A stretch of 64,000 nt of DNA from Gammaproteobacteria bacterium (GTDB lineage Bacteria; Pseudomonadota; Gammaproteobacteria; VBWC01): contig JAHFRU010000001.1 in NCBI GenBank assembly GCA_023266115.1, forward strand, positions 186,001 through 250,000. Direction: 5' to 3'. How positions within the stretch are numbered: the first letter of the stretch is position 1; every line of letters begins with the position of its first letter. The translations under genes were made by a program, and so were the position numbers. The notes beneath the pieces were generated by a model. The model made no database searches. It was not told the origin of the DNA and saw nothing but the letters and a program-made list of their open reading frames with translations. Positions 1 through 64,000 of the stretch are shown in pieces.

Positions 1-897
1 CTGGATTTCGCATCGGTCCGCCAGGTCGGCCGCGACGATATTCTTGGCGACGTAACGTCCCGCGTAGGCGGCGGAACGATCGACCTTGGATGGATCCTTG
101 CCGGAAAACGCGCCACCGCCGTGCCGGGCCATGCCGCCGTAGGTGTCGACGATGATTTTCCGGCCGGTGAGACCGCAATCGCCCATCGGGCCGCCAATGA
201 CGAAGCGGCCGGTGGGATTGATGAAAAACCGCGTATGTTTGCTGATCCATTCCTTCGGCAGTACCGGCAGGATAATCTCGTCCATGACGGCTTCCTTCAG
301 CGCCTTGAGCTCGATGTCCGGGTTGTGCTGGGTCGACAATACGACGGCGTCGATGCCGACCGGCTGGTCGTCTTCATAGCGGAACGTTATCTGGCTCTTG
401 GCGTCGGGGCGCAGCCACGGCAGCGTACGGTTCTTGCGTACCTCGGCCTGGCGCTTGACCAGGCGATGCGCATAGGTGATCGGCGCGGGCATGAATACGT
501 CGGTTTCGTTGGTGGCGTAACCGAACATCAGACCCTGATCGCCGGCGCCCTGCTCGTGTCCCGCGGATTCGTTGACGCCCATCGCGATATCGGGCGACTG
601 TTTGCCTATTGCGTTCAGTACCGCGCAGGATTCCCAGTCGAAGCCCATGTCCGAACTGTTATAGCCGATTTCGCGGATGGTCTGGCGCACCAGTTCCTCG
701 ATGTCCACCCATGCGCTGGTCGTCACTTCGCCGGCAACCATCACCATGCCGGTCTTGACCAGGGTCTCGCAGGCGACGCGTGCCGGCGGATCCTGAGCGA
801 GTATCGCGTCAAGTATCGCATCGGAGATCTGGTCCGCGATCTTGTCGGGGTGGCCTTCGGCAACCGATTCCGATGTAAATAGGTAACTGTTCGACAT
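1..897 (-). CDS. metK: S-adenosylmethionine synthetase, 3'-truncated by the window edge
   Basis: Makes S-adenosylmethionine from methionine and ATP in the cytoplasm. The start is the minus-strand ATG at 895-897; the product begins [19 protein letters not shown], the classic MetK N terminus with the ATP-binding GHPDK motif. Further in, the GAGDQG motif and the [16 protein letters not shown] loop are readable. The window holds 299 codons of a family usually about 385 residues long, so roughly the last 85 residues lie beyond position 1. A purine-rich ggggga stretch just upstream of the start can serve as ribosome binding site. It is divergent from the carbon-metabolism cluster across a 729-base gap. 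Identification is secure; only the C terminus is unseen. Confidence 0.97.
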
Positions 898-1626
898 TTA
901 CTGATCCCCCGTAATTCGTAATGCACCGTTATGTTGAAAATGATAGAAACCGGCGTTGCCATACAATAAATCAGCTCGTACGCCCGTTTCGGCGCGGCAA
1001 ATTCTTCGGCTTGCGCTTGCAGTCCCCGGAAACTCTGCCGCCGCGTCCGGGATGCCTCATGTTGCAGTTCGGGCCGCGGGTATTTCGTCTATTGTTCCAT
1101 CGATTCGGATATAAAGCGGCGCATTTTAACGTATCCACCACCGTGATCGCCAGCCGCCGTTGTCGCTGCCGTCGTGCGGGCAGTTTTGGCAGCCCGTTAC
1201 GGCGGGCGAATACCGCCCTCTCTGGCACTTCGCGGTTCATCGAGTATAATGGCCGCCCGCTGACATCCGATCGCCAGTGCTATATATAAAGGGATAGTAA
1301 AACAGGCGGTTATACCGACGCACTATTGCTGAATGGTGTGGGCGGGGTAGAATATATCGTTTGGCTCCGCGATTTTGGGGTGGTTTGCCGGTCGGTTTGG
1401 TTGGGGAACAACAACATTCGAGGATTCGCCGGATCAAGTCTGCAATCGCGCGGTCTTCCACTGGTTTAGCAAGATAAACGCGCCAGCACTATTCACGCGG
1501 ATTCCTTGAGCGCAGGTGTGGTTTTCGGGGCCGGTCGGATCGGGTCGCCGGTGTTTGGGATTTTAACGAGAACATTCCGGGAGTGTCGTTTGTATGGGTT
1601 TATCGATTTCACTTAAGGAGAGAAAC
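898..1626. other. Divergent intergenic region between metK and tkt
   Basis: This 729-base stretch separates two outward-facing genes. I see no convincing gene in it: the short open frames lack good start sites and read as low-complexity arginine-rich peptides. I looked for a SAM- or SAH-type riboswitch in the metK leader and did not recognise one. It holds at least one good sigma-70-like promoter facing tkt (1222-1250) and an AT-rich tatatataaaggg stretch near 1281-1293. Confidence 0.5.
1222..1250 (+). promoter_or_regulatory. Putative sigma-70 promoter facing the tkt cluster
   Basis: A -35-like ctggca (1222-1227, 4 of 6 matches to TTGACA) is separated by 17 bases from a perfect TATAAT (1245-1250). 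It points toward tkt, which starts 377 bases downstream of the -10 box, so the leader would be long. The prediction is by motif only. Confidence 0.35.
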
Positions 1627-3624
1627 ATGCCCTCTCGCAGAGATTTAGCCAACGCTATTCGCGCGCTCAGCATGGATGCTGTGCAGAAGGCCAATTCGGG
1701 CCATCCGGGTATGCCGATGGGGATGGCGGACATTGCGGAAGTCCTCTGGAACGATTTCCTGACGCACAACCCGGCTAATCCGCACTGGGCGAACCGTGAT
1801 CGATTTATTCTCTCCAACGGCCACGGCTCGATGTTGCAGTACGCGCTGCTGCATTTGTCCGGCTACGATCTTTCGATAGACGATATCAAGAATTTCCGCC
1901 AGTTCCATTCGAAAACACCCGGTCATCCGGAGATCCATTACACGCCCGGCATAGAGACCACCACTGGTCCGCTGGGTCAGGGCGTCACGAATGGCGTCGG
2001 TATGGCGCTCGCCGAGAAGGTGCTGGCAGCCCATTTCAACCGTGACGGCCACGTAATTGTGGATCATTCCACCTACGTTTTTCTCGGTGACGGCTGCCTG
2101 ATGGAGGGCATTTCCCACGAGGCATGCTCGCTGGCCGGGACGCTGGGACTGGGCAAGCTGATTTGTTTTTATGACGACAACGGCATCTCTATCGACGGTC
2201 ATGTCGAAGGCTGGTTCACCGATGATACGCCGAAGCGGTTCGAGGCCTACGGCTGGCATGTGGTGCGGGGTGTCGACGGTCATGACAGCGATGCGGTGAA
2301 GCGCGCCGTTACCGAGGCGCGCTCGGTGTCGGACAAGCCGACGCTGATTTGCTGCAAGACGATTATCGGCTGGGGCGCACCGAATCTGGCCGGGTCGCAC
2401 GATTGTCATGGTGCGGCACTGGGCGATGAGGAAATCGCCGCGACGCGCGTGAAGATCAACTGGCCGCATGCGCCGTTTGTCGTGCCGAAAGAGATCTATG
2501 CCGGTTGGGACGCCAAGACGAAGGGCGGCAAATCCGAGGCAGAATGGAACAGGAAATTTGCGGCTTACCGGTCCGCGCACCCGGAGCTGGCCGCGGAATT
2601 CGAGCGGCGCGTGTCGGGCAAATTGCCCGCTGACTGGGCCGAGAAGTCGGTGGCCTTTATCAAGGCGGTCAACCAGAAGGCGGAGAAAGTCGCCACCCGC
2701 AAGGCCTCCCAGAACACCTTGAACGGATTTGGCCCGCTGGTGCCCGAGCTGATCGGCGGTTCCGCCGATCTGGCCGGCTCGAACCTGACGCTGTGGTTGG
2801 GCTCGAAGGGTGTCTCGAGCGATGACCCTGATGGTAATTACCTGTATTACGGTGTGCGCGAGTTTGGTATGTCGGCGATCATGAACGGCATTGCGTTGCA
2901 TGCCGGGTTTATCCCGTATGGCGGCACGTTCCTGGTCTTTTCGGACTATGCGCGCAATGCCGTGCGCATGGCGGCGATCACCAGGGCGCGCAGCATTTTC
3001 GTCTACACCCACGATTCGATCGGTCTGGGCGAGGACGGCCCGACGCACCAGCCCATCGAGCATGTTGCGTCATTGCGCATTATTCCCAATATGACGTTGT
3101 GGCGTCCCTGCGACGCCGTCGAGACCGCCGTCGCCTGGAAGGCTGCGATTGAAAATGACCAGGGGCCATCCAGTCTGATACTGACGCGGCAGGCGCTGCC
3201 CCATCAGGTGCGTAGCCAGGAGCAGATCACGAATGTCGAGCGCGGCGGCTATGTGCTGGTGGATTGGCCCGGCAAGCCGGATGCAATCATTATCGCCACG
3301 GGTTCCGAAGTGGCGCTGGCGGTTGATGCCGCCAAACAGATGAGCAGCAAGGGCACACGGGTCCGCGTCGTGTCGATGCCGTCGGTGGAGATATTCGCCC
3401 GCCAGGACGCCGCGTATCGCGATGCCGTGCTGCCGCCGGACGTCACAGCCCGGCTGGCCGTGGAAGCGGGTGTGCCGGACGGCTGGTGGAAGTATGTCGG
3501 CATGAAAGGCAAAGTGATCGGTATGACGACGTTCGGCGAATCCGCGCCGGCCGGCGATCTGTTCAATCACTTTGGATTTACAGTGGATAACGTGGTCAAG
3601 GCCGTTCGCGACGTTTTGTCCTGA
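1627..3624 (+). CDS. tkt: Transketolase
   Basis: Thiamine-diphosphate enzyme that moves two-carbon ketol units between sugar phosphates in the pentose phosphate and Calvin cycles. I chose the ATG at 1627 because aaggag lies seven bases upstream; an in-frame ATG at 1594 has no such signal. The 665-residue length matches the usual 660-670. Visible are the N-terminal [11 protein letters not shown] segment, the ThDP-binding GDGCLMEG...DDNGISIDG region, and the [11 protein letters not shown] pyrimidine-domain motif. It leads a five-gene co-directional cluster (tkt, gap, pgk, pyk, fba). Such clusters are common in autotrophic and methylotrophic proteobacteria, but no RuBisCO or phosphoribulokinase is in the window, so a Calvin-cycle role is an inference. 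Confidence 0.96.
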
Positions 3625-3683
3625 CGGACCGGAATCGGCACACGACAGTAGAGTAAATAGAAGAAATAACGGAGGCTCAGGTT

Positions 3684-4700
3684 ATGGCAATTAAAGTCGC
3701 AATCAACGGTTATGGGCGCATCGGTCGCAACGTGCTGCGCGCGCTTTATGAAAGCGGCCGCACCAGGGAAATCCAGATTGTCGCGATTAACGATCTGGGT
3801 GACGCGAATACCAATGCGCATCTGACCCAGTATGACTCGGTTCACGGCAAGTTTCCCGGAACCGTTACCGTTGAGGGCGATTATATTGTGGTCAATGGCG
3901 ACAAGATCCGTGTGTTCGCCGAACGCGATCCGGCCAAGCTGCCGTGGCGCGATCTCGGCGTCGATGTCGTGCACGAATGCACCGGATTTTTCACCAGCAA
4001 GGCCAAGGCATCGGCGCATATCACCGGTGGCGGTGCGAAGAAGGTGATTATTTCCGCGCCGGGCGGCAACGATGTTGATGCGACGATCGTTTACGGCGTC
4101 AACCACAAGACCCTGAAGGCATCACACACGGTAATTTCCAACGCGTCCTGCACGACCAACTGTCTGGCGCCGTTGATCAAGCCGCTGCATGAGAAAATCG
4201 GCGTGGTGAACGGGCTGATGACGACGATTCATTCGTACACCAACGACCAGGTGCTGACCGACGTATACCACTCGGATCTGCGCCGGGCGCGTTCGGCGAC
4301 GATGTCGCAGATCCCGACCAAAACCGGTGCCGCCGCCGCCGTCGGCCTGGTATTGCCCGAGTTGAACGGCAGGCTCGATGGCTTTGCGATCCGGGTGCCG
4401 ACGATCAACGTGTCGCTGGTCGATCTGACCTTCCTGGCGGCACGCGAAACCAGCAAGCAGGAGATCGACGGCATCATGAAAGAGGCGTCACAGGGCAGCC
4501 TGAAGGGCATCCTGGCGTACAACGACAAGCCGCTGGTCTCGATCGACTTTAACCACGATCCGGCCTCGTCTACCTATGAGTCCACGTTGACCAAGGTGAT
4601 GGAAGGCAAGACCGTCAAGGTGCTGTCCTGGTATGACAACGAATGGGGTTTCTCCAATCGCATGCTCGATACCACGATTGCGTTGATGGCCGCCAGGTAG
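3684..4700 (+). CDS. gap: Type I glyceraldehyde-3-phosphate dehydrogenase
   Basis: Interconverts glyceraldehyde 3-phosphate and 1,3-bisphosphoglycerate. The 338-residue protein has the N-terminal Rossmann NGYGRIGR motif and the catalytic SNASCTTNC cysteine near residue 155, followed by the substrate-binding HSYTNDQ segment. An aspartate after the second strand (AINDLGD) fits NAD rather than NADP preference, although cofactor choice cannot be proved by eye. A ggagg ribosome binding site precedes the ATG. It lies 59 bases after tkt and 107 before pgk, in the same direction, so co-transcription is likely. Confidence 0.95.
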
Positions 4701-4807
4701 GGCCAGGTGGAAGTTTGGCGCGCAACGGCCCGCGCGGGGCATACCCGTTGTTCGTCCCGACATGGCAGGAATATTTGTGCAGTTTTCGGTTGGTATGGAG
4801 TTTGGAA

Positions 4808-5986
4808 ATGTCCGTAATAAAAATGACCGATCTGGACCTGACGGGCAAGCGTGTACTGATCCGGCAGGATCTCAACGTGCCGTTGAACAACGGCAAGGTT
4901 GCCGATGACACGCGCATCCGCGCGTCGTTGCCAACGATAGAAATGGCACGCAAGGCCGGTGCACGTGTAATCCTGATGTCGCATCTCGGTCGGCCGGAAG
5001 AGGACGTCTATGACGCAGCCTTCTCGCTGAAGCCGGTGGCCGATCATCTGTCGGGCATTCTTGGCAAGCCGGTACGGCTAATCAAGGACTGGTTGAGCGG
5101 CGTGGAGGTTGCCAACGGTGAGGTGGTGATCTGCGAGAACGTGCGTTTTAACAAAGGCGAGAAAAAGAACGACGATGCGCTCGCCAGGAAAATAGCCGGG
5201 TTGTGTGACATATTTGTCATGGATGCCTTTGGTACGGCGCATCGGGCTCACGCCTCGACGCATGGCGTAGCCAAATATGCCCCCGTCGCCTGCGCCGGGC
5301 CGCTGCTGGCGGCGGAACTCGATGCGCTCGAAAAGGCGCTCGCCAAGCCGGCGCGGCCGATGGTCGCGATTGTCGGCGGATCGAAAGTGTCGACGAAGCT
5401 GACGGTACTCGAATCCTTGTCGAAAATCGTCGACCAGCTGGTCGTCGGTGGGGGCATTGCAAACACCTTTATCAAGGCGGCCGGAAACAACGTCGGCAAG
5501 TCGCTGTGCGAGAACGACCTGGTCGATACCGCAAAGTCGTTGATAGCGGCGGCGCAGGCGCGCGGCGGCGATATCCCGGTGCCGACCGATGTGGTTTGCG
5601 GCAAGGAATTTTCGCCGAACGCCAGGGCGACGCTCAAGCGGGTAACCGAAGTCGCCAACGATGACCTGATTTTCGATATCGGACCGGAGTCCGCCGCGGA
5701 GTTAAGGGAGATTCTGCTCAAGGCCGGGACTATCGTCTGGAACGGCCCGGTCGGGGTATTCGAATTCGATCAATTTGGCGAGGGTACCCGGGCAATAGCG
5801 AATGCCATCGCCGAATCGCCGGCGTTTTCGATTGCCGGTGGCGGTGATACATTGGCGGCAATTGCAAAGTATGGCGTTGGTGACAAGGTGTCTTATATTT
5901 CGACGGGAGGTGGGGCGTTTCTCGAATTTCTGGAGGGCAAGAAACTGCCGGCGGTCGCGATTCTCGAGGAGCGCGCCGGCAAGTAA
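4808..5986 (+). CDS. pgk: Phosphoglycerate kinase
   Basis: Transfers phosphate between 1,3-bisphosphoglycerate and ADP. I set the start at 4808, giving [20 protein letters not shown] and 392 residues, the normal family size. A longer in-frame reading from 4643 overlaps gap and adds 55 residues unlike the family. Diagnostic features are the [11 protein letters not shown] and SHLGRP substrate-binding segments, the hinge GGSKVSTK, and the nucleotide-binding NGPVGVFE and GGGDTLAA motifs near the C terminus. The stop is six bases before the pyk ATG, which indicates tight coupling of the two ATP-yielding steps. Confidence 0.96.
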
Positions 5987-5992
5987 AACTTT

Positions 5993-7429
5993 ATGTTGAG
6001 GCGAACCAAAATAGTAGCGACGCTTGGACCGTCGACGGACGATCCCAAGGTTCTTGATGAGATCATCGAGGCGGGCGTCGACGTTGTCCGGTTGAACTTT
6101 TCGCACGGTACTGCCGAGGAGCACAGCAAACGTGCCGAGGCGGTGCGCAATCGTGCCCGTGCGCACGGGCGCCAGGTAGGCGTGCTCGCGGATCTGCAGG
6201 GACCCAAGATCAGAATCGAGCGTTTCAAGGACGGCAAGGTGCTGCTGGCTGAGGGTGCCAGATTTGTTATCGATACCGCCTGCGATCCGAAAGGCGGGAC
6301 GCAGGAGCGCGTCGGCACCAGCTATACGGATCTGAAAAATGACGTCAATCGCGGCGACACGCTGTTGCTGGACGACGGGCGCCTGAGTCTGTGGGTAGAG
6401 GAGGTTGAAGGCAGCGAGATTATTTGCCGGGTAATTACCGGCGGCGAATTATCGAACAACAAGGGTATCAATCGTCAGGGCGGCGGCCTGTCCGCCACGG
6501 CGCTGACCGACAAGGACCGGCGCGACATCCGGACCGCTGCGGAACTGAAGGCGGATTACGTCGCGATTTCCTTTCCTCGCAGCGCGGCTGACATACACGA
6601 GGCGCGCGAACTGTTGCGCAGCGTTGGTGGCCATGGTGGCATTGTGGCAAAAATCGAACGTGCCGAGGCGCTGGTGGCGCTGGAGGATATCATCGCGGCG
6701 TCGGATGTTGTCATGATTGCGCGCGGTGATCTTGGTGTCGAGATCGGGGATGCGGAACTGCCGGCGGTACAGAAGCGGATTATCAGCCTGGCGCGGTCGA
6801 TGAACCGGGTGACGATCACGGCGACCCAGATGATGGAAACGATGATCGAGAATCCGATTCCGACCCGCGCCGAGGTCTTTGACGTTGCCAACGCGGTGAT
6901 TGACGGTACCGACGCAGTGATGTTGTCGGGCGAAACCGCGACGGGCATGTATCCCGGCAAGGTGGTTGCCGCCGTCAACCGGATCTGCCGTGCCGCGGAA
7001 AGGCAGAGGGAGACTCAGAAATCCCAGCACCGTCTCGACACGCGTTTTACGCGCACCGACGAGGCCATAGCCATGGCGGCGATGTATACCGCCAATCACT
7101 GGAACATTGCAGCGATTGCTGCATTGACGGAGTCCGGCGCGACACCGTTATGGATGTCGCGTATCAGTTCCGGAATCCCGATTTATGCGCTGACGCCCAG
7201 CGTGGATACCCGGCGGCGCGTGACGCTCTACCGCGGTGTCTGCCCGGTCAGTTTCTCTCCCGATTCCGACGATCATCGCGTGATCAATAAGGAAGCGGTC
7301 GAGGAGCTGGTACGGCGGGGCGCGGTGCGGGAAGGTGACCTCGTCATCATCACCAAGGGTGATCGTGTCGGTAAGCACGGGGGAACCAACGCAATGACGA
7401 TTTTGAAGGTTGGTGAGGACGTGGAGTAG
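5993..7429 (+). CDS. pyk: Pyruvate kinase
   Basis: Converts phosphoenolpyruvate and ADP to pyruvate and ATP. The 478-residue protein opens MLRRTKIVATLGPS, carries the substrate-site VRLNFSHG and LADLQGPKIR segments, the catalytic AKIERAEA lysine region, and the RGDLGVEI divalent-metal motif. The C-terminal allosteric domain is complete through the TKGDRVGKHGGTN segment. The length and the lack of an insertion match the type II proteobacterial enzyme often found beside pgk in such clusters. It starts six bases after pgk; 107 bases separate it from fba. Confidence 0.95.
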   Translation: MLRRTKIVATLGPSTDDPKVLDEIIEAGVDVVRLNFSHGTAEEHSKRAEAVRNRARAHGRQVGVLADLQGPKIRIERFKDGKVLLAEGARFVIDTACDPKGGTQERVGTSYTDLKNDVNRGDTLLLDDGRLSLWVEEVEGSEIICRVITGGELSNNKGINRQGGGLSATALTDKDRRDIRTAAELKADYVAISFPRSAADIHEARELLRSVGGHGGIVAKIERAEALVALEDIIAASDVVMIARGDLGVEIGDAELPAVQKRIISLARSMNRVTITATQMMETMIENPIPTRAEVFDVANAVIDGTDAVMLSGETATGMYPGKVVAAVNRICRAAERQRETQKSQHRLDTRFTRTDEAIAMAAMYTANHWNIAAIAALTESGATPLWMSRISSGIPIYALTPSVDTRRRVTLYRGVCPVSFSPDSDDHRVINKEAVEELVRRGAVREGDLVIITKGDRVGKHGGTNAMTILKVGEDVE

Positions 7430-7536
7430 CACGGGCAGGTTGTCACTGTATTGAATAGTGATGAATTCCCGGGCTGGCCCGAACCAGAATTTCAACCAGG
7501 TAAGTTGTAATTATTAATTAGCTTAAGGAGATTACT

Positions 7537-8601
7537 ATGGCACTAATGACCCTGCGCCAATTGCTCGACCACGCTGCCGAACATGGCTATGGTGTGCCCG
7601 CCTACAACGTGAACAACATGGAGCAGATGCATTCCATCATGCAGGCGGCGGCGGAGACCGACAGCCCCGTGATCGTGCAGGCATCGGCTGGTGCACGCAG
7701 TTATGCCGGCGCGCCGTTCATACGGCATTTGATGCAGGCTTCCGTGGAGTTCTGGCCGGATGTACCGATCGTTGTGCACCAGGATCATGGCGCGTCTCTC
7801 GGCGTGTGCCTGCGTTCCATCCAGCTCGGTTTCACGTCGGTGATGATGGACGGATCGTTGAAAGAGGATATGAAGACGCCGGCCAGCTATGAGTACAATG
7901 TCGACATCACCCGTCGGGTCGTGGAATTAGCGCACGCCGGCGGCGTATCGGTCGAAGGCGAACTGGGCTGCTTGGGGTCGCTCGAATCCGGCATGGCCGG
8001 CGAGGAAGATGGTTCGGGTGCCGAGGGCAAGTTGTCGAAAGAACAGCTGCTGACCGATCCCGAGGAGGCGGCCGATTTTGTCAAGAAGACCCAGGTGGAC
8101 GCGCTCGCCATCGCCATCGGCACCAGCCATGGCGCCTATAAATTTACGCGTCCGCCGACCGGTGACATTCTGGCGATCGAACGTATCAAGCAGATTCACG
8201 CGCGTATACCGGACACACATCTGGTTATGCACGGATCGTCGTCGGTGCCGCAGGAGTGGCTCAAGATCATCAACTCCTATGGCGGTGACATGGGTGAAAC
8301 CTATGGCGTGCCGGTCAAGGAAATCCAGGAAGGCATCAGACATGGCGTGCGCAAGGTCAACATCGACACCGACTTGCGCATGGCCTGCACCGGCGCGGTT
8401 CGCAAGTTCCTGGCCGAAAATCCGAAGGAGTTCGACCCGCGCAAGTTTCTGAAGGCTGGTACCAAAGCCATGAAGGATATCTGCAAGGCCCGCTACGAGG
8501 CATTCGGAACCGCTGGTAACGCTTCCAAGATCAAGGTAATCGACATGGAAGACATGACCAAGCGTTATACCAGCGGTTCGCTCGCTCCGCGCGTGAATTG
8601 A
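7537..8601 (+). CDS. fba: Class II fructose-1,6-bisphosphate aldolase, Calvin-type subfamily
   Basis: Zinc-dependent aldolase that joins or splits dihydroxyacetone phosphate and glyceraldehyde 3-phosphate. A strong aaggag precedes the ATG. The 354-residue product has the zinc-binding HQDHG motif, the MMDGSLKED segment, the VEGELG segment and the phosphate-binding HGSSSVP and NIDTDLR segments. The acidic [10 protein letters not shown] loop is typical of the longer class II subfamily often labelled CbbA. It is last in the cluster and is followed 22 bases later by a rho-independent terminator, which closes the transcription unit. Confidence 0.95.
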
Positions 8602-8623
8602 TTAGTTGGCGCAGCAAGAAGAC

Positions 8624-8655
8624 AAAAAGGGTGGCATTAGCCACCCTTTTTTATT
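8624..8655 (+). terminator. Rho-independent terminator after fba
   Basis: A 7-bp perfect stem (gggtggc / gccaccc) with an atta loop is preceded by an A-run and followed by ttttttatt. The A-run and T-run are complementary too, so it may also terminate ugd transcription arriving from the other strand. Confidence 0.92.
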
Positions 8656-8716
8656 GTAAGCCACCTTCCGCGCTTCTCATCGTCGAAGGCCAGGCGGTGC
8701 TGTGCGGTGTATACTG

Positions 8717-10045
8717 TTAGACGTTGCCTCGCCCAATCGCGTAGTAGGTAATCCCTTCCCGTTTCATGAGTGCCGGATCGTAGAGGTTACGTCCATCAAA
8801 GATCAGCGGATTTCGCAGCGTCGATTTTATGTGCCGGAAATCGGGGCTGCGGAACGAATTCCACTCAGTGACGATTGCCAATGCGTCGGCACCATGTAAT
8901 GTTTCTTCGGACGAGTCGCACAGTTTGAGGTCTTTCCTGTCTCCGTAAATGCGCTGCGCTTCGTTCATCGCCACCGGATCGTAGGCTTGTACGGTTGCCC
9001 CGTGGCTCCATAGGGATTCCATTAGTTCGCGGCTGGAAGCTGCTCGCATATCGTCGGTATTGGGTTTAAATGCCAGCCCCCACAACGCAACGGTGAGCCC
9101 CTGCAATTTCCCGTTGAAATGCTTCATTATTTTTTCGAACAAGATCTGCTTTTGGCGATTGTTGACGGATTCAACTGCGTCAAGTAACTCGGCCCGGTAA
9201 CCGACTTGTCGCGCGGTGTGTTTGAGTGCCTGGACATCTTTCGGGAAGCAGGAGCCGCCGTAGCCGCATCCGGGATAGATGAAGTGATAGCCGATGCGCG
9301 GGTCCGAGCCGATACCGATGCGCACTTTCTCTATGTCCGCGCCCAGATGCCCGGCGAGATTGGCGAGTTCGTTCATGAAGCTGATTTTCGTCGCCAGCAT
9401 CGCGTTTGCCGCATATTTCGTCAGTTCAGCCGATCGAATGTCCATCGTTATCAGCCGGTCATGCTGGCGGTTAAAAGGCGCATATAAAGCACGCAATAAC
9501 TCGGTAGTGCGCGGGTTATCTGTTCCAACAATCATGCGATCAGGCTTCATGAAATCCTCGATCGCAGCGCCTTCCTTGAGAAATTCGGGATTTGAAACCA
9601 CATCAAACTCAACCGTTGCCCCACGCTTCCTTAAGGCTTCGTTGACGCCAGCCCGCACTTTTTCCGCAGTGCCAACTGGAACGGTCGATTTGTTGACAAT
9701 AACCCGGTAGTCGCTGATGTGCTCGCCGATGCTGTTGGCCACTGCGAGCACATACTGGAGGTCGGCCGATCCATCCTCGTCCGGCGGTGTGCCGACCGCA
9801 ATACACTGGAAAAGGCCGTGAGCCACTCCTTCGGCAACATCGGTCGTAAAAGACAGCCGACCCTCACGGGCATTGGCCTGCAGCATTTTCTCAAGGCCAG
9901 GCTCAAAGATCGGGACCTCGCCGCGCCTGAGCATGTCGATTTTTTGTCGATCAATGTCGACGCATACCACGTGATTTCCGACCTGAGCCAGGCAGGTGCC
10001 GGTGACAAGACCGACATAACCGCTCCCGAATATTGTTACTTTCAT
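8717..10045 (-). CDS. ugd: UDP-glucose 6-dehydrogenase
   Basis: NAD-dependent four-electron oxidation of UDP-glucose to UDP-glucuronate, a precursor for acidic polysaccharides. The start at 10045 gives [16 protein letters not shown], a canonical N-terminal Rossmann motif; an upstream in-frame start would add 36 unrelated residues. The protein is 442 residues. The catalytic cysteine lies in GGSCFPKD, and the KEGAAIEDF and [13 protein letters not shown] segments are characteristic. The gene is monocistronic, convergent with fba and divergent from prsK. UDP-glucuronate made here may feed the exopolysaccharide and could be a substrate for the amidotransferase-like proteins encoded near 55-61 kb. 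Confidence 0.94.
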
Positions 10046-10444
10046 TATATTTTGATGACTTTCTTCGCAGAATGAGCGGTGGTTGTTGATTCGGATGCAG
10101 TTAGCGATATCAAGATCGCCGGTAACAATACCAAACCGGTGGATTTTCGTCACCCTTCGCGTGGCGGGAAGTGGCCACCAACGACGACCCGCGGCGTGCG
10201 CACCACGCGCGGATATCCTTCCGCCGGCCAGAATTATGGGCTGGCCCGAACAGCAGGATTTTTAAAGCTTTTTGAAATCTGCCCGATACGTATATCCAGG
10301 TATCCCGGGCGACGTTACCCACGCGAACGAGCACCTGCGCCGCCAAATTCGGAGATGTGTCTCAGGGACAGAGCATTGTGTTTCCCGTCACCAAGATAAA
10401 TGTCAGCAACGCCATAGAGGCTCGGCTGTGCCGCGCCTGATGCT
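10046..10444. other. Divergent intergenic region ugd/prsK
   Basis: There are 399 bases between outward-facing ugd and the PrsK-like kinase. It is expected to hold both promoters, but I could not identify a convincing -35/-10 pair or a sigma-54 site on either strand. Small open frames here have no ribosome binding site or recognisable content. Confidence 0.4.
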
Positions 10445-20169: not shown

Positions 20170-20236
20170 TGAGGCGCCAAACCGGGTGAGTATCTGGATA
20201 GCACGTTGGATTTGAGCGGATATGGGAGTGGTTTAG

Positions 20237-21031
20237 TTGGTTGATAAATTTTCAAAAGCAATTGCCCGCGCTCGTGAGCAACGGATGCGTGTCGCCAATG
20301 ATAGCAAGCCGGCAGCGAGCGTTGCTGTTGGCGCACGTGCGATTTCCGTAAAAACGCAGCCGGTATCTGCCGGTGTCCTGAAGCGGCATCATTTGATCAC
20401 AGCGGATCCTGATGATGACCGTTTGTTTCCGTACAAGGTGCTGCGCACGCGTATCTGGCGAGAGATGCAGGAAAATAAGTGGAGTTCGCTTGCGGTTACC
20501 AGTGCGAAACCCGGGGAAGGCAAGACCGTCACCGCAATTAATCTCGGCATTAGTCTTGCGATGATGGGGGAAGACTACACGGTAATCGTGATCGATCTGG
20601 ATATGCGCAGACCCAACGTTAGCAAGTGTTTTGAAATTGTTCCTCAGCACGGCATTGCGGATTACCTGCGGGGCGAAGTCACGATCGATGAGGTATTGAT
20701 CGACCCGGGAATAGCCCGGCTCCTGATATTGCCGGGTAACAAGGCGGTGTCCAAGTCGTCCGAGCTGCTTTCGTCGCGTCGTCTGAGCGCGTTGTTTCAG
20801 GAGTTGAAGGCGATTTATCCGGCGTCTATTGTGATCGTTGATCTCCCACCCCTGTTGTCGACCGACGATGTGCTCGTGGTGTTGCCTCATGTGGATACCA
20901 GCGTGCTTGTCGTTGAAGACGGGAAGACGGGAACAGACGAGTTATCAAAGGCCGTGTCGATACTTCAGCAGATTAACTTCCTGGGTACGGTGCTTAACAA
21001 GGTTGACGTAATGGAAGGCAATTATTACTAG
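20237..21031 (+). CDS. Bacterial tyrosine autokinase (CpsD/CapB type, XrtA-associated)
   Basis: Cytoplasmic BY-kinase that partners the chain-length determinant. The start is TTG at 20237, giving MVDKFSKAIARARE; ggagtgg lies just upstream and a stop at 20234-20236 rules out the GTG before it. In the 264 residues, Walker A is AKPGEGKT (about 90-97), Walker A' VIDLDMRRP and Walker B VIVDLPP. The tail ends in only two tyrosines (EGNYY), shorter than the tyrosine cluster of typical CapB/Wzc. Phosphorylation cycles usually control polymerisation; the short tail may limit autophosphorylation sites. Confidence 0.88.
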   Translation: MVDKFSKAIARAREQRMRVANDSKPAASVAVGARAISVKTQPVSAGVLKRHHLITADPDDDRLFPYKVLRTRIWREMQENKWSSLAVTSAKPGEGKTVTAINLGISLAMMGEDYTVIVIDLDMRRPNVSKCFEIVPQHGIADYLRGEVTIDEVLIDPGIARLLILPGNKAVSKSSELLSSRRLSALFQELKAIYPASIVIVDLPPLLSTDDVLVVLPHVDTSVLVVEDGKTGTDELSKAVSILQQINFLGTVLNKVDVMEGNYY

Positions 21032-21070
21032 GGCTATTGGCAGATCATTGATGGTTAGCAAGGTATAAAG

Positions 21071-21955
21071 ATGTACGAGGCATATTACAAATTCAAGGAA
21101 AAGCCGTTTTCGTTGCTGCCGGACCCGGGCTTTCTTTATCTTAGCGAAAAGCACCGGCTTGCGATTGCGATGCTTGAATACGGCCTGATGAATCAGGCCG
21201 GGTTTACGGTGTTAACGGGTGAAATCGGCTCGGGAAAGACCACGCTGATTCGGCAAATGCTCGAAAAAGCTGACGCAGCGTTAACGATGGGCCTAGTTTC
21301 CAACACGTATAGCTCGTTTGGCGAGTTATTGAAATGGATTCTGCTGGCATTCGATCTCGACTACCGGAACAAGGACAAAGTCGAGTTGTTTGATACATTT
21401 TTTGAGTTTGTGGTTAATGAGTATGCCATGAGCCGTAAGGTCGTTCTGATTATTGATGAAGCACAGAACCTGAGCGAGAGCGCCCTCGAGGAGCTTCGCA
21501 TGGTGTCGAACATCAATTCGGGGAAGGATCAGCTTATTCAGATCATTCTCGTCGGACAGCCGGAGCTTCGGGATCGCTTGCGCCGGCCTGAGCTGACGCA
21601 ATTTGCGCAGAGAATCGCGGTGGATTATCACTTGCAACCGCTTGGTATCCAGGAAACCGCAGAATATATACGTCACCGCTTGTCGTCTGCCGGTGGCGAC
21701 GTAAATCTATTTGATGCTGCCGCTTGCGTCGCGATCTTTTATTACACTCGAGGCACGCCGCGCCTGATTAACGTTCTTTGCGACGCCGCTCTGGTTTGCG
21801 GCTTCGCGGACGAAAGGACCAAAATTGACGCGGATCTTGTCCATGATGTCGTGCGGGATAAGACCCTTGGCGGTATCGTTCCGGTCTGGGAGTATCGCGA
21901 GGACAGGAGTGACGTGGTTGTGGACCTGCGGGCGGAGAAAAAGAAGCTGCCGTAA
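21071..21955 (+). CDS. Secretion-type AAA ATPase of the PEP-CTERM/XrtA locus family
   Basis: Paralogue of the 14073-15377 product, without its tail. The 294 residues begin MYEAYYKFKEKPFSLLPDPGFLYLS, with Walker A GEIGSGKT, Walker B VLIIDEAQNLSE, a VGQPELRDRL segment and a C-terminal RGTPRLINVLCD lid. It is the last gene of the sigma-54-linked operon, 39 bases after the kinase. In related loci a single copy sits next to the tyrosine kinase, so this copy looks like the canonical one. It is thought to energise secretion or assembly, but the mechanism is not established. Confidence 0.84.
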   Translation: MYEAYYKFKEKPFSLLPDPGFLYLSEKHRLAIAMLEYGLMNQAGFTVLTGEIGSGKTTLIRQMLEKADAALTMGLVSNTYSSFGELLKWILLAFDLDYRNKDKVELFDTFFEFVVNEYAMSRKVVLIIDEAQNLSESALEELRMVSNINSGKDQLIQIILVGQPELRDRLRRPELTQFAQRIAVDYHLQPLGIQETAEYIRHRLSSAGGDVNLFDAAACVAIFYYTRGTPRLINVLCDAALVCGFADERTKIDADLVHDVVRDKTLGGIVPVWEYREDRSDVVVDLRAEKKKLP

Positions 21956-22152
21956 CAGGAGGCAGATCCGTCAGCGATATTGTTCCCGTGATATGGAGTG
22001 CGTGCGAAATCCGCGCGCGCAGGGCATTGGCAGCCAGCGCGATTCCAGGCTAGTCGCATCAGAATCCGCTTATCCGGATATTATTGTGTAGCTGGCTATT
22101 AGTATCGCTTATTTCAAACGAAAGACCGAAAAATGACTAGGGGAGAGCGTAG

Positions 22153-22923
22153 GTGAAAGCAGTAATACTTGCAGGGGGCTACGGTACGCGCATAAGCGAG
22201 GAGACTCAGCTTAAACCGAAACCGATGGTCGAGATCGGCGGCAAGCCGATACTCTGGCACATTATGAAGAGTTACTCGTCCTATGGCATAAATGATTTTG
22301 TCATCTGTTGTGGCTACAAAAGCTATGTTATCAAGGAGTATTTTGCCAATTATGTGTTGCACAATGCGGATGTAACTTTCGATCTCGTAAACCATACTAC
22401 GGAATTACATCAGAAAAGCGCGGAGCCCTGGCGCATCACGCTGATCGAAACCGGTGAGAACAGTGGTACGGGTGGTCGTTTATTGCGTGTCAGGTCGTAT
22501 CTTGATAACGAGGACTTTTGCTTTACATATGGTGATGGTGTCAGTGACGTCGACATCGGAGGAGTCATTAGCTTCCATAAGGCGCAAAAGCGCCTTGCTA
22601 CGGTGACGACGGTCCAACCGGCGCACCGATTCGGGTCACTCAATATAGATAGCGATAACATGGTGGAGAAGTTCGAGGAGAAGCCGCAGGATGGTGGATG
22701 GATTAATGGCGGATTCTTCGTGCTTTCTCCTAGGGTACTCGATTACATAGAAGGCGAAGATGTGATGTGGGAACGGGCTCCGCTGGAGCGGCTGGTCAGG
22801 GAGAAACAGGTATCCGCATACAAGCACGCCGGATTCTGGCACTCGATGGACACCTTAAGAGACAAGAACCGCCTGGAGGAGTTATGGAATACCGGCAAAG
22901 CGCCATGGAAGACGTGGACGTAG
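22153..22923 (+). CDS. rfbF: Glucose-1-phosphate cytidylyltransferase
   Basis: Forms CDP-glucose from glucose 1-phosphate and CTP, the entry to CDP-deoxysugars. The start is GTG at 22153 with gggagag 10 bases upstream. The 256 residues show the nucleotide-binding ILAGGYGTRISEET loop, KPKPMVEIGGKPILWHIM, the YGDGVSDV metal site and the late FWHSMDTLRDK signature, all typical of RfbF. Its stop TAG abuts the ATG of the next gene with no gap, so the two are translationally coupled. The usual next enzyme, CDP-glucose 4,6-dehydratase, is absent from the window. Confidence 0.93.
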   Translation: MKAVILAGGYGTRISEETQLKPKPMVEIGGKPILWHIMKSYSSYGINDFVICCGYKSYVIKEYFANYVLHNADVTFDLVNHTTELHQKSAEPWRITLIETGENSGTGGRLLRVRSYLDNEDFCFTYGDGVSDVDIGGVISFHKAQKRLATVTTVQPAHRFGSLNIDSDNMVEKFEEKPQDGGWINGGFFVLSPRVLDYIEGEDVMWERAPLERLVREKQVSAYKHAGFWHSMDTLRDKNRLEELWNTGKAPWKTWT

Positions 22924-24123
22924 ATGATCACCACGGATTTTTTGATTGTTGGCGGAGGGGTTATCGGCGTCAGTGTTGCACGGGAATTGCGGCGGCTATT
23001 CCCGGGCGCATCGGTCACGATCATTGAAAAAGAAAATGATTGCGGGATGCATGCGAGCGGCCGGAATAGCGGGGTTCTGCACGCCGGATTCTACTATACG
23101 GCTGACAGCTTGAAGGCGAAATTTACCCAGCGTGGGAATGTGTTACTTACAGCATATTGTGATGAGAAGAAATTAAAAATCAACAAATGTGGCAAGCTTG
23201 TGGTCGCGGCAAGTAATAGCGATTTGCCGTTGCTTGACGAGTTACTTGCCAGAGGCAGAAATAACGGTGTTCCTTTGCATGATCTTACCGAGGCAGAAGC
23301 AAGGGAAATTGAGCCTCGTGTGATAACTTTCCAGCGCGCCATATATTCTCCGACGACTTCTTCGGTGGACCCCAGGGAAGTGATGAGATCGTTAAAGAAG
23401 GACGCCGTTGCCGAGGGTATTGAAATTCAGACGGGTGTTGCCTATATAGAAAAGCAGGGTGGGCAGGTTAAAACCAGCCGTGGACACTATCAGGCAGGCT
23501 ACGTAGTGAATGCTGCCGGACTCTATGCGGATTCGGTGGCAAGGGATTTTGGGTTTTCCGATGATTACCGGATACTACCGTTTAAAGGTCTGTACCTCTA
23601 CTCGGGAGAACAGCCGTTTGCCGTGCGAACAAATATCTATCCGGTGCCAAATCTGGGTAATCCGTTTCTCGGAGTACACTATACGCTAACCGTGGATGGC
23701 AGGATCAAGATCGGCCCGACGGCAATCCCCGCCTTCTGGCGTGAGCAATATCAAGGGCTAGGTAACTTCGATTCCAAGGAGTTCATGGAAATACTCCGCC
23801 GGCAGGCCGGCTTGTTACTGCGTGCCGGGTTTGATTTCAGAAAACTTGCATTTGAAGAGCTAAGAAAATACGCGAAATCCCGAATGGTGAAGCTGGCATC
23901 GTCGATGGTGAGCGGGGTTAGCGAAAAGGATTACAGAAAATGGGGCGTGCCAGGAATAAGGGCCCAATTGATAAACATCAGAAGCCATAAATTGGAGATG
24001 GATTTTGTGCTTCAGGGTGATTCGAAGTCGATGCATATCCTCAACGCCGTTTCGCCGGCATTCACCTGTGCGCTGCCGTTCTCCGAACACGTTGGCAAGA
24101 AAATATACGACTTTATTCATTAG
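22924..24123 (+). CDS. FAD-dependent oxidoreductase of the LhgO (L-2-hydroxyglutarate oxidase) family
   Basis: DAO-superfamily flavoprotein of 399 residues. The FAD-binding GGGVIGVSVARELRR is at the N terminus, followed by SGRNSGVLHAGFYY, the hallmark of LhgO/YgaF proteins. A C-terminal segment (SPAFTCALPFSEHV) also fits. Family members oxidise L-2-hydroxyglutarate, but this gene is wedged between rfbF and a sugar epimerase with a zero-base junction, so its substrate here may instead be a sugar or a hydroxyacid used in the polymer. That is inference. The FAD family call is firm; the substrate is open. Confidence 0.8.
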   Translation: MITTDFLIVGGGVIGVSVARELRRLFPGASVTIIEKENDCGMHASGRNSGVLHAGFYYTADSLKAKFTQRGNVLLTAYCDEKKLKINKCGKLVVAASNSDLPLLDELLARGRNNGVPLHDLTEAEAREIEPRVITFQRAIYSPTTSSVDPREVMRSLKKDAVAEGIEIQTGVAYIEKQGGQVKTSRGHYQAGYVVNAAGLYADSVARDFGFSDDYRILPFKGLYLYSGEQPFAVRTNIYPVPNLGNPFLGVHYTLTVDGRIKIGPTAIPAFWREQYQGLGNFDSKEFMEILRRQAGLLLRAGFDFRKLAFEELRKYAKSRMVKLASSMVSGVSEKDYRKWGVPGIRAQLINIRSHKLEMDFVLQGDSKSMHILNAVSPAFTCALPFSEHVGKKIYDFIH

Positions 24124-24143
24124 AGTTCGATCGTGAGGAGACT

Positions 24144-25190
24144 ATGAATATATTGATTACCGGGAACATGGGGTACATAGGCCCGACAGTGGTGCAACGA
24201 CTGCGGTCAACATATCCGGGCGCAATGATCTACGGGCTTGATCTGGGCTATTTCGCGAATTGCCTTACTAACTCCAGTATTCTGCCGGAATGCCGATTGA
24301 ACGGTCAGCACTTTTGTGACGTCCGGCATGTGCCGGATCATATGCTCGCCGATATCGATGCAATAGTTCACCTGTCGGCAATATCGAATGATCCGATGGG
24401 CAACGCCTTTGAAGAAGTGACGCTCGATATTAACTATAAGGCCACCGTTAAATTGGCTGGGCAAGCGAAAAAGGCCGGGGTCAAGGCATTCGTTTTTGCG
24501 TCCAGTTGCAGTATGTATGGTTACGCGGAAGATGGCGAGAGAACGGAGACATCGCCGCTCAATCCGCTGACAGCCTATGCGAAATCCAAGGTGCTTTCCG
24601 AGGAGGGACTTGCGAAACTGGCCGACAGTAACTTTACTGTTACAAGTCTTCGATTCGCGACGGCCTGCGGGATGAGCGAACGACTCAGGCTGGATCTCGT
24701 GGTGAACGATTTTGTCGCCGCTGCAGTATCGCAAAAGAAGATCACGATCCTAAGCGACGGAACGCCATGGCGGCCGTTGATTCACATAAAGGATATGGCC
24801 CGGGCGATTGATTGGGCGATCGCGCGTAAGGCTGGGAAAGCTGGCGCTTTTCTGGCGGTGAATGCCGGAAGCAAGGACTGGAACTTCCAGGTGAAGGCGC
24901 TGGCGGATACAGTGGCCAAGGTTATTCCAGGCGTAGAAATATCAATCAACAAGAATGCGCCGCCGGACAAAAGATCCTATCGTGTTAATTTTGACCTGTT
25001 TAGATCGCTAGCGCCGGACCATCAGCCAGTCGAGGACATGAAGAATAGTATCCGTGAGTTGAAGGAAGGTCTCGAAGCGATCAGCTTCAAGGATAATAAC
25101 TTTCGGAACTCTCTTTTTATGCGGTTAAAGGTGTTGGAACATTTAATGGCCGAGGGCTTGCTGTCCACGGATTTGGCGTGGAAATTTTAA
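24144..25190 (+). CDS. NAD-dependent sugar epimerase/dehydratase (extended SDR)
   Basis: The 348-residue extended short-chain dehydrogenase has the nucleotide-binding motif TGNMGYIG at the N terminus, an SSCSMYG catalytic serine region and the YAKSK catalytic tyrosine/lysine pair. The ILSDGTPWRPLIHIKDMA segment is typical of nucleotide-sugar epimerases in O-antigen and branched-sugar clusters. It lacks the full-length features of CDP-glucose 4,6-dehydratase (RfbG), so I do not assign that role, though it could substitute. It is followed by an overlapping or closely spaced C-methyltransferase gene. Substrate unknown. Confidence 0.78.
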   Translation: MNILITGNMGYIGPTVVQRLRSTYPGAMIYGLDLGYFANCLTNSSILPECRLNGQHFCDVRHVPDHMLADIDAIVHLSAISNDPMGNAFEEVTLDINYKATVKLAGQAKKAGVKAFVFASSCSMYGYAEDGERTETSPLNPLTAYAKSKVLSEEGLAKLADSNFTVTSLRFATACGMSERLRLDLVVNDFVAAAVSQKKITILSDGTPWRPLIHIKDMARAIDWAIARKAGKAGAFLAVNAGSKDWNFQVKALADTVAKVIPGVEISINKNAPPDKRSYRVNFDLFRSLAPDHQPVEDMKNSIRELKEGLEAISFKDNNFRNSLFMRLKVLEHLMAEGLLSTDLAWKF

Positions 25191-25210
25191 AAACGATCGG
25201 TGATAAGCAA

Positions 25211-26458
25211 ATGACAAACACACAAATGGAAAAAGCATGCCGGTTCTGTCATGCCCCGCTACGGCAATCGTTTGCGGATCTTGGTATGTCGCCCGTGGCA
25301 AATTCAATGGTAAAGCCGGATAACCTTGACAAGATGGAGCCGTTTTATCCGCTTCACGCCTATGTGTGTGAATCATGTTATCTGGTGCAGTTGGAAGCAT
25401 TCCAAACGCCCGGTGAAATATTCAGTGACTACACCTATTTTTCTTCGTATTCAGAAAGCTGGTTAAAACACGCACGTGACTACGCGGAAATAATGATGCC
25501 CCGTCTCGGCCTCGGTGCGTCATCTCTGGTGGTTGAGATCGCGAGTAATGACGGTTATTTGCTGCGTAACTTCAAGGAAAAAGGTATACCGATACTTGGT
25601 GTCGAGCCAGCCGCGAATGTTGCCGAAGTTGCGAAGAAAAGCGGCATACCAACGATCGTAAAATTTTTTGGCGTCGAGACGGCCAACGCACTCGTAGCGG
25701 ACGGGAAGTCTGCGAGCCTTCTAATAGGCAACAATGTATTGGCGCATGTTCCGGAGCTGAATGATTTCGTCGAAGGAATGAGGGTTCTTCTTGCAAGAGA
25801 TGGCGTCATCACTATGGAATTTCCGCATCTTGAGAAATTAATGGCCGAAAATCAATTTGACACGATTTACCATGAGCATTTCTCGTACTTTTCGTTTTAT
25901 TCCGTTGACAAGGTTTTCGCAGCACACCGTCTGAAGATATTCGATGCACAGGAATTGCCGACACATGGCGGATCGCTGAGAATTTTCGCCGGCCATGTCG
26001 GCAACAAGAAACAGGTAACAAGTGAGAGCGTCGTCAAGCTTCGTGAGCGCGAGTTACTGGCCGGCATTGACCGACCGGAAATGTACGACGTGTTCGGTGA
26101 GCAGGTACGTGAAACAAAGCGCAAGCTGCTGGAGTTCCTGATCCGTGAAAAGCGGGACGGGAAAACGATTGTCGGCTACGGTGCGCCGGCCAAGGGCAAC
26201 ACGCTGCTAAATTACTGCGGAATACGCTCCGATTTCGTCGATTACACGGTGGATTTAAGCCCGCATAAGCAGGGTTTGTTTTTACCCGGGACGCGTATTC
26301 CAGTATACGCTCCGGATAAGATTAAAGAAACCAGGCCCGACTACGTATTGATTCTCCCCTGGAACCTGAAAAATGAAATCATGAAGCAGATGTTTTATAT
26401 ACGTGAATGGGGCGGGAAGTTTGTTACGCCGATACCGGAGGTGCGGGTCTACGAATGA
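25211..26458 (+). CDS. Sugar C-methyltransferase (SAM-dependent, zinc-finger type)
   Basis: Member of the NovU/TylC3-like family that adds C-methyl groups to nucleotide-activated keto sugars. The 415 residues from ATG 25211 include an N-terminal zinc-binding domain (CRFCHAPL ... CESCYL), a SAM-binding Rossmann motif VVEIASNDGYLL, and a C-terminal C-methyltransferase domain with the IVGYGAPAKGNTLLNYC signature. An upstream GTG at 25178 would overlap the epimerase and is less likely. The stop codon overlaps the ATG of the next gene (ATGA). This enzyme usually needs a 4-keto sugar made by a 4,6-dehydratase, which is not seen nearby. Confidence 0.88.
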   Translation: MTNTQMEKACRFCHAPLRQSFADLGMSPVANSMVKPDNLDKMEPFYPLHAYVCESCYLVQLEAFQTPGEIFSDYTYFSSYSESWLKHARDYAEIMMPRLGLGASSLVVEIASNDGYLLRNFKEKGIPILGVEPAANVAEVAKKSGIPTIVKFFGVETANALVADGKSASLLIGNNVLAHVPELNDFVEGMRVLLARDGVITMEFPHLEKLMAENQFDTIYHEHFSYFSFYSVDKVFAAHRLKIFDAQELPTHGGSLRIFAGHVGNKKQVTSESVVKLRERELLAGIDRPEMYDVFGEQVRETKRKLLEFLIREKRDGKTIVGYGAPAKGNTLLNYCGIRSDFVDYTVDLSPHKQGLFLPGTRIPVYAPDKIKETRPDYVLILPWNLKNEIMKQMFYIREWGGKFVTPIPEVRVYE

Positions 26459-26988
26459 TATTTACGGAGACCAATCTAAGAGGCGTATATGTCATCGAAA
26501 TAGAGCCGATATCCGATCAGCGCGGTTTTTTTGCACGGACATGGTGCCGGAAGGAGTTTGAAAAGAGTGGTCTCGGTGCGGGTTTGGTACAAGCGAATAT
26601 CTCCTTTAATGAGAAAGCCGGGACATTGCGTGGCATGCATTATCAGGTCGCGCCACATGAAGAAGCCAAGCTTGTGAGATGCACCGCGGGTGCGATCCAC
26701 GATGTCGTTATCGATCTGCGCCGGGATTCCGCGACGTATAAACACCATCTCGGTATCGAGTTGACGGCCGAAAACCACCGGATGTTGTATATACCAAAGG
26801 GATTTGCCCACGGTTTTCAGACGCTGCGAGATCGTACCGAAGTATTTTACCAGATGGAGGAGCTTTACGTGCCAGAGGCGGCCCGGGGTGTTCGATGGAA
26901 TGATCCGGCCTTTGATATCGCCTGGCCGTCCGCGGAGAACAGAATAATATCCGAGAAGGACGCCAGTTGGCCCGACCTTGACGCCTGA
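26455..26988 (+). CDS. rfbC: dTDP-4-dehydrorhamnose 3,5-epimerase-like protein
   Basis: Cupin-fold epimerase acting on 4-keto-6-deoxy sugars. The 177-residue product begins MIFTETNLRGVYVIE and contains DQRGFFAR, TLRGMHYQ, the catalytic HDVVIDLR region and YIPKGFAHGFQTL. The start at 26455 overlaps the methyltransferase stop by four bases (ATGA), indicating translational coupling. The family's nucleotide specificity (dTDP or CDP) cannot be read from these motifs; with rfbF in the same operon, a CDP sugar is plausible. Confidence 0.9.
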   Translation: MIFTETNLRGVYVIEIEPISDQRGFFARTWCRKEFEKSGLGAGLVQANISFNEKAGTLRGMHYQVAPHEEAKLVRCTAGAIHDVVIDLRRDSATYKHHLGIELTAENHRMLYIPKGFAHGFQTLRDRTEVFYQMEELYVPEAARGVRWNDPAFDIAWPSAENRIISEKDASWPDLDA

Positions 26989-27038
26989 TATCACGTCGAC
27001 AGCTGCGACGTTAATAACTTTGAAGGATTAGCCAGTAT

Positions 27039-27875
27039 ATGACTATTGATGCAGACAAGCTGCCAGTGACCGTAATCGAAGGATCGCGTTCCTGGCAACT
27101 GATAAATTTCGCTGAGCTGAAAGCTTACCGGGATTTGGCCTACTTTCTGGTATGGCGTGATATTACCGTTATGTATGCCCAGACGATACTGGGCGTCGCG
27201 TGGGCGATTATCCAGCCGCTTGTTCAAATAGCGCTTTTTTCGATTATCTTTGGCAAGATCGCGAAAATACCTACCGGGGATATCCCGTATGTATTGTTTG
27301 CAACGGTCGCGATCATTCCGTGGACTTATATCTCGACGTCAATGATGCAGTCGAGCCAGAGTCTGGTAGCGAACCAGCATATGCTGGGTAAGATCTATTT
27401 CCCGAGATTATTGTTTCCGATGACGCCGATAATCTCGCAGCTTCTTAACTTCGGCATATCGATTATCCTGCTTGTCGCTATCATGATTTACTACCAGGTA
27501 ACACCGACCTGGAATCTGGCCTATCTGCCAATATTTATCCTAATGATGATGTTGATTCCGGCTGGCGGCGGACTATGGTTGTCGGCGTTAGCCATTAGAT
27601 ATCGCGATGTGAAGTTTGCAATGCAATACGTTATTCAGATGCTGATGTATACAGCGCCAATTATCTACTCTGCCTCCAGTATTCCGGAGCAGTACCGGAT
27701 ATTTTATTCGTTGAACCCGATTGTCGGTGTTATAGAGGGGTTCCGGGCATCTCTATTGGGGGCGGATATTCCGTGGCTTTATGTAGCGCCAGGCATGGTA
27801 ACCGCCGTATTGATGTTTGTGACCGGGGCGATCTATTTCAAAAGAATGGAACGCGTATTCGCCGATGTTATTTAG
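27039..27875 (+). CDS. wzm: ABC-2 type polysaccharide exporter permease (Wzm-like)
   Basis: Inner-membrane subunit of an ABC exporter for O-antigen or capsule-type chains. The 278 residues contain about six hydrophobic segments, an amphipathic start (LKAYRDLAYFLVWRDITV) typical of the family, and a C-terminal KRMERVFADVI tail. It is 37 bases upstream of the ATPase subunit. The pair indicates ABC-dependent export of a glycan in addition to, or instead of, the Wza/Wzz-like path in the preceding operon. Confidence 0.92.
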   Translation: MTIDADKLPVTVIEGSRSWQLINFAELKAYRDLAYFLVWRDITVMYAQTILGVAWAIIQPLVQIALFSIIFGKIAKIPTGDIPYVLFATVAIIPWTYISTSMMQSSQSLVANQHMLGKIYFPRLLFPMTPIISQLLNFGISIILLVAIMIYYQVTPTWNLAYLPIFILMMMLIPAGGGLWLSALAIRYRDVKFAMQYVIQMLMYTAPIIYSASSIPEQYRIFYSLNPIVGVIEGFRASLLGADIPWLYVAPGMVTAVLMFVTGAIYFKRMERVFADVI

Positions 27876-27912
27876 CGCCACGTATTATTCTCTCTAAAAG
27901 ATCATTGTAAAC

Positions 27913-29235
27913 ATGAAATCTGATGAAATAGCGATTGCTGTTAACGACGTTAGCAAGCTTTATCGCATAGGCCGCAAAGAGCACGCTAGTGATAGCTTGG
28001 CGGGGGTGTTCATTGATCTTCTCAAGAGCCCTGTCAAAAATTTTCGCAAATATCGTTCGTTGTACAATTTTTCTGACGTCGATATTGAGAACCCGGACAA
28101 GGAAAATGAAGACTCTGACATTATCTGGGCGTTAAAGAACGTGTCTTTCGACGTCAAGCGTGGCGAGGTGGTCGGAATAATTGGCATGAACGGCGCCGGA
28201 AAGTCCACCATGCTAAAGTTGCTTTCGCGCATCACTCCGCCGACTAAAGGAAGCATTACCATACACGGGCGAGTCAGTAGTCTGTTGGAGGTCGGGACCG
28301 GTTTTCATCAGGAGCTAACCGGGCGGGAAAATGTATATATGAACGGAACTGTCCTGGGGATGAGAAAGCACGAAGTGGACAGCAAGTTTGATCAAATCGT
28401 CGACTTTTCCGGGGTCGAGAAATTTCTTGATACGCCAGTTAAGCGCTACTCCAGCGGGATGCGCGTGCGGTTGGCGTTTTCGGTCGCCGCGCATTTGGAG
28501 CCTGAAATCCTGATCGTTGACGAAGTGCTGGCAGTGGGTGATGCGGCGTTTCAGAAGAAGTGTATGGATAAAATGCAGGATGTCGGTGAGAAGGGCCATA
28601 CTGTTTTATTTGTTTCACATAATATGAGAGCAGTAACCCGCATGTGCGAACGAGTAATTCTGCTGAACAACGGCAGAAAATTTCTCGATGGATCGGCGCA
28701 CGAAGTAGTAAGCGCCTATTTAAAAGGCGACAGGCAGACAACGGCAAATCGTTCCTGGCCTACAGGTGAGGCACCAGGCAGTGACGTGGCGCGCTTGTGT
28801 GCGGTGCGGGTGCGCACCGAGGACGGTGAAAACACGGATGCGATCGATATCAGAAAGGCGGTTGGTATCGAGATCGAATATGAAGTGCTTAAACCCGGAT
28901 ACGTCTTTATGCCGTCCTTCGCGCTCATCAATGAAGAAGGTCTGAATGTTTGCGTTGCCATTGACCAGGATCCCGGTTGGCGAGGGAAGCCGAGAAGTCC
29001 GGGCCGGTATGTAAGTACCGGTTGGATTCCCGGTAATCTGCTATCCGAAGGGTTGTTCTCGGTGAATACGACGCTCTGGACCCTTGAGCCGACGAGGCAT
29101 ATGGAGTACCACCAGATGGATGTTGTCGCCTTTCAGGTCATCGATAGCCTGGAGGGGGATTCCGCCAGAGGCGATTGGATTGGCGATCTGCCGGGGATAA
29201 TCCGCCCAAAGTTAACGTGGACGACCAGTAATTGA
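27913..29235 (+). CDS. wzt: ABC polysaccharide exporter ATPase with C-terminal carbohydrate-binding domain (Wzt-like)
   Basis: ATPase subunit matching the upstream permease. In its 440 residues, Walker A is GMNGAGKST, the ABC signature YSSGMRVRLAF and Walker B ILIVDEVLAVGD. After about residue 275 comes a beta-rich extension (residues 290-440) of the Wzt_C type, which in E. coli O9a binds the chain terminus and ties export to a modification. The extension suggests that the chain is capped or modified before export; the terminal group here is unknown. The 37-base gap from the permease indicates co-transcription. Confidence 0.9.
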   Translation: MKSDEIAIAVNDVSKLYRIGRKEHASDSLAGVFIDLLKSPVKNFRKYRSLYNFSDVDIENPDKENEDSDIIWALKNVSFDVKRGEVVGIIGMNGAGKSTMLKLLSRITPPTKGSITIHGRVSSLLEVGTGFHQELTGRENVYMNGTVLGMRKHEVDSKFDQIVDFSGVEKFLDTPVKRYSSGMRVRLAFSVAAHLEPEILIVDEVLAVGDAAFQKKCMDKMQDVGEKGHTVLFVSHNMRAVTRMCERVILLNNGRKFLDGSAHEVVSAYLKGDRQTTANRSWPTGEAPGSDVARLCAVRVRTEDGENTDAIDIRKAVGIEIEYEVLKPGYVFMPSFALINEEGLNVCVAIDQDPGWRGKPRSPGRYVSTGWIPGNLLSEGLFSVNTTLWTLEPTRHMEYHQMDVVAFQVIDSLEGDSARGDWIGDLPGIIRPKLTWTTSN

Positions 29236-29360
29236 GAGTTGATGTGTTCGTCACCCTATAGATGCAGTTCCCGGCCGGCACAGCATCGTCCGCAGGAGGC
29301 TGCCGAGAACGGGGCTGAGCGCAGCCGCTGGCATTTGGTGCCGGTACTGGCGACAGATCA

Positions 29361-30686
29361 ATGACCATGAGCGCGATCAATACAAATATACAGGTAGCAT
29401 TGGCTGATAATGGCGTTGGCGAGGAAATATATCGCCTTGTACAAACATTGTTTCCTATATGCCGGAGTATTACGGGGGATGGCGTCCGTGAAACCCTGAG
29501 TCACGTTCGCAACTACATACCGCTCGAATTAATTGAAGTGCCGACCGGGACAAGCGTATTTGACTGGACGATACCGCAAGAATGGAACATACGGGACGCC
29601 TATATCAAAAATATCGATGGTGAGCGGATTGTCGATTTTAGGAAATCCAATCTGCACGTGGTGGGGTATAGTGAACCAGTGCGAGCCAGAATGTCTCTGG
29701 CTGAACTAAAGAAACATCTTATAACGCTTCCCGATCAACCAGACCTTGTTCCGTACCGTACTTCCTATTACAACAAGACGTGGGGATTCTGCCTCAGTCA
29801 TAATCAGCTCAAATCGCTGGCCGACGATTCGTATGAAGTATGTATAGATTCAGAACTGAAGGATGGTCATCTCACGTACGGCGAATTCGTGCTGGAAGGC
29901 AGGACCACTGAGGAGATACTGATATCGACGCATATATGTCATCCCTCGCTCGCCAACGACAATTTGTCTGGTATAGGGCTGAGTACATTTCTCGCCCGTA
30001 ATCTGCAAAAGAGTGAGCGGCGATATACCTATCGATTTGTTTTTCTGCCGGGAACGATAGGGTCTATTACTTGGTTGTCGCGAAACGAGGCGGCTGCGGC
30101 GCGTATCAAGAACGGATTGGTAATCTCATGCGTCGGTGATCGCGGCGGGCCCACCTACAAGCGCAGCAGGAAAGGTAACGCGGAGATCGACAGGGTTGTC
30201 GAACATGTGCTGAAGCTTCTTGGTATGCAGGCGGTTATAGAGGATTTCTCGCCGTATGGTTACGATGAACGACAGTATTGTTCCCCGGGATTCAATCTGT
30301 CGGTAGGCCTGTTTGAAAGAAGCAAGTATGGAACATTCCCGGAGTATCACAATTCGGCGGATAATCTCGAGTTCGTACGGCCGGAATGCTTGCAGGAATC
30401 GTACGACGTCATTGCCCGGGTAATAGCCGCTCTCGAGAACAATCATACCTATTTAAATCGCAATCCAATGTGCGAGCCGCAACTCGGGAAGAGGGGGTTG
30501 TACGCGACTATTGGTGGCGACAAGGATGCGGCTCGTAAACAAATGGCGATGCTTTGGATTCTGAACATGGCCGACGGCAGTCAGTCGCTGCTCGATATCG
30601 CGGAGCGTGCGAATATACCTTTCAATGTTATAGCGGAGACCGCGTCAGTTCTGGAGGACGGCGGCCTGCTTAACAAAGTGAGCTGA
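29361..30686 (+). CDS. DUF4910/DUF2172-type putative metallopeptidase
   Basis: A 441-residue protein of the family placed near M28 aminopeptidases and often found in O-antigen or capsule clusters. The likely metal site includes HICHPSLANDNLSG (residues about 193-206), with further acidic and histidine residues (FPEYHNSADN near 330). The C terminus (residues 385-441) resembles a winged-helix or degenerate HTH segment (LLDIAERANIPFNVIAETASVLEDGGLL). No signal peptide is seen, so it is likely cytoplasmic. It may process an aminoacyl or amide-linked sugar; this is unproven. Confidence 0.7.
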   Translation: MTMSAINTNIQVALADNGVGEEIYRLVQTLFPICRSITGDGVRETLSHVRNYIPLELIEVPTGTSVFDWTIPQEWNIRDAYIKNIDGERIVDFRKSNLHVVGYSEPVRARMSLAELKKHLITLPDQPDLVPYRTSYYNKTWGFCLSHNQLKSLADDSYEVCIDSELKDGHLTYGEFVLEGRTTEEILISTHICHPSLANDNLSGIGLSTFLARNLQKSERRYTYRFVFLPGTIGSITWLSRNEAAAARIKNGLVISCVGDRGGPTYKRSRKGNAEIDRVVEHVLKLLGMQAVIEDFSPYGYDERQYCSPGFNLSVGLFERSKYGTFPEYHNSADNLEFVRPECLQESYDVIARVIAALENNHTYLNRNPMCEPQLGKRGLYATIGGDKDAARKQMAMLWILNMADGSQSLLDIAERANIPFNVIAETASVLEDGGLLNKVS

Positions 30687-30780
30687 GCAGCGTTGTTCTT
30701 GACTCCCCGATGACCGGGTAATCCGACTCTGGTGCTTGTCGCACTGCCGGTAACAGAATCGACAGGTACCAAGTACCGGG

Positions 30781-31590
30781 CTAGCGGCGGAACGAGGGCA
30801 TTTTCCGACGGAGTGTTTGAGTGATTCTTTTCGTTATATTTGGCCCGCCAGGCTCGCTGAAATTGGTTTTTATAAAATTTAGCGGAAATATATGTCCGTA
30901 TGCTTTTCCGGCGCTTTGACCAGCATGGTTTTTCATCAAGGATTCCTCGTTAAACCACTGATAATCGTCATACCAGGTCCAGCACTTATTCTTTTTATAC
31001 AAATTGCACAGTTCGGAAGCCAGGACGCCATTGGTTGGTAAGGTAATGTAGTCCGATGAGAAGCCTGACACACGGTGTAGCATTAAATCGACAGAATGAT
31101 TGCCGCAATAGTTGGAAAACCATAGAGTAAAGTTCATTTTCCGCTGCAACGTTTCAACCGCTCTGAATACCTGAACGTGATCCTCGTGCCCATACTCGCC
31201 CCATGGGTTGTGAGTAAAAACATTGTCGTAATTTTCCAGGATCGGCGACAGACTGTTTTCCAGCCTAGAATAGTTCTTTCTATAGCGTGCGTTGACGGCT
31301 CTACTTTTCGTGATGCCTATCCCGTAGGGTGTTTCTACCGGATTCTTCCAATCGGCCATGTTGAATGAAAGAGACTCTTCTATCCCCAGGCTGGAAACAT
31401 TGCGTAAAGGGTATTCGGATACCGCTTTTCGCCTGCCAGGCCCCAGCTCAGGAGCATCGGCGCAGTCTTCAAAGCAGAAAACGACTTTATCGACATTGTT
31501 AATTGCGGAGTTCAGCCATAAAATTTCGTCGTCTGGATGCGCGACGACAATGATAGATTTCCTGAATATTGCGATGTGGTCGTCAATCAT
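30781..31590 (-). CDS. PIG-L family deacetylase
   Basis: Zinc-dependent N-deacetylase of the GlcNAc-PI/LmbE fold, 269 residues. The VVAHPDDEILW motif near the N terminus supplies the metal-binding His-Asp-Asp, and EYGHEDHVQVFRA supplies the third His. Such enzymes deacetylate GlcNAc-containing small molecules or sugars. The gene is convergent with the DUF4910 gene and follows the sulfotransferase by 79 bases on the same strand, so the two may form an operon acting on one glycan. The substrate is not deducible. Confidence 0.84.
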   Translation of the reverse strand: MIDDHIAIFRKSIIVVAHPDDEILWLNSAINNVDKVVFCFEDCADAPELGPGRRKAVSEYPLRNVSSLGIEESLSFNMADWKNPVETPYGIGITKSRAVNARYRKNYSRLENSLSPILENYDNVFTHNPWGEYGHEDHVQVFRAVETLQRKMNFTLWFSNYCGNHSVDLMLHRVSGFSSDYITLPTNGVLASELCNLYKKNKCWTWYDDYQWFNEESLMKNHAGQSAGKAYGHIFPLNFIKTNFSEPGGPNITKRITQTLRRKMPSFRR

Positions 31591-31669
31591 GGCGACATTG
31601 CCGGCCTGCGTCGATCACGTTGGGGAGGCGCCCGTTTCTCGGGGTCGCAATATGACGCACGATGCACTA

Positions 31670-32749
31670 TTAATCATCGATTCCCCGCCGGGTATGCAGT
31701 TGTTGTTTCAGTAATTGATAGGCGTGCAGCAGCCCCTGTTTCAGAGCCGACAATCGTCCTTTGATCTTTCCTTTGCGTTTTATCGCGAAGTACTGTTCGG
31801 CGGCGAACCACTCACGAAAATTCCAGTCGTTTTGTGGCCGAATGGCGATATCCCATGGGAATATATCGGCGCCACGAAGGGCGCCGTGCTTGCCAGCCTC
31901 AAGACCGTCGCGAATCTCGCCATAGGAATACCCAAGGGCCTCAATAACGCGATGTCCCAAGACATCGAGATACGAGATAGCGAAATGTCGAGACTGTGGA
32001 TCGTTGGACATGTTCCGCCACTTGTCTACGCTTGCCGCACTCGGGCGGGTATGCAGGTCGATGCCAACGGGGTCATTCATGCTGCCCATCGGTTTGGGCG
32101 TCTTGTCATAGTTGAGCATCGATTCGTGATAGGTGATGCCGAGTTGATTGCACAGGGCCGTAATGCTCTTCTCCGGGGTTCTGACAAAATCCTCATAGCG
32201 AATAACGACTGCGCGGTCGCCGAGCAATTGTATGCCATCCAATAGATATTGAGGGGCATGTATAAGATCCGGCCGAAAGATTCCCAATACCTTCCAGTCG
32301 CCGTTGACATAGGTGGAAAGCTCGGAAGCGAGTACCGCCATCGGATTTCTGATCAGGAAAATAAACTTGGCTTTTGGAAAAAGGCGATATAACTCGGGGA
32401 TGATAAAAAAATACCGGGGCGTTTTGTCCAGAAAATAGGCTTTTCCACCTTTCTTTAGTGCATTCTCATAAATAACGCGGGCCCACTCCCGTATGGCGTC
32501 CAGATGAACTTCCTCACCATCCGTATAATGCGTAAGAAACTCAAGCATTCCCTGGCTGGCGAATCGTGAATCGTATTCGGTCTCAATGCCGGCATTTCGG
32601 AGCGCGTAAACGGGATGTAGCATCATCCAGGTTTCCGCCGAGGTCTGTATCTCCGGGTGTCCGGCGAGTACACGCTGCAGTAAGGTTGAGCCCGAGCGTG
32701 GTTGGGAGATGATGAAGATCAGGTTTTCACCCAGAAAATATTGGCTCAT
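31670..32749 (-). CDS. Sulfotransferase family protein
   Basis: PAPS-dependent sulfotransferase fold, 359 residues. The 5'-phosphosulfate loop is SQPRSGSTLLQRVLAGHP near the N terminus and the 3'-phosphate site is in FIFLIRNPMAVLAS. These two motifs are the standard signature of the family. The target could be a sugar hydroxyl of the exopolysaccharide. It lies 258 bases downstream of the small NTF2-like gene. No PAPS synthesis gene is present in the window. Confidence 0.85.
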   Translation of the reverse strand: MSQYFLGENLIFIISQPRSGSTLLQRVLAGHPEIQTSAETWMMLHPVYALRNAGIETEYDSRFASQGMLEFLTHYTDGEEVHLDAIREWARVIYENALKKGGKAYFLDKTPRYFFIIPELYRLFPKAKFIFLIRNPMAVLASELSTYVNGDWKVLGIFRPDLIHAPQYLLDGIQLLGDRAVVIRYEDFVRTPEKSITALCNQLGITYHESMLNYDKTPKPMGSMNDPVGIDLHTRPSAASVDKWRNMSNDPQSRHFAISYLDVLGHRVIEALGYSYGEIRDGLEAGKHGALRGADIFPWDIAIRPQNDWNFREWFAAEQYFAIKRKGKIKGRLSALKQGLLHAYQLLKQQLHTRRGIDD

Positions 32750-33007
32750 TTTGATCGAACTAAGGTTCCAGGTGGTTGGATAGAGTGTCAGTCACGCTTT
32801 CTCGCAATGACATAGCCCCAGAATACTGTGCGCCGCCATCGAAATAAAGTGTCTCGCGCTAGGTCGTTGATAAACGAGGGCCTGGTAGCGGGGGATGATA
32901 TCCGGGGGGCCATGCGCTGACGCATAGCTTTACCGACGTTGCGAGTATTCGCTTGGCGGGTAAAGGACGCGGGTGCGTCCCGGCGGCCCATCGTTGTTGT
33001 CAGGCTA

Positions 33008-33424
33008 TTACTGGACTGCAGTTTCGTTGCGGATGACAAATGGACGGTTATCGCTGCCCGGGTCCTTGGCCAACAGGAACTGTTGTTTGAGTTTCTCCCC
33101 CGTCGCAAGCGTTATGATGACATCGACGACGACGGTGTCATTTTCTCGGGTGGTGAACTGATCGAACTGGACCCCGGCATTTCGATAGACCTCGACCAGA
33201 TGGCTCGGGTAAGTCGGATTATCGAGCAGACGCGCCCGCTTTCTGAGCAGGTCACCGCCTATCAGCGAGCGTAAGGTCGACGTATCGCCTTGCCCCAAGG
33301 CGTCGAAATACCGGGTTAGTACTGTTCGAGCGTCCTGCTCATTCTGCGATAACGTTTGAGATATTGCGACCTGCATGAACAACAAGGAAGTGCAGATCAA
33401 CAAAAAAAATCGGGTATATTTCAT
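33008..33424 (-). CDS. Small secreted NTF2/SnoaL-like protein of unknown function
   Basis: A 138-residue protein. It has a clear signal peptide (MKYTRFFLLICTSLLFMQVAISQ), then about 115 residues. The mature part has the DARTVLTRYFDALGQGDTSTLRSLI pattern found at the start of NTF2/SnoaL-like cone folds, followed by strands. An aaggatc ribosome binding site precedes the ATG at 33424. The start is only 12 bases after the stop of the large SGNH gene, so the two are probably co-translated. The function is unknown; it may be a periplasmic accessory of that protein. Confidence 0.7.
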   Translation of the reverse strand: MKYTRFFLLICTSLLFMQVAISQTLSQNEQDARTVLTRYFDALGQGDTSTLRSLIGGDLLRKRARLLDNPTYPSHLVEVYRNAGVQFDQFTTRENDTVVVDVIITLATGEKLKQQFLLAKDPGSDNRPFVIRNETAVQ

Positions 33425-33436
33425 AAACTGATCCTT

Positions 33437-36400
33437 CTAATTGGCAACCACAATAGCAACATAGTGTGAGTCGGTGCCACTGCTGCCTGCGGCGGCATTA
33501 CCGCCGAGGGTGACGGGGCCAGCGCTGAATGACCGACTGTACAGATTCAATGTCGGCGAGAACGGATCGGTTGTGCTTAATGTCAGGCCTGTGCTGGTGA
33601 ACGTGCTCATCCAGCCCGGCAGCGCAGCGGCACCGCCGTCATAGGCAATGTAAACCGTTACCGGCCGATCCGTGGAAAAGTTGATATAGCTCGCCGACGT
33701 ATTGCCGGTATCGCCATTGGCGGCCATGATCCAGCGCCCGTTGTCCAACGCGGCCGGAACGGCTGTTAGTGTGTATGCCGCGTCCACATAGTAGGTGTCG
33801 CCAGTCTCTAGCAGATTCTGTTTGACGTAAGGGGTCGTCGTAGAAGGGACGAGGCTATCCAGCACAAACGGAAGGGCGGCCGGCGTGGCGGGGTTCAGAG
33901 TGTTATACCAGAGCGCGGCGATAGCCGTATAACCGAGCGCGTTGGGATGCCAGACATCGGAAAACAGACTAAACCGATTCTGGCCTGCACCGAGGAAATA
34001 GGAATACAAGTTGGGGCCAAGCTGTCTGCCGGTTAGTTCAGAAAGTACCACGCTGTTGTATGCGCTGATGTAGTTGGTATTCAGCGTCGCTGTGGCCGGA
34101 TCCGCAAACGGTGTTGGTCCGCCGGAACCGAAAACCGGCGGCGGTAATGCGGTATAGACGGTCTTGCCGGCGGCTGTCACGGTGTTGATCAACGATTGCA
34201 TATTGCCCTTGTAAGTACCGTTGCAGGCAGTTCCCGTGCAGCCACTTCCGCTTGGCACGAGCGCCAGCGCGTCGTTAGTACCGAGCATAACCAGCGCCTT
34301 GTTACTGTTCGAGTGGCGGGCGAGTATCGAGCCGATGCGATTGAATGCGGTATCGACCGATTCGTCTCCGCCAATACCTTCGTTATACACGATGACCGGT
34401 TTGCCCTGATATCCTTCCAATAACACGGAAAGGTTGGTCTCGTATCCTTGGAAGCCCAGCATTCGGGATGACAGATTGTCTGCAGCGTAGTTATCGCCAC
34501 TGCCATTGGTAATACTGTCTCCGGCCGCTATGTAGGTATCTCCGCCGACGCCGACCAGCGTATTGGTATCACGGGCCAGTTCCACGTTACCGGCATCACG
34601 CACGATCGCCTCGATTGTGTGATTGCCTGCGACAAGCCCGCTAAACGTATTGCTGTAGGGGACTGAATTATCGAGTATCGACGTGACGCTATCGAGCAGA
34701 AACTCGACACCGCCACCGCCAGGGATGTTGGTGCCAATGGCGGTCGCGGTGATTGCGTTATCAACGATGACATCCCGGGCCAATGGGGTTGCGAGCGTGA
34801 CAATCGCGGTATTCGCAGGGTTCTGGATCACAACGTTATCGAAAGCCGCCTTGTCCTGCGTATACAGCGCCACGGTGCCTGTAGACAAGCCGCTATCGTT
34901 CACCGCAAACAACGGGTCGTCATTGACCATGACCTGAATCGAACTACCGTTAAGGTCAATCGTAAACCTCAACAATTCACCGAAGTTGTAACCTCGTGCG
35001 TTTACCGCTAGCGGGGTAAATACGCCGCCTGTTTTCTTCTCGAGGCGGGTGAATCCAAAGCGGGAATTCATCGACAGGCGGTAGTAATTGTTGTTGTCCT
35101 GATACCGGAACATGATGCCGATATCATCCGCCAGACCGGCACCGAGAAAGATGGCATCGGCACTAAAGCGGTAATTCGACAGTGACGTACCGGCGGTGTA
35201 GTAGGCGTAGGTACCTTTGTGATAGCTATGGTCGAAGGCATTAACGCTCTCAACGCGGTTTTGCTGTTGCAGTGCCGCGCTGACAACTGCCCATGATGAC
35301 GCTGTCCCGCTGTCATTCACTATCGTCCAGTTGCCCATGCCGCTACTGAAATTTTCCGTGACCGGGAGCGTCACCGGAGGCGGCGGTACGACGAGCGAGG
35401 CGGCGGCCAGGGTGATATTGCCCGTGCCGCCGTAGTCGCCGAGCAGGGTATAGGAGACGGTGAGCGTAGCCGGGCTGTTGGCGCTGAAATTCAGGGTGAC
35501 CAGACGATCGACGACGCCGGACGGATTGTCAACGGTAGTGGTATAGGGAGCCACGCTGCCATCACTGAGTGTCGCCTGCAACTGCCCTCGGGCGGCATAA
35601 CCGCCGACATACAAGCGCAGGGTGCGGGTGGTGGTATCGGCGGGGACGGTCAGGGAGAAGCCGTTACCGACGCCGGAGAAATAGAGACCCGCGGTAGTGC
35701 CAGACGTACTGGCGGTCGGGGTACCGTCGCTCCAGGCATAGCTGACACGCACGCCGGCGGGCGCCTGGTAGCGTGACGCGGCGATCGATCCGATCAGCGT
35801 GTAAGGACTGATTTGCGCCGTGACGCCGGTCTTGCGATTCAGGCTCGATGCACTGGTCAATCCCCAGTGCGCCCAGTCCGTCGTGCCTTCGGTCGTCAGA
35901 TTCACCGTGCCCGGGCTGGCGGCGTTACTGCCGAGCAGGGCGGCGGAACTGGCCGAGGTGACCGTAATGTTGATGGTTTGATTGGTAAACAAACCATTGC
36001 CATCCGTGGCTGTAAAGGTCACTGCATAAGGGCTGCCCGCCACGTTTGCTGCCGTTGGAGTCCAGTTGAAGGTTCCGGTTCCATTGAGCTGGTCGGTAAA
36101 GGCGGCAGTGCCGGGCAAGGTCGAGGTCGTCAGCGTCAATGGTGACGGGCCGTCCGGATCGCTGGCAGTCACGGTAAAATTCAGAAGGTTGCCCGCCGCG
36201 ACGGATTTATTTCCGATCGACGTCCACGTCGGTGCCTGATTGACCGGAGGCGGCGGTACGACGAGCGAGGCGGCGGCCAGGGTGATATTGCCCGTGCCGC
36301 CGTAGTCGCCGAGCAGGGTATAGGAGACGGTGAGCGTAGCCGGGCTGTTGGCGCTGAAATTCAGGGTGACCAGACGATCGACGACGCCGGACGGATTGTC

Positions 36401-36943
36401 AACGGTAGTGGTATAGGGAGCCACGCTGCCATCACTGAGTGTCGCCTGCAACTGCCCTCGGGCGGCATAACCGCCGACATACAAGCGCAGGGTGCGGGTG
36501 GTGGTATCGGCGGGGACGGTCAGGGAGAAGCCGTTACCGACGCCGGAGAAATAGAGACCCGCGGTAGTGCCAGACGTACTGGCGGTCGGGGTACCGTCGC
36601 TCCAGGCATAGCTGACACGCACGCCGGCGGGCGCCTGGTAGCGTGACGCGGCGATCGATCCGATCAGCGTGTAAGGACTGATTTGCGCCGTGACGCCGGT
36701 CTTGCGATTCAGGCTCGATGCACTGGTCAATCCCCAGTGCGCCCAGTCCGTCGTGCCTTCGGTCGTCAGATTCACCGTGCCCGGGCTGGCGGCGTTACTG
36801 CCGAGCAGGGCTGACGCAGTGACATCTCCGACGCTGGCGCATGTGAGTACCACAGCAAAAAGCGCTGCTGCTACGACCGAATTGAATCGTTGACGCAGAA
36901 GCGCCTGATTACGGACGTACAGATGAAAGAATTGGTTTGGCAT
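33437..36943 (-). CDS. Large secreted SGNH/GDSL hydrolase with a duplicated beta-rich domain
   Basis: Start taken at ATG 36943 (1168 residues); an in-frame TTG at 36961 adds six residues. A signal peptide (VVAAALFAVVLTCASVGDVTASA) is followed by a ~190-residue domain beginning ALLGSNAASPGTVNL, an Ig-like domain with a putative Ig fold (APTWTSIGNKSVAAG...), and a second copy of the 190-residue domain that is identical at the DNA level. Then come a laminin/DUF1080-like domain, a short Ig-like domain, an SGNH hydrolase domain (GDSITNGS, LGTNDAL, DVWHPNALGY) and a ~110-residue C-terminal domain shared with the 37272-40163 product. SGNH enzymes are esterases or sugar O-deacetylases, so polysaccharide modification is plausible. 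No PEP-CTERM or LPXTG tail is seen. Confidence 0.82.
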   Translation of the reverse strand: MPNQFFHLYVRNQALLRQRFNSVVAAALFAVVLTCASVGDVTASALLGSNAASPGTVNLTTEGTTDWAHWGLTSASSLNRKTGVTAQISPYTLIGSIAASRYQAPAGVRVSYAWSDGTPTASTSGTTAGLYFSGVGNGFSLTVPADTTTRTLRLYVGGYAARGQLQATLSDGSVAPYTTTVDNPSGVVDRLVTLNFSANSPATLTVSYTLLGDYGGTGNITLAAASLVVPPPPVNQAPTWTSIGNKSVAAGNLLNFTVTASDPDGPSPLTLTTSTLPGTAAFTDQLNGTGTFNWTPTAANVAGSPYAVTFTATDGNGLFTNQTINITVTSASSAALLGSNAASPGTVNLTTEGTTDWAHWGLTSASSLNRKTGVTAQISPYTLIGSIAASRYQAPAGVRVSYAWSDGTPTASTSGTTAGLYFSGVGNGFSLTVPADTTTRTLRLYVGGYAARGQLQATLSDGSVAPYTTTVDNPSGVVDRLVTLNFSANSPATLTVSYTLLGDYGGTGNITLAAASLVVPPPPVTLPVTENFSSGMGNWTIVNDSGTASSWAVVSAALQQQNRVESVNAFDHSYHKGTYAYYTAGTSLSNYRFSADAIFLGAGLADDIGIMFRYQDNNNYYRLSMNSRFGFTRLEKKTGGVFTPLAVNARGYNFGELLRFTIDLNGSSIQVMVNDDPLFAVNDSGLSTGTVALYTQDKAAFDNVVIQNPANTAIVTLATPLARDVIVDNAITATAIGTNIPGGGGVEFLLDSVTSILDNSVPYSNTFSGLVAGNHTIEAIVRDAGNVELARDTNTLVGVGGDTYIAAGDSITNGSGDNYAADNLSSRMLGFQGYETNLSVLLEGYQGKPVIVYNEGIGGDESVDTAFNRIGSILARHSNSNKALVMLGTNDALALVPSGSGCTGTACNGTYKGNMQSLINTVTAAGKTVYTALPPPVFGSGGPTPFADPATATLNTNYISAYNSVVLSELTGRQLGPNLYSYFLGAGQNRFSLFSDVWHPNALGYTAIAALWYNTLNPATPAALPFVLDSLVPSTTTPYVKQNLLETGDTYYVDAAYTLTAVPAALDNGRWIMAANGDTGNTSASYINFSTDRPVTVYIAYDGGAAALPGWMSTFTSTGLTLSTTDPFSPTLNLYSRSFSAGPVTLGGNAAAGSSGTDSHYVAIVVAN
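35373..35941. repeat. 569-bp direct repeat, copy A (inside the SGNH gene)
   Basis: By line-by-line comparison, 35373-35941 is identical to 36243-36811 at an offset of 870 bases, with no mismatch seen. Each copy encodes the same ~190-residue beta-rich domain, and the copies are separated by an Ig-like domain of about 300 bases. Confidence 0.95.
36243..36811. repeat. 569-bp direct repeat, copy B (inside the SGNH gene)
   Basis: Second copy of the repeat at 35373-35941; it encodes the N-proximal domain of the mature SGNH protein. Identity ends at 36811, where the signal-peptide side begins. Confidence 0.95.
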
Positions 36944-37271
36944 AACGTTAGTTTTCGACAAGGTCTAAAACGGTACGAACGTGTTTACTGCAAGGAAACG
37001 AACCTTCCTTGGCGTGCTTGCGCTCTTGGTGCTCAGCCCGGTTCTAACGGTGTGCACAAATAAAGCTGACGACGGACTATTATAGCAATCATGGTAATCC
37101 GCCGCGCTTGTGATTATAAACATATGAAAAACAACCTATTAAGAAGATATTCGATAACTGACAGGTTTGCCTACGCAGTGGCTGCCTTGTAAAAGAGCCT
37201 TCAGCTGCTCCGCGTGTAAAGTAATCAGGAATGGCGACGGTTACCGGTCGTCGCGCATGTTTTGCAATACC
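36944..37271. other. Intergenic region between the two SGNH genes
   Basis: This 328-base gap holds the likely promoter of the minus-strand SGNH gene. I saw no gene, no clear terminator for the gene ending at 37272, and no sigma-54 site. A short AT-rich stretch lies around 37110-37150. Confidence 0.4.
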
Positions 37272-40163
37272 CTAGTTCGCTACGACAATCGCTACATAAT
37301 TGGAATTTGCGCCGCTCGATCCCGCCGCTGCATTTCCCCCGAGCGTGATCGAGCCCGCACTATACGACCGGCTATACAAGTTCAGAATCGGTGAAAACGA
37401 ATCGGTCGTTCCCACTGTCAGACCGGTATTCGTAAAGGTGCTCATCCAGGTCGGCAGGGCCGTGGCCCCGGCGTCATACGCGATGTAAACCGTCACGGCA
37501 CGATCGGTCGTAAAGCTGATGTAGCTGGGCGATGTGTTGCCGACATCGGCATTGGCCGTCATGATCCAGCGTCCGCTGGCCAATACCGACGGTACCCCAT
37601 TCAGGGTATACGACGCGTCCACATAGTAGCTATCACCAGTCTCCAGCAAATTTTGCTTGAGATATGGCGCCACGGTGGAAGGTACCAGACTGCCGAGTAC
37701 GAAGGGCAGGGCTACCGGTGATCCCGGATTCAGCGCGTTGTGCCACAGCGCCGCTATTACCGCATACCCCAAACCATTCGGATGCCAGACGTCGGCGAAC
37801 AGGCTATAGCGGTTTTGTCCCGCCCCAAGGAAATAGGCATAGAAATCTGGGCCCTGTTGGTGTCCGGTCAGCTGGCTCGAAATAACACTGTTATAGGGTT
37901 GCACGTAGTTGGTATTCGCCGTCGCGGTGGCCGGATTGGCGAACGGCGGTGGACTGCCAAACACCGGCGGCACCTTGGCGACATAGACCGTCTTGCCGGC
38001 GGTGGCAAGGGTATTGATCAACGATTGCATATTGCCCTTGAACGTACCGGTACACGCAGCACCCGAGCAGCCGCTGCCACTGGGAATCTGCGCCAATGCG
38101 TCATTGGTGCCGAGCAGCACCAGCGCCTTGTTACTGCCCGGGTGACGCGCCAGTATCGAATTGACGCGCGTGAATGCCGCATCTGCGGATTCATCGCCGC
38201 CGATGCCCTCGTTATAGACCATCACAGGTTTGACCTGCGATTGCTCCAGCAGACGGGCGACGTCGGCCGGGTATCCCTGGAAACCGAGGATACGCGCGGT
38301 CTGATTGTCCGTCGCGTAGTAGTCACGGCTGCCATTCGTGATGCTATCGCCAATGGCGGCATAGTAATCGCCGTGCGTACCGACGAGCGTGTTGGTATCT
38401 CGGGCCAGTTCCAGATTATTGGTATCGCGGATAATCGCGTCGATCGTATGGTCGCCCGCGGCGAAACCGGTGAAGGTCGCGCTGTACGGGGATGTGGCAT
38501 CCAGCATCGACTGGCCGCCATCCAGTAGAAATTCGACCTTGCCGCCAGCCGGGACGTTCGTTGCGATGGCGATCGCGGTGAGGGTAGCGCTGTTAGTCGT
38601 TACGGTCCGGGCTACCGGCGTGGCCAGAGTGATCGTCGGTGTCGTTGCCGCTTCCTGGATCAGCACGTTGTCAAACGATGCCTTGTCCTGGGTATACAGC
38701 GCCACGGAGCCGGACGCCAGACTGGTGTCGTTCGCGGCAAACACCGGGTCGCCATTGACGAACACCTGGATCAGGGAGCCGCTGACGTCCACGGTAAAGG
38801 TGAGCAATTGTCCCGTGCTATAACCGATAGCGTTCACTGCCAGCGAGCTGAAGACGCCGCCGATCTTTTTTTCCAGGCGCGTGTAGCCATAACGGGAATT
38901 CATCGACAAACGATAGTAGTTGTTGTTGTTCTGGTAACGAAACATCACGCCGATGTCTTCCGCCAGCTGGGTGCCAAGAAAGGTGGCATCAACGCTGAAA
39001 CGATAATTCGTTAACGTGGTGCCGACCGTATGATAGGCGTAGGTGCCTTTATGGTAGGTTTCGCTCAATGCGCCCAGCGCGCCATTCTGCTGTTGCAGCG
39101 CGCCACCGATGACGGCCCACGACGAGGCAGTGCCGCCATCATCGACAGTCGTCCAGTGACTGGTTCCAGCATTGAAGTTATCCCTGAACACGACGTTTAC
39201 GGTGACCGAGCCAACGCTGGTGCCGCCACGTCCGTCATTGATGGTGTAGGTAAAGGTTTCGGTACCGAAGAAATTCGCGGCCGGGGTATATGCCAGCCCA
39301 TCACCCGCGCCGTTAATAGTGGCGATTCCACCGTTATTCGGGATGCTTACGGCGGAGATGATCAACGGATCGTTCTCGGAATCGAAGTCTACGCCGTTGC
39401 CGTTATTGGCCAGCACGGCCAATGTGGTCGTGCTGCTCCCGGTCACCGTAAAAACGTCGTTTTTGGCGATGGGCGGATCGTTTACAGCGATAATCGTGAC
39501 GGCAACCGTAGCAATGTTCGAGGTGTTGTCGACAATATCCCGAACGGTATAGGTGAACGAGTCGGCGCCCGAATAGTCAAGGGCAGGCGCGTAAGTGATG
39601 TTGCCATTGCTGCTGATATCGGCGTTGCCGTGTGCAGGCAATGATGCCAGTGTCACTGTCGCCGGGTTCAGCACGCCATTGGCGCTCGAGTCGTTGGCCA
39701 TGACACTGATGGAAATTGGCGTGTCTTCGCTGGTTGTCGCTGCGTCATTCAGGGCAACGGGCGCTACCCGGTTCGGCAGGATATTCACCGACACAACCGC
39801 CAGTTCCGAGTCACCGAAACCGTCGTTGACCTTGAAGGTAAAAAAATCGCTGCCGGTGGCGTTGTTATTCGGCGTGTAGGTAAATTCACCACCGGCCTGA
39901 TTCGAAACCACAGCGGTTCCACGAGTACCGTTCGCTACGATGCGATACGTCGGAATGCGTCCGATCAAAATCGTCGCGTTGAAATAGCCCGTCACAGGCG
40001 TGTTTTGCAGCGTGGATATCGCGCTCGACTTTACCGTGGCAAGCGCGGAGTCGGTGCCGCCACCGCTGCCTCCCGATCCGCCGCCGCAGCCGGCGAGTGC
40101 AAGTAACAGGCACCCGGTTAGGGCGCCGCGCCGGGCATGCGTGATGTGATTGGTGGTATACAT
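37272..40163 (-). CDS. Lipoprotein SGNH/GDSL hydrolase with cadherin-like repeats
   Basis: Start at 40163 (963 residues), chosen because gggaggag precedes it and it places a lipoprotein signal (LLLALAGCGGGSGG) at the N terminus; an upstream start adds 16 residues. After a glycine/serine linker come three cadherin-like/VCBS-type domains (about 60-330, with repeats such as DSFTYTVRD and ETFTYTINDGRGG), a laminin/DUF1080-like domain, an Ig-like domain, the SGNH domain (IGDSITNGS, LGTNDAL, DVWHPNGLGY) and the shared ~110-residue C-terminal domain. It is a paralogue of the 33437-36943 product from the laminin-like domain onward. Surface attachment by lipid is likely; the target ester is unknown. 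Confidence 0.84.
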   Translation of the reverse strand: MYTTNHITHARRGALTGCLLLALAGCGGGSGGSGGGTDSALATVKSSAISTLQNTPVTGYFNATILIGRIPTYRIVANGTRGTAVVSNQAGGEFTYTPNNNATGSDFFTFKVNDGFGDSELAVVSVNILPNRVAPVALNDAATTSEDTPISISVMANDSSANGVLNPATVTLASLPAHGNADISSNGNITYAPALDYSGADSFTYTVRDIVDNTSNIATVAVTIIAVNDPPIAKNDVFTVTGSSTTTLAVLANNGNGVDFDSENDPLIISAVSIPNNGGIATINGAGDGLAYTPAANFFGTETFTYTINDGRGGTSVGSVTVNVVFRDNFNAGTSHWTTVDDGGTASSWAVIGGALQQQNGALGALSETYHKGTYAYHTVGTTLTNYRFSVDATFLGTQLAEDIGVMFRYQNNNNYYRLSMNSRYGYTRLEKKIGGVFSSLAVNAIGYSTGQLLTFTVDVSGSLIQVFVNGDPVFAANDTSLASGSVALYTQDKASFDNVLIQEAATTPTITLATPVARTVTTNSATLTAIAIATNVPAGGKVEFLLDGGQSMLDATSPYSATFTGFAAGDHTIDAIIRDTNNLELARDTNTLVGTHGDYYAAIGDSITNGSRDYYATDNQTARILGFQGYPADVARLLEQSQVKPVMVYNEGIGGDESADAAFTRVNSILARHPGSNKALVLLGTNDALAQIPSGSGCSGAACTGTFKGNMQSLINTLATAGKTVYVAKVPPVFGSPPPFANPATATANTNYVQPYNSVISSQLTGHQQGPDFYAYFLGAGQNRYSLFADVWHPNGLGYAVIAALWHNALNPGSPVALPFVLGSLVPSTVAPYLKQNLLETGDSYYVDASYTLNGVPSVLASGRWIMTANADVGNTSPSYISFTTDRAVTVYIAYDAGATALPTWMSTFTNTGLTVGTTDSFSPILNLYSRSYSAGSITLGGNAAAGSSGANSNYVAIVVAN

Positions 40164-40202
40164 CTTGATCGGGAGGAGTTTTTCGTGCCTGTTTACGCAG
40201 TC

Positions 40203-40220
40203 GGGCCCCAAAAGGGGCCC
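40203..40220. repeat. Perfect hairpin between the FGE-like and SGNH lipoprotein genes
   Basis: A 7-bp GC-only stem (gggcccc / ggggccc) with an AAAA loop sits in the 85-base gap. On the minus strand it lies after the stop of the FGE-like gene and before the SGNH ribosome binding site. It lacks a T-run on either side, so it could be an RNA-stabilising or attenuating hairpin rather than a terminator. Confidence 0.5.
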
Positions 40221-40248
40221 TCAGCGTGGTGAATGTGTGCGATTGTTA

Positions 40249-41319
40249 TCAGCGGCCGCAACGGAACCCGACGTTGACACCTTTGAATGACGGTGCAACA
40301 TTTGCGACCAGTGCGAACACGCCTGATGACGCGCCTCCGGCATAGGCGCCGCCACGGTATATTGCGCCGGGGAAGTTCGACGAGTTTGTGCCTTGCGTTG
40401 CAGCCGGATTGATACCGCTCATGGTATCTGCGCCGTAGTCACTCCCGGCAGTGCCGGTAGATGGCGACCACGTGCCTCCATTGGCGCCGTGTGTCCAGTC
40501 GGCCGTCCATTCGTTCAGGTTGCCGATCATATCGAAAGTACCCCAGTTGGACACGCAAGCACCCGAGCCGCCGTTGCTCGCCCCGGTATTAACGACAGCA
40601 CCCGAATTGGTATTGCAATTGTTTGCGGTGTCGGCCGTCGCGCCCGGGTCAGGAGTGCCGGCCGCGGCCATCTGCCATTCCGCGTTGGTCAGCAGGCGTT
40701 TTCCTGAAGTGGCGCAGGCCTGTTGTGCCTGAAACCAGCTAATGTTCGAATCAGGTACCGTGCCGGCAACGCTGCGCGCAAATATCTTGGTCGCGCCGAC
40801 AGCGCAATCGTTGCCATTATCGGCGCAGGTGTTCGCGTTTATCGCGCTTCCGCCCGTTGCGGAATCCCACAGACTGGCCTCGTACTTGTCGACGCATAAC
40901 GGCCCCACGCGCACCATGACATCGTTGACGTCGTTGCCAGCACAGGCCACACCGATCTTGCTACCATTCTGCTGAAGGACGGAGATGGCGGTCGTGTTGG
41001 CCGCGATATTCGAACCGTTTGTTGCGATCGCCGCGGTATTGGTCACGATATTCGCGGTGTTGGTTGCAGTGTTGGCGACGCCGGTCGCAATACTGGCCGT
41101 ATTGGTAATAATGTCGGCGGTGTTCTGCGTGATACGGGCGTTATTGTCATCCACAGCGGCTTCGACCGCGCTAAAATTTGCGTTTACATCGGCCGCCACT
41201 GCCTTGGTGTCGGCGACAAAGGTGTTCGGAATGGTTAAATCACTGGCCCAGCCGGACGTGCCGCCCAGGATGGTCAGTGCCAGTGTGCTCATCAGAGCCG
41301 CGGTTCTCCTTATTGCCAT
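40249..41319 (-). CDS. Secreted FGE-sulfatase/C-type-lectin-fold protein with heptad stalk
   Basis: 356 residues. A signal peptide (ALMSTLALTILGGTSGWAS) is followed by residues about 50-115 made of near-perfect seven-residue units (NTADIIT, NTASIAT, NTANIVT, NTAAIAT), which suggests a trimeric coiled-coil stalk. The rest is a formylglycine-generating-enzyme-like domain: CVDKYEAS, GKRLLTNAEWQMAA, GNLNEWTADW, then IYRGGAY...VGFRCGR at the end. The catalytic cysteine pair of true FGE is missing, so it is probably a binding rather than catalytic domain. The C terminus resembles the variable region of diversity-generating-retroelement targets, but no reverse transcriptase is in the window. It is upstream of the SGNH lipoprotein in the same direction. 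Confidence 0.8.
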   Translation of the reverse strand: MAIRRTAALMSTLALTILGGTSGWASDLTIPNTFVADTKAVAADVNANFSAVEAAVDDNNARITQNTADIITNTASIATGVANTATNTANIVTNTAAIATNGSNIAANTTAISVLQQNGSKIGVACAGNDVNDVMVRVGPLCVDKYEASLWDSATGGSAINANTCADNGNDCAVGATKIFARSVAGTVPDSNISWFQAQQACATSGKRLLTNAEWQMAAAGTPDPGATADTANNCNTNSGAVVNTGASNGGSGACVSNWGTFDMIGNLNEWTADWTHGANGGTWSPSTGTAGSDYGADTMSGINPAATQGTNSSNFPGAIYRGGAYAGGASSGVFALVANVAPSFKGVNVGFRCGR

Positions 41320-41372
41320 TGCCTTGTTCCTCGTTTAATTTCCAGTTTTATTTGCTTAGCCAGTTCGGTGGC

Positions 41373-41516
41373 TTATGACCACTTACCCTGATCCCAGGTC
41401 ATCTGGTTCCACGTCCCGTCTCCGGACGAAGACGAATTATCGCCATGGCAGCCGCTCAGCAGGAACAGCGTCAGGAGACTCGCCACCAACACCCGTAAAG
41501 TTTTTCTAGTTTTCAT
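41373..41516 (-). CDS. Small lipoprotein, 47 residues
   Basis: Reads MKTRKTLRVLVASLLTLFLL then SGCHGDNSSSSGDGTWNQMT and WDQGKWS, stop at 41373. The N terminus is a textbook lipoprotein signal: basic start, hydrophobic core and LLSGC lipobox. The mature part is only about 25 residues and ends with a tryptophan-rich tail. ATG 41516 has aagga about nine bases upstream; an alternative ATG at 41522 adds two residues. It lies 53 bases before the FGE-like gene and probably leads the operon. Not recognised as a known family. Confidence 0.6.
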   Translation of the reverse strand: MKTRKTLRVLVASLLTLFLLSGCHGDNSSSSGDGTWNQMTWDQGKWS

Positions 41517-41522
41517 CGCCAT

Positions 41523-42020
41523 GTTTCCTTGCATGGATGCTCTTATTCGTTGCCTTGGGCAATGATATGCTACCGGCTATGGCGGGGTTTGTTGATGGTA
41601 AACACGGACCCGCTATCCGAATGACCTGAAGCACAATCTATGCCGTTGGTTTTTAGATATCTATAACGTATTGATGCAACATGGATATGTGGCTAATCGA
41701 ACATCGCGCCACGGTCAGTATTATAGCAATATCTTTCGAGGCAACAGCAGTTACTGTAAAGTTTTCGAGAAACTCTATCAAGGCGCGGCCATACAAAGGC
41801 TTGGGCGGCAGGTTAAGTTGATGAGGAATCAAGAAGTTCATAAGCTGTTACGCTGACGAATTTTCGGTCCGGTAAGGCCTTCCGAATCAGGTTTTAAGCC
41901 CTGCCCGACGTTGCCGGAACAATCCCTCGCGATACCTGCAGTGGTTTTCTGGGTCCCGCCGGTAGAAAAGCCGAAGCGGCTGGCTCACATGTTTGGCGCT
42001 GGTGCAAGAGATTCTAACTA
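41523..42020. other. Divergent intergenic region, small lipoprotein / epimerase
   Basis: 498 bases between the minus-strand surface island and the plus-strand glycan cluster. It should contain promoters for both. I see an AT-rich centre (about 41650-41780), no clear sigma-54 site, and no convincing gene; a 61-codon frame at 41671-41856 has no ribosome binding site or recognisable content. Confidence 0.4.
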
Positions 42021-42956
42021 ATGAGAAAAATCGATTTTAGCCAATATTCTTCGTCCCGAATATTGGTAACGGGAGCCAGCGGGTTCATCGGTTCAATGTT
42101 ATGCGATCGGTTGAGTCAATATGGTGCGGAAGTGCATGCTGTTTCGCGGCGGCCGCACACGGCCGATCGGCAAGGCATCAATTGGTGGCAGGGTGATTTG
42201 GCCGACTATGACGGCGTGAAGCGCCTGTTTTCCGCTATTCAACCCGAAATTGTTTTTCATTTGGCTAGCGAAGTGACCGGCAGCCGGGAGTTGGGTCTCG
42301 TGCTGCCGACGTTGCGCGGCAATCTGGTCAGTGCAGTAAACGTCTTCATAGCTGCCACGGAAAATAACTGTCTACGCGTTGTGACGGCGGGCTCACTTGA
42401 GGAGCCGGATGAAACTGACGTTAAGGCGATTCCGTGCTCGCCTTACGCGGCTGCCAAATGGGCCAGCGGCGGCTATGCGCGCATGTTTCACGCGCTCTAT
42501 GAAGCGCCGATCGTGGTCGCGCGGTTGTTCATGGTCTATGGCCCCGGTCAGCAGGACCTCCGTAAACTGGTGCCGTACGTAATCTTGTCCTTGCTAAGGG
42601 GTGAGTCGCCGAAGCTTTCCAGTGGTCAACGTCCGGTCGACTGGGTGTACGTAGAAGACGTCGTTGACGGATTGCTGGCGATGGGGATTGCGGAGGACAT
42701 TAACGGCGCTACGATGGATCTGGGCTCGGGGCAATTGGTGACGACGCGCGATGTCGTCGAACGGGTAAGCAGAATTATTGATTCCGGTGTTCCATTGGAG
42801 TTTGGGGTGGTTCCCGAGCGGCCCATGGAACGCGTGAGAGTAGCGGACGCTGAAAATACTTATCGGGCGCTGGGCTGGCAACCCGGTTACTCTTTGCAGC
42901 GAGGGCTGGAGGAGACGGTTCTTTGGTATCGGCGCCAGCATGAGTCGGGGAAATAA
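42021..42956 (+). CDS. NAD-dependent sugar epimerase/dehydratase (extended SDR)
   Basis: A 311-residue extended SDR with the N-terminal GASGFIGSML nucleotide-binding motif. The usual catalytic tyrosine/lysine pair is in SPYAAAKWAS (Y and K four apart). RPVDWVYVEDVVDGLLAM is typical for nucleotide-sugar epimerases such as those acting on GDP- or UDP-sugars. It starts the plus-strand glycan cluster; the next gene is a glycosyltransferase 113 bases downstream. The substrate is not deducible. Confidence 0.8.
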   Translation: MRKIDFSQYSSSRILVTGASGFIGSMLCDRLSQYGAEVHAVSRRPHTADRQGINWWQGDLADYDGVKRLFSAIQPEIVFHLASEVTGSRELGLVLPTLRGNLVSAVNVFIAATENNCLRVVTAGSLEEPDETDVKAIPCSPYAAAKWASGGYARMFHALYEAPIVVARLFMVYGPGQQDLRKLVPYVILSLLRGESPKLSSGQRPVDWVYVEDVVDGLLAMGIAEDINGATMDLGSGQLVTTRDVVERVSRIIDSGVPLEFGVVPERPMERVRVADAENTYRALGWQPGYSLQRGLEETVLWYRRQHESGK

Positions 42957-43069
42957 TAGATATCCGGCCATTCCGGCTAGAGATGTGCAAGGAAATTGTC
43001 CAGCGGATCTCGACGATTGATGTTTCGTCGTAGAACCAACGAGGTGGGCGTTCCGATCAACGGTTCCCA

Positions 43070-44269
43070 ATGAAAAATACGATCAAGAAAATCGCCAAGC
43101 GGGTGACTTCAGCATTCGGTGTCGAGATTGTCAGGTGCCGGCATATTGATTCCATTCATGAGAGAGTTATTTCTCTGGCACCAGCGACCGAATCGAAAGG
43201 CAGTGTGTTGCTCGCGTTCGTGATTGAGCCCTTCTTGCTCAATCGAGGTGAGACTGTCTCGAACGCGCATAGTCACGACTGGGAGTCACTTCAGATGGCT
43301 CAGACCTTTCTGGAGATGGGCTATCGTGTTGATGTGATCAGTTATCTGAATAGAAGGTTCGTTCCCGACAAGCACTATTCGATGTTCGTGGCCGCACGTA
43401 CCAATTTTGCACGCATCGCCACCGGGCTGAACAACGACTGCATCAAGATCGTTCACCTGGATACCGCACATTGGATCTACAATAACCAGGCCGCGTACAA
43501 GCGTTTGCTCGATGTGCAGTCGCGTCGAGGGGTAACCTTGGATAGTGTTCGTATTATCGAACCGAATTGGGCCCTGGAGCACGCCGATTATGCGACTGTC
43601 TTGGGGAACGATTTCACCATCGATACTTATCGCTATGGCGGAAAAAAGATATACCGCGTTCCGGTGTCAGTGCCGGCTGTCTATGATTGGCCGGGAAACA
43701 AGGATTTCGAGAATTGCCGTACCAACTTTTTGTGGTTCGGGAGCGCGGGTTTTGTTCACAAGGGGCTTGACCTGGTGCTGGAGGCTTTTTCTGATATGCC
43801 GGAGCTGCACCTCACGGTATGCGGGCCGATCGATGAAGACAACAGGTTTAAGGCCGCTTATTTCAAGGAGCTATACGAGGCCCAGAATATTCATACTTAT
43901 GGCTGGGTTGACGTAGCAAGCAGGGAGTTCGAAAGGATTGCCAGGGGTTGCGTCGCGCTGATTTATCCAAGTTGCTCCGAAGGTGGTGGAAGCAGCGTAC
44001 TTACCTGCATGCATGCGGGGCTGATTCCGATCGTTAGTCGTGAATCAAGTGTAGATATCGGAGATTATGGAATTCTTCTCAAGGAATCCACGGTGGACAC
44101 ACTCAAGAATGAAGCGAGGCGTATTTCTCGGCTACTGCCTGATCAGTGCGAATATATGGCGCGGGAAGCGTGGGATTTCGCAAGGCGGCATCATACACGT
44201 GATATATTTTCTGTCGCCTACCAAAACACCATTCATGAGATATTAAGTAGCCATGCTTCGCGTAATTAG
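43070..44269 (+). CDS. Glycosyltransferase, GT4-like (GT-B fold)
   Basis: A 399-residue protein whose C-terminal half matches GT-B enzymes: LWFGSAGFVHKGLDLVLEAF is the start of the nucleotide-binding domain, and IYPSCSEGGGSSVLTCMHAGLIPIV is the sugar-nucleotide-binding E/G-rich region. The N-terminal half (about 1-200) is less typical, with a basic N terminus (MKNTIKKIAKRV) that could sit at the membrane surface. It is convergent with the next glycosyltransferase gene. Donor and acceptor are unknown. Confidence 0.78.
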   Translation: MKNTIKKIAKRVTSAFGVEIVRCRHIDSIHERVISLAPATESKGSVLLAFVIEPFLLNRGETVSNAHSHDWESLQMAQTFLEMGYRVDVISYLNRRFVPDKHYSMFVAARTNFARIATGLNNDCIKIVHLDTAHWIYNNQAAYKRLLDVQSRRGVTLDSVRIIEPNWALEHADYATVLGNDFTIDTYRYGGKKIYRVPVSVPAVYDWPGNKDFENCRTNFLWFGSAGFVHKGLDLVLEAFSDMPELHLTVCGPIDEDNRFKAAYFKELYEAQNIHTYGWVDVASREFERIARGCVALIYPSCSEGGGSSVLTCMHAGLIPIVSRESSVDIGDYGILLKESTVDTLKNEARRISRLLPDQCEYMAREAWDFARRHHTRDIFSVAYQNTIHEILSSHASRN

Positions 44270-44376
44270 CTTCTTGTTTATTCAATAAATGCCGGAATTA
44301 ATGAGTAAGTGGCCAGTGCGCGGCTCGTGACGTTTCGCGGTTGGCGAACGACAGTGCTTCCCAGGTAGTCGGGCCG

Positions 44377-45351
44377 TCATGCCTTGGAAAGCAGCCTGTG
44401 CTTCAGATGTCTGGCAGCTTCTCTTGGGTTGACGATCATCGTGAGCAGTATTTCGTATAGCAGTCTCAGGTGATTTAGTGGGTACCCCAGTGTTTGAAGC
44501 TCTGCCTTTTGGTGTTTCCAGAAACCCGCCTTTCGCAAGTCAAAAACCGTTATTGCCAGGGAGCGATAGTAATCCTTCCATAAATTGGACAGCCGTGAGC
44601 TGAATTCCGGGGGATCAAGGTAAGCCGGGCCAAACTTTAACAGTAGATGCAGATGGCTCAAACGCTGTGTGTTAGCACGTTTGGCGTCCTGTGCCGTCAT
44701 TGACATCTCGTGGGTTCTGATAAAGCTCAATACCTGATGTACGAAGGTGAAATCGCAGTCATGGAGTAACTCATAGAGAGTATCCACGTCCGCATGTAGA
44801 TATGGTGCGCGGTAAAAGGGATTTCGGTTACGTACCAGATCTGACCGGATCATCAGGCATGACGGCGACCAGAAAAGGTAGATATTGCCGAGCAAGGTTA
44901 ATTTTGCCAGGTCTTTTCCGCTGATCAAGCTGGTGGTATTCGGCAGGCCGTCACAACGGACACGGTTGCCCGCCAGACAGTACGACCCTATCACCCCGGC
45001 CGACGGCGTCGCTTCGGCAGCGTTGACCATACGCTCAATGCATTCGGGGTACAGCCAGTCGTCGGCTTGAACAAGTTTGCAGTACTTTCCGGTCTGGGAT
45101 ATCTGTCGAAACGCGATATTATGATTTTCGATAACGTCGACGAATTGTTCGTTGTCATGGATCCGAATGCGCGCGTCCTGTTTGACGTACTGTGCAATGA
45201 TTTCTCGCGTTCGATCGGTGCTGCAATTGTTAACGATAATGTATTCCCAGTGCTGGTAGGTCTGGGTCAGAATACTTTCTATACATTCCGATAAATAGCT
45301 TTCACCGTTGTATACCGGTGTAATGATGCTGACGAGAGGGCTGCTGCTCAT
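44377..45351 (-). CDS. Glycosyltransferase family 2
   Basis: A 324-residue GT-A enzyme. The N terminus SPLVSIITPVYNGESYLSECIESIL is the family-2 signature, with NNCSTDRT and the metal-binding VQADDW (DxD-like) motif following. The remaining ~120 residues form a helical C-terminal region. It is the only minus-strand gene in the assembly cluster and is convergent with the preceding gene. Likely cytoplasmic, adding one sugar to a lipid-linked chain. Confidence 0.88.
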   Translation of the reverse strand: MSSSPLVSIITPVYNGESYLSECIESILTQTYQHWEYIIVNNCSTDRTREIIAQYVKQDARIRIHDNEQFVDVIENHNIAFRQISQTGKYCKLVQADDWLYPECIERMVNAAEATPSAGVIGSYCLAGNRVRCDGLPNTTSLISGKDLAKLTLLGNIYLFWSPSCLMIRSDLVRNRNPFYRAPYLHADVDTLYELLHDCDFTFVHQVLSFIRTHEMSMTAQDAKRANTQRLSHLHLLLKFGPAYLDPPEFSSRLSNLWKDYYRSLAITVFDLRKAGFWKHQKAELQTLGYPLNHLRLLYEILLTMIVNPREAARHLKHRLLSKA

Positions 45352-45966
45352 GAATTCTTTGTATACGTTGGTTTGCCGGAGCGAAGGCCGGCTTTTTCAG
45401 GAAGGTATTATGCCGCAAAACGGTTCCGATAACCCGTCGGCGGGGCAGGGTCGTCGATCGTTAGCGATGTTGAACCATACGTTTCAGTGCTTGCAGTCGA
45501 TCGTGTCGGGGATTGTCATGTTGCCATCGTGACGTTGCAGGTCGTGGCGTGACAGGATGTCCGGCAATCGTGGTGACACTGTTCTCGGCAAGACATTCGG
45601 TGCCGGCGCCCGGTACTGAACCGAAGAACCCATCGATTTAACAGTCCTCTATAAGGCGCGGTGCCAATATTCTATAGCCAGCGAAAGGTCTGCTCCGCAT
45701 GAACCAAGGGCATAATCGAGCATCGATATTTCTTACACTATTTCTTGTTGAGGCGCGATTTTCCGATGCTGGCCCACACGGGGCGCGCGTTGCATGTTAA
45801 AAAAACATGTAATATATGTCCATGATTAGAAAAAATAATTTGTCGACTATGTCAGTGGCATGGCGTTGGTCATTAGCCAGTATCCGAGAGTCTGGCTTCA
45901 ATTGTGCATTCGGGGCAAAATCCGTCACCAAGCCATGAAACGCAGCAGACAAGGGAAACAGGGCTA
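45352..45966. other. Divergent intergenic region before the acyltransferase
   Basis: 615 bases. No supported gene is seen. The right part (45780-45850) is AT-rich and holds the inverted repeat at 45793-45809, so promoters for the acyltransferase gene are expected there. Confidence 0.4.
45793..45809. promoter_or_regulatory. AT-rich inverted repeat, possible operator
   Basis: catgtt-aaaaa-aacatg is a perfect 6-base inverted repeat around an A5 spacer. It is in an AT-rich block 158 bases before the acyltransferase start and is followed by taatatatg, a possible -10 region. Confidence 0.3.
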
Positions 45967-46674
45967 ATGCGTTTTTATCGTTTCCGGAATGTATGGACAC
46001 GTTTCTGGGTGAAACGATCGCACGCTCACCCCGGCGGGCGCATCGCGGCTTTCCTGGCAACCTGGTTCGTTCCCCCATTTTACGGGCAGGTCGCGCTTGC
46101 GAATCTGGACGAACGCGGATTTACCGCGCCCGGAGCAACCATTTATCATCCCGGGCTGGTATTGGGACAACATTGTTTTGTTGGTGAGCGGGTACTGATT
46201 TATCAGGATGACGATGGCGGCCCGGTGACCCTCGGTAACGGGGTGCATTTACATCGCGAGAGCGTGATTCAAACCGGGGTCGGCGGTAGCGTGATTATCG
46301 GTGACGATACCCATGTCCAGCCACGCTGCCAGATTTCCGCCTACAAGGGGTGTCTGCGGATCGGCAAGCGTGTAGAAATTGCGCCTGGTTGCGCGTTTTA
46401 TCCGTACAATCACGCCGTGGATTCGCGCCGTTCCATTCGCGAGCAACCTGTATATACGGCGGGAGGAATATCCGTTGGCGATGATGTCTGGCTTGGATAT
46501 GGTGTGATAGTGCTGGATGGTGTTGAAATCGGTAATGGCGCCGTTATCGGGGCGGGGTCTGTGGTAACCGGGAAAATTCCGGACAACGCGATTGCAGTCG
46601 GTATTCCGGCTCGCGTGATCCGCTACAGAGGCGATGCGGATCGCGGCGTCGGCTATGTTGTCGATAAACGATAA
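45967..46674 (+). CDS. Hexapeptide-repeat (left-handed beta-helix) acyltransferase
   Basis: Start taken at ATG 45967 (235 residues, MRFYRFRNVWTRFW). After a short basic-aromatic start comes a long left-handed beta-helix of hexapeptide repeats with turns such as IGDDTHVQPRC, ISVGDDVWLGYGVIVLDGVEIGNGAVIGAGSVVTG, ending in the VGIPARVIR motif of the CatB/WcaF-type O-acetyltransferases. A catalytic histidine is expected in YNHAVDS. It probably transfers acetyl from acetyl-CoA to a sugar of the repeat unit. A 71-base gap precedes the next glycosyltransferase. Confidence 0.87.
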   Translation: MRFYRFRNVWTRFWVKRSHAHPGGRIAAFLATWFVPPFYGQVALANLDERGFTAPGATIYHPGLVLGQHCFVGERVLIYQDDDGGPVTLGNGVHLHRESVIQTGVGGSVIIGDDTHVQPRCQISAYKGCLRIGKRVEIAPGCAFYPYNHAVDSRRSIREQPVYTAGGISVGDDVWLGYGVIVLDGVEIGNGAVIGAGSVVTGKIPDNAIAVGIPARVIRYRGDADRGVGYVVDKR

Positions 46675-46745
46675 ACGCCAGCGTTTTTCGGTATTGAATA
46701 GTCACCTATGAAAGTTTCCTGTAGTCCCAGTTGGATATCATATTG

Positions 46746-47888
46746 ATGAAAAAGATTCTGCTTGTTTCTCCCACGCCCACCCATCCACAAACGGCTGGTA
46801 ACAGAACAAGAATTGATGGTTTGTTATCCGGCCTTCAGCAACTCGGGCACGACGTGTATTTCTGTCACGTTCAAAGTGAGCCGGGTGACGAAGAAGCGAT
46901 GAGAAGAGTATGGGGTGATCGATTTTTTTCGGTACCGTATCATCGTCCGCACAGCCGGGGCGCCCGCTGGAAAAGAAAAATCCAGTCAATTTTTAAGCCG
47001 GATGCCAGGTACGTCTATTCCATTGATGAATGGTATGACCCATCGATTGACGGCGCTATAACCGCTCTCAATGAGAGGTTCAGATTCGATGTGGTTATCG
47101 TCGAATATGTTTTCTTTTCCCGAATCCTCGAGCTGTTTGGCGATGATGTGCTTAAGATCGTCGATACGCACGACGTATTTACCGACCGGCATCTCAAATA
47201 TCTCAAAAACGGTCAGGTGCCACAGTGGTATTCGACGACTCGTCAAGAGGAAGCGAAGGCGCTCGACAGGGCCGACGTGGTCATCGCCATCCAGGATCTG
47301 GAGCGCGATTTTTTCTCAGGTTTGACGTCCAGAAAAGTGATCACGATCGGACACATTGTCGCGCTGCGCGAAGCGTTAAAACGAGACGCAGGAAAACAGA
47401 TACTGTTTGTCGCTTCTGACAATCCTATTAATAGCGATGGCATTAATCAGTTTATAACTGATGCGTTTCCGGCGATAAGAAACGAAGTTCCACGAGCCGA
47501 GCTCGCGCTGGCTGGAAGCGTTTGCAAAGCCGTGAATGACCAGCCCGGTGTTGTGAAACTGGGGCGAGTTGATGATTTAGTGCCGGTATATGAGACCGCT
47601 GCGGTGGTGATAAATCCGGTCCGGTTTAATACAGGGCTGAGTATCAAGAATCTCGAGGCCCTGGGGTATTCGAAACCTCTCGTGACTTCGCCGACCGGAG
47701 CAGAAGGCCTGGAGGATGGGGTGGGCGGTGCTTTTCTTGTGGCCGACAACCCGGGTGATTTTTCAGAACATATAATTAAGTGTCTCAGCGATAGTGATCA
47801 CGCGTCACGCCTTGCGAGAGGCGCTTATGAATATGCCTCGGCGTGGAATCGCAAAACGATAGGACAGCTCGGCGATATTCTGGCCTGA
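46746..47888 (+). CDS. Glycosyltransferase, GT4-like
   Basis: Start set at ATG 46746 (380 residues, MKKILLVSPTPTHPQTAGNRTRIDG). The GT-B N-terminal domain shows the glycine-containing loop near residue 17; the C-terminal domain has PVRFNTGLSIKNLEALGYSKPLVTSPTGAEGL, the donor-binding region of retaining GT4-like enzymes. A strong Shine-Dalgarno is not seen. It is followed 48 bases later by wecB, so it may act on the ManNAc pathway product or simply share the operon. Specificity is unknown. Confidence 0.82.
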   Translation: MKKILLVSPTPTHPQTAGNRTRIDGLLSGLQQLGHDVYFCHVQSEPGDEEAMRRVWGDRFFSVPYHRPHSRGARWKRKIQSIFKPDARYVYSIDEWYDPSIDGAITALNERFRFDVVIVEYVFFSRILELFGDDVLKIVDTHDVFTDRHLKYLKNGQVPQWYSTTRQEEAKALDRADVVIAIQDLERDFFSGLTSRKVITIGHIVALREALKRDAGKQILFVASDNPINSDGINQFITDAFPAIRNEVPRAELALAGSVCKAVNDQPGVVKLGRVDDLVPVYETAAVVINPVRFNTGLSIKNLEALGYSKPLVTSPTGAEGLEDGVGGAFLVADNPGDFSEHIIKCLSDSDHASRLARGAYEYASAWNRKTIGQLGDILA

Positions 47889-47936
47889 TTCCGATTCCAG
47901 AATTCAATAATAGAAGCGCAGGAGAACGTATCCCGT

Positions 47937-49061
47937 ATGAAATTGTTAACCGTTTTTGGTACGCGGCCAGAAGCGATCAAGATGGCCCCCGTCATTAAGG
48001 CCTTGCGGGCGGACGGACGCATAAGCACTTCCGTTTGTATCACTGCCCAGCATCGTGAGATGCTCGATTCCGTACTGCGTTTGTTCAAAATTACGCCCGA
48101 TTACGATCTGAATATCATGAAGAAGGGGCAGGATCTTACAGCGATCAATTGTGCCGTACTGGAAGGTATGCGGGACGTGATCTCGGCGTTGAAGCCTGAC
48201 AGAATACTGGTGCATGGCGACACGACGACGACGCTCGCTGCTACTCTGGCGGCGTATTATCACAAAGTTCCGGTCGGCCACGTCGAGGCAGGGCTCCGGA
48301 CTTGGAATATTTATTCTCCGTGGCCAGAGGAGATCAATCGCAAGCTGACGTCTGGAATTGCAGACCTTCATTTCGCCCCTACCAGTTGGGCGCGGGACAA
48401 TCTGTTGCGCGAGGGTGTTCCGGAATCGTCGATTCATGTCACCGGAAATACCGTCATAGATGCTCTGCTGGAAGTGGCCGGTTATCTTGAGAGCAACGAC
48501 GGACTTAACCGGGAGATGTCGGCGCTTTTCCCGTTTCTTGACCCGAGCAGGCGCCTGATTCTTGTGACGGGTCATCGGCGCGAAAGTTTCGGCGGTGGTT
48601 TCGAGCGCATATGCCGGGCGCTTGCTACCCTGGCCGCGCGCAATGATGTGCAGATTGTTTACCCGGTACACCTGAATCCCAACGTACAGGAGCCGGTCAA
48701 TCGAATACTGGGTAGCACCGGTAATGTTTATTTGATAAGCCCTCTGGATTATCTTCCATTTGTTTATCTGATGACCCGGTCATACCTGATACTGACCGAT
48801 TCGGGAGGTATCCAGGAAGAGGCGCCGTCGTTGGGGAAGCCGGTGCTGGTGATGAGAGACACCACGGAGCGGCCCGAAGCGGTTCAGGCGGGTACGGTGC
48901 GTCTGGTCGGTACCGACGAGCAACTGATGGTGACGGAGGCAGAGCGATTGCTGGACGATGACCAGGCTTATAAAGCGATGAGTTTCGCTCACAACCCGTA
49001 TGGTGACGGAAAGGCCGGTTCAAGAATCGTTAACAGCACGATTCAAGCTCACAAACTTTGA
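47937..49061 (+). CDS. wecB: UDP-N-acetylglucosamine 2-epimerase (non-hydrolysing)
   Basis: Interconverts UDP-GlcNAc and UDP-ManNAc. The 374 residues begin [20 protein letters not shown] and include [19 protein letters not shown], the [10 protein letters not shown] and TGHRRESFG segments, and the C-terminal [15 protein letters not shown] motif, all diagnostic. The length matches the family norm. No UDP-ManNAc dehydrogenase (WecC) is seen; the ugd-like gene at 8717 is a UDP-glucose type. The gene is 47 bases before the large fusion. Confidence 0.95.
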
Positions 49062-49108
49062 GTTTGATCTGAATAGTTTTATACGGGGACAATTGGCAAA
49101 TTGGGATA

Positions 49109-52100
49109 ATGGGTAGCGACATGACAATTAACAACTTCTATAAGAGCGTTCTTGGGGACTATGAGAAAAATCTGGGTATCTTTTTCGATCCGGACACTGG
49201 GGCTGTTGTCGAGCCGGGCCGTGCAGACGGTACGCCGAGGTTTCTTTTTACCGAGGTCACCGGGTATGCAATTCTCGATGACTTGACGTTGCTGTCGCTG
49301 ACGGGCAACCGGCGATATCTCGCCAAGGCAAAAAAAAGCGCCGAGTGGATCATGAGCCACGCCCAGGACCCCTCCGGTGGCGTGCTGACCCGGTACTATT
49401 TTGAGCGGGATGGCGAGCCGGACCTTGCCGACAAGTCGTTTGCCGGGCGACGGATATTCTCCTTCGATGTCGCGATCTGTTTGCGTGGCATGGTGGCGCT
49501 CTACCGGTTTGCCGGTGACGAACCGGTACTACGTTCTGCCATTCGCATGGGCGATTACCTGGTAGAGCGGGTCATCAGCCCGAAAGGCGAGGTCGACGCC
49601 ATCTATGATGCCGCCAAGGGTGAACCGGTACCCGCCGAGCGGGCCAAGTGGTCGAGGCGCTTTGGCGCATTTCATTCCAAAGTCGCCGAAGCACTTATCG
49701 ATCTGTACGAAGCCACGAATCAGGAGAAATACTTCTCCGCCGCCGAATCCATCTGTCGGAACGTGCTGCAGTTCCAGTCGCTACGGGGCAACTTCGAGAC
49801 ATCCAGCGGTCGAACCGAATTGCATCCCCATTGCTATGCTACCGAGGGCCTGTTACATGTGGGGCGCAAGACCAATAACGACGTTCTTATCGAGTCGGCC
49901 CGGCGAGCGACCGAGTGGGCGCTGGGGCACTGTAAAGAGGGTGAGATTCCTCAGGTCATCGACTCGTCGGAAGACGTCCCGCTGGCGCGTTTCCGAACAG
50001 ATGCGCTTTCCCAGGTTCTGGCCCTTGCCGCCGATCTGATGCAGATGGGGCGACTCGATTCTGCCTGGCAGCCGGTGTTGGACCGGTTGGCGGCCAAGCT
50101 GCTCGAGATGAAAAAGGGCGGCGATGGCTATTTTCAGTATGGTTTCTACGAGAGGGAATTTCAGGGCAAGCTGGAGGCCGACACGCAAAGCTACTGGACC
50201 AACATGTTCTGTTTGCGTGGTCTGAGTAAATACTACCTGTCGTCAATTCTGAGCGATACCTATGTGGCGATACTGGCCGGCGGGATCGGGTCGAGGGTTT
50301 GGCCTATCTCCTGCGAAAATCGTCCGAAGCCGGTGTCCTATTCCTTGCTTGGCGACCGTTCGTTATTGCAGGAGACCATACGACGATTCACACACGATTA
50401 CTTCATCAGGCCGGATCGCATATTTATTCTGTGCAGTGCAAACGCGCTGGATAAAGTGTCCGATCAGGCGGGGCAAGAAGGGGTTCCGATAGAGAACTGC
50501 GTTATTGAAAAGGAACCCAAGGGAACTATCCCGGCGGTGGGCCTTGCGCTGGATGGTCTGCCCATCGACGGTGATCAGCAAAATCGCCTGGTAATTATTT
50601 CCATGGGCGATAATGTGATCGCCCCCTATGCGCGATTTCAGCATGCAGTAGCCTGCGCCTTGATTACCGCGCGAGAGAACAGTTGCATAGTCAGCATAGG
50701 GAAACCCGCGGACAAGAGCGCGGCTATCGATATTCGATTCGGGCACCACTTATATACCAGAAAATTGCACTCCTATCGGTCCTATGAGGTCCCCCGGTTT
50801 ATTGAAAAGCCCGGTCAGGAAGATTTTGAAGAAGTCAGAAATGCGCCTGGAAGCCTCGCGTGGGAATGCGGTGCGATTGTATTCAACGAGTCCTACTATC
50901 GAAGGTTGGTGCCTGGCAAGCCGCAGTCCGGAAATCTCGCTGAGAATCTTCTTTCCCGCGCCGCGCCATGGAAACGGGACGACGATGGTCAAGTCAGACT
51001 GGCGACGTCGATTCTCGATCCTGAAGCACGCTTCGAGGATTTTGGTGTCCCGGGAACAAGCGTAAAACGGTTTTATCAGGGACACAACAGATTCGATCGC
51101 GGCGATGGAAATGTTTGCCTGGGTCAGCCGGAAAAGGTGACGCTGCTTTCCTGTGCCGATAACCTGGTGATTTCGGATGACCTGCCGATCGAGATAATCG
51201 GTCTTCGAAACCATGTCGTTATCGACAATGCGATGACCAACACGGCCGTTGTCATGCCGATTGAGGAGGTCCGGCATTTGCCAAATCTTTATCGATTATT
51301 CTCCGGATCGAAGCGCTACGAGGCGTTTATTGAAGGAGGGCCCAAGGCATTGGTCGCTGATCCGACGACATTCGTTGAGAAAAGTCCCGATGTCAGCGCA
51401 AATTCAGATTTCGGATTGGTCTTTGCCTATAACATAAAGGAAAAGTTGTCCATTCGGCGTAACAAGAGAGGGCTGCGTATCGTCAACGGGACATATCCTG
51501 CGCTGCATGACAACGACTTCAATGTCTTAATGAAAAAGCAGTCGGAAGATCCCCGGCTGGTCGAGCATTTGATCGATGTTGGGACGCTGGCAAAGGCTCT
51601 TGTTGGTGGATCGGTTGCCCTTTCGGAAACGGGCGCCGATTTGCTGAGCAAGCTCTGTCTGTATCACGCGATTGGCGGGTATCTGACCGAGGCGGGAGAG
51701 CGAAAAGAGGCGGAAGCAATTACGCGATTTCGTGCTATTTCGAAACTTGACCGCCGGTTTCTTGATTCGCGGGTCGTTGATGAATTGATGACATTGTACG
51801 GCCGAAGCGACGCTGATTCGAATGCCACGTCAGCGCAGCTATTAAGCGACAATGTAAATTCAGCGGTAGCGTTCTTGCGAGCCGGTGTTGTGGAAAATCC
51901 CGATTTTCGGGATATTCTCGTGGCGTTGATTCAGGTACAGGATAATCCTCACGCATTTGCTGCATTCAGGAAGGATGTGCTTCAGCCTGTATTTGCTGAG
52001 CTGGAGGACGAAATCATCCGGGTGTTCGCGTGTTTCAAGGTGGCAAAAAATATCGTCATGGGGCGTTGGCTATGGCGGCGACGTAACCTGAAGGAGACAG

Positions 52101-52603
52101 GGGCCGCGCAGGGTATATTTCTTCAGCATGATCGCGGAGATCTGGAAGATTTGCCGTTTATTCTGTCGTTCACGGTGAAGTGGCTCGTCAGCGCTGGCAT
52201 TGATCCGCAGATATATGTTGATCGCGTCAACGAAATTCTTGCCAGAAACGATAAGGTCTTCATCGACCTCATACATAGATTGCAAGGCGGTACCAAGATG
52301 TTGTGGTCCGGCGTCGTTTATCTCGCCATGGTCACGAAAGGGCCCGGCAGCGACCGTGAGTCCATTGCACGCACGCTGGAGGACGCCGTGGAGGATATTG
52401 AAAAAAATCCGGATCAATATTTTCAGTACTCGCAGATTCTGGAGCTGCCGTTTCTGTTGGAGGATGTGGCGCCGGTTTGTAGCTCAATAACCCAGGGGTC
52501 GGTTGCGATGGTCAGGGAGCTGATAGTCGACTGGTACCACAAAAACTGGAGGAAGATTAAACCGCATGCGCATAACGGGCTCGTTTCCAGGCTGGTCTCG
52601 TAA
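49109..52603 (+). CDS. Three-part fusion: toroid-like domain + mannose-1-phosphate guanylyltransferase + unknown helical domain
   Basis: 1164 residues. Part 1 (about 1-380) is helical with repeats typical of (alpha/alpha) toroids seen in N-acylglucosamine 2-epimerase or C5-epimerase/GH families (AFHSKVAEALIDLYEATNQEKYFSAAES; HPHCYATEGLLHVGR). Part 2 (about 385-735) is a sugar-nucleotide pyrophosphorylase: LAGGIGSRVWPIS, RPKP, EPKGTIPA, MGDNVI, FIEKP, WECGAIVFN and a beta-helix end LPIEIIGLRNHVVIDN, matching GDP-mannose pyrophosphorylase (ManC) with altered loop residues. Part 3 (about 740-1164) is mostly helical and unlike the cupin that follows ManC in bifunctional enzymes; I do not recognise it. 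It lies 47 bases after wecB. Start could also be ATG 49121. The product is probably a GDP-sugar; the toroid may act on the same sugar. Confidence 0.72.
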   Translation: MGSDMTINNFYKSVLGDYEKNLGIFFDPDTGAVVEPGRADGTPRFLFTEVTGYAILDDLTLLSLTGNRRYLAKAKKSAEWIMSHAQDPSGGVLTRYYFERDGEPDLADKSFAGRRIFSFDVAICLRGMVALYRFAGDEPVLRSAIRMGDYLVERVISPKGEVDAIYDAAKGEPVPAERAKWSRRFGAFHSKVAEALIDLYEATNQEKYFSAAESICRNVLQFQSLRGNFETSSGRTELHPHCYATEGLLHVGRKTNNDVLIESARRATEWALGHCKEGEIPQVIDSSEDVPLARFRTDALSQVLALAADLMQMGRLDSAWQPVLDRLAAKLLEMKKGGDGYFQYGFYEREFQGKLEADTQSYWTNMFCLRGLSKYYLSSILSDTYVAILAGGIGSRVWPISCENRPKPVSYSLLGDRSLLQETIRRFTHDYFIRPDRIFILCSANALDKVSDQAGQEGVPIENCVIEKEPKGTIPAVGLALDGLPIDGDQQNRLVIISMGDNVIAPYARFQHAVACALITARENSCIVSIGKPADKSAAIDIRFGHHLYTRKLHSYRSYEVPRFIEKPGQEDFEEVRNAPGSLAWECGAIVFNESYYRRLVPGKPQSGNLAENLLSRAAPWKRDDDGQVRLATSILDPEARFEDFGVPGTSVKRFYQGHNRFDRGDGNVCLGQPEKVTLLSCADNLVISDDLPIEIIGLRNHVVIDNAMTNTAVVMPIEEVRHLPNLYRLFSGSKRYEAFIEGGPKALVADPTTFVEKSPDVSANSDFGLVFAYNIKEKLSIRRNKRGLRIVNGTYPALHDNDFNVLMKKQSEDPRLVEHLIDVGTLAKALVGGSVALSETGADLLSKLCLYHAIGGYLTEAGERKEAEAITRFRAISKLDRRFLDSRVVDELMTLYGRSDADSNATSAQLLSDNVNSAVAFLRAGVVENPDFRDILVALIQVQDNPHAFAAFRKDVLQPVFAELEDEIIRVFACFKVAKNIVMGRWLWRRRNLKETGAAQGIFLQHDRGDLEDLPFILSFTVKWLVSAGIDPQIYVDRVNEILARNDKVFIDLIHRLQGGTKMLWSGVVYLAMVTKGPGSDRESIARTLEDAVEDIEKNPDQYFQYSQILELPFLLEDVAPVCSSITQGSVAMVRELIVDWYHKNWRKIKPHAHNGLVSRLVS

Positions 52604-52746
52604 TGCGTGATGTATTTGCGGCCCCTCGCAAGGTCCGCGCGGTTTTGGTCGGGATCTGGCGAGCAGTATGTCACGGGTTTTCTCGGCCGTTGGTCCGGAT
52701 CGTACGGACCATTGGCTGACAATGTTTATATGCCGATTCTAAGACA

Positions 52747-53829
52747 ATGACTTTCGAACGGAGTGGCGATGAATTGCCCGCCAGGCCACAACGCGCTGAA
52801 CCCTCGGCAGTTGTAATCTCGATGCGGATGAGCGGTCATGCAGGACCGTCCGGCTATGACCGGCTGGTTGATTACCTTCCTTGTAACGTCATTAGACCAC
52901 CAGTCAACTGGTCTTTTAATCAACGGGCCGTGGCAAAAGTATTAAAGCCGCTTATCAAGAAGGCCGGGTCGCAGTGGTACCAGCGGGGTAATTTGATCTG
53001 TGAGTTGGCGGCTGGCGCACGATGGTGGCGAGAGGCGGGACAGGTGTTTCATTTTCTCTACGGGGAGAATTCATATTGCTATCTGGGGCATTTAAAGAAG
53101 TTTTCCAAACCGAAGCCGATAGTTTGTACGTACCATTTGCCTCAGGAAAAGTTTCGTAGAATCGTTTTTGACACTAGGCCGATCAAACGACTGGACGCGG
53201 TAGTCGTAGTATCCACGGTGCAGCGGGATATATTTTCAGATCTCGTAGGCCAGGATCGGATTCACTACATTCCACATGGAGTCGACGTTCAATACTTCCA
53301 GCCACCCACGACCCCTGCCAAGAGCAACAAGTTTCGCTGCCTGTTTGTGGGGTCGCATCTCAGGGATTTTGACGTTTTTGCAGCGGCGGCCAAGATTTTG
53401 CGCGGTAAGGAAATAGAGTTCGTTGTCGTAACGTCACCATCCGAACACGATCGTTTCGCCGGGCTCGACAATGTGACGATTTTGAATGGGATAAGTGACA
53501 AGGAGCTATTGGAGTTGTATCAATCGTCGCAGCTGTTTGTCATGCCGATAACGGATGCAACTACTAATAATGCGCTGCTTGAGGCGATGGCGTGTGGACT
53601 GCCGACAATAACAACCGATTTTGTCGGGATACGCGATTACGTGGACGAGTCCGCGGCTATTCTGACGAAACGAGGGGACGTCTCTTCGTTTGTTGATGGA
53701 ATAAACTACCTGTACGGTAACGATTCTCGACGAATGGATATGGGGCGTGCTGCCCGCGAACGAGCGCTTGCGCTCAGTTGGGAGCGAGTTGCCGGTCAGG
53801 TTACGACGCTATATGGCAGGTTAATTTAG
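52747..53829 (+). CDS. Glycosyltransferase, GT4-like
   Basis: 360 residues; GT-B fold. The C-terminal domain has FRCLFVGSHLRDFDVFAAAAKIL and the donor-binding NNALLEAMACGLPTITTDFVG motif with its conserved glutamate. The N-terminal 30 residues are unusual (MTFERSGDELPARP); a start at the in-frame ATGs near 52822/52828 would give a more typical N terminus, so the start is uncertain. It is followed 45 bases later by another GT4 gene, so the two may act in sequence. Confidence 0.82.
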   Translation: MTFERSGDELPARPQRAEPSAVVISMRMSGHAGPSGYDRLVDYLPCNVIRPPVNWSFNQRAVAKVLKPLIKKAGSQWYQRGNLICELAAGARWWREAGQVFHFLYGENSYCYLGHLKKFSKPKPIVCTYHLPQEKFRRIVFDTRPIKRLDAVVVVSTVQRDIFSDLVGQDRIHYIPHGVDVQYFQPPTTPAKSNKFRCLFVGSHLRDFDVFAAAAKILRGKEIEFVVVTSPSEHDRFAGLDNVTILNGISDKELLELYQSSQLFVMPITDATTNNALLEAMACGLPTITTDFVGIRDYVDESAAILTKRGDVSSFVDGINYLYGNDSRRMDMGRAARERALALSWERVAGQVTTLYGRLI

Positions 53830-53874
53830 TTTGTTCACGTGTCATTATCGAGCGCGGCGTGAAAGGACGTACCA

Positions 53875-55095
53875 ATGAACGGCAGTCAACTCAATATTGT
53901 TTTATATGTGAATAGTTTTCTTCCGGCCCTGGGAGGAAGGGAGTTCGTCATCCACTATCTGGCGGATGCATTATTAACGCTTGGACACAAGGCCAGGGTT
54001 GTCGGCCCCGCGGGGTTCTGGAAGCACCGCCAGCTGCGGTTTAACTACCCTGTCCATCGATGGCCAACGCTCAGGGGCATGTTCCCTGAGCAGGTATCAA
54101 TGGCGCATCTGGCGCTGGATACTGCGCTTTGGTCCTGTGATGTCGTTCACGCGCACAACACCTATCCGACCGGGTACACCGCCGCGCGCTTAAAGCGAAC
54201 CAGGAGTATTCCGCTGGTTATTACGCCGCACGGGGAGGACATACAGACGATTCCGGAGATAGGCTACGGTCTCATGCTCGATCCGGGCCTCAGACAGAAA
54301 ATTGTTCTGGCGTTGAAAACCGCAGAACGTATTACCGCGATCAGTACGAAGATACGAGATGTATTAATGGAGGCAGGAGCCGCTGCTGATAAAATCCGGC
54401 TGGTGCCGAACGGCGTGGATTTAAAACGATTCGGTCAAGCAGCCACACTGAATGTGCGTGAGTGGCTCAAAGTAGAACAGGACGCGCGTCTGATAGTGAC
54501 GATAGGACGTTATAATCCGCGCAAAGGGCAGGAGTACTTGGTTCGGGCGATGCCACGAATCCTCGCGCAAGACCAGCATGCAAGATTGGTGATCGTTGGT
54601 GAGAAGACAGAAGTGTTAAGGCCCCTCATTAAAGAGGTCGGCATGGAAGGCAAGGTTATTCTTACCGGGGGAATTAACCCGTCGCAAAATATTCTAAATC
54701 GCGTAACAAAAACATCGCTTCAGCAAGCTGAGCCGGATTATCTTGCCGAATTATTGTGCAGCAGCGAACTTTATGTATCCGCGGGCACCGATGACAATTC
54801 CGAAGGGCTGTCACTGGCGGTACTTGAAGCGATGGGAGCAGGGCTCCCCGTCGTGGCCACTAATATTTCCGGAAACAAGGATGTTGTCAGCGACGGTAAG
54901 AACGGGTATCTGGTCGTGCCCTCGAATGAAGCAGAGTTGGCCGATGCGGTCTTAAAGGTGTTTGCGCGTCGTGATGTTCGGAGCGACATGGTTACGGCAG
55001 CGCGGGCTGTGGCATCCCAATACGATTGGGTAAACGTTGCTCGTCAATATGTGGATGTCTACCGGGATGCCATCGAATGCCAGAGGCGTAAGTAG
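53875..55095 (+). CDS. Glycosyltransferase, GT4-like
   Basis: 406 residues. The N-terminal domain opens NIVLYVNSFLPALGGREFVIHYLADAL with the glycine loop; the C-terminal domain contains TIGRYNPRKGQEYLVRAM and the EGLSLAVLEAMGAGLPVVAT donor-binding motif. The VTPHGED-like segment (VITPHGEDI) supplies the central histidine region. This is a standard retaining GT4. It is 120 bases before the asparagine-synthetase start, so probably within the same transcription unit. Confidence 0.87.
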   Translation: MNGSQLNIVLYVNSFLPALGGREFVIHYLADALLTLGHKARVVGPAGFWKHRQLRFNYPVHRWPTLRGMFPEQVSMAHLALDTALWSCDVVHAHNTYPTGYTAARLKRTRSIPLVITPHGEDIQTIPEIGYGLMLDPGLRQKIVLALKTAERITAISTKIRDVLMEAGAAADKIRLVPNGVDLKRFGQAATLNVREWLKVEQDARLIVTIGRYNPRKGQEYLVRAMPRILAQDQHARLVIVGEKTEVLRPLIKEVGMEGKVILTGGINPSQNILNRVTKTSLQQAEPDYLAELLCSSELYVSAGTDDNSEGLSLAVLEAMGAGLPVVATNISGNKDVVSDGKNGYLVVPSNEAELADAVLKVFARRDVRSDMVTAARAVASQYDWVNVARQYVDVYRDAIECQRRK

Positions 55096-55215
55096 TGTTA
55101 GTTCCGGAATTTCGCCTATGGAGGCGTCTGGTTTTTGAGCGATATTGCGGGCGCTCTCATGTCGCTTCGGATAGTCCGGAGTGCCGGTATTGTCAATATT
55201 TGAAAGGGATTGTCT

Positions 55216-57147
55216 GTGTGCGGTATAGCCGGTTTCTGTGATTTCCGAAAACGCCTGACTCGTGACGAGCTAAGGCGCATGACCGATGTTTTGTGGCATC
55301 GCGGGCCCGACGGTTCCGGTTATGAATTCTACCCAGTGGGCAACGCACATATCGGTTTGGGGCACCGGAGATTGTCGATTATCGATTTGTCCGCCGGTGC
55401 TGCACAGCCGTTGAAGGATGAGAGCGGCGACTACGTAATCGCGTTTAATGGCGAAATATATAACTACGTTGAAATACGGGAAGAGCTTAAAAAGCAGGGA
55501 TTTAAGTTTTTCACTTCCTCCGACACTGAGGTGTTGTTGAAGGCGTATATAAAATGGGGGGTCGACGCGGTACATAAGCTGATCGGCATGTTCGTATTCA
55601 TCATCTACGACAAAAAGAAAGAGAAGCTGTATCTTTTCCGGGACCGGGCGGGCGTAAAGCCTCTCTATTACAGCTATAAAGACGGGCTATTTCTGTTCGC
55701 ATCGGAGCTCAAGGCTTTTCATCAAACCGCGGCATTTGAAAAAGAAATCGACGCTGACTCGTTGCCGTTGTATTTCAGGTTCGGATACGTGCCTGCTCCG
55801 TACACGATCTTCAAGAATACCTACAAGCTCAAGCCGGGCCATTACTTAACGATCGATTTGAACTCCCGGGACCTGAAAGAAGAAAAATACTGGGATGTTA
55901 TCGATTATTACAATATGCCGCAGCTCGACATTTCGGAGCCCGACGCGGTTGATGAAATGGAAAAGTTGCTGGTATCGGCCTTTCGGTATCGCATGGTCGC
56001 AGACGTACCGGTGGGGGTTTTTCTCAGTAGTGGTTATGACAGTACCGCGGTGACTGCGTTGTTGCAGACCGACATGACGGATCGGCTGAAGACCTTTACG
56101 ATTGGATTTGACGATAAGCGCCACAACGAAGCGAACGAGGCGAAGGCCATCGCTGAGTATCTAGGTACTGATCATACCGAATATTACTGTTCCGAGGCGG
56201 ACGCAAAAGAGATCGTGTCGACGCTGCCATATTACTATGATGAGCCGTTTATCGATACCTCTGCCATACCAACGATGCTTGTTAGTCGTATGGCGAGGGA
56301 GAACGTAACGGTGGCATTGTCGGCTGATGGCGGAGATGAGACCTTCGTCGGATATGACCATACAGAAGAATATGTTGACGACTACCGTAAGATACTCAGG
56401 TATCCGCCCTGGCTAAGGCGATCATTTAACGCATCTACAGGTTATTTATCGAACGTCTCCAAATCGTACCGTGGTTACAACAAGCAGGTTCAGATTCTAT
56501 TAAACCAATTCTGGAAGCTCAGATCGCGCTGCTCTGTCGATCAGTTAATCGATATCTTTCTACAAGGGAGATGCACGGATTACCGGATCTATCGATTACT
56601 CAATACAACGGTAGATACAAAAAACGCGTTCTTTAATAACGCCACCAAATTAAGCGGCGGTATCGATGATATCACCAAGAGTCTGGCGATCGACTATCAG
56701 AACTATATGGTCGATGACATCTTAACCAAGGTGGACAGGGCTACGATGTCAGTCAGTCTGGAAGGCCGAGAGCCGCTTCTGGATCATAGAATCATAGAGC
56801 TGGCGGCACGCTTGCCGTTGTCGTACAAATATGATCGCGGAAGCCGGAAAAAGATTCTAAAGAAAATTGTACATAGACACGTTCCAGAGCCTCTGATGAA
56901 CAGACCTAAGAAGGGGTTTGGCATTCCCGTCAATAAGTGGCTGCGAGGGGATCTGTCGAAACTACTTTCGTATTACCTTGATGAGCCGCGACTGAACGAT
57001 CATGGACTTTTTGATACAGGATATGTGACATACCTGAAGAACAGATATCTCAAGGACGGTTCCGAATACAACATCGTGTGGACGATTCTGGTGTTTCAGA
57101 TGTGGTATCAGAAGTGGATCAAAGGCGAAGGCGAAATGATTACCTAA
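55216..57147 (+). CDS. asnB: Glutamine-dependent asparagine synthetase homologue
   Basis: 643 residues. I chose GTG at 55216 because it puts the catalytic cysteine at position 2 (MCGIAGFCDF), which the N-terminal nucleophile glutaminase requires; gaaaggga is upstream. The glutaminase domain shows RGPDGSG, FNGEIYNY and SSDTEVLL. The synthetase domain has the PP-loop SSGYDSTAV (about 269-277) and SADGGDE. In polysaccharide clusters such enzymes amidate uronic acids (as WbpS does in Pseudomonas O antigen), so amidation of a glucuronate or related sugar is possible. Housekeeping asparagine synthesis is the alternative. Two glutaminase-deficient paralogues follow. Confidence 0.9.
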   Translation: MCGIAGFCDFRKRLTRDELRRMTDVLWHRGPDGSGYEFYPVGNAHIGLGHRRLSIIDLSAGAAQPLKDESGDYVIAFNGEIYNYVEIREELKKQGFKFFTSSDTEVLLKAYIKWGVDAVHKLIGMFVFIIYDKKKEKLYLFRDRAGVKPLYYSYKDGLFLFASELKAFHQTAAFEKEIDADSLPLYFRFGYVPAPYTIFKNTYKLKPGHYLTIDLNSRDLKEEKYWDVIDYYNMPQLDISEPDAVDEMEKLLVSAFRYRMVADVPVGVFLSSGYDSTAVTALLQTDMTDRLKTFTIGFDDKRHNEANEAKAIAEYLGTDHTEYYCSEADAKEIVSTLPYYYDEPFIDTSAIPTMLVSRMARENVTVALSADGGDETFVGYDHTEEYVDDYRKILRYPPWLRRSFNASTGYLSNVSKSYRGYNKQVQILLNQFWKLRSRCSVDQLIDIFLQGRCTDYRIYRLLNTTVDTKNAFFNNATKLSGGIDDITKSLAIDYQNYMVDDILTKVDRATMSVSLEGREPLLDHRIIELAARLPLSYKYDRGSRKKILKKIVHRHVPEPLMNRPKKGFGIPVNKWLRGDLSKLLSYYLDEPRLNDHGLFDTGYVTYLKNRYLKDGSEYNIVWTILVFQMWYQKWIKGEGEMIT

Positions 57148-57197
57148 AAGGCGATAGAGCAATTCAACGATAATTATCAGGTGTTCGATGTTACGTA

Positions 57198-58964
57198 ATG
57201 TCTAAACTGGTACTTGTGTGCTCTCGATCGGCGGATCAATTTCCTCGGGGGGCAAAAACGATCAATGAAATATCTAAAAGGCTGACCCCGGATAATATCT
57301 CCGCTCGTCCGCCTATGGTACTTATGGGCGATGGCATAGTGATCGGTATAGTAAATCCTGTCGCGTCGTTGCCAATTAAGCGTTGTAGCGTTTGTCTGGG
57401 AACATTTTTTGGCGCTGCTGATGATTGGTGGATGCCCGGAGCCGATGCGCCAGACGGTAACTACGCATTGTTTCGAAGTGGCGAATACCAAGTAGAACTG
57501 GTGAGCGATGCCGTTGCGTCTCGGACGATCTGGTATGCGAAAACGGATGAACTGTTTATCGCCTCCACGTCGCAACGCGCCATCGTTTATTTGCTTCAAA
57601 GCTACGAGCCGAACACCAGCGTTTATACATGGATGTTGTCGTCAGGAACTCTCGGTTCCGGATTGTCGTGGGATAGGCGAGTTCAAGGCGTTCCAGTCGA
57701 TGCGCGCCTGATGTTGGACCGACGTGAGTGGACGACCAAGCTATCAACCGAGACGGTTTACTTTTCTGCCGAGAAACTTTCTGATAGAGATCACGAAAGA
57801 AACCTGCGGAAAGCGATAACTGATACATTTGATCATCTAGATATGGAATTAGACAAATGGATATTGCCGTTGTCGGGCGGTTATGACAGCCGCGCGATCC
57901 TGCAGATGCTGACGGATCGGTCAGGGCTGAAAGCAATCACATGGGGCCTGCGGTCCGCACTCCATAACAAGAAAAGTGATGCCTGTGTCGCGCGCGATCT
58001 CGCACAGAAGTACGGGATACCTCATGAATATTTGGAAACGGATTTATCTGATGAGCCTGTGAATGAAATATTCAAGCGATTTCTTGTTGCGGGCGAAGGT
58101 CGCGTGGATCACATATCGGGATACATGGATGGGTTTTCGATATGGAAGCATCTTGTTGAGTCTGGTAATTACGGCGTAATTCGCGGAGATTCAGTATTCG
58201 GCTGGATACCTGTAGCAAATCCGATCGACGTAAGGCGTGCCGTTGAGTTGTTACTTTTGAGCGATTATCGGAACCTTGGAAAGGTTCCGTTTCATGAGCA
58301 GTTTGAACAGCACCTTCCAAAGATATTTGATAAACGGGAGAATGAGTCGTTAGAGGCATGGCGAGATCGTTTATATCAAAGTTTCCGCATACCCGTGGTG
58401 ATGGCGGCTCTCAATGATTTGAAAAACTCTTACGTCGAAATTATTAACCCACTATTGTCCAGGCGGATAGTTCGCGCTGTTCGAAAAATGCCGGATCGTC
58501 TCCGGACAGACAGAATGTTGTTCAAGAAAATCGTTGTCGCTGCAAACAGGGACATTCGGTTTGCGGAATATCCGGCAATAGAAATGTCGTCAAATATCTT
58601 GAAAGATACGAGAGTGATCGACCATATCATGGGGACGCTACTCAGCGCGCGCGCCGAGAAGCTGTTTCCCCCCGTTTTAATTCAGCTGTTAAAAAAACAT
58701 ATTTTCGGCGACGGTCAGCTGGCCTCCCCCTATAGGCCTGCTAATACGAATATGAAGGCGATCCTCAAGAATATTCTGCCCAAAAAGGCTATCGATACGG
58801 TAAGGCCCGTTGTAGCCTGTCTTTGGCGCTCGTCGTCGAGTATCGAGCTGGATTTATACAAGCTGGCGTTTCGGGCGTACATAATTTGCGAGATGGATCG
58901 CATGTTGTGTGAAGATGCAGGCGCTCTAGTCGTAGACAAAACAGCGAAGTCTCTCAAGACCTAG
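57198..58964 (+). CDS. Asparagine-synthetase-like amidoligase without the glutaminase cysteine (copy 1)
   Basis: 588 residues. The C-terminal part is an ATP-pyrophosphatase synthetase domain with PP-loop LSGGYDSRAIL (about 225-235). The N-terminal part keeps the Ntn-like layout (APDGNYALFRSGEYQVELVSDAVASRTIWYAKTDELFIA) but begins MSKLVLVC, so position 2 is serine and the usual RGPD and NGEIYN residues are missing; glutaminase activity is unlikely. Such proteins adenylate a carboxylate and join it to an amine (as in lasso cyclases or beta-lactam synthetases). No precursor-peptide or RiPP maturation gene is nearby. It is 50 bases after asnB and paralogous to the next gene. Its carboxylate and amine are unknown. 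Confidence 0.75.
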   Translation: MSKLVLVCSRSADQFPRGAKTINEISKRLTPDNISARPPMVLMGDGIVIGIVNPVASLPIKRCSVCLGTFFGAADDWWMPGADAPDGNYALFRSGEYQVELVSDAVASRTIWYAKTDELFIASTSQRAIVYLLQSYEPNTSVYTWMLSSGTLGSGLSWDRRVQGVPVDARLMLDRREWTTKLSTETVYFSAEKLSDRDHERNLRKAITDTFDHLDMELDKWILPLSGGYDSRAILQMLTDRSGLKAITWGLRSALHNKKSDACVARDLAQKYGIPHEYLETDLSDEPVNEIFKRFLVAGEGRVDHISGYMDGFSIWKHLVESGNYGVIRGDSVFGWIPVANPIDVRRAVELLLLSDYRNLGKVPFHEQFEQHLPKIFDKRENESLEAWRDRLYQSFRIPVVMAALNDLKNSYVEIINPLLSRRIVRAVRKMPDRLRTDRMLFKKIVVAANRDIRFAEYPAIEMSSNILKDTRVIDHIMGTLLSARAEKLFPPVLIQLLKKHIFGDGQLASPYRPANTNMKAILKNILPKKAIDTVRPVVACLWRSSSSIELDLYKLAFRAYIICEMDRMLCEDAGALVVDKTAKSLKT

Positions 58965-59040
58965 CCGTCGATGTTTCAGAATACCTCGCGGTTGTCGATA
59001 CCTTTGGTGCCGAGGGGGAATCTGAGCGTGGGGGAGTTTT

Positions 59041-60759
59041 ATGTCGAAAGCGGTGTTTGTCACGACACGAATCGGGGCGCCGGTCAAGTTTGACGGACGC
59101 CACATCACGGCGCTATCGGCGCGATTGACGCCGGATAATATTAAGCCGGTACCGCCCACGGTTATTGAAGGTGACGGCATCCTGCTTGGGATTATTAATC
59201 CAACAGACTCTTTAAGGATCCAGGGATGCAGTGTTTGCATGGGGACATTGTTCGGTTACAGCCCCGACTGGTGGCGGCCGGAATCGGACGCGCCGGATGG
59301 CAGCTACGCGTTGTTTCGGGGGGGTGAGAAGACGGTCGAGCTTCTGACGGATATCCTTGCGTCGCGTACGATCTGGTATGTAAAGACTGATGACTTGTTT
59401 ATCGCCGCTACCTCGCAGCGGGCCATCGTTTATTTTCTGCAAAGCTACCAACCAAACGAAACTGCCTACCCCTGGATGCTGTCGTCCGGTACTTTGGGGC
59501 CCGAGCTATCCTGGGACAAAAGAATACGGTGTCTTCCAGGGGATGCGCGCCTCATACTGGATAGGGAGAGCTGGGAGCTCAAGCTCGACAGAGCGCCGGT
59601 TGCTTTCCGTGCGGATAACAGCTCGAAGAATGAGCATGAGCAACGTCTCAGAGACTCAATCCAGAACACTTTTGATGGGCTGGATCTGGATTTTGACCGA
59701 TGGGTACTACCACTGTCCGGCGGTTACGATAGCCGGGCGATACTCCAGATGTTGAAGGACAGGCCTGGTCTGAAGACAGTCACATGGGGCGTCAAGGCGG
59801 CGCTGTCAGATGAAAACGGCGATGCATGTGTGGCGAGGGATCTGGCTAGTCATTATCGCGTTCCTCATCAGTACTTCTATACGGACTTGTCCGATGAGAA
59901 TGTGGAATATCTCTTTACGCGATTTCTAGTCGCTGGCGAAGGGAGAATTGACCACATCTCCGGATATATGGACGGATTCGCGATTTGGAAAGCTCTATAT
60001 GAAAGGGGTTATCAAGGAATTATCCGTGGCGATGAGGCTTTCGGATGTCGCGCTATACGGAGTGATCGGCAGGTCTATAAAAACATGGGCATGCAGGTGC
60101 TATCCGATTTCGAAAATGTCGGGATGCTTCAAGAGGAATGCGGGGCGGGCATTCAGGTATGGCCACGTAGTATTGAAAGACAACCGGATGAAAGTCGCGA
60201 AACATGGCGGGACAGGGCAAATACGTTATTCGAGTTTCCTTTTGTATTTGCTGCGCTCAGCGATCTCAAGCTCTCTTATGTCGAAATCAGCGCACCGCTG
60301 CTGTCCAGGAAAATCATTACACAGGTACGATGTATGCCGGATAGTTTGCGGACGAATAAGAGCTTGTTTAAACACATGGTCACGCAGAATGGGCCGGGTA
60401 TCCGGTACGCGACAGGTGCTGCGATCGAATCGCGAGACGATATTCTACGCAGCGACACGGTCGCGTCTGCCATTCGCAATGGCCTGCGTCAGGAGCGTGC
60501 CGGGAGTAAGCGTATCGACATCCTTAGCCGGTTCGCTCTCGAGCTGTTGGCGAATGAAACCGCTTTGCCGGGGAGGCTATCGATCAACAAAGGGGAGAGA
60601 ATTATTCGGCGGATCAGGGCGATGCTCTCTATCAGGAGTCAGGGTATGTTATTGGATCCTTATCTGTTGGCGTTCCGCGTATACATTATTCGTCGAATGC
60701 ACGAGATATTGGACAGCGACGCGAGCGCGTTCTCCATGACTGCATTAGGAGATCAATAA
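59041..60759 (+). CDS. Asparagine-synthetase-like amidoligase without the glutaminase cysteine (copy 2)
   Basis: 572 residues. Alignable over the whole length with the previous gene: both start MSK, both have RLTPDNI, WMLSSGTLG, the PP-loop LSGGYDSRAIL at about residue 225, VAGEGR.DHISGYMDGF.IWK and the SYVEI..PLLSR motif near 410. Differences in the C-terminal third suggest different carboxylate or amine partners. The N-terminal serine and the missing glutaminase residues are shared, so the loss predates duplication. A 76-base gap separates the two genes. It is the last gene before a 550-base noncoding stretch. Confidence 0.75.
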   Translation: MSKAVFVTTRIGAPVKFDGRHITALSARLTPDNIKPVPPTVIEGDGILLGIINPTDSLRIQGCSVCMGTLFGYSPDWWRPESDAPDGSYALFRGGEKTVELLTDILASRTIWYVKTDDLFIAATSQRAIVYFLQSYQPNETAYPWMLSSGTLGPELSWDKRIRCLPGDARLILDRESWELKLDRAPVAFRADNSSKNEHEQRLRDSIQNTFDGLDLDFDRWVLPLSGGYDSRAILQMLKDRPGLKTVTWGVKAALSDENGDACVARDLASHYRVPHQYFYTDLSDENVEYLFTRFLVAGEGRIDHISGYMDGFAIWKALYERGYQGIIRGDEAFGCRAIRSDRQVYKNMGMQVLSDFENVGMLQEECGAGIQVWPRSIERQPDESRETWRDRANTLFEFPFVFAALSDLKLSYVEISAPLLSRKIITQVRCMPDSLRTNKSLFKHMVTQNGPGIRYATGAAIESRDDILRSDTVASAIRNGLRQERAGSKRIDILSRFALELLANETALPGRLSINKGERIIRRIRAMLSIRSQGMLLDPYLLAFRVYIIRRMHEILDSDASAFSMTALGDQ

Positions 60760-60910
60760 GTGGAGCAATGTGACGCTACGTCGCATCGCAATCTTCGTGT
60801 CAGCCAACAAGATCGACAATACAGTTATCGGCATATCGAACCCGCTGTCCACGGAAAATGGCCGTCACTTCGGTGGAGTTCTTTAGGGAAGCTTTCATTT
60901 ATTCTGATAT

Positions 60911-61023
60911 TGTCACTCCCGCGAAAGCGGGAATCCAGTAAACCGTTGAATTTGTAGCACTGGATTCCGGCTCTCCGCTGCGCGCAGCCTGCCCCGCGCA
61001 GGCGGGGGGCAGGAATGACGACA
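60911..61023. repeat. Dispersed intergenic palindromic repeat (MITE-like)
   Basis: The block starts tgtcactcccgcgaaagcgg and ends aggaatgacgaca, imperfect inverted ends of the type tgtcattcccgc. Inside, gaatccagt (60931-60939) and actggattc (60959-60967) are perfect inverted copies, and cccgcgaaagcggg forms a compact hairpin. Sequences of this design occur in many copies in proteobacterial genomes. It begins 151 bases after the second amidoligase gene. Confidence 0.7.
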
Positions 61024-61101
61024 CATCAGGGGTTCTTTAGGATTAAGGCCTTGGCGCCCATCTTGGCCCGGCTGCCGGCTGCCCCGAATGACTGTAAGCC
61101 G

Positions 61102-61142
61102 TTGTTTATAAGTATAAACAAAGAGTGTCTGTGTAGTATAAT
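61102..61142 (+). promoter_or_regulatory. Putative promoter with overlapping palindrome before the last glycosyltransferase operon
   Basis: ttgtttataagtataaacaa (61102-61121) is a palindrome except for its two central bases. It overlaps a -35-like taaaca (61115-61120), and 16 bases further on is a perfect TATAAT (61137-61142). The GTG start of the next gene is 168 bases downstream. The arrangement fits a repressor-controlled promoter. Confidence 0.45.
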
Positions 61143-61309
61143 TTTCCACATAAAGTTTCAAATTAGCGGCTTGCAGCGATGTTCGGTTCTGGCTCGCCCG
61201 GACCCGGTTAGTCGCTGAAACCTGCCCGCTTAGGTATCTTCGCAGACACCGTTCAAAGCCTAATGGCATTTATTCAACCGGCAAATAGGTACTTAAGGAG
61301 AAGCTATCC

Positions 61310-62419
61310 GTGAGGTCTGGCGAGAGGCGATTGTGTATTGTGTCTCCGTGTCATTGGACAGGTGGTTTTGGCGGGTCGGAGCAGCAGATATCACTATTGC
61401 TGGATGTACTTGTGGCTCAGACACGATTTGATATCACCTACGTTGCTCGGCAGGCCGATCCGGGGTTCCAACCGACTGGGTACAAAGTGGAGCAGATTAA
61501 TGTCAGTCCCTTTTCCAGCCGTGTTGGTAATTTGCTTGATGCACGACCATTGTTAGCTGCGCTGCATAAAATACGACCGCACGTTATTTATCAGCGCGTC
61601 GGCGGTGCGTATACAGGAATAGCGGCTTACTATGCCAAAAGAAATAACTGCAAGTTGGTGTGGCATATATCGAGTGAGATGAATGTATTGCCGTTTCGAA
61701 TGGACAAAAACAGGTCTTCGAATACCGTATCGCGGTATATAGAAAAGAAGGCGCTGGAGTACGGCATTCGTAACAGCACCAGCATTATTGCACAGACGGA
61801 ACAACAAGCAGGGTTGCTTCAAAAGCACTACGGAGTTACCGCCGCGCGGATCGTTCCGAACTTCCAGCCGGTACCCGTCGAGCCGAAAAAACAGGATACC
61901 CCTGTCAAGGTAGTATGGGTGTCCAATTTAAAGCCGATGAAGAGACCGGGGTTATTCATCGATCTCGCCAGAAAATATCAGTCAGATGTCGACGTGAAAT
62001 TTATTATGATTGGCCGCGCAGAAAACTCGTTATGGTGCAAGCAGGTTATCGAGGAAATCAAGGATGTACAATCGCTTGATTACGTCGGAGAACGAACCCA
62101 GGAAGAGGTAAACGCTATCCTGGCACAATCGCATATATTCGTGAACACTAGCAGTTACGAAGGCTTTCCTAACACTTTTATTCAAGCATGGATGCGCGAG
62201 GTTCCGGTGGTTAGTCTTGATGTCGATCCCGATAATATCCTGTCATCCCGCAGCATCGGGTACCGCTCAGGATCATTCGCCGCCCTTTGCCGGGACCTTG
62301 AGAAACTGATTGGAGACAAGCAACTTCGCCAGTCGATGGGAAATGCCGCAAGAGATTATGCGATAGAAAATCATTCGGAAAAGAATATTGAGAGCGTCGT
62401 GAAGGAATTAGTCGGATGA
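61310..62419 (+). CDS. Glycosyltransferase, GT4-like
   Basis: 369 residues; GTG start at 61310 with aaggag nine bases upstream. The N-terminal domain has the glycine loop HWTGGFGGSEQQISLLL; the C-terminal domain has VSNLKPMKRPGLFIDLARKY and the donor-binding NTSSYEGFPNTFIQAWMREVPVV segment. The stop overlaps the next gene's ATG by four bases (ATGA), so both are translationally coupled. It begins a separate transcription unit after a noncoding stretch that contains a plausible promoter. Confidence 0.86.
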   Translation: MRSGERRLCIVSPCHWTGGFGGSEQQISLLLDVLVAQTRFDITYVARQADPGFQPTGYKVEQINVSPFSSRVGNLLDARPLLAALHKIRPHVIYQRVGGAYTGIAAYYAKRNNCKLVWHISSEMNVLPFRMDKNRSSNTVSRYIEKKALEYGIRNSTSIIAQTEQQAGLLQKHYGVTAARIVPNFQPVPVEPKKQDTPVKVVWVSNLKPMKRPGLFIDLARKYQSDVDVKFIMIGRAENSLWCKQVIEEIKDVQSLDYVGERTQEEVNAILAQSHIFVNTSSYEGFPNTFIQAWMREVPVVSLDVDPDNILSSRSIGYRSGSFAALCRDLEKLIGDKQLRQSMGNAARDYAIENHSEKNIESVVKELVG

Positions 62420-63594
62420 TGCGCGTGGAGAAACCCGATAAACGGCGAATCATATGGTTGGACGCAGATCGATTCGACACCAAGCCAAATAAAAGTCCGT
62501 GGATCGAAATGTCGAAGGTACTTCAGGCGCATGGGTTCGACGTTACGCTTGTCACAGGCTATGAAAAAGCACCATATGAGAATGAACATCTGGATGTTGT
62601 ATCGCTGCGGGTATGGGACATTCCGTTTATCTTTCGTATAGCGTTATTGATCAGGATGCTCTCATGGGTAGTTAGGAATGCCAGCAGAGACGATATTATT
62701 ATATTAAAACCGGAATCGTTGCTTATTGCCCCCAGCCTAAAGAGACGCGGCTTCCATAAACTGCATCTCGATGTGCGGACACTGCCGTTGAGAGCGCTAA
62801 GCTCTTTCAAAGGAAAGGTAGATCATTGGGTATTCTGGACTTTTACGATCGGACAATTGCGAAAATATGCGTCGAGCTATTCGTTTATCACTGAACGATT
62901 GAAATCCGCAATAGAGCAGGAGTTTCGTGCCGTATTCGATGATTATGTCATCTGGCAGTCCAGCGTGAATATGAGCGTCTTCCGATCTGTGGAAGCGCCG
63001 GGTCGTGGAATAAGCAGAGAACTATTCACGGTGTTTTACCACGGAAGTATTTATGGAACTCGTGGAATAGATAAGGTCATTGAAGCGATGTCGCTGCTGT
63101 CGCCGGCTTATCGAGGCCATATACGGTTTGTGATTGTGGGGCCGGATTCAGGAAAGATCGCGCTGCAGGATATCGTTCGTCGGCACGGAGTCGCCGATAG
63201 CGTCACGCTTGTCGGGTACGTTCCGTATGAAGATATTCCAAATAGAATCGCACAGGCCGATTGTTGTATTTGTCCGCTACCGGATCTGCTCGAGTGGAAC
63301 GTTTCAAGCCCGCTTAAGGTGTTTGAATATATGGCATGTGAGAAGCCTGTTATTCTGACCCCGATTCCAGCCCATAAGGATGTCGCCGATGGGAAGGATT
63401 TTGTGGTGTGGACGAAGGGATGCGAGGCCAGTGATATTCGAGAGGCTATCGAATATGCGTTCGATCATCGGAGTCAGCTTGCCGACGCGGCGAGAGCGGC
63501 GCGTGATTTTATGCGGGACACGTACGACTGGACAACCCAGGGACGTCACTTCGCCGATTATCTTGGCGGCAGATATCTTCGGGAACCGTCGTGA
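62416..63594 (+). CDS. Glycosyltransferase, GT4-like
   Basis: 392 residues, overlapping the previous gene by four bases. The C-terminal domain is clear: VFYHGSIYGTRGIDKVIEAM, FVIVGPDSGK, and the donor-binding SSPLKVFEYMACEKPVILTP with its conserved glutamate. The N-terminal domain (about 1-200) is standard GT-B. ATGATG offers two adjacent starts (62416 and 62419). The next gene begins nine bases after the stop, so it shares the operon with the polymerase/ligase-like membrane protein. Confidence 0.85.
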   Translation: MMRVEKPDKRRIIWLDADRFDTKPNKSPWIEMSKVLQAHGFDVTLVTGYEKAPYENEHLDVVSLRVWDIPFIFRIALLIRMLSWVVRNASRDDIIILKPESLLIAPSLKRRGFHKLHLDVRTLPLRALSSFKGKVDHWVFWTFTIGQLRKYASSYSFITERLKSAIEQEFRAVFDDYVIWQSSVNMSVFRSVEAPGRGISRELFTVFYHGSIYGTRGIDKVIEAMSLLSPAYRGHIRFVIVGPDSGKIALQDIVRRHGVADSVTLVGYVPYEDIPNRIAQADCCICPLPDLLEWNVSSPLKVFEYMACEKPVILTPIPAHKDVADGKDFVVWTKGCEASDIREAIEYAFDHRSQLADAARAARDFMRDTYDWTTQGRHFADYLGGRYLREPS

Positions 63595-63603
63595 CGTGTT
63601 GAG

Positions 63604-64000
63604 ATGAACAAGTTAGTATATTCGATAATTCTCGCGGTATTTTTCTCATCGTATCTCGCATCAGGCATTCACCGTGCCTTTAATCTGGTTCCGGAGGTTC
63701 TGTCCGGTATTGTCCTCGTCGTAATTCTGGCGAGGATCGCAGTAAATCACTCTCTATGTGTGAGTCCAAAATATCTGATGTTAGGGGCGATAGCAGTGCT
63801 GCACGCGGTATCGGGGATGATTTTAAATACAGTAGATCCCGGCACGATTGTCACCGGATTGCGACCTTACCTGAAATGGATCCCGCTTTTTTTACTGCCC
63901 GCAGTGTACCGATTTTCTGAAGAGGAAATCAGCGGGCAGATCAAGCTAATATTGATTCTGGGATTAATGCAATCACCACTGGCGTTTTTTCAAAGATTTG
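63604..64000 (+). CDS. O-antigen ligase/polymerase-like membrane protein, 3'-truncated by the window edge
   Basis: Open from ATG 63604 to the window end (132 codons). The sequence begins MNKLVYSIILAVFFSSYLAS and shows about four hydrophobic segments in the visible part (around residues 5-20, 28-45, 58-75 and 94-110). The layout of short hydrophobic helices at the start matches O-antigen ligase/Wzy-type proteins, which have about 10-12 segments and a large periplasmic loop not seen here. The position after the glycosyltransferases fits that role. The call is moderate because the diagnostic loop is missing. Confidence 0.6.
   Translation, partial: MNKLVYSIILAVFFSSYLASGIHRAFNLVPEVLSGIVLVVILARIAVNHSLCVSPKYLMLGAIAVLHAVSGMILNTVDPGTIVTGLRPYLKWIPLFLLPAVYRFSEEEISGQIKLILILGLMQSPLAFFQRF

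Follow-up and report, generated by a model that had tools for sequence, protein, structure and literature searches.

A protein combining a toroid, a ManC-type nucleotidyltransferase and an orphan domain, encoded beside wecB in a gammaproteobacterial exopolysaccharide locus

The window analysed here, a stretch of 64,000 nucleotides (G000:C35:186001-250000) from a gammaproteobacterial assembly of 3.1 Mb in 46 contigs, is an exopolysaccharide locus with regulators of the XrtA/PEP-CTERM type. The markers of this type are PrsR (742.5 bits) and an XrtA-associated ATPase (385 bits), with matches to the XrtA chain-length and tyrosine-kinase families lying below cutoff, and the window also carries Wzm/Wzt-type transporter genes, a glucose-1-phosphate cytidylyltransferase gene and many GT4 genes. 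On its forward strand wecB (47937..49061), which encodes a non-hydrolysing UDP-GlcNAc 2-epimerase (TIGR00236, 517.8 bits), is followed after 47 bp by the gene for a protein of 1164 amino acids, referred to here as P0001 (49109..52603), and this in turn by two genes assigned by Pfam to GT4-type glycosyltransferases (52747..53829 and 53875..55095). Elsewhere in the window, the cytidylyltransferase gene heads a forward-strand series (22153-26988) that continues with FAD oxidase-like, sugar epimerase, C-methyltransferase-like and rfbC-like open reading frames (ORFs) and resembles a biosynthetic route to a branched CDP-sugar, and an aminopeptidase-like ORF of 441 amino acids (29361-30686, forward) adjoins the Wzm/Wzt-type genes of the polysaccharide cluster.

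The P0001 frame begins with ATG and is open throughout, and a full-length ortholog with 97% identity and no stops is present in another MAG, from the same genus as the window (G001, ‘Gammaproteobacteria bacterium isolate X1_MaxBin.010’; locus L003, VBWC01000010.1), where the surrounding 10.4 kb are collinear with the window at 95.8% nucleotide identity. Between these two copies dN/dS (NG86) is 0.15 for the whole protein, being 0.089 in the toroid, 0.155 in the guanylyltransferase-type (GMP) module and 0.216 in the C-terminal part; P0001 is therefore a real protein in which all three parts, the orphan domain included, are under purifying selection, and the sequencing error or frame artefact that the first-pass annotation had allowed for at 49109-52603 is ruled out. 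The composition which that annotation described, a toroid, a guanylyltransferase-type domain and a C-terminal domain of no known family in a single chain of 1164 residues, is borne out by Pfam, by TIGR01479 and by the ortholog. Among 56 relatives searched, the full protein is present only in the window genome and G001. This rarity is measured on sampled genomes, namely those 56 for the whole protein, with 369 genomes of the class and 398 of the phylum for the C-terminal domain, and the single scan across all species used short exact peptides from one protein. A match in a further genome (G034) proved to be a pectic-lyase-like toroid protein rather than a relative of the fusion, and searches for a phage or plasmid origin returned generic GMP matches only.

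Residues 1-380 (49109..50248) form an (alpha/alpha)6 toroid, an assignment that draws on Pfam, alignments, an AlphaFold2 (AF2) model and matches to solved toroids over nearly the full length of the model. The top Pfam score is to GH127 (PF07944, 36.3 bits against a gathering cutoff of 24.9), a partial match covering profile positions 73-249 of 376, below which come weaker matches to pectate-lyase, AGE, GH76, GH88 and GH47 families; such a mixture is the usual signature of this fold. Against the AGE family (PF07221) the isolated toroid reaches 20.8 bits, under the gathering cutoff of 23.4. The AF2 model, built from only two sequences, has a pTM of 0.70 and a mean pLDDT of 63, with its helices arranged in six hairpins. 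Foldseek matched it to GH76, cellobiose 2-epimerase, GH88, GH127 and AGE structures (E about 5e-5 to 7e-4), and VIA-align gave Z scores of 21-25 over ~285-330 residues against cellobiose 2-epimerases, AGE, D-mannose isomerase, YihS, GH88, GH76 and GH105. The epimerases and isomerases (cellobiose 2-epimerase, AGE, D-mannose isomerase and YihS) score Z 22-25 over ~315-330 residues, and the GH76 and GH88/105 folds rank close behind them. Functionally the epimerases and the GH families thus tie, and the model-based matches settle the fold and not the reaction.

The toroid carries the motifs E-x-TGY (49-53), FD-A-LRG (119-127), WS (181), LHP-Y-EG (238-247), R-D-L-Q (296-302) and W-MF (363-367). In a wide alignment that includes haloarchaeal sequences, E49, T51-G52-Y53, F119, W181, L238-H239, Y243, G247 and D285 are invariant, and several of these residues fall at helix starts in the model, positions that would fit a pocket. 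An AGE-type mechanism uses two catalytic histidines, a pair not seen in the alignment, where a single histidine (H239) is invariant. P0001 thus has in common with the AGE superfamily a fold matched over its full length, and differs from it in scoring under the family cutoff and perhaps in this histidine pair.

A profile built from P0001 and one standalone relative matched 8 of 78 genomes, all of one gammaproteobacterial family, and found nothing outside the window’s genus in 185 genomes of the class. The standalone proteins (L047, L123-L129) are of ~360 amino acids, without the nucleotidyltransferase and C-terminal domains that P0001 has, and share with it the motifs E-[IV]-TGY, F-FD-A-LRG, WS-G-F-K, LHP-Y-EG, R-D-Q-L and W-MF. 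In all eight loci wecB lies directly upstream on the same strand, and in most a glycosyltransferase gene follows (in L047 a GT2-GT4 fusion by Pfam), so that the window, with its 47-bp gap between wecB and P0001 and its GT4 genes behind, repeats the order of the standalone modules. On these sequence grounds the P0001 toroid belongs to a distinct wecB-linked family, apart from AGE. Some standalone modules include a methyltransferase-like gene, and none has a nucleotidyltransferase adjoining the toroid. The compact module occupies a recurrent chromosomal position in its family, usually flanked by a parE-like gene and, at its other end, by pyrG or a peptidase gene. More distant relatives of the toroid occur in haloarchaeal surface-polysaccharide clusters with wecB, present in two of them, and a nucleotide-sugar dehydrogenase gene, and also adjoin sulfatase and alginate-lyase-family genes.

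The second part of P0001 consists of a ManC-type NTP_transferase domain (residues 385-598; 50261..50902), followed by a shortened linker and a ManC-type beta-helix tail (residues 599-741; 50903..51331). PF00483 matches residues 388-617 with 49.4 bits (cutoff 21.2) and TIGR01479, the family of bifunctional GMP/PMI enzymes, residues 387-597 with 83 bits, against a curated cutoff of 372.95. The module had been described as the middle third of the protein and is in fact longer, since tblastn to annotated GMP/PMIs spans residues 388-741 and a profile from 17 ManC proteins matches both 388-598 and the tail at 666-708. The cupin isomerase (MannoseP_isomer, PF01050) was indeed missing, as the first-pass annotation had it, from the Pfam scan of P0001; the same genome encodes an intact ManC with its cupin on another contig (G000:C16; PF01050, 195 bits).

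With ManC the module shares the GG-G-R-WP-S signature of NTP_transferase, PK, FIEKP, the metal aspartates and the beta-helix tail, the individual residues kept being those of the G-loop (GG-G-R396), P-K407, D501, FIE566K567P and D644 (in FEDFG), the last of which is the second metal aspartate and lies in the 599-741 segment. It differs from ManC in the want of a cupin, in its two extra domains and in a series of substitutions, GYGY having become RFGH, WNSG having become WECG (585-588) and RNTAPA having become KGTIPA; the mannose-contacting Asn of WNSG is thereby replaced, a mannose-contacting Tyr is also lost in the alignment, and the SIDYAVMEK segment with its flanking residues has no counterpart in alignments of P0001 with ManC. 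For the plant enzyme VTC1, PMC9168903 reports contacts of Asn173 and Gly146 with mannose and describes Glu195-Lys196, Asp111 and Asp219 as critical for catalysis. By our own mapping Asp111 lies at D501, Asp219 at D644 and Glu195-Lys196 in the SIDY/MEK segment; on that basis the metal site is kept, and the sugar site and one critical pair are lost. The description of the domain as clearly a mannose-1-phosphate guanylyltransferase thus holds for the fold and not for the substrate: with the mannose contacts changed and SIDYAVMEK not recognisable, GDP-mannose synthesis cannot be assumed, and the sequence would fit either an altered sugar specificity or a sensor resembling GMPPA.

Pairing of such a module with a toroid is not peculiar to P0001. 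When 349 genomes of Pseudomonadota were searched for AGE toroids, matches appeared in frames of 720-850 amino acids, among which eight translated frames (L097-L100, L102-L104 and L110) join an N-terminal ManC-type GMP module to a C-terminal AGE toroid. These fusions, of ~720-770 amino acids and from eight genomes in two families, are confirmed by Pfam in two examples as NTP_transferase, ManC_GMP_beta-helix and GlcNAc_2-epim (PF07221, 229-307 bits). Like P0001 they have no cupin and carry on a single chain both a GMP module and an (alpha/alpha)6 toroid; unlike it they place the GMP module first, have a true PF07221 toroid and lack the orphan domain. A GMP module with a toroid instead of a cupin is thus an already existing kind of protein, of which P0001 is a rare rearranged variant with a toroid of a different family. 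The claim that no standard enzyme has this order accordingly survives for the exact order, found in one genus only among the sampled genomes, and must be qualified by this precedent in reverse. This comparison suggests that toroids have become partners of ManC-like modules on at least two occasions, ahead of the module in one case and behind it in the other; our search of the open literature found no paper on fusions of either order.

The remaining ~420 residues (745-1164; 51341..52600) have no relatives outside the genus among the genomes covered. Searches against Pfam, NCBIfam, PDB sequences, plasmids (tblastn) and viral contigs yielded nothing convincing, as did those of the 369 class and 398 phylum genomes beyond the genus, the best match in the phylum being to one genome with E 1.2e-4 (30% identity over 120 residues), which is non-significant after ~400 genomes. 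Short, isolated matches to the lysozyme 5i8l and to Csy3 were set aside, and blastp saw no relation that would make the domain an internal duplication of the toroid. Separate profile searches of the three parts, which the first-pass annotation had proposed, placed the toroid (PF07944) and the GMP module (PF00483, TIGR01479) and gave no family for this one, and structure prediction likewise succeeded for the toroid and failed here, the AF2 model from two near-identical sequences being unusable (pLDDT 36) because too few relatives exist. A large orphan part of much the proposed size (~430 residues) is thus real, and its helical nature, for which this model is the basis, is plausible but unproven.

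We tentatively favour a reading in which P0001 supplies activated sugar for the exopolysaccharide, its toroid being an isomerase- or epimerase-like partner of a respecialised nucleotidyltransferase. P0001 would then be a cytoplasmic enzyme of the XrtA/PEP-CTERM-type locus, in which the toroid would stand in for the cupin isomerase or for an epimerase; the ManC-AGE fusions, where an AGE toroid holds that place, are the precedent that supports such a replacement beside a GMP module. That the toroid epimerises the same sugar as the nucleotidyltransferase uses is plausible from the sequence, and its presumed substrate would be a hexose, a hexosamine or a phosphate of such a sugar from the WecB branch, the genetic link to WecB being supported by the position of wecB upstream of all eight standalone toroids and of P0001 and by its presence in two of the haloarchaeal clusters. 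The product would pass to the nucleotidyltransferase, whose altered sugar pocket may make an NDP-sugar other than that of mannose for the neighbouring GT4 enzymes, the intact ManC elsewhere in the genome freeing the P0001 copy for another substrate; the C-terminal domain might serve assembly or regulation, which is the weakest step. The kept residues R396, K407, D501, E566-K567 and D644 and the exopolysaccharide markers of the locus agree with this reading too. Against it count the lone invariant H239 and the GH folds that match nearly as closely. The standalone toroids, with no nucleotidyltransferase beside them, further imply that the job of the toroid does not require one.

Should the altered pocket make a new NDP-sugar, this would represent a new route in exopolysaccharide biosynthesis. 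In its fully specified form, which we hold to be rather doubtful, the sugar-supply reading has a toroid outside AGE act on a WecB-branch sugar, the ManC-derived domain with its rebuilt pocket activate it to a new NDP-sugar, and the previously undescribed domain of ~420 residues coordinate or regulate both; the whole route to an uncommon component of the exopolysaccharide would then lie on a single chain. As a Rosetta-stone fusion P0001 hints at a role of the toroid in the activation of sugars; it also brings to light the orphan domain and offers a first handle on the wecB-adjacent toroid family of one gammaproteobacterial family, with its distant archaeal relatives from surface-polysaccharide clusters.

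The loss of SIDYAVMEK and of the mannose-contacting Asn means that the nucleotidyltransferase may be dead, and a different, somewhat unlikely reading makes of it a ligand-binding ManC-like module without catalysis, which would detect a nucleotide sugar and govern the toroid, WecB or the genuine ManC encoded elsewhere. Besides these losses, the missing Tyr, the mapping of the critical Glu-Lys of VTC1 (PMC9168903) to the lost segment and the intact ManC-cupin protein in the same genome all favour a sensor, and the logic has a precedent in GMPPA, which PMC11228364 describes as a non-catalytic GDP-Man binder that regulates GMPPB. The likeness to GMPPA extends to a ManC/GMPPB-like module with altered catalytic residues and an apparently active copy in the same cell; GMPPA is, however, eukaryotic and without toroid or C-terminal domain, which makes the resemblance a lead only, and the genomes sampled yielded no GMPPA-type protein joined to a toroid. 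P0001 keeps the two metal aspartates, the Arg of the G-loop, the Lys of PK and the Glu-Lys of EKP, and these residues, like the low dN/dS of the module, speak against a sensor. If it is a dead sensor, P0001 would be a bacterial parallel to GMPPA.

A further reading, which we consider improbable though, like the sensor, a serious rival, takes the toroid for a glycan-acting hydrolase, lyase or polymer epimerase that works on the lipid-linked repeat, with the nucleotidyltransferase fused to it for co-expression only. The top Pfam score to GH127 and the ranking of GH76, GH88 and polysaccharide-lyase structures with the epimerases agree with this, as do the glycosyltransferase and occasional methyltransferase genes beside the standalone relatives and the sulfatase and alginate-lyase-family genes beside the haloarchaeal ones. 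The tight pairing with WecB and the nature of the fusion partner, both nucleotide-sugar enzymes, weigh against it and are compatible with either reading. That P0001 is an ordinary ManC-AGE protein with its halves swapped, the toroid converting Fru6P to Man6P and the GMP half Man1P to GDP-Man, is very unlikely: the list of parts equals that of the ManC-AGE fusions except for their order and the C-terminal domain, but the toroid lies under the PF07221 cutoff and clusters with the wecB-linked toroids, the pocket for mannose has changed and a complete ManC-cupin is already encoded in the genome.

Two other regions of the window deserve mention. Downstream of the GT4 genes, a complete asnB-like gene (55210-57147) directly precedes two similar tandem ORFs (57198-58964 and 59041-60759, forward) that resemble the synthase half of asparagine synthase only, the first matching PF00733 with 21.7 bits, just above cutoff; they may encode ATP-dependent ligases that form amides, here within a sugar locus. 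On the reverse strand, 33437-36961 encodes a large protein of secreted type whose N-terminal region holds two repeats that are nearly identical (starting SALLGSNAASPGTVNLTTEG) and whose C-terminal part resembles an SGNH hydrolase, and a related ORF lies at 37272-40211 on the same strand.

Follow-up and report, generated by a model that had tools for sequence, protein, structure and literature searches.

Tandem glutaminase-less asparagine-synthetase-like proteins in a gammaproteobacterial exopolysaccharide cluster as candidate glycan-amine ligases

Has the asparagine-synthetase fold been turned into ligases that join amines to glycans, as it has into the makers of beta-lactams and lasso peptides? 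Beta-lactam and carbapenam synthetases have this fold without glutaminase activity and use an intramolecular amine as the nucleophile. When amines are amide-linked to uronic acids, capsules, lipopolysaccharides, and archaeal glycans change in charge and antigenicity; to our knowledge, few ligases for such linkages are known. The question is raised by three neighboring genes in the window analyzed here (the whole stretch of 64,000 nucleotides). These genes belong to an exopolysaccharide cluster of the XrtA type in an uncultured gammaproteobacterium.

The first of the trio encodes an intact glutamine-dependent AsnB-type amidotransferase of 643 amino acids (55216..57147, + strand), whose start is the GTG at 55216 (MCGIAGF) and not the TTG at 55210 of the ORF list. 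It scores 470 bits against TIGR01536 (cut-off 267) and 536 bits against the XrtA amidotransferase model TIGR03108, below the cut-off of 816.9. Its PP-loop reads LSSGYDST, and in our alignments it keeps every glutaminase residue, as the preliminary description had stated. AMS1 (57198..58964, 588 amino acids) and AMS2 (59041..60759, 572 amino acids) follow on the same strand, 76 bp apart. Both are glutaminase-less asparagine-synthetase-like proteins with ATG starts, and they share 50% identity across 580 aligned positions running from Met1 to near the C terminus.

Glycosyltransferase genes flank the trio on the + strand. One lies upstream in the same gene run (52747..53829; PF13692/PF00534) and another directly 5' of the intact AsnB (53875..55095; PF00534/PF13439), while the two downstream of AMS2 (61310..62419, PF00534; 62416..63594, PF13692) each have a 45% identical gene in another AMS-bearing locus, G101. 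Two secreted-looking proteins of 405 and 797 residues are also encoded downstream, and homologues of both sit beside the G101 gene. The window holds a sulfotransferase and an FGE-like gene and has no sulfatase adjacent to the trio; a PF09721 search of the genome for an exosortase partner gave no match. A possible source of uronic acid is a UDP-glucose 6-dehydrogenase-like gene (8717..10153, - strand; TIGR03026, TuaD, and PF00984 models), whose product scores 457 bits for TIGR03026, over the cut-off, and 501 bits for TuaD, below it. This gene lies about 47 kb from the trio on the opposite strand.

The residue comparison drew on two alignments, one of 30 proteins and one of 42, including 18 intact AsnBs. 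Cys2, RGPD, RLS, NGE, and the glutaminase Asp are conserved in 16 to 18 of the 18 intact enzymes, with Cys2, RGPD, the RLS Leu, Asn-Gly, and the Asp present in every one. AMS1 and AMS2 begin with MSK, and missing from both are Cys2, RGPD, the RLS arginine and motif, NGE, and the glutaminase Asp; the Cys2, Arg, Asn-Gly, and Asp of this site are missing in all six close homologues. Retained in both are the PP-loop LSGGYDSR (residues 225 to 232; 57870..57893 in AMS1, where the clade-marking Arg is Arg232, and 59713..59736 in AMS2 by alignment; both +) and a downstream Asp. LSGGYDSR is invariant in the six close homologues, and the longer LSGGYDSRAIL is identical across four lineages that share about 40 to 50% identity overall. 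Tandem paralogues that have shed the glutaminase residues and kept the PP-loop had been proposed from the open reading frames, and the ORFs and alignments agree. Asp331 and Glu414 are likewise kept in 6/6 close homologues, and position 439 is Lys or Arg. The 42-row MAFFT alignment placed a gap opposite the conserved Lys; the motif read by eye put Lys/Arg439 there instead, with Arg in AMS1 and Lys in AMS2 and other relatives. A DR..M motif and, close to the C terminus, one Lys and one Trp, all invariant in the intact AsnBs, are not kept in the AMS proteins, so the second substrate site has changed. Structure prediction from four sequences gave a mean pLDDT of 35, too low for a usable model.

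Could another start codon restore the nucleophile? Codons 5' of each ATG offer no start followed by Cys. Within AMS1, codon 7 is a GTG followed by TGC (57216) that could yield MCSR. The corresponding codons of the sister species are TTA-TGC, and AMS2 lacks the pair; because the possible start is not shared with the sister species, Cys2 is not regained through any alternative start. The MSK start is common to AMS2 and other lineages (MSQ in G101), and clear ribosome-binding sites precede the starts of AMS2, G211 (a lone AMS paralogue), and G101.

The layout of the trio is not due to chance, because it is conserved in the sister species with dN/dS values of 0.09 to 0.27 across the three genes. 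AMS1 (0.27, the highest of the trio) and AMS2 (0.15) are under purifying selection. The G101 homologue occupies a homologous exopolysaccharide locus with shared glycosyltransferases, epimerase, polymerase, and secreted proteins.

With PF00733 (cut-off 21 bits), scores are 21.7 for AMS1, 18.3 for AMS2, 29.3 for G101, and 32.1 for G211, each match covering the PP-loop part only. AMS1 and AMS2 stay far below the TIGR01536 cut-off of 267.1 bits (18.7 and 15.1), and TIGR03108 has no detectable match to either. Their best curated family is NF033561, the albusnodin/ikarugamycin macrolactam cyclases, at 40.5 bits (E 1e-10) and 36.4 bits (E 2e-9) against a cut-off of 300; the lasso peptide cyclase model NF033535 matched neither at E up to 1. 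PDB sequence searches with AMS1 and a six-row profile returned chance matches only. In profile-profile comparison, an AMS profile matched AsnB (97.7%, E 2e-12) over the last part of the N-domain plus the PP-loop domain, and other glutaminase-less relatives (99.6%, E 2e-24) over residues 85 to 468.

Phylogenetic analysis with intact asparagine synthetases, which the preliminary description had called for, places both paralogues among those relatives. We define an SGGxDSR clade as proteins without Cys2, RGPD, and NGE, with Arg after the PP-loop, on one side of a supported branch; AMS1 and AMS2 share all of these features, and the Arg is present in 21/21 members read. The split from intact enzymes has support of 100/100. 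An artefact of the shared missing glutaminase columns was considered and rejected, as the split holds at 97/99 with the synthetase domain only and the Arg masked. The clade comprises glutaminase-less "asparagine synthase-related" proteins of Gammaproteobacteria, haloarchaea, and Streptomyces, within which AMS-type proteins form a sharply defined subfamily. This branch is widespread in bacteria and salt-loving archaea and apparently uncharacterized; we found no described member in the open-access literature. An AMS profile search of viral contigs and a tblastn search of plasmids with AMS1 gave no match. Glycan loci are a frequent setting for members of the clade; some members occur in tandem or close to an intact AsnB or a FemAB-like gene, and the haloarchaeal relatives are found within glycan clusters or next to FemAB-like/GNAT genes. 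The pairing of an intact AsnB with a glutaminase-less relative, noted here beside glycan genes, recurs in G285 and Streptomyces clavuligerus. An earlier suggestion that the make-up is unlike any known system was therefore too strong, although the function of these tandem or paired relatives is, as far as we found, undescribed in the open-access literature. The Arg after the PP-loop, together with a missing glutaminase site, offers a simple handle for finding such enzymes in bacteria and archaea.

On the basis of sequence, we give about an even chance to the reading that AMS1 and AMS2, built on the asparagine-synthetase fold, no longer hydrolyze glutamine and act as ATP-dependent ligases that form an amide between a glycan carboxylate and an amine other than ammonia released from glutamine. 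Mg-ATP would bind at the PP-loop and the later Asp, where a carboxylate would be adenylated; its most likely carrier is a sugar nucleotide, a lipid-linked sugar, or a nascent exopolysaccharide unit. An amine arriving from solution, whether an amino acid, an amino alcohol, or an amino sugar, would then attack to give the amide. A uronic acid had been put forward as the substrate, which none of the evidence identifies. There may be a division of labor with the intact AsnB, whose product in the same glycan is, by analogy with WbpS, probably a uronamide without a substituent. PGN_1234 (WbpS, an AsnB homologue) is needed for a uronamide, and which amino acid the sugar carries is set by VimA, a protein matching a FemAB-type family (PMC7468200). 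Counting against a ligase are the changed second substrate site, Arg439 of AMS1, the G211 copy without a glycan gene, and the distant uronic acid source. A broader and decidedly tentative proposal is that the whole SGGxDSR clade forms a single ancient family of PP-loop ligases, devoid of glutaminase and dedicated to attaching amines or amino acids to the acidic sugars of surface glycans in bacteria and haloarchaea, with AMS1 and AMS2 a divergent tandem pair serving two substrates; if true, surface-glycan conjugation would be a role not previously assigned to this fold.

It is rather unlikely that AMS1 and AMS2 are instead pseudo-enzymes with a regulatory or scaffolding role, binding ATP or a sugar nucleotide and controlling the intact AsnB or the glycosyltransferases. 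The loss of several invariant AsnB residues, the Lys-to-Arg change in AMS1 with the top dN/dS of the trio, and the solitary G211 copy away from glycan genes would fit such a role, but a PP-loop and Asp nearly invariant in distant members are hard to explain without nucleotide chemistry, and the clade does not follow AsnBs of the window's type.

Nor do we consider it likely that the pair amidates with free ammonia, or with ammonia from a complexed AsnB, to give plain uronamides on different sugars. Glutaminase-dead asparagine synthetases are still able to use ammonia in vitro, and an intact AsnB adjoins the AMS genes in both species; in G285 and S. clavuligerus, too, one lies near a glutaminase-less relative. 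In this family, however, ammonia passes by a tunnel within one chain, and the loss of the whole glutaminase core, not of the Cys alone, suggests that the tunnel is gone. The idea that the intact enzyme supplies ammonia also fares poorly elsewhere: the 13 kb read around G211 carries neither an AsnB nor a glycan gene, and the AsnB of the G101 cluster is about 14 kb away, 35% identical to that of the window, and on another branch of the tree. We prefer the other option first raised for this locus, an amine other than ammonia.

It is improbable that the pair works on proteins or peptides, as lasso and macrolactam cyclases do, with one of the cluster's secreted proteins as a conceivable target: NF033561 is the best curated match and two secreted-looking proteins lie downstream, but the scores are far from the cut-off, an unsystematic look noticed no precursor peptide or RiPP partner, and most of the clade members examined have sugar genes around them. 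Very improbable is other PP-loop chemistry (nitrile formation, or carboxylate-to-ester or phosphate-linked transfer, in step with sulfatase/alkaline-phosphatase-superfamily neighbors), for which the nitrile-making AS-like PesC is a precedent (PMC13060819) that still uses glutamine, and for which sulfatase or phosphodiesterase-superfamily genes occur beside or near members in G308, G147, Halorientalis, Haladaptatus, Halomarina, and Halorussus, a pattern that lacks a background comparison and is not repeated next to the trio.

How, then, would a glycan-amine ligase of this kind compare with known systems? AsnB (TIGR01536, PF00733 plus GATase) has the same two-part layout and PP-loop domain and is recognizable by profile, but the AMS proteins lack the glutaminase nucleophile and its partner residues, have Arg after the PP-loop Ser, and have lost DR..M. 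WbpS and TIGR03108 proteins are glycan-cluster amidotransferases of the same superfamily that the window's intact AsnB resembles, whereas AMS1 and AMS2 have neither the family match nor the glutaminase site. Beta-lactam and carbapenam synthetases, which we take to carry Tyr at the catalytic position three before the Mg-binding Asp, differ from the AMS proteins, which have Ile or Val there and no beta-lactam context. The lasso and albusnodin/ikarugamycin macrolactam cyclases also form amides in AS-like fashion without glutamine, but the AMS proteins fall far short of the NF033561 cut-off, and the unsystematic look noticed no RiPP precursor. The haloarchaeal and bacterial SGGxDSR proteins lack Cys2 and the glutaminase motifs, carry the same Arg, and share the clade, yet are 15 to 22% identical to AMS1 and have an N-terminal region closer to the normal layout. 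The Campylobacter GlcA amidoligase (the C-terminal domain of Cj1438) joins the capsule GlcA carboxylate to ethanolamine-P or serinol-P in an ATP-dependent reaction (PMC11800379); it works as we propose for AMS1 and AMS2, but with an unrelated ATP-grasp fold.

The intact AsnB-type gene (55216-57147, forward strand; GTG start, 643 aa) is followed on the same strand by two tandem open reading frames for glutaminase-less asparagine-synthetase-like paralogues, AMS1 (57198-58964; 588 aa) and, 76 bp past it, AMS2 (59041-60759; 572 aa). AMS1 and AMS2 share 50% identity across 580 positions, and the BLAST alignment of AMS1 to the intact neighbour is weak (22% over 201 positions, E 0.004). Against the Pfam Asn_synthase cutoff of 21 bits, AMS1 scored 21.7, through the PP-loop part only, and AMS2 fell below it at 18.3; neither had a Pfam match to a glutamine amidotransferase domain. 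The top NCBIfam match was the same for both, macrolactam cyclase model NF033561, with a score far below cutoff. The intact neighbour easily exceeded the TIGR01536 cutoff and resembles the XrtA/PEP-CTERM amidotransferase TIGR03108 (536 bits, cutoff 816.9).

Residues were compared in alignments of 30 and 42 proteins, including 18 intact AsnBs. In both, the AMS group has lost Cys2, RGPD, the RLS and NGE motifs, and the glutaminase Asp, features that 16 to 18 of the 18 intact enzymes retain. The N-terminal domain remains discernible at its end, as DGxYALFR...SDxxxSRTIWY...FIAxTSQRAI, whereas intact AsnBs have GMFxFxxxD...RDRxGxKPLYY...FxSExKA. The synthetase part retains LSGGYDSR (225-232), Asp331, and Glu414-x3-Pro-Leu-Leu, a set that, judged from the family, would suit binding of Mg-ATP and adenylation of a carboxylate. 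Absent from it are the DR..M motif and some AsnB C-terminal residues, and Ile or Val stands three positions before Asp331. At position 439, a conserved AsnB lysine site, AMS2 and the homologues in two other sampled genomes, G101 and G211, have Lys, whereas AMS1 has Arg in both the source genome and its sister species (codon 58512-58514); the two paralogues may differ in activity.

Codon 7 of AMS1 is an in-frame GTG followed by TGC (57216-57221), which would give MCSR if used as a start, and the preliminary description had named such an alternative start as a refuting test. The sister species, however, has TTA-TGC at this site, no Cys occurs at the corresponding site in AMS2 or G101, and all six homologues begin with MSK/MSQ, the start being preceded by a clear ribosome-binding site in AMS2, G211, and G101. 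The GTG-TGC is probably fortuitous, and an MCSR start would still leave AMS1 without the remaining glutaminase residues. For these reasons, the glutaminase loss stands.

The source genome is a 3.1-Mb gammaproteobacterial assembly from an uncultured organism, and the trio is present in identical gene order in both genomes examined of its order, the sister contig being VBWC01000010.1 from a "Gammaproteobacteria bacterium" MAG. dN/dS values between the two species (0.27 for AMS1, 0.15 for AMS2, and 0.09 for AsnB) indicate purifying selection on all three genes. Within AMS1, the first 90 residues (57198-57467) diverge fastest, with 76% identity against 95% for residues 461-588, a steep gradient suggesting that the 5' end is under relaxed constraint or has undergone recombination. 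Among sampled genomes (369 from the class and 398 from the phylum), additional full-length close relatives occurred only in G101 and G211. The single G101 copy lies in an exopolysaccharide locus that has in common with the window locus two glycosyltransferases, a polymerase, an epimerase, and an FGE-like gene, as well as secreted proteins; the AsnB of that locus is some 14 kb from the AMS copy and shares only 35% identity with that of the window. The single G211 copy is flanked by ygfZ-like and tolC-like genes, and no glycan gene was found within the 13 kb read around it.

A nine-row profile was searched against the same 369 genomes. Every top match down to 168 bits was glutaminase-less and read SGGxDSR, with Arg after the PP-loop; these matches came from the window genus and from G101, G211, G306, G147, G308, and G285. 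Among the next-best loci read, 22 of 22 carried both Cys2 and RGPD, and in no case did Arg follow the PP-loop Ser. Clade members thus occur in at least 8 of 369 genomes, a lower bound because three candidates per genome were scored and the top loci alone were read. The SGGxDSR and glutaminase-less traits are shared by genes on haloarchaeal plasmids with the annotation "asparagine synthase-related protein" and by one Streptomyces clavuligerus gene. In a 42-protein maximum-likelihood tree, all 21 SGGxDSR proteins lay to one side of a branch supported at 100/100 (97/99 when the tree was limited to the synthetase domain and the Arg was masked), the label "clade" presuming a root on the other side. 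AMS grouped with G306 (96/87), but the branching order inside the clade is unsure because several branches are long. Cys2 was also lost elsewhere, as three Cys2-less proteins with Ser after the PP-loop fall among the intact enzymes. Profile comparison gave 99.6% (E 2e-24) for AMS against the clade and 100% (E 1e-42) for the clade against AsnB.

The window contains an XrtA-type exopolysaccharide locus with PrsK and PrsR regulators; export, chain-length, and tyrosine-kinase genes; CDP-glucose and epimerase genes; many glycosyltransferases; and a wecB-type epimerase. A TuaD-like UDP-glucose dehydrogenase lies on the opposite strand from the trio. The XrtA/PEP-CTERM-type genes at 10445-21955 include PrsK, PrsR, two XrtA-associated ATPases, and export and chain-length genes, yet exosortase PF09721 had no match in the whole genome (98% complete). 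Also within the locus, two very large proteins (33437-36961 and 37272-40211, reverse strand) carry Big_9/cadherin-like repeats and 3-keto-disaccharide hydrolase and GDSL lipase domains. A DUF4910/DUF2172/HTH_47 protein (29361-30686) adjoins ABC-transporter and sugar-nucleotide genes, and a 1164-aa fusion (49109-52603), kept in the sister species, joins a GH127-like region, a nucleotidyltransferase domain, and a long C-terminal portion in which no domain is named.

The neighbours of clade members are given as raw observations and serve as leads only. Halorussus vallis, Halorientalis, and G308 have tandem or paired glutaminase-less genes; by motif, one partner in Halorussus and one in G308 are more divergent. 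The G308 glycan locus (L092, 5846-18129) holds three glutaminase-less genes of different types, a sulfatase, and two sulfotransferases. In one Haladaptatus locus and two Halomarina loci, FemAB-like/GNAT genes are next to or after the clade member, and six loci have sulfatase or phosphodiesterase-superfamily genes adjacent or close to a member; other haloarchaeal members had neither kind of neighbour. An operon of glutaminase-less, phosphodiesterase/alkaline-phosphatase-family, and GNAT/FemAB-like genes is conserved in two haloarchaeal genera (L095, 6001-10608; L096, 6001-10684). An intact AsnB is close to a clade member in the window genus, G285, and S. clavuligerus (about 1.3 kb in the latter two), and the S. 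clavuligerus run includes a sugar epimerase and a radical SAM gene.

AMS1 and AMS2 are most likely ligases coupling a glycan-linked carboxylate to an amine. The preliminary description had proposed that the neighbouring AsnB may supply ammonia to AMS, which we consider less likely because the AsnB and AMS genes are not always together. As putative ligases, AMS1 and AMS2 would adenylate the glycan-linked carboxylate and then couple it to an amine from a source other than glutamine hydrolysis by the same chain. Two published precedents make these steps plausible. The AsnB homologue PGN_1234 (WbpS) is required for a uronamide, and VimA, which matches the PEP-CTERM FemAB family, determines the amino acid carried by the same sugar (PMC7468200). 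In Campylobacter, an unrelated ATP-grasp enzyme joins glucuronic acid to either serinol phosphate or ethanolamine phosphate (PMC11800379).
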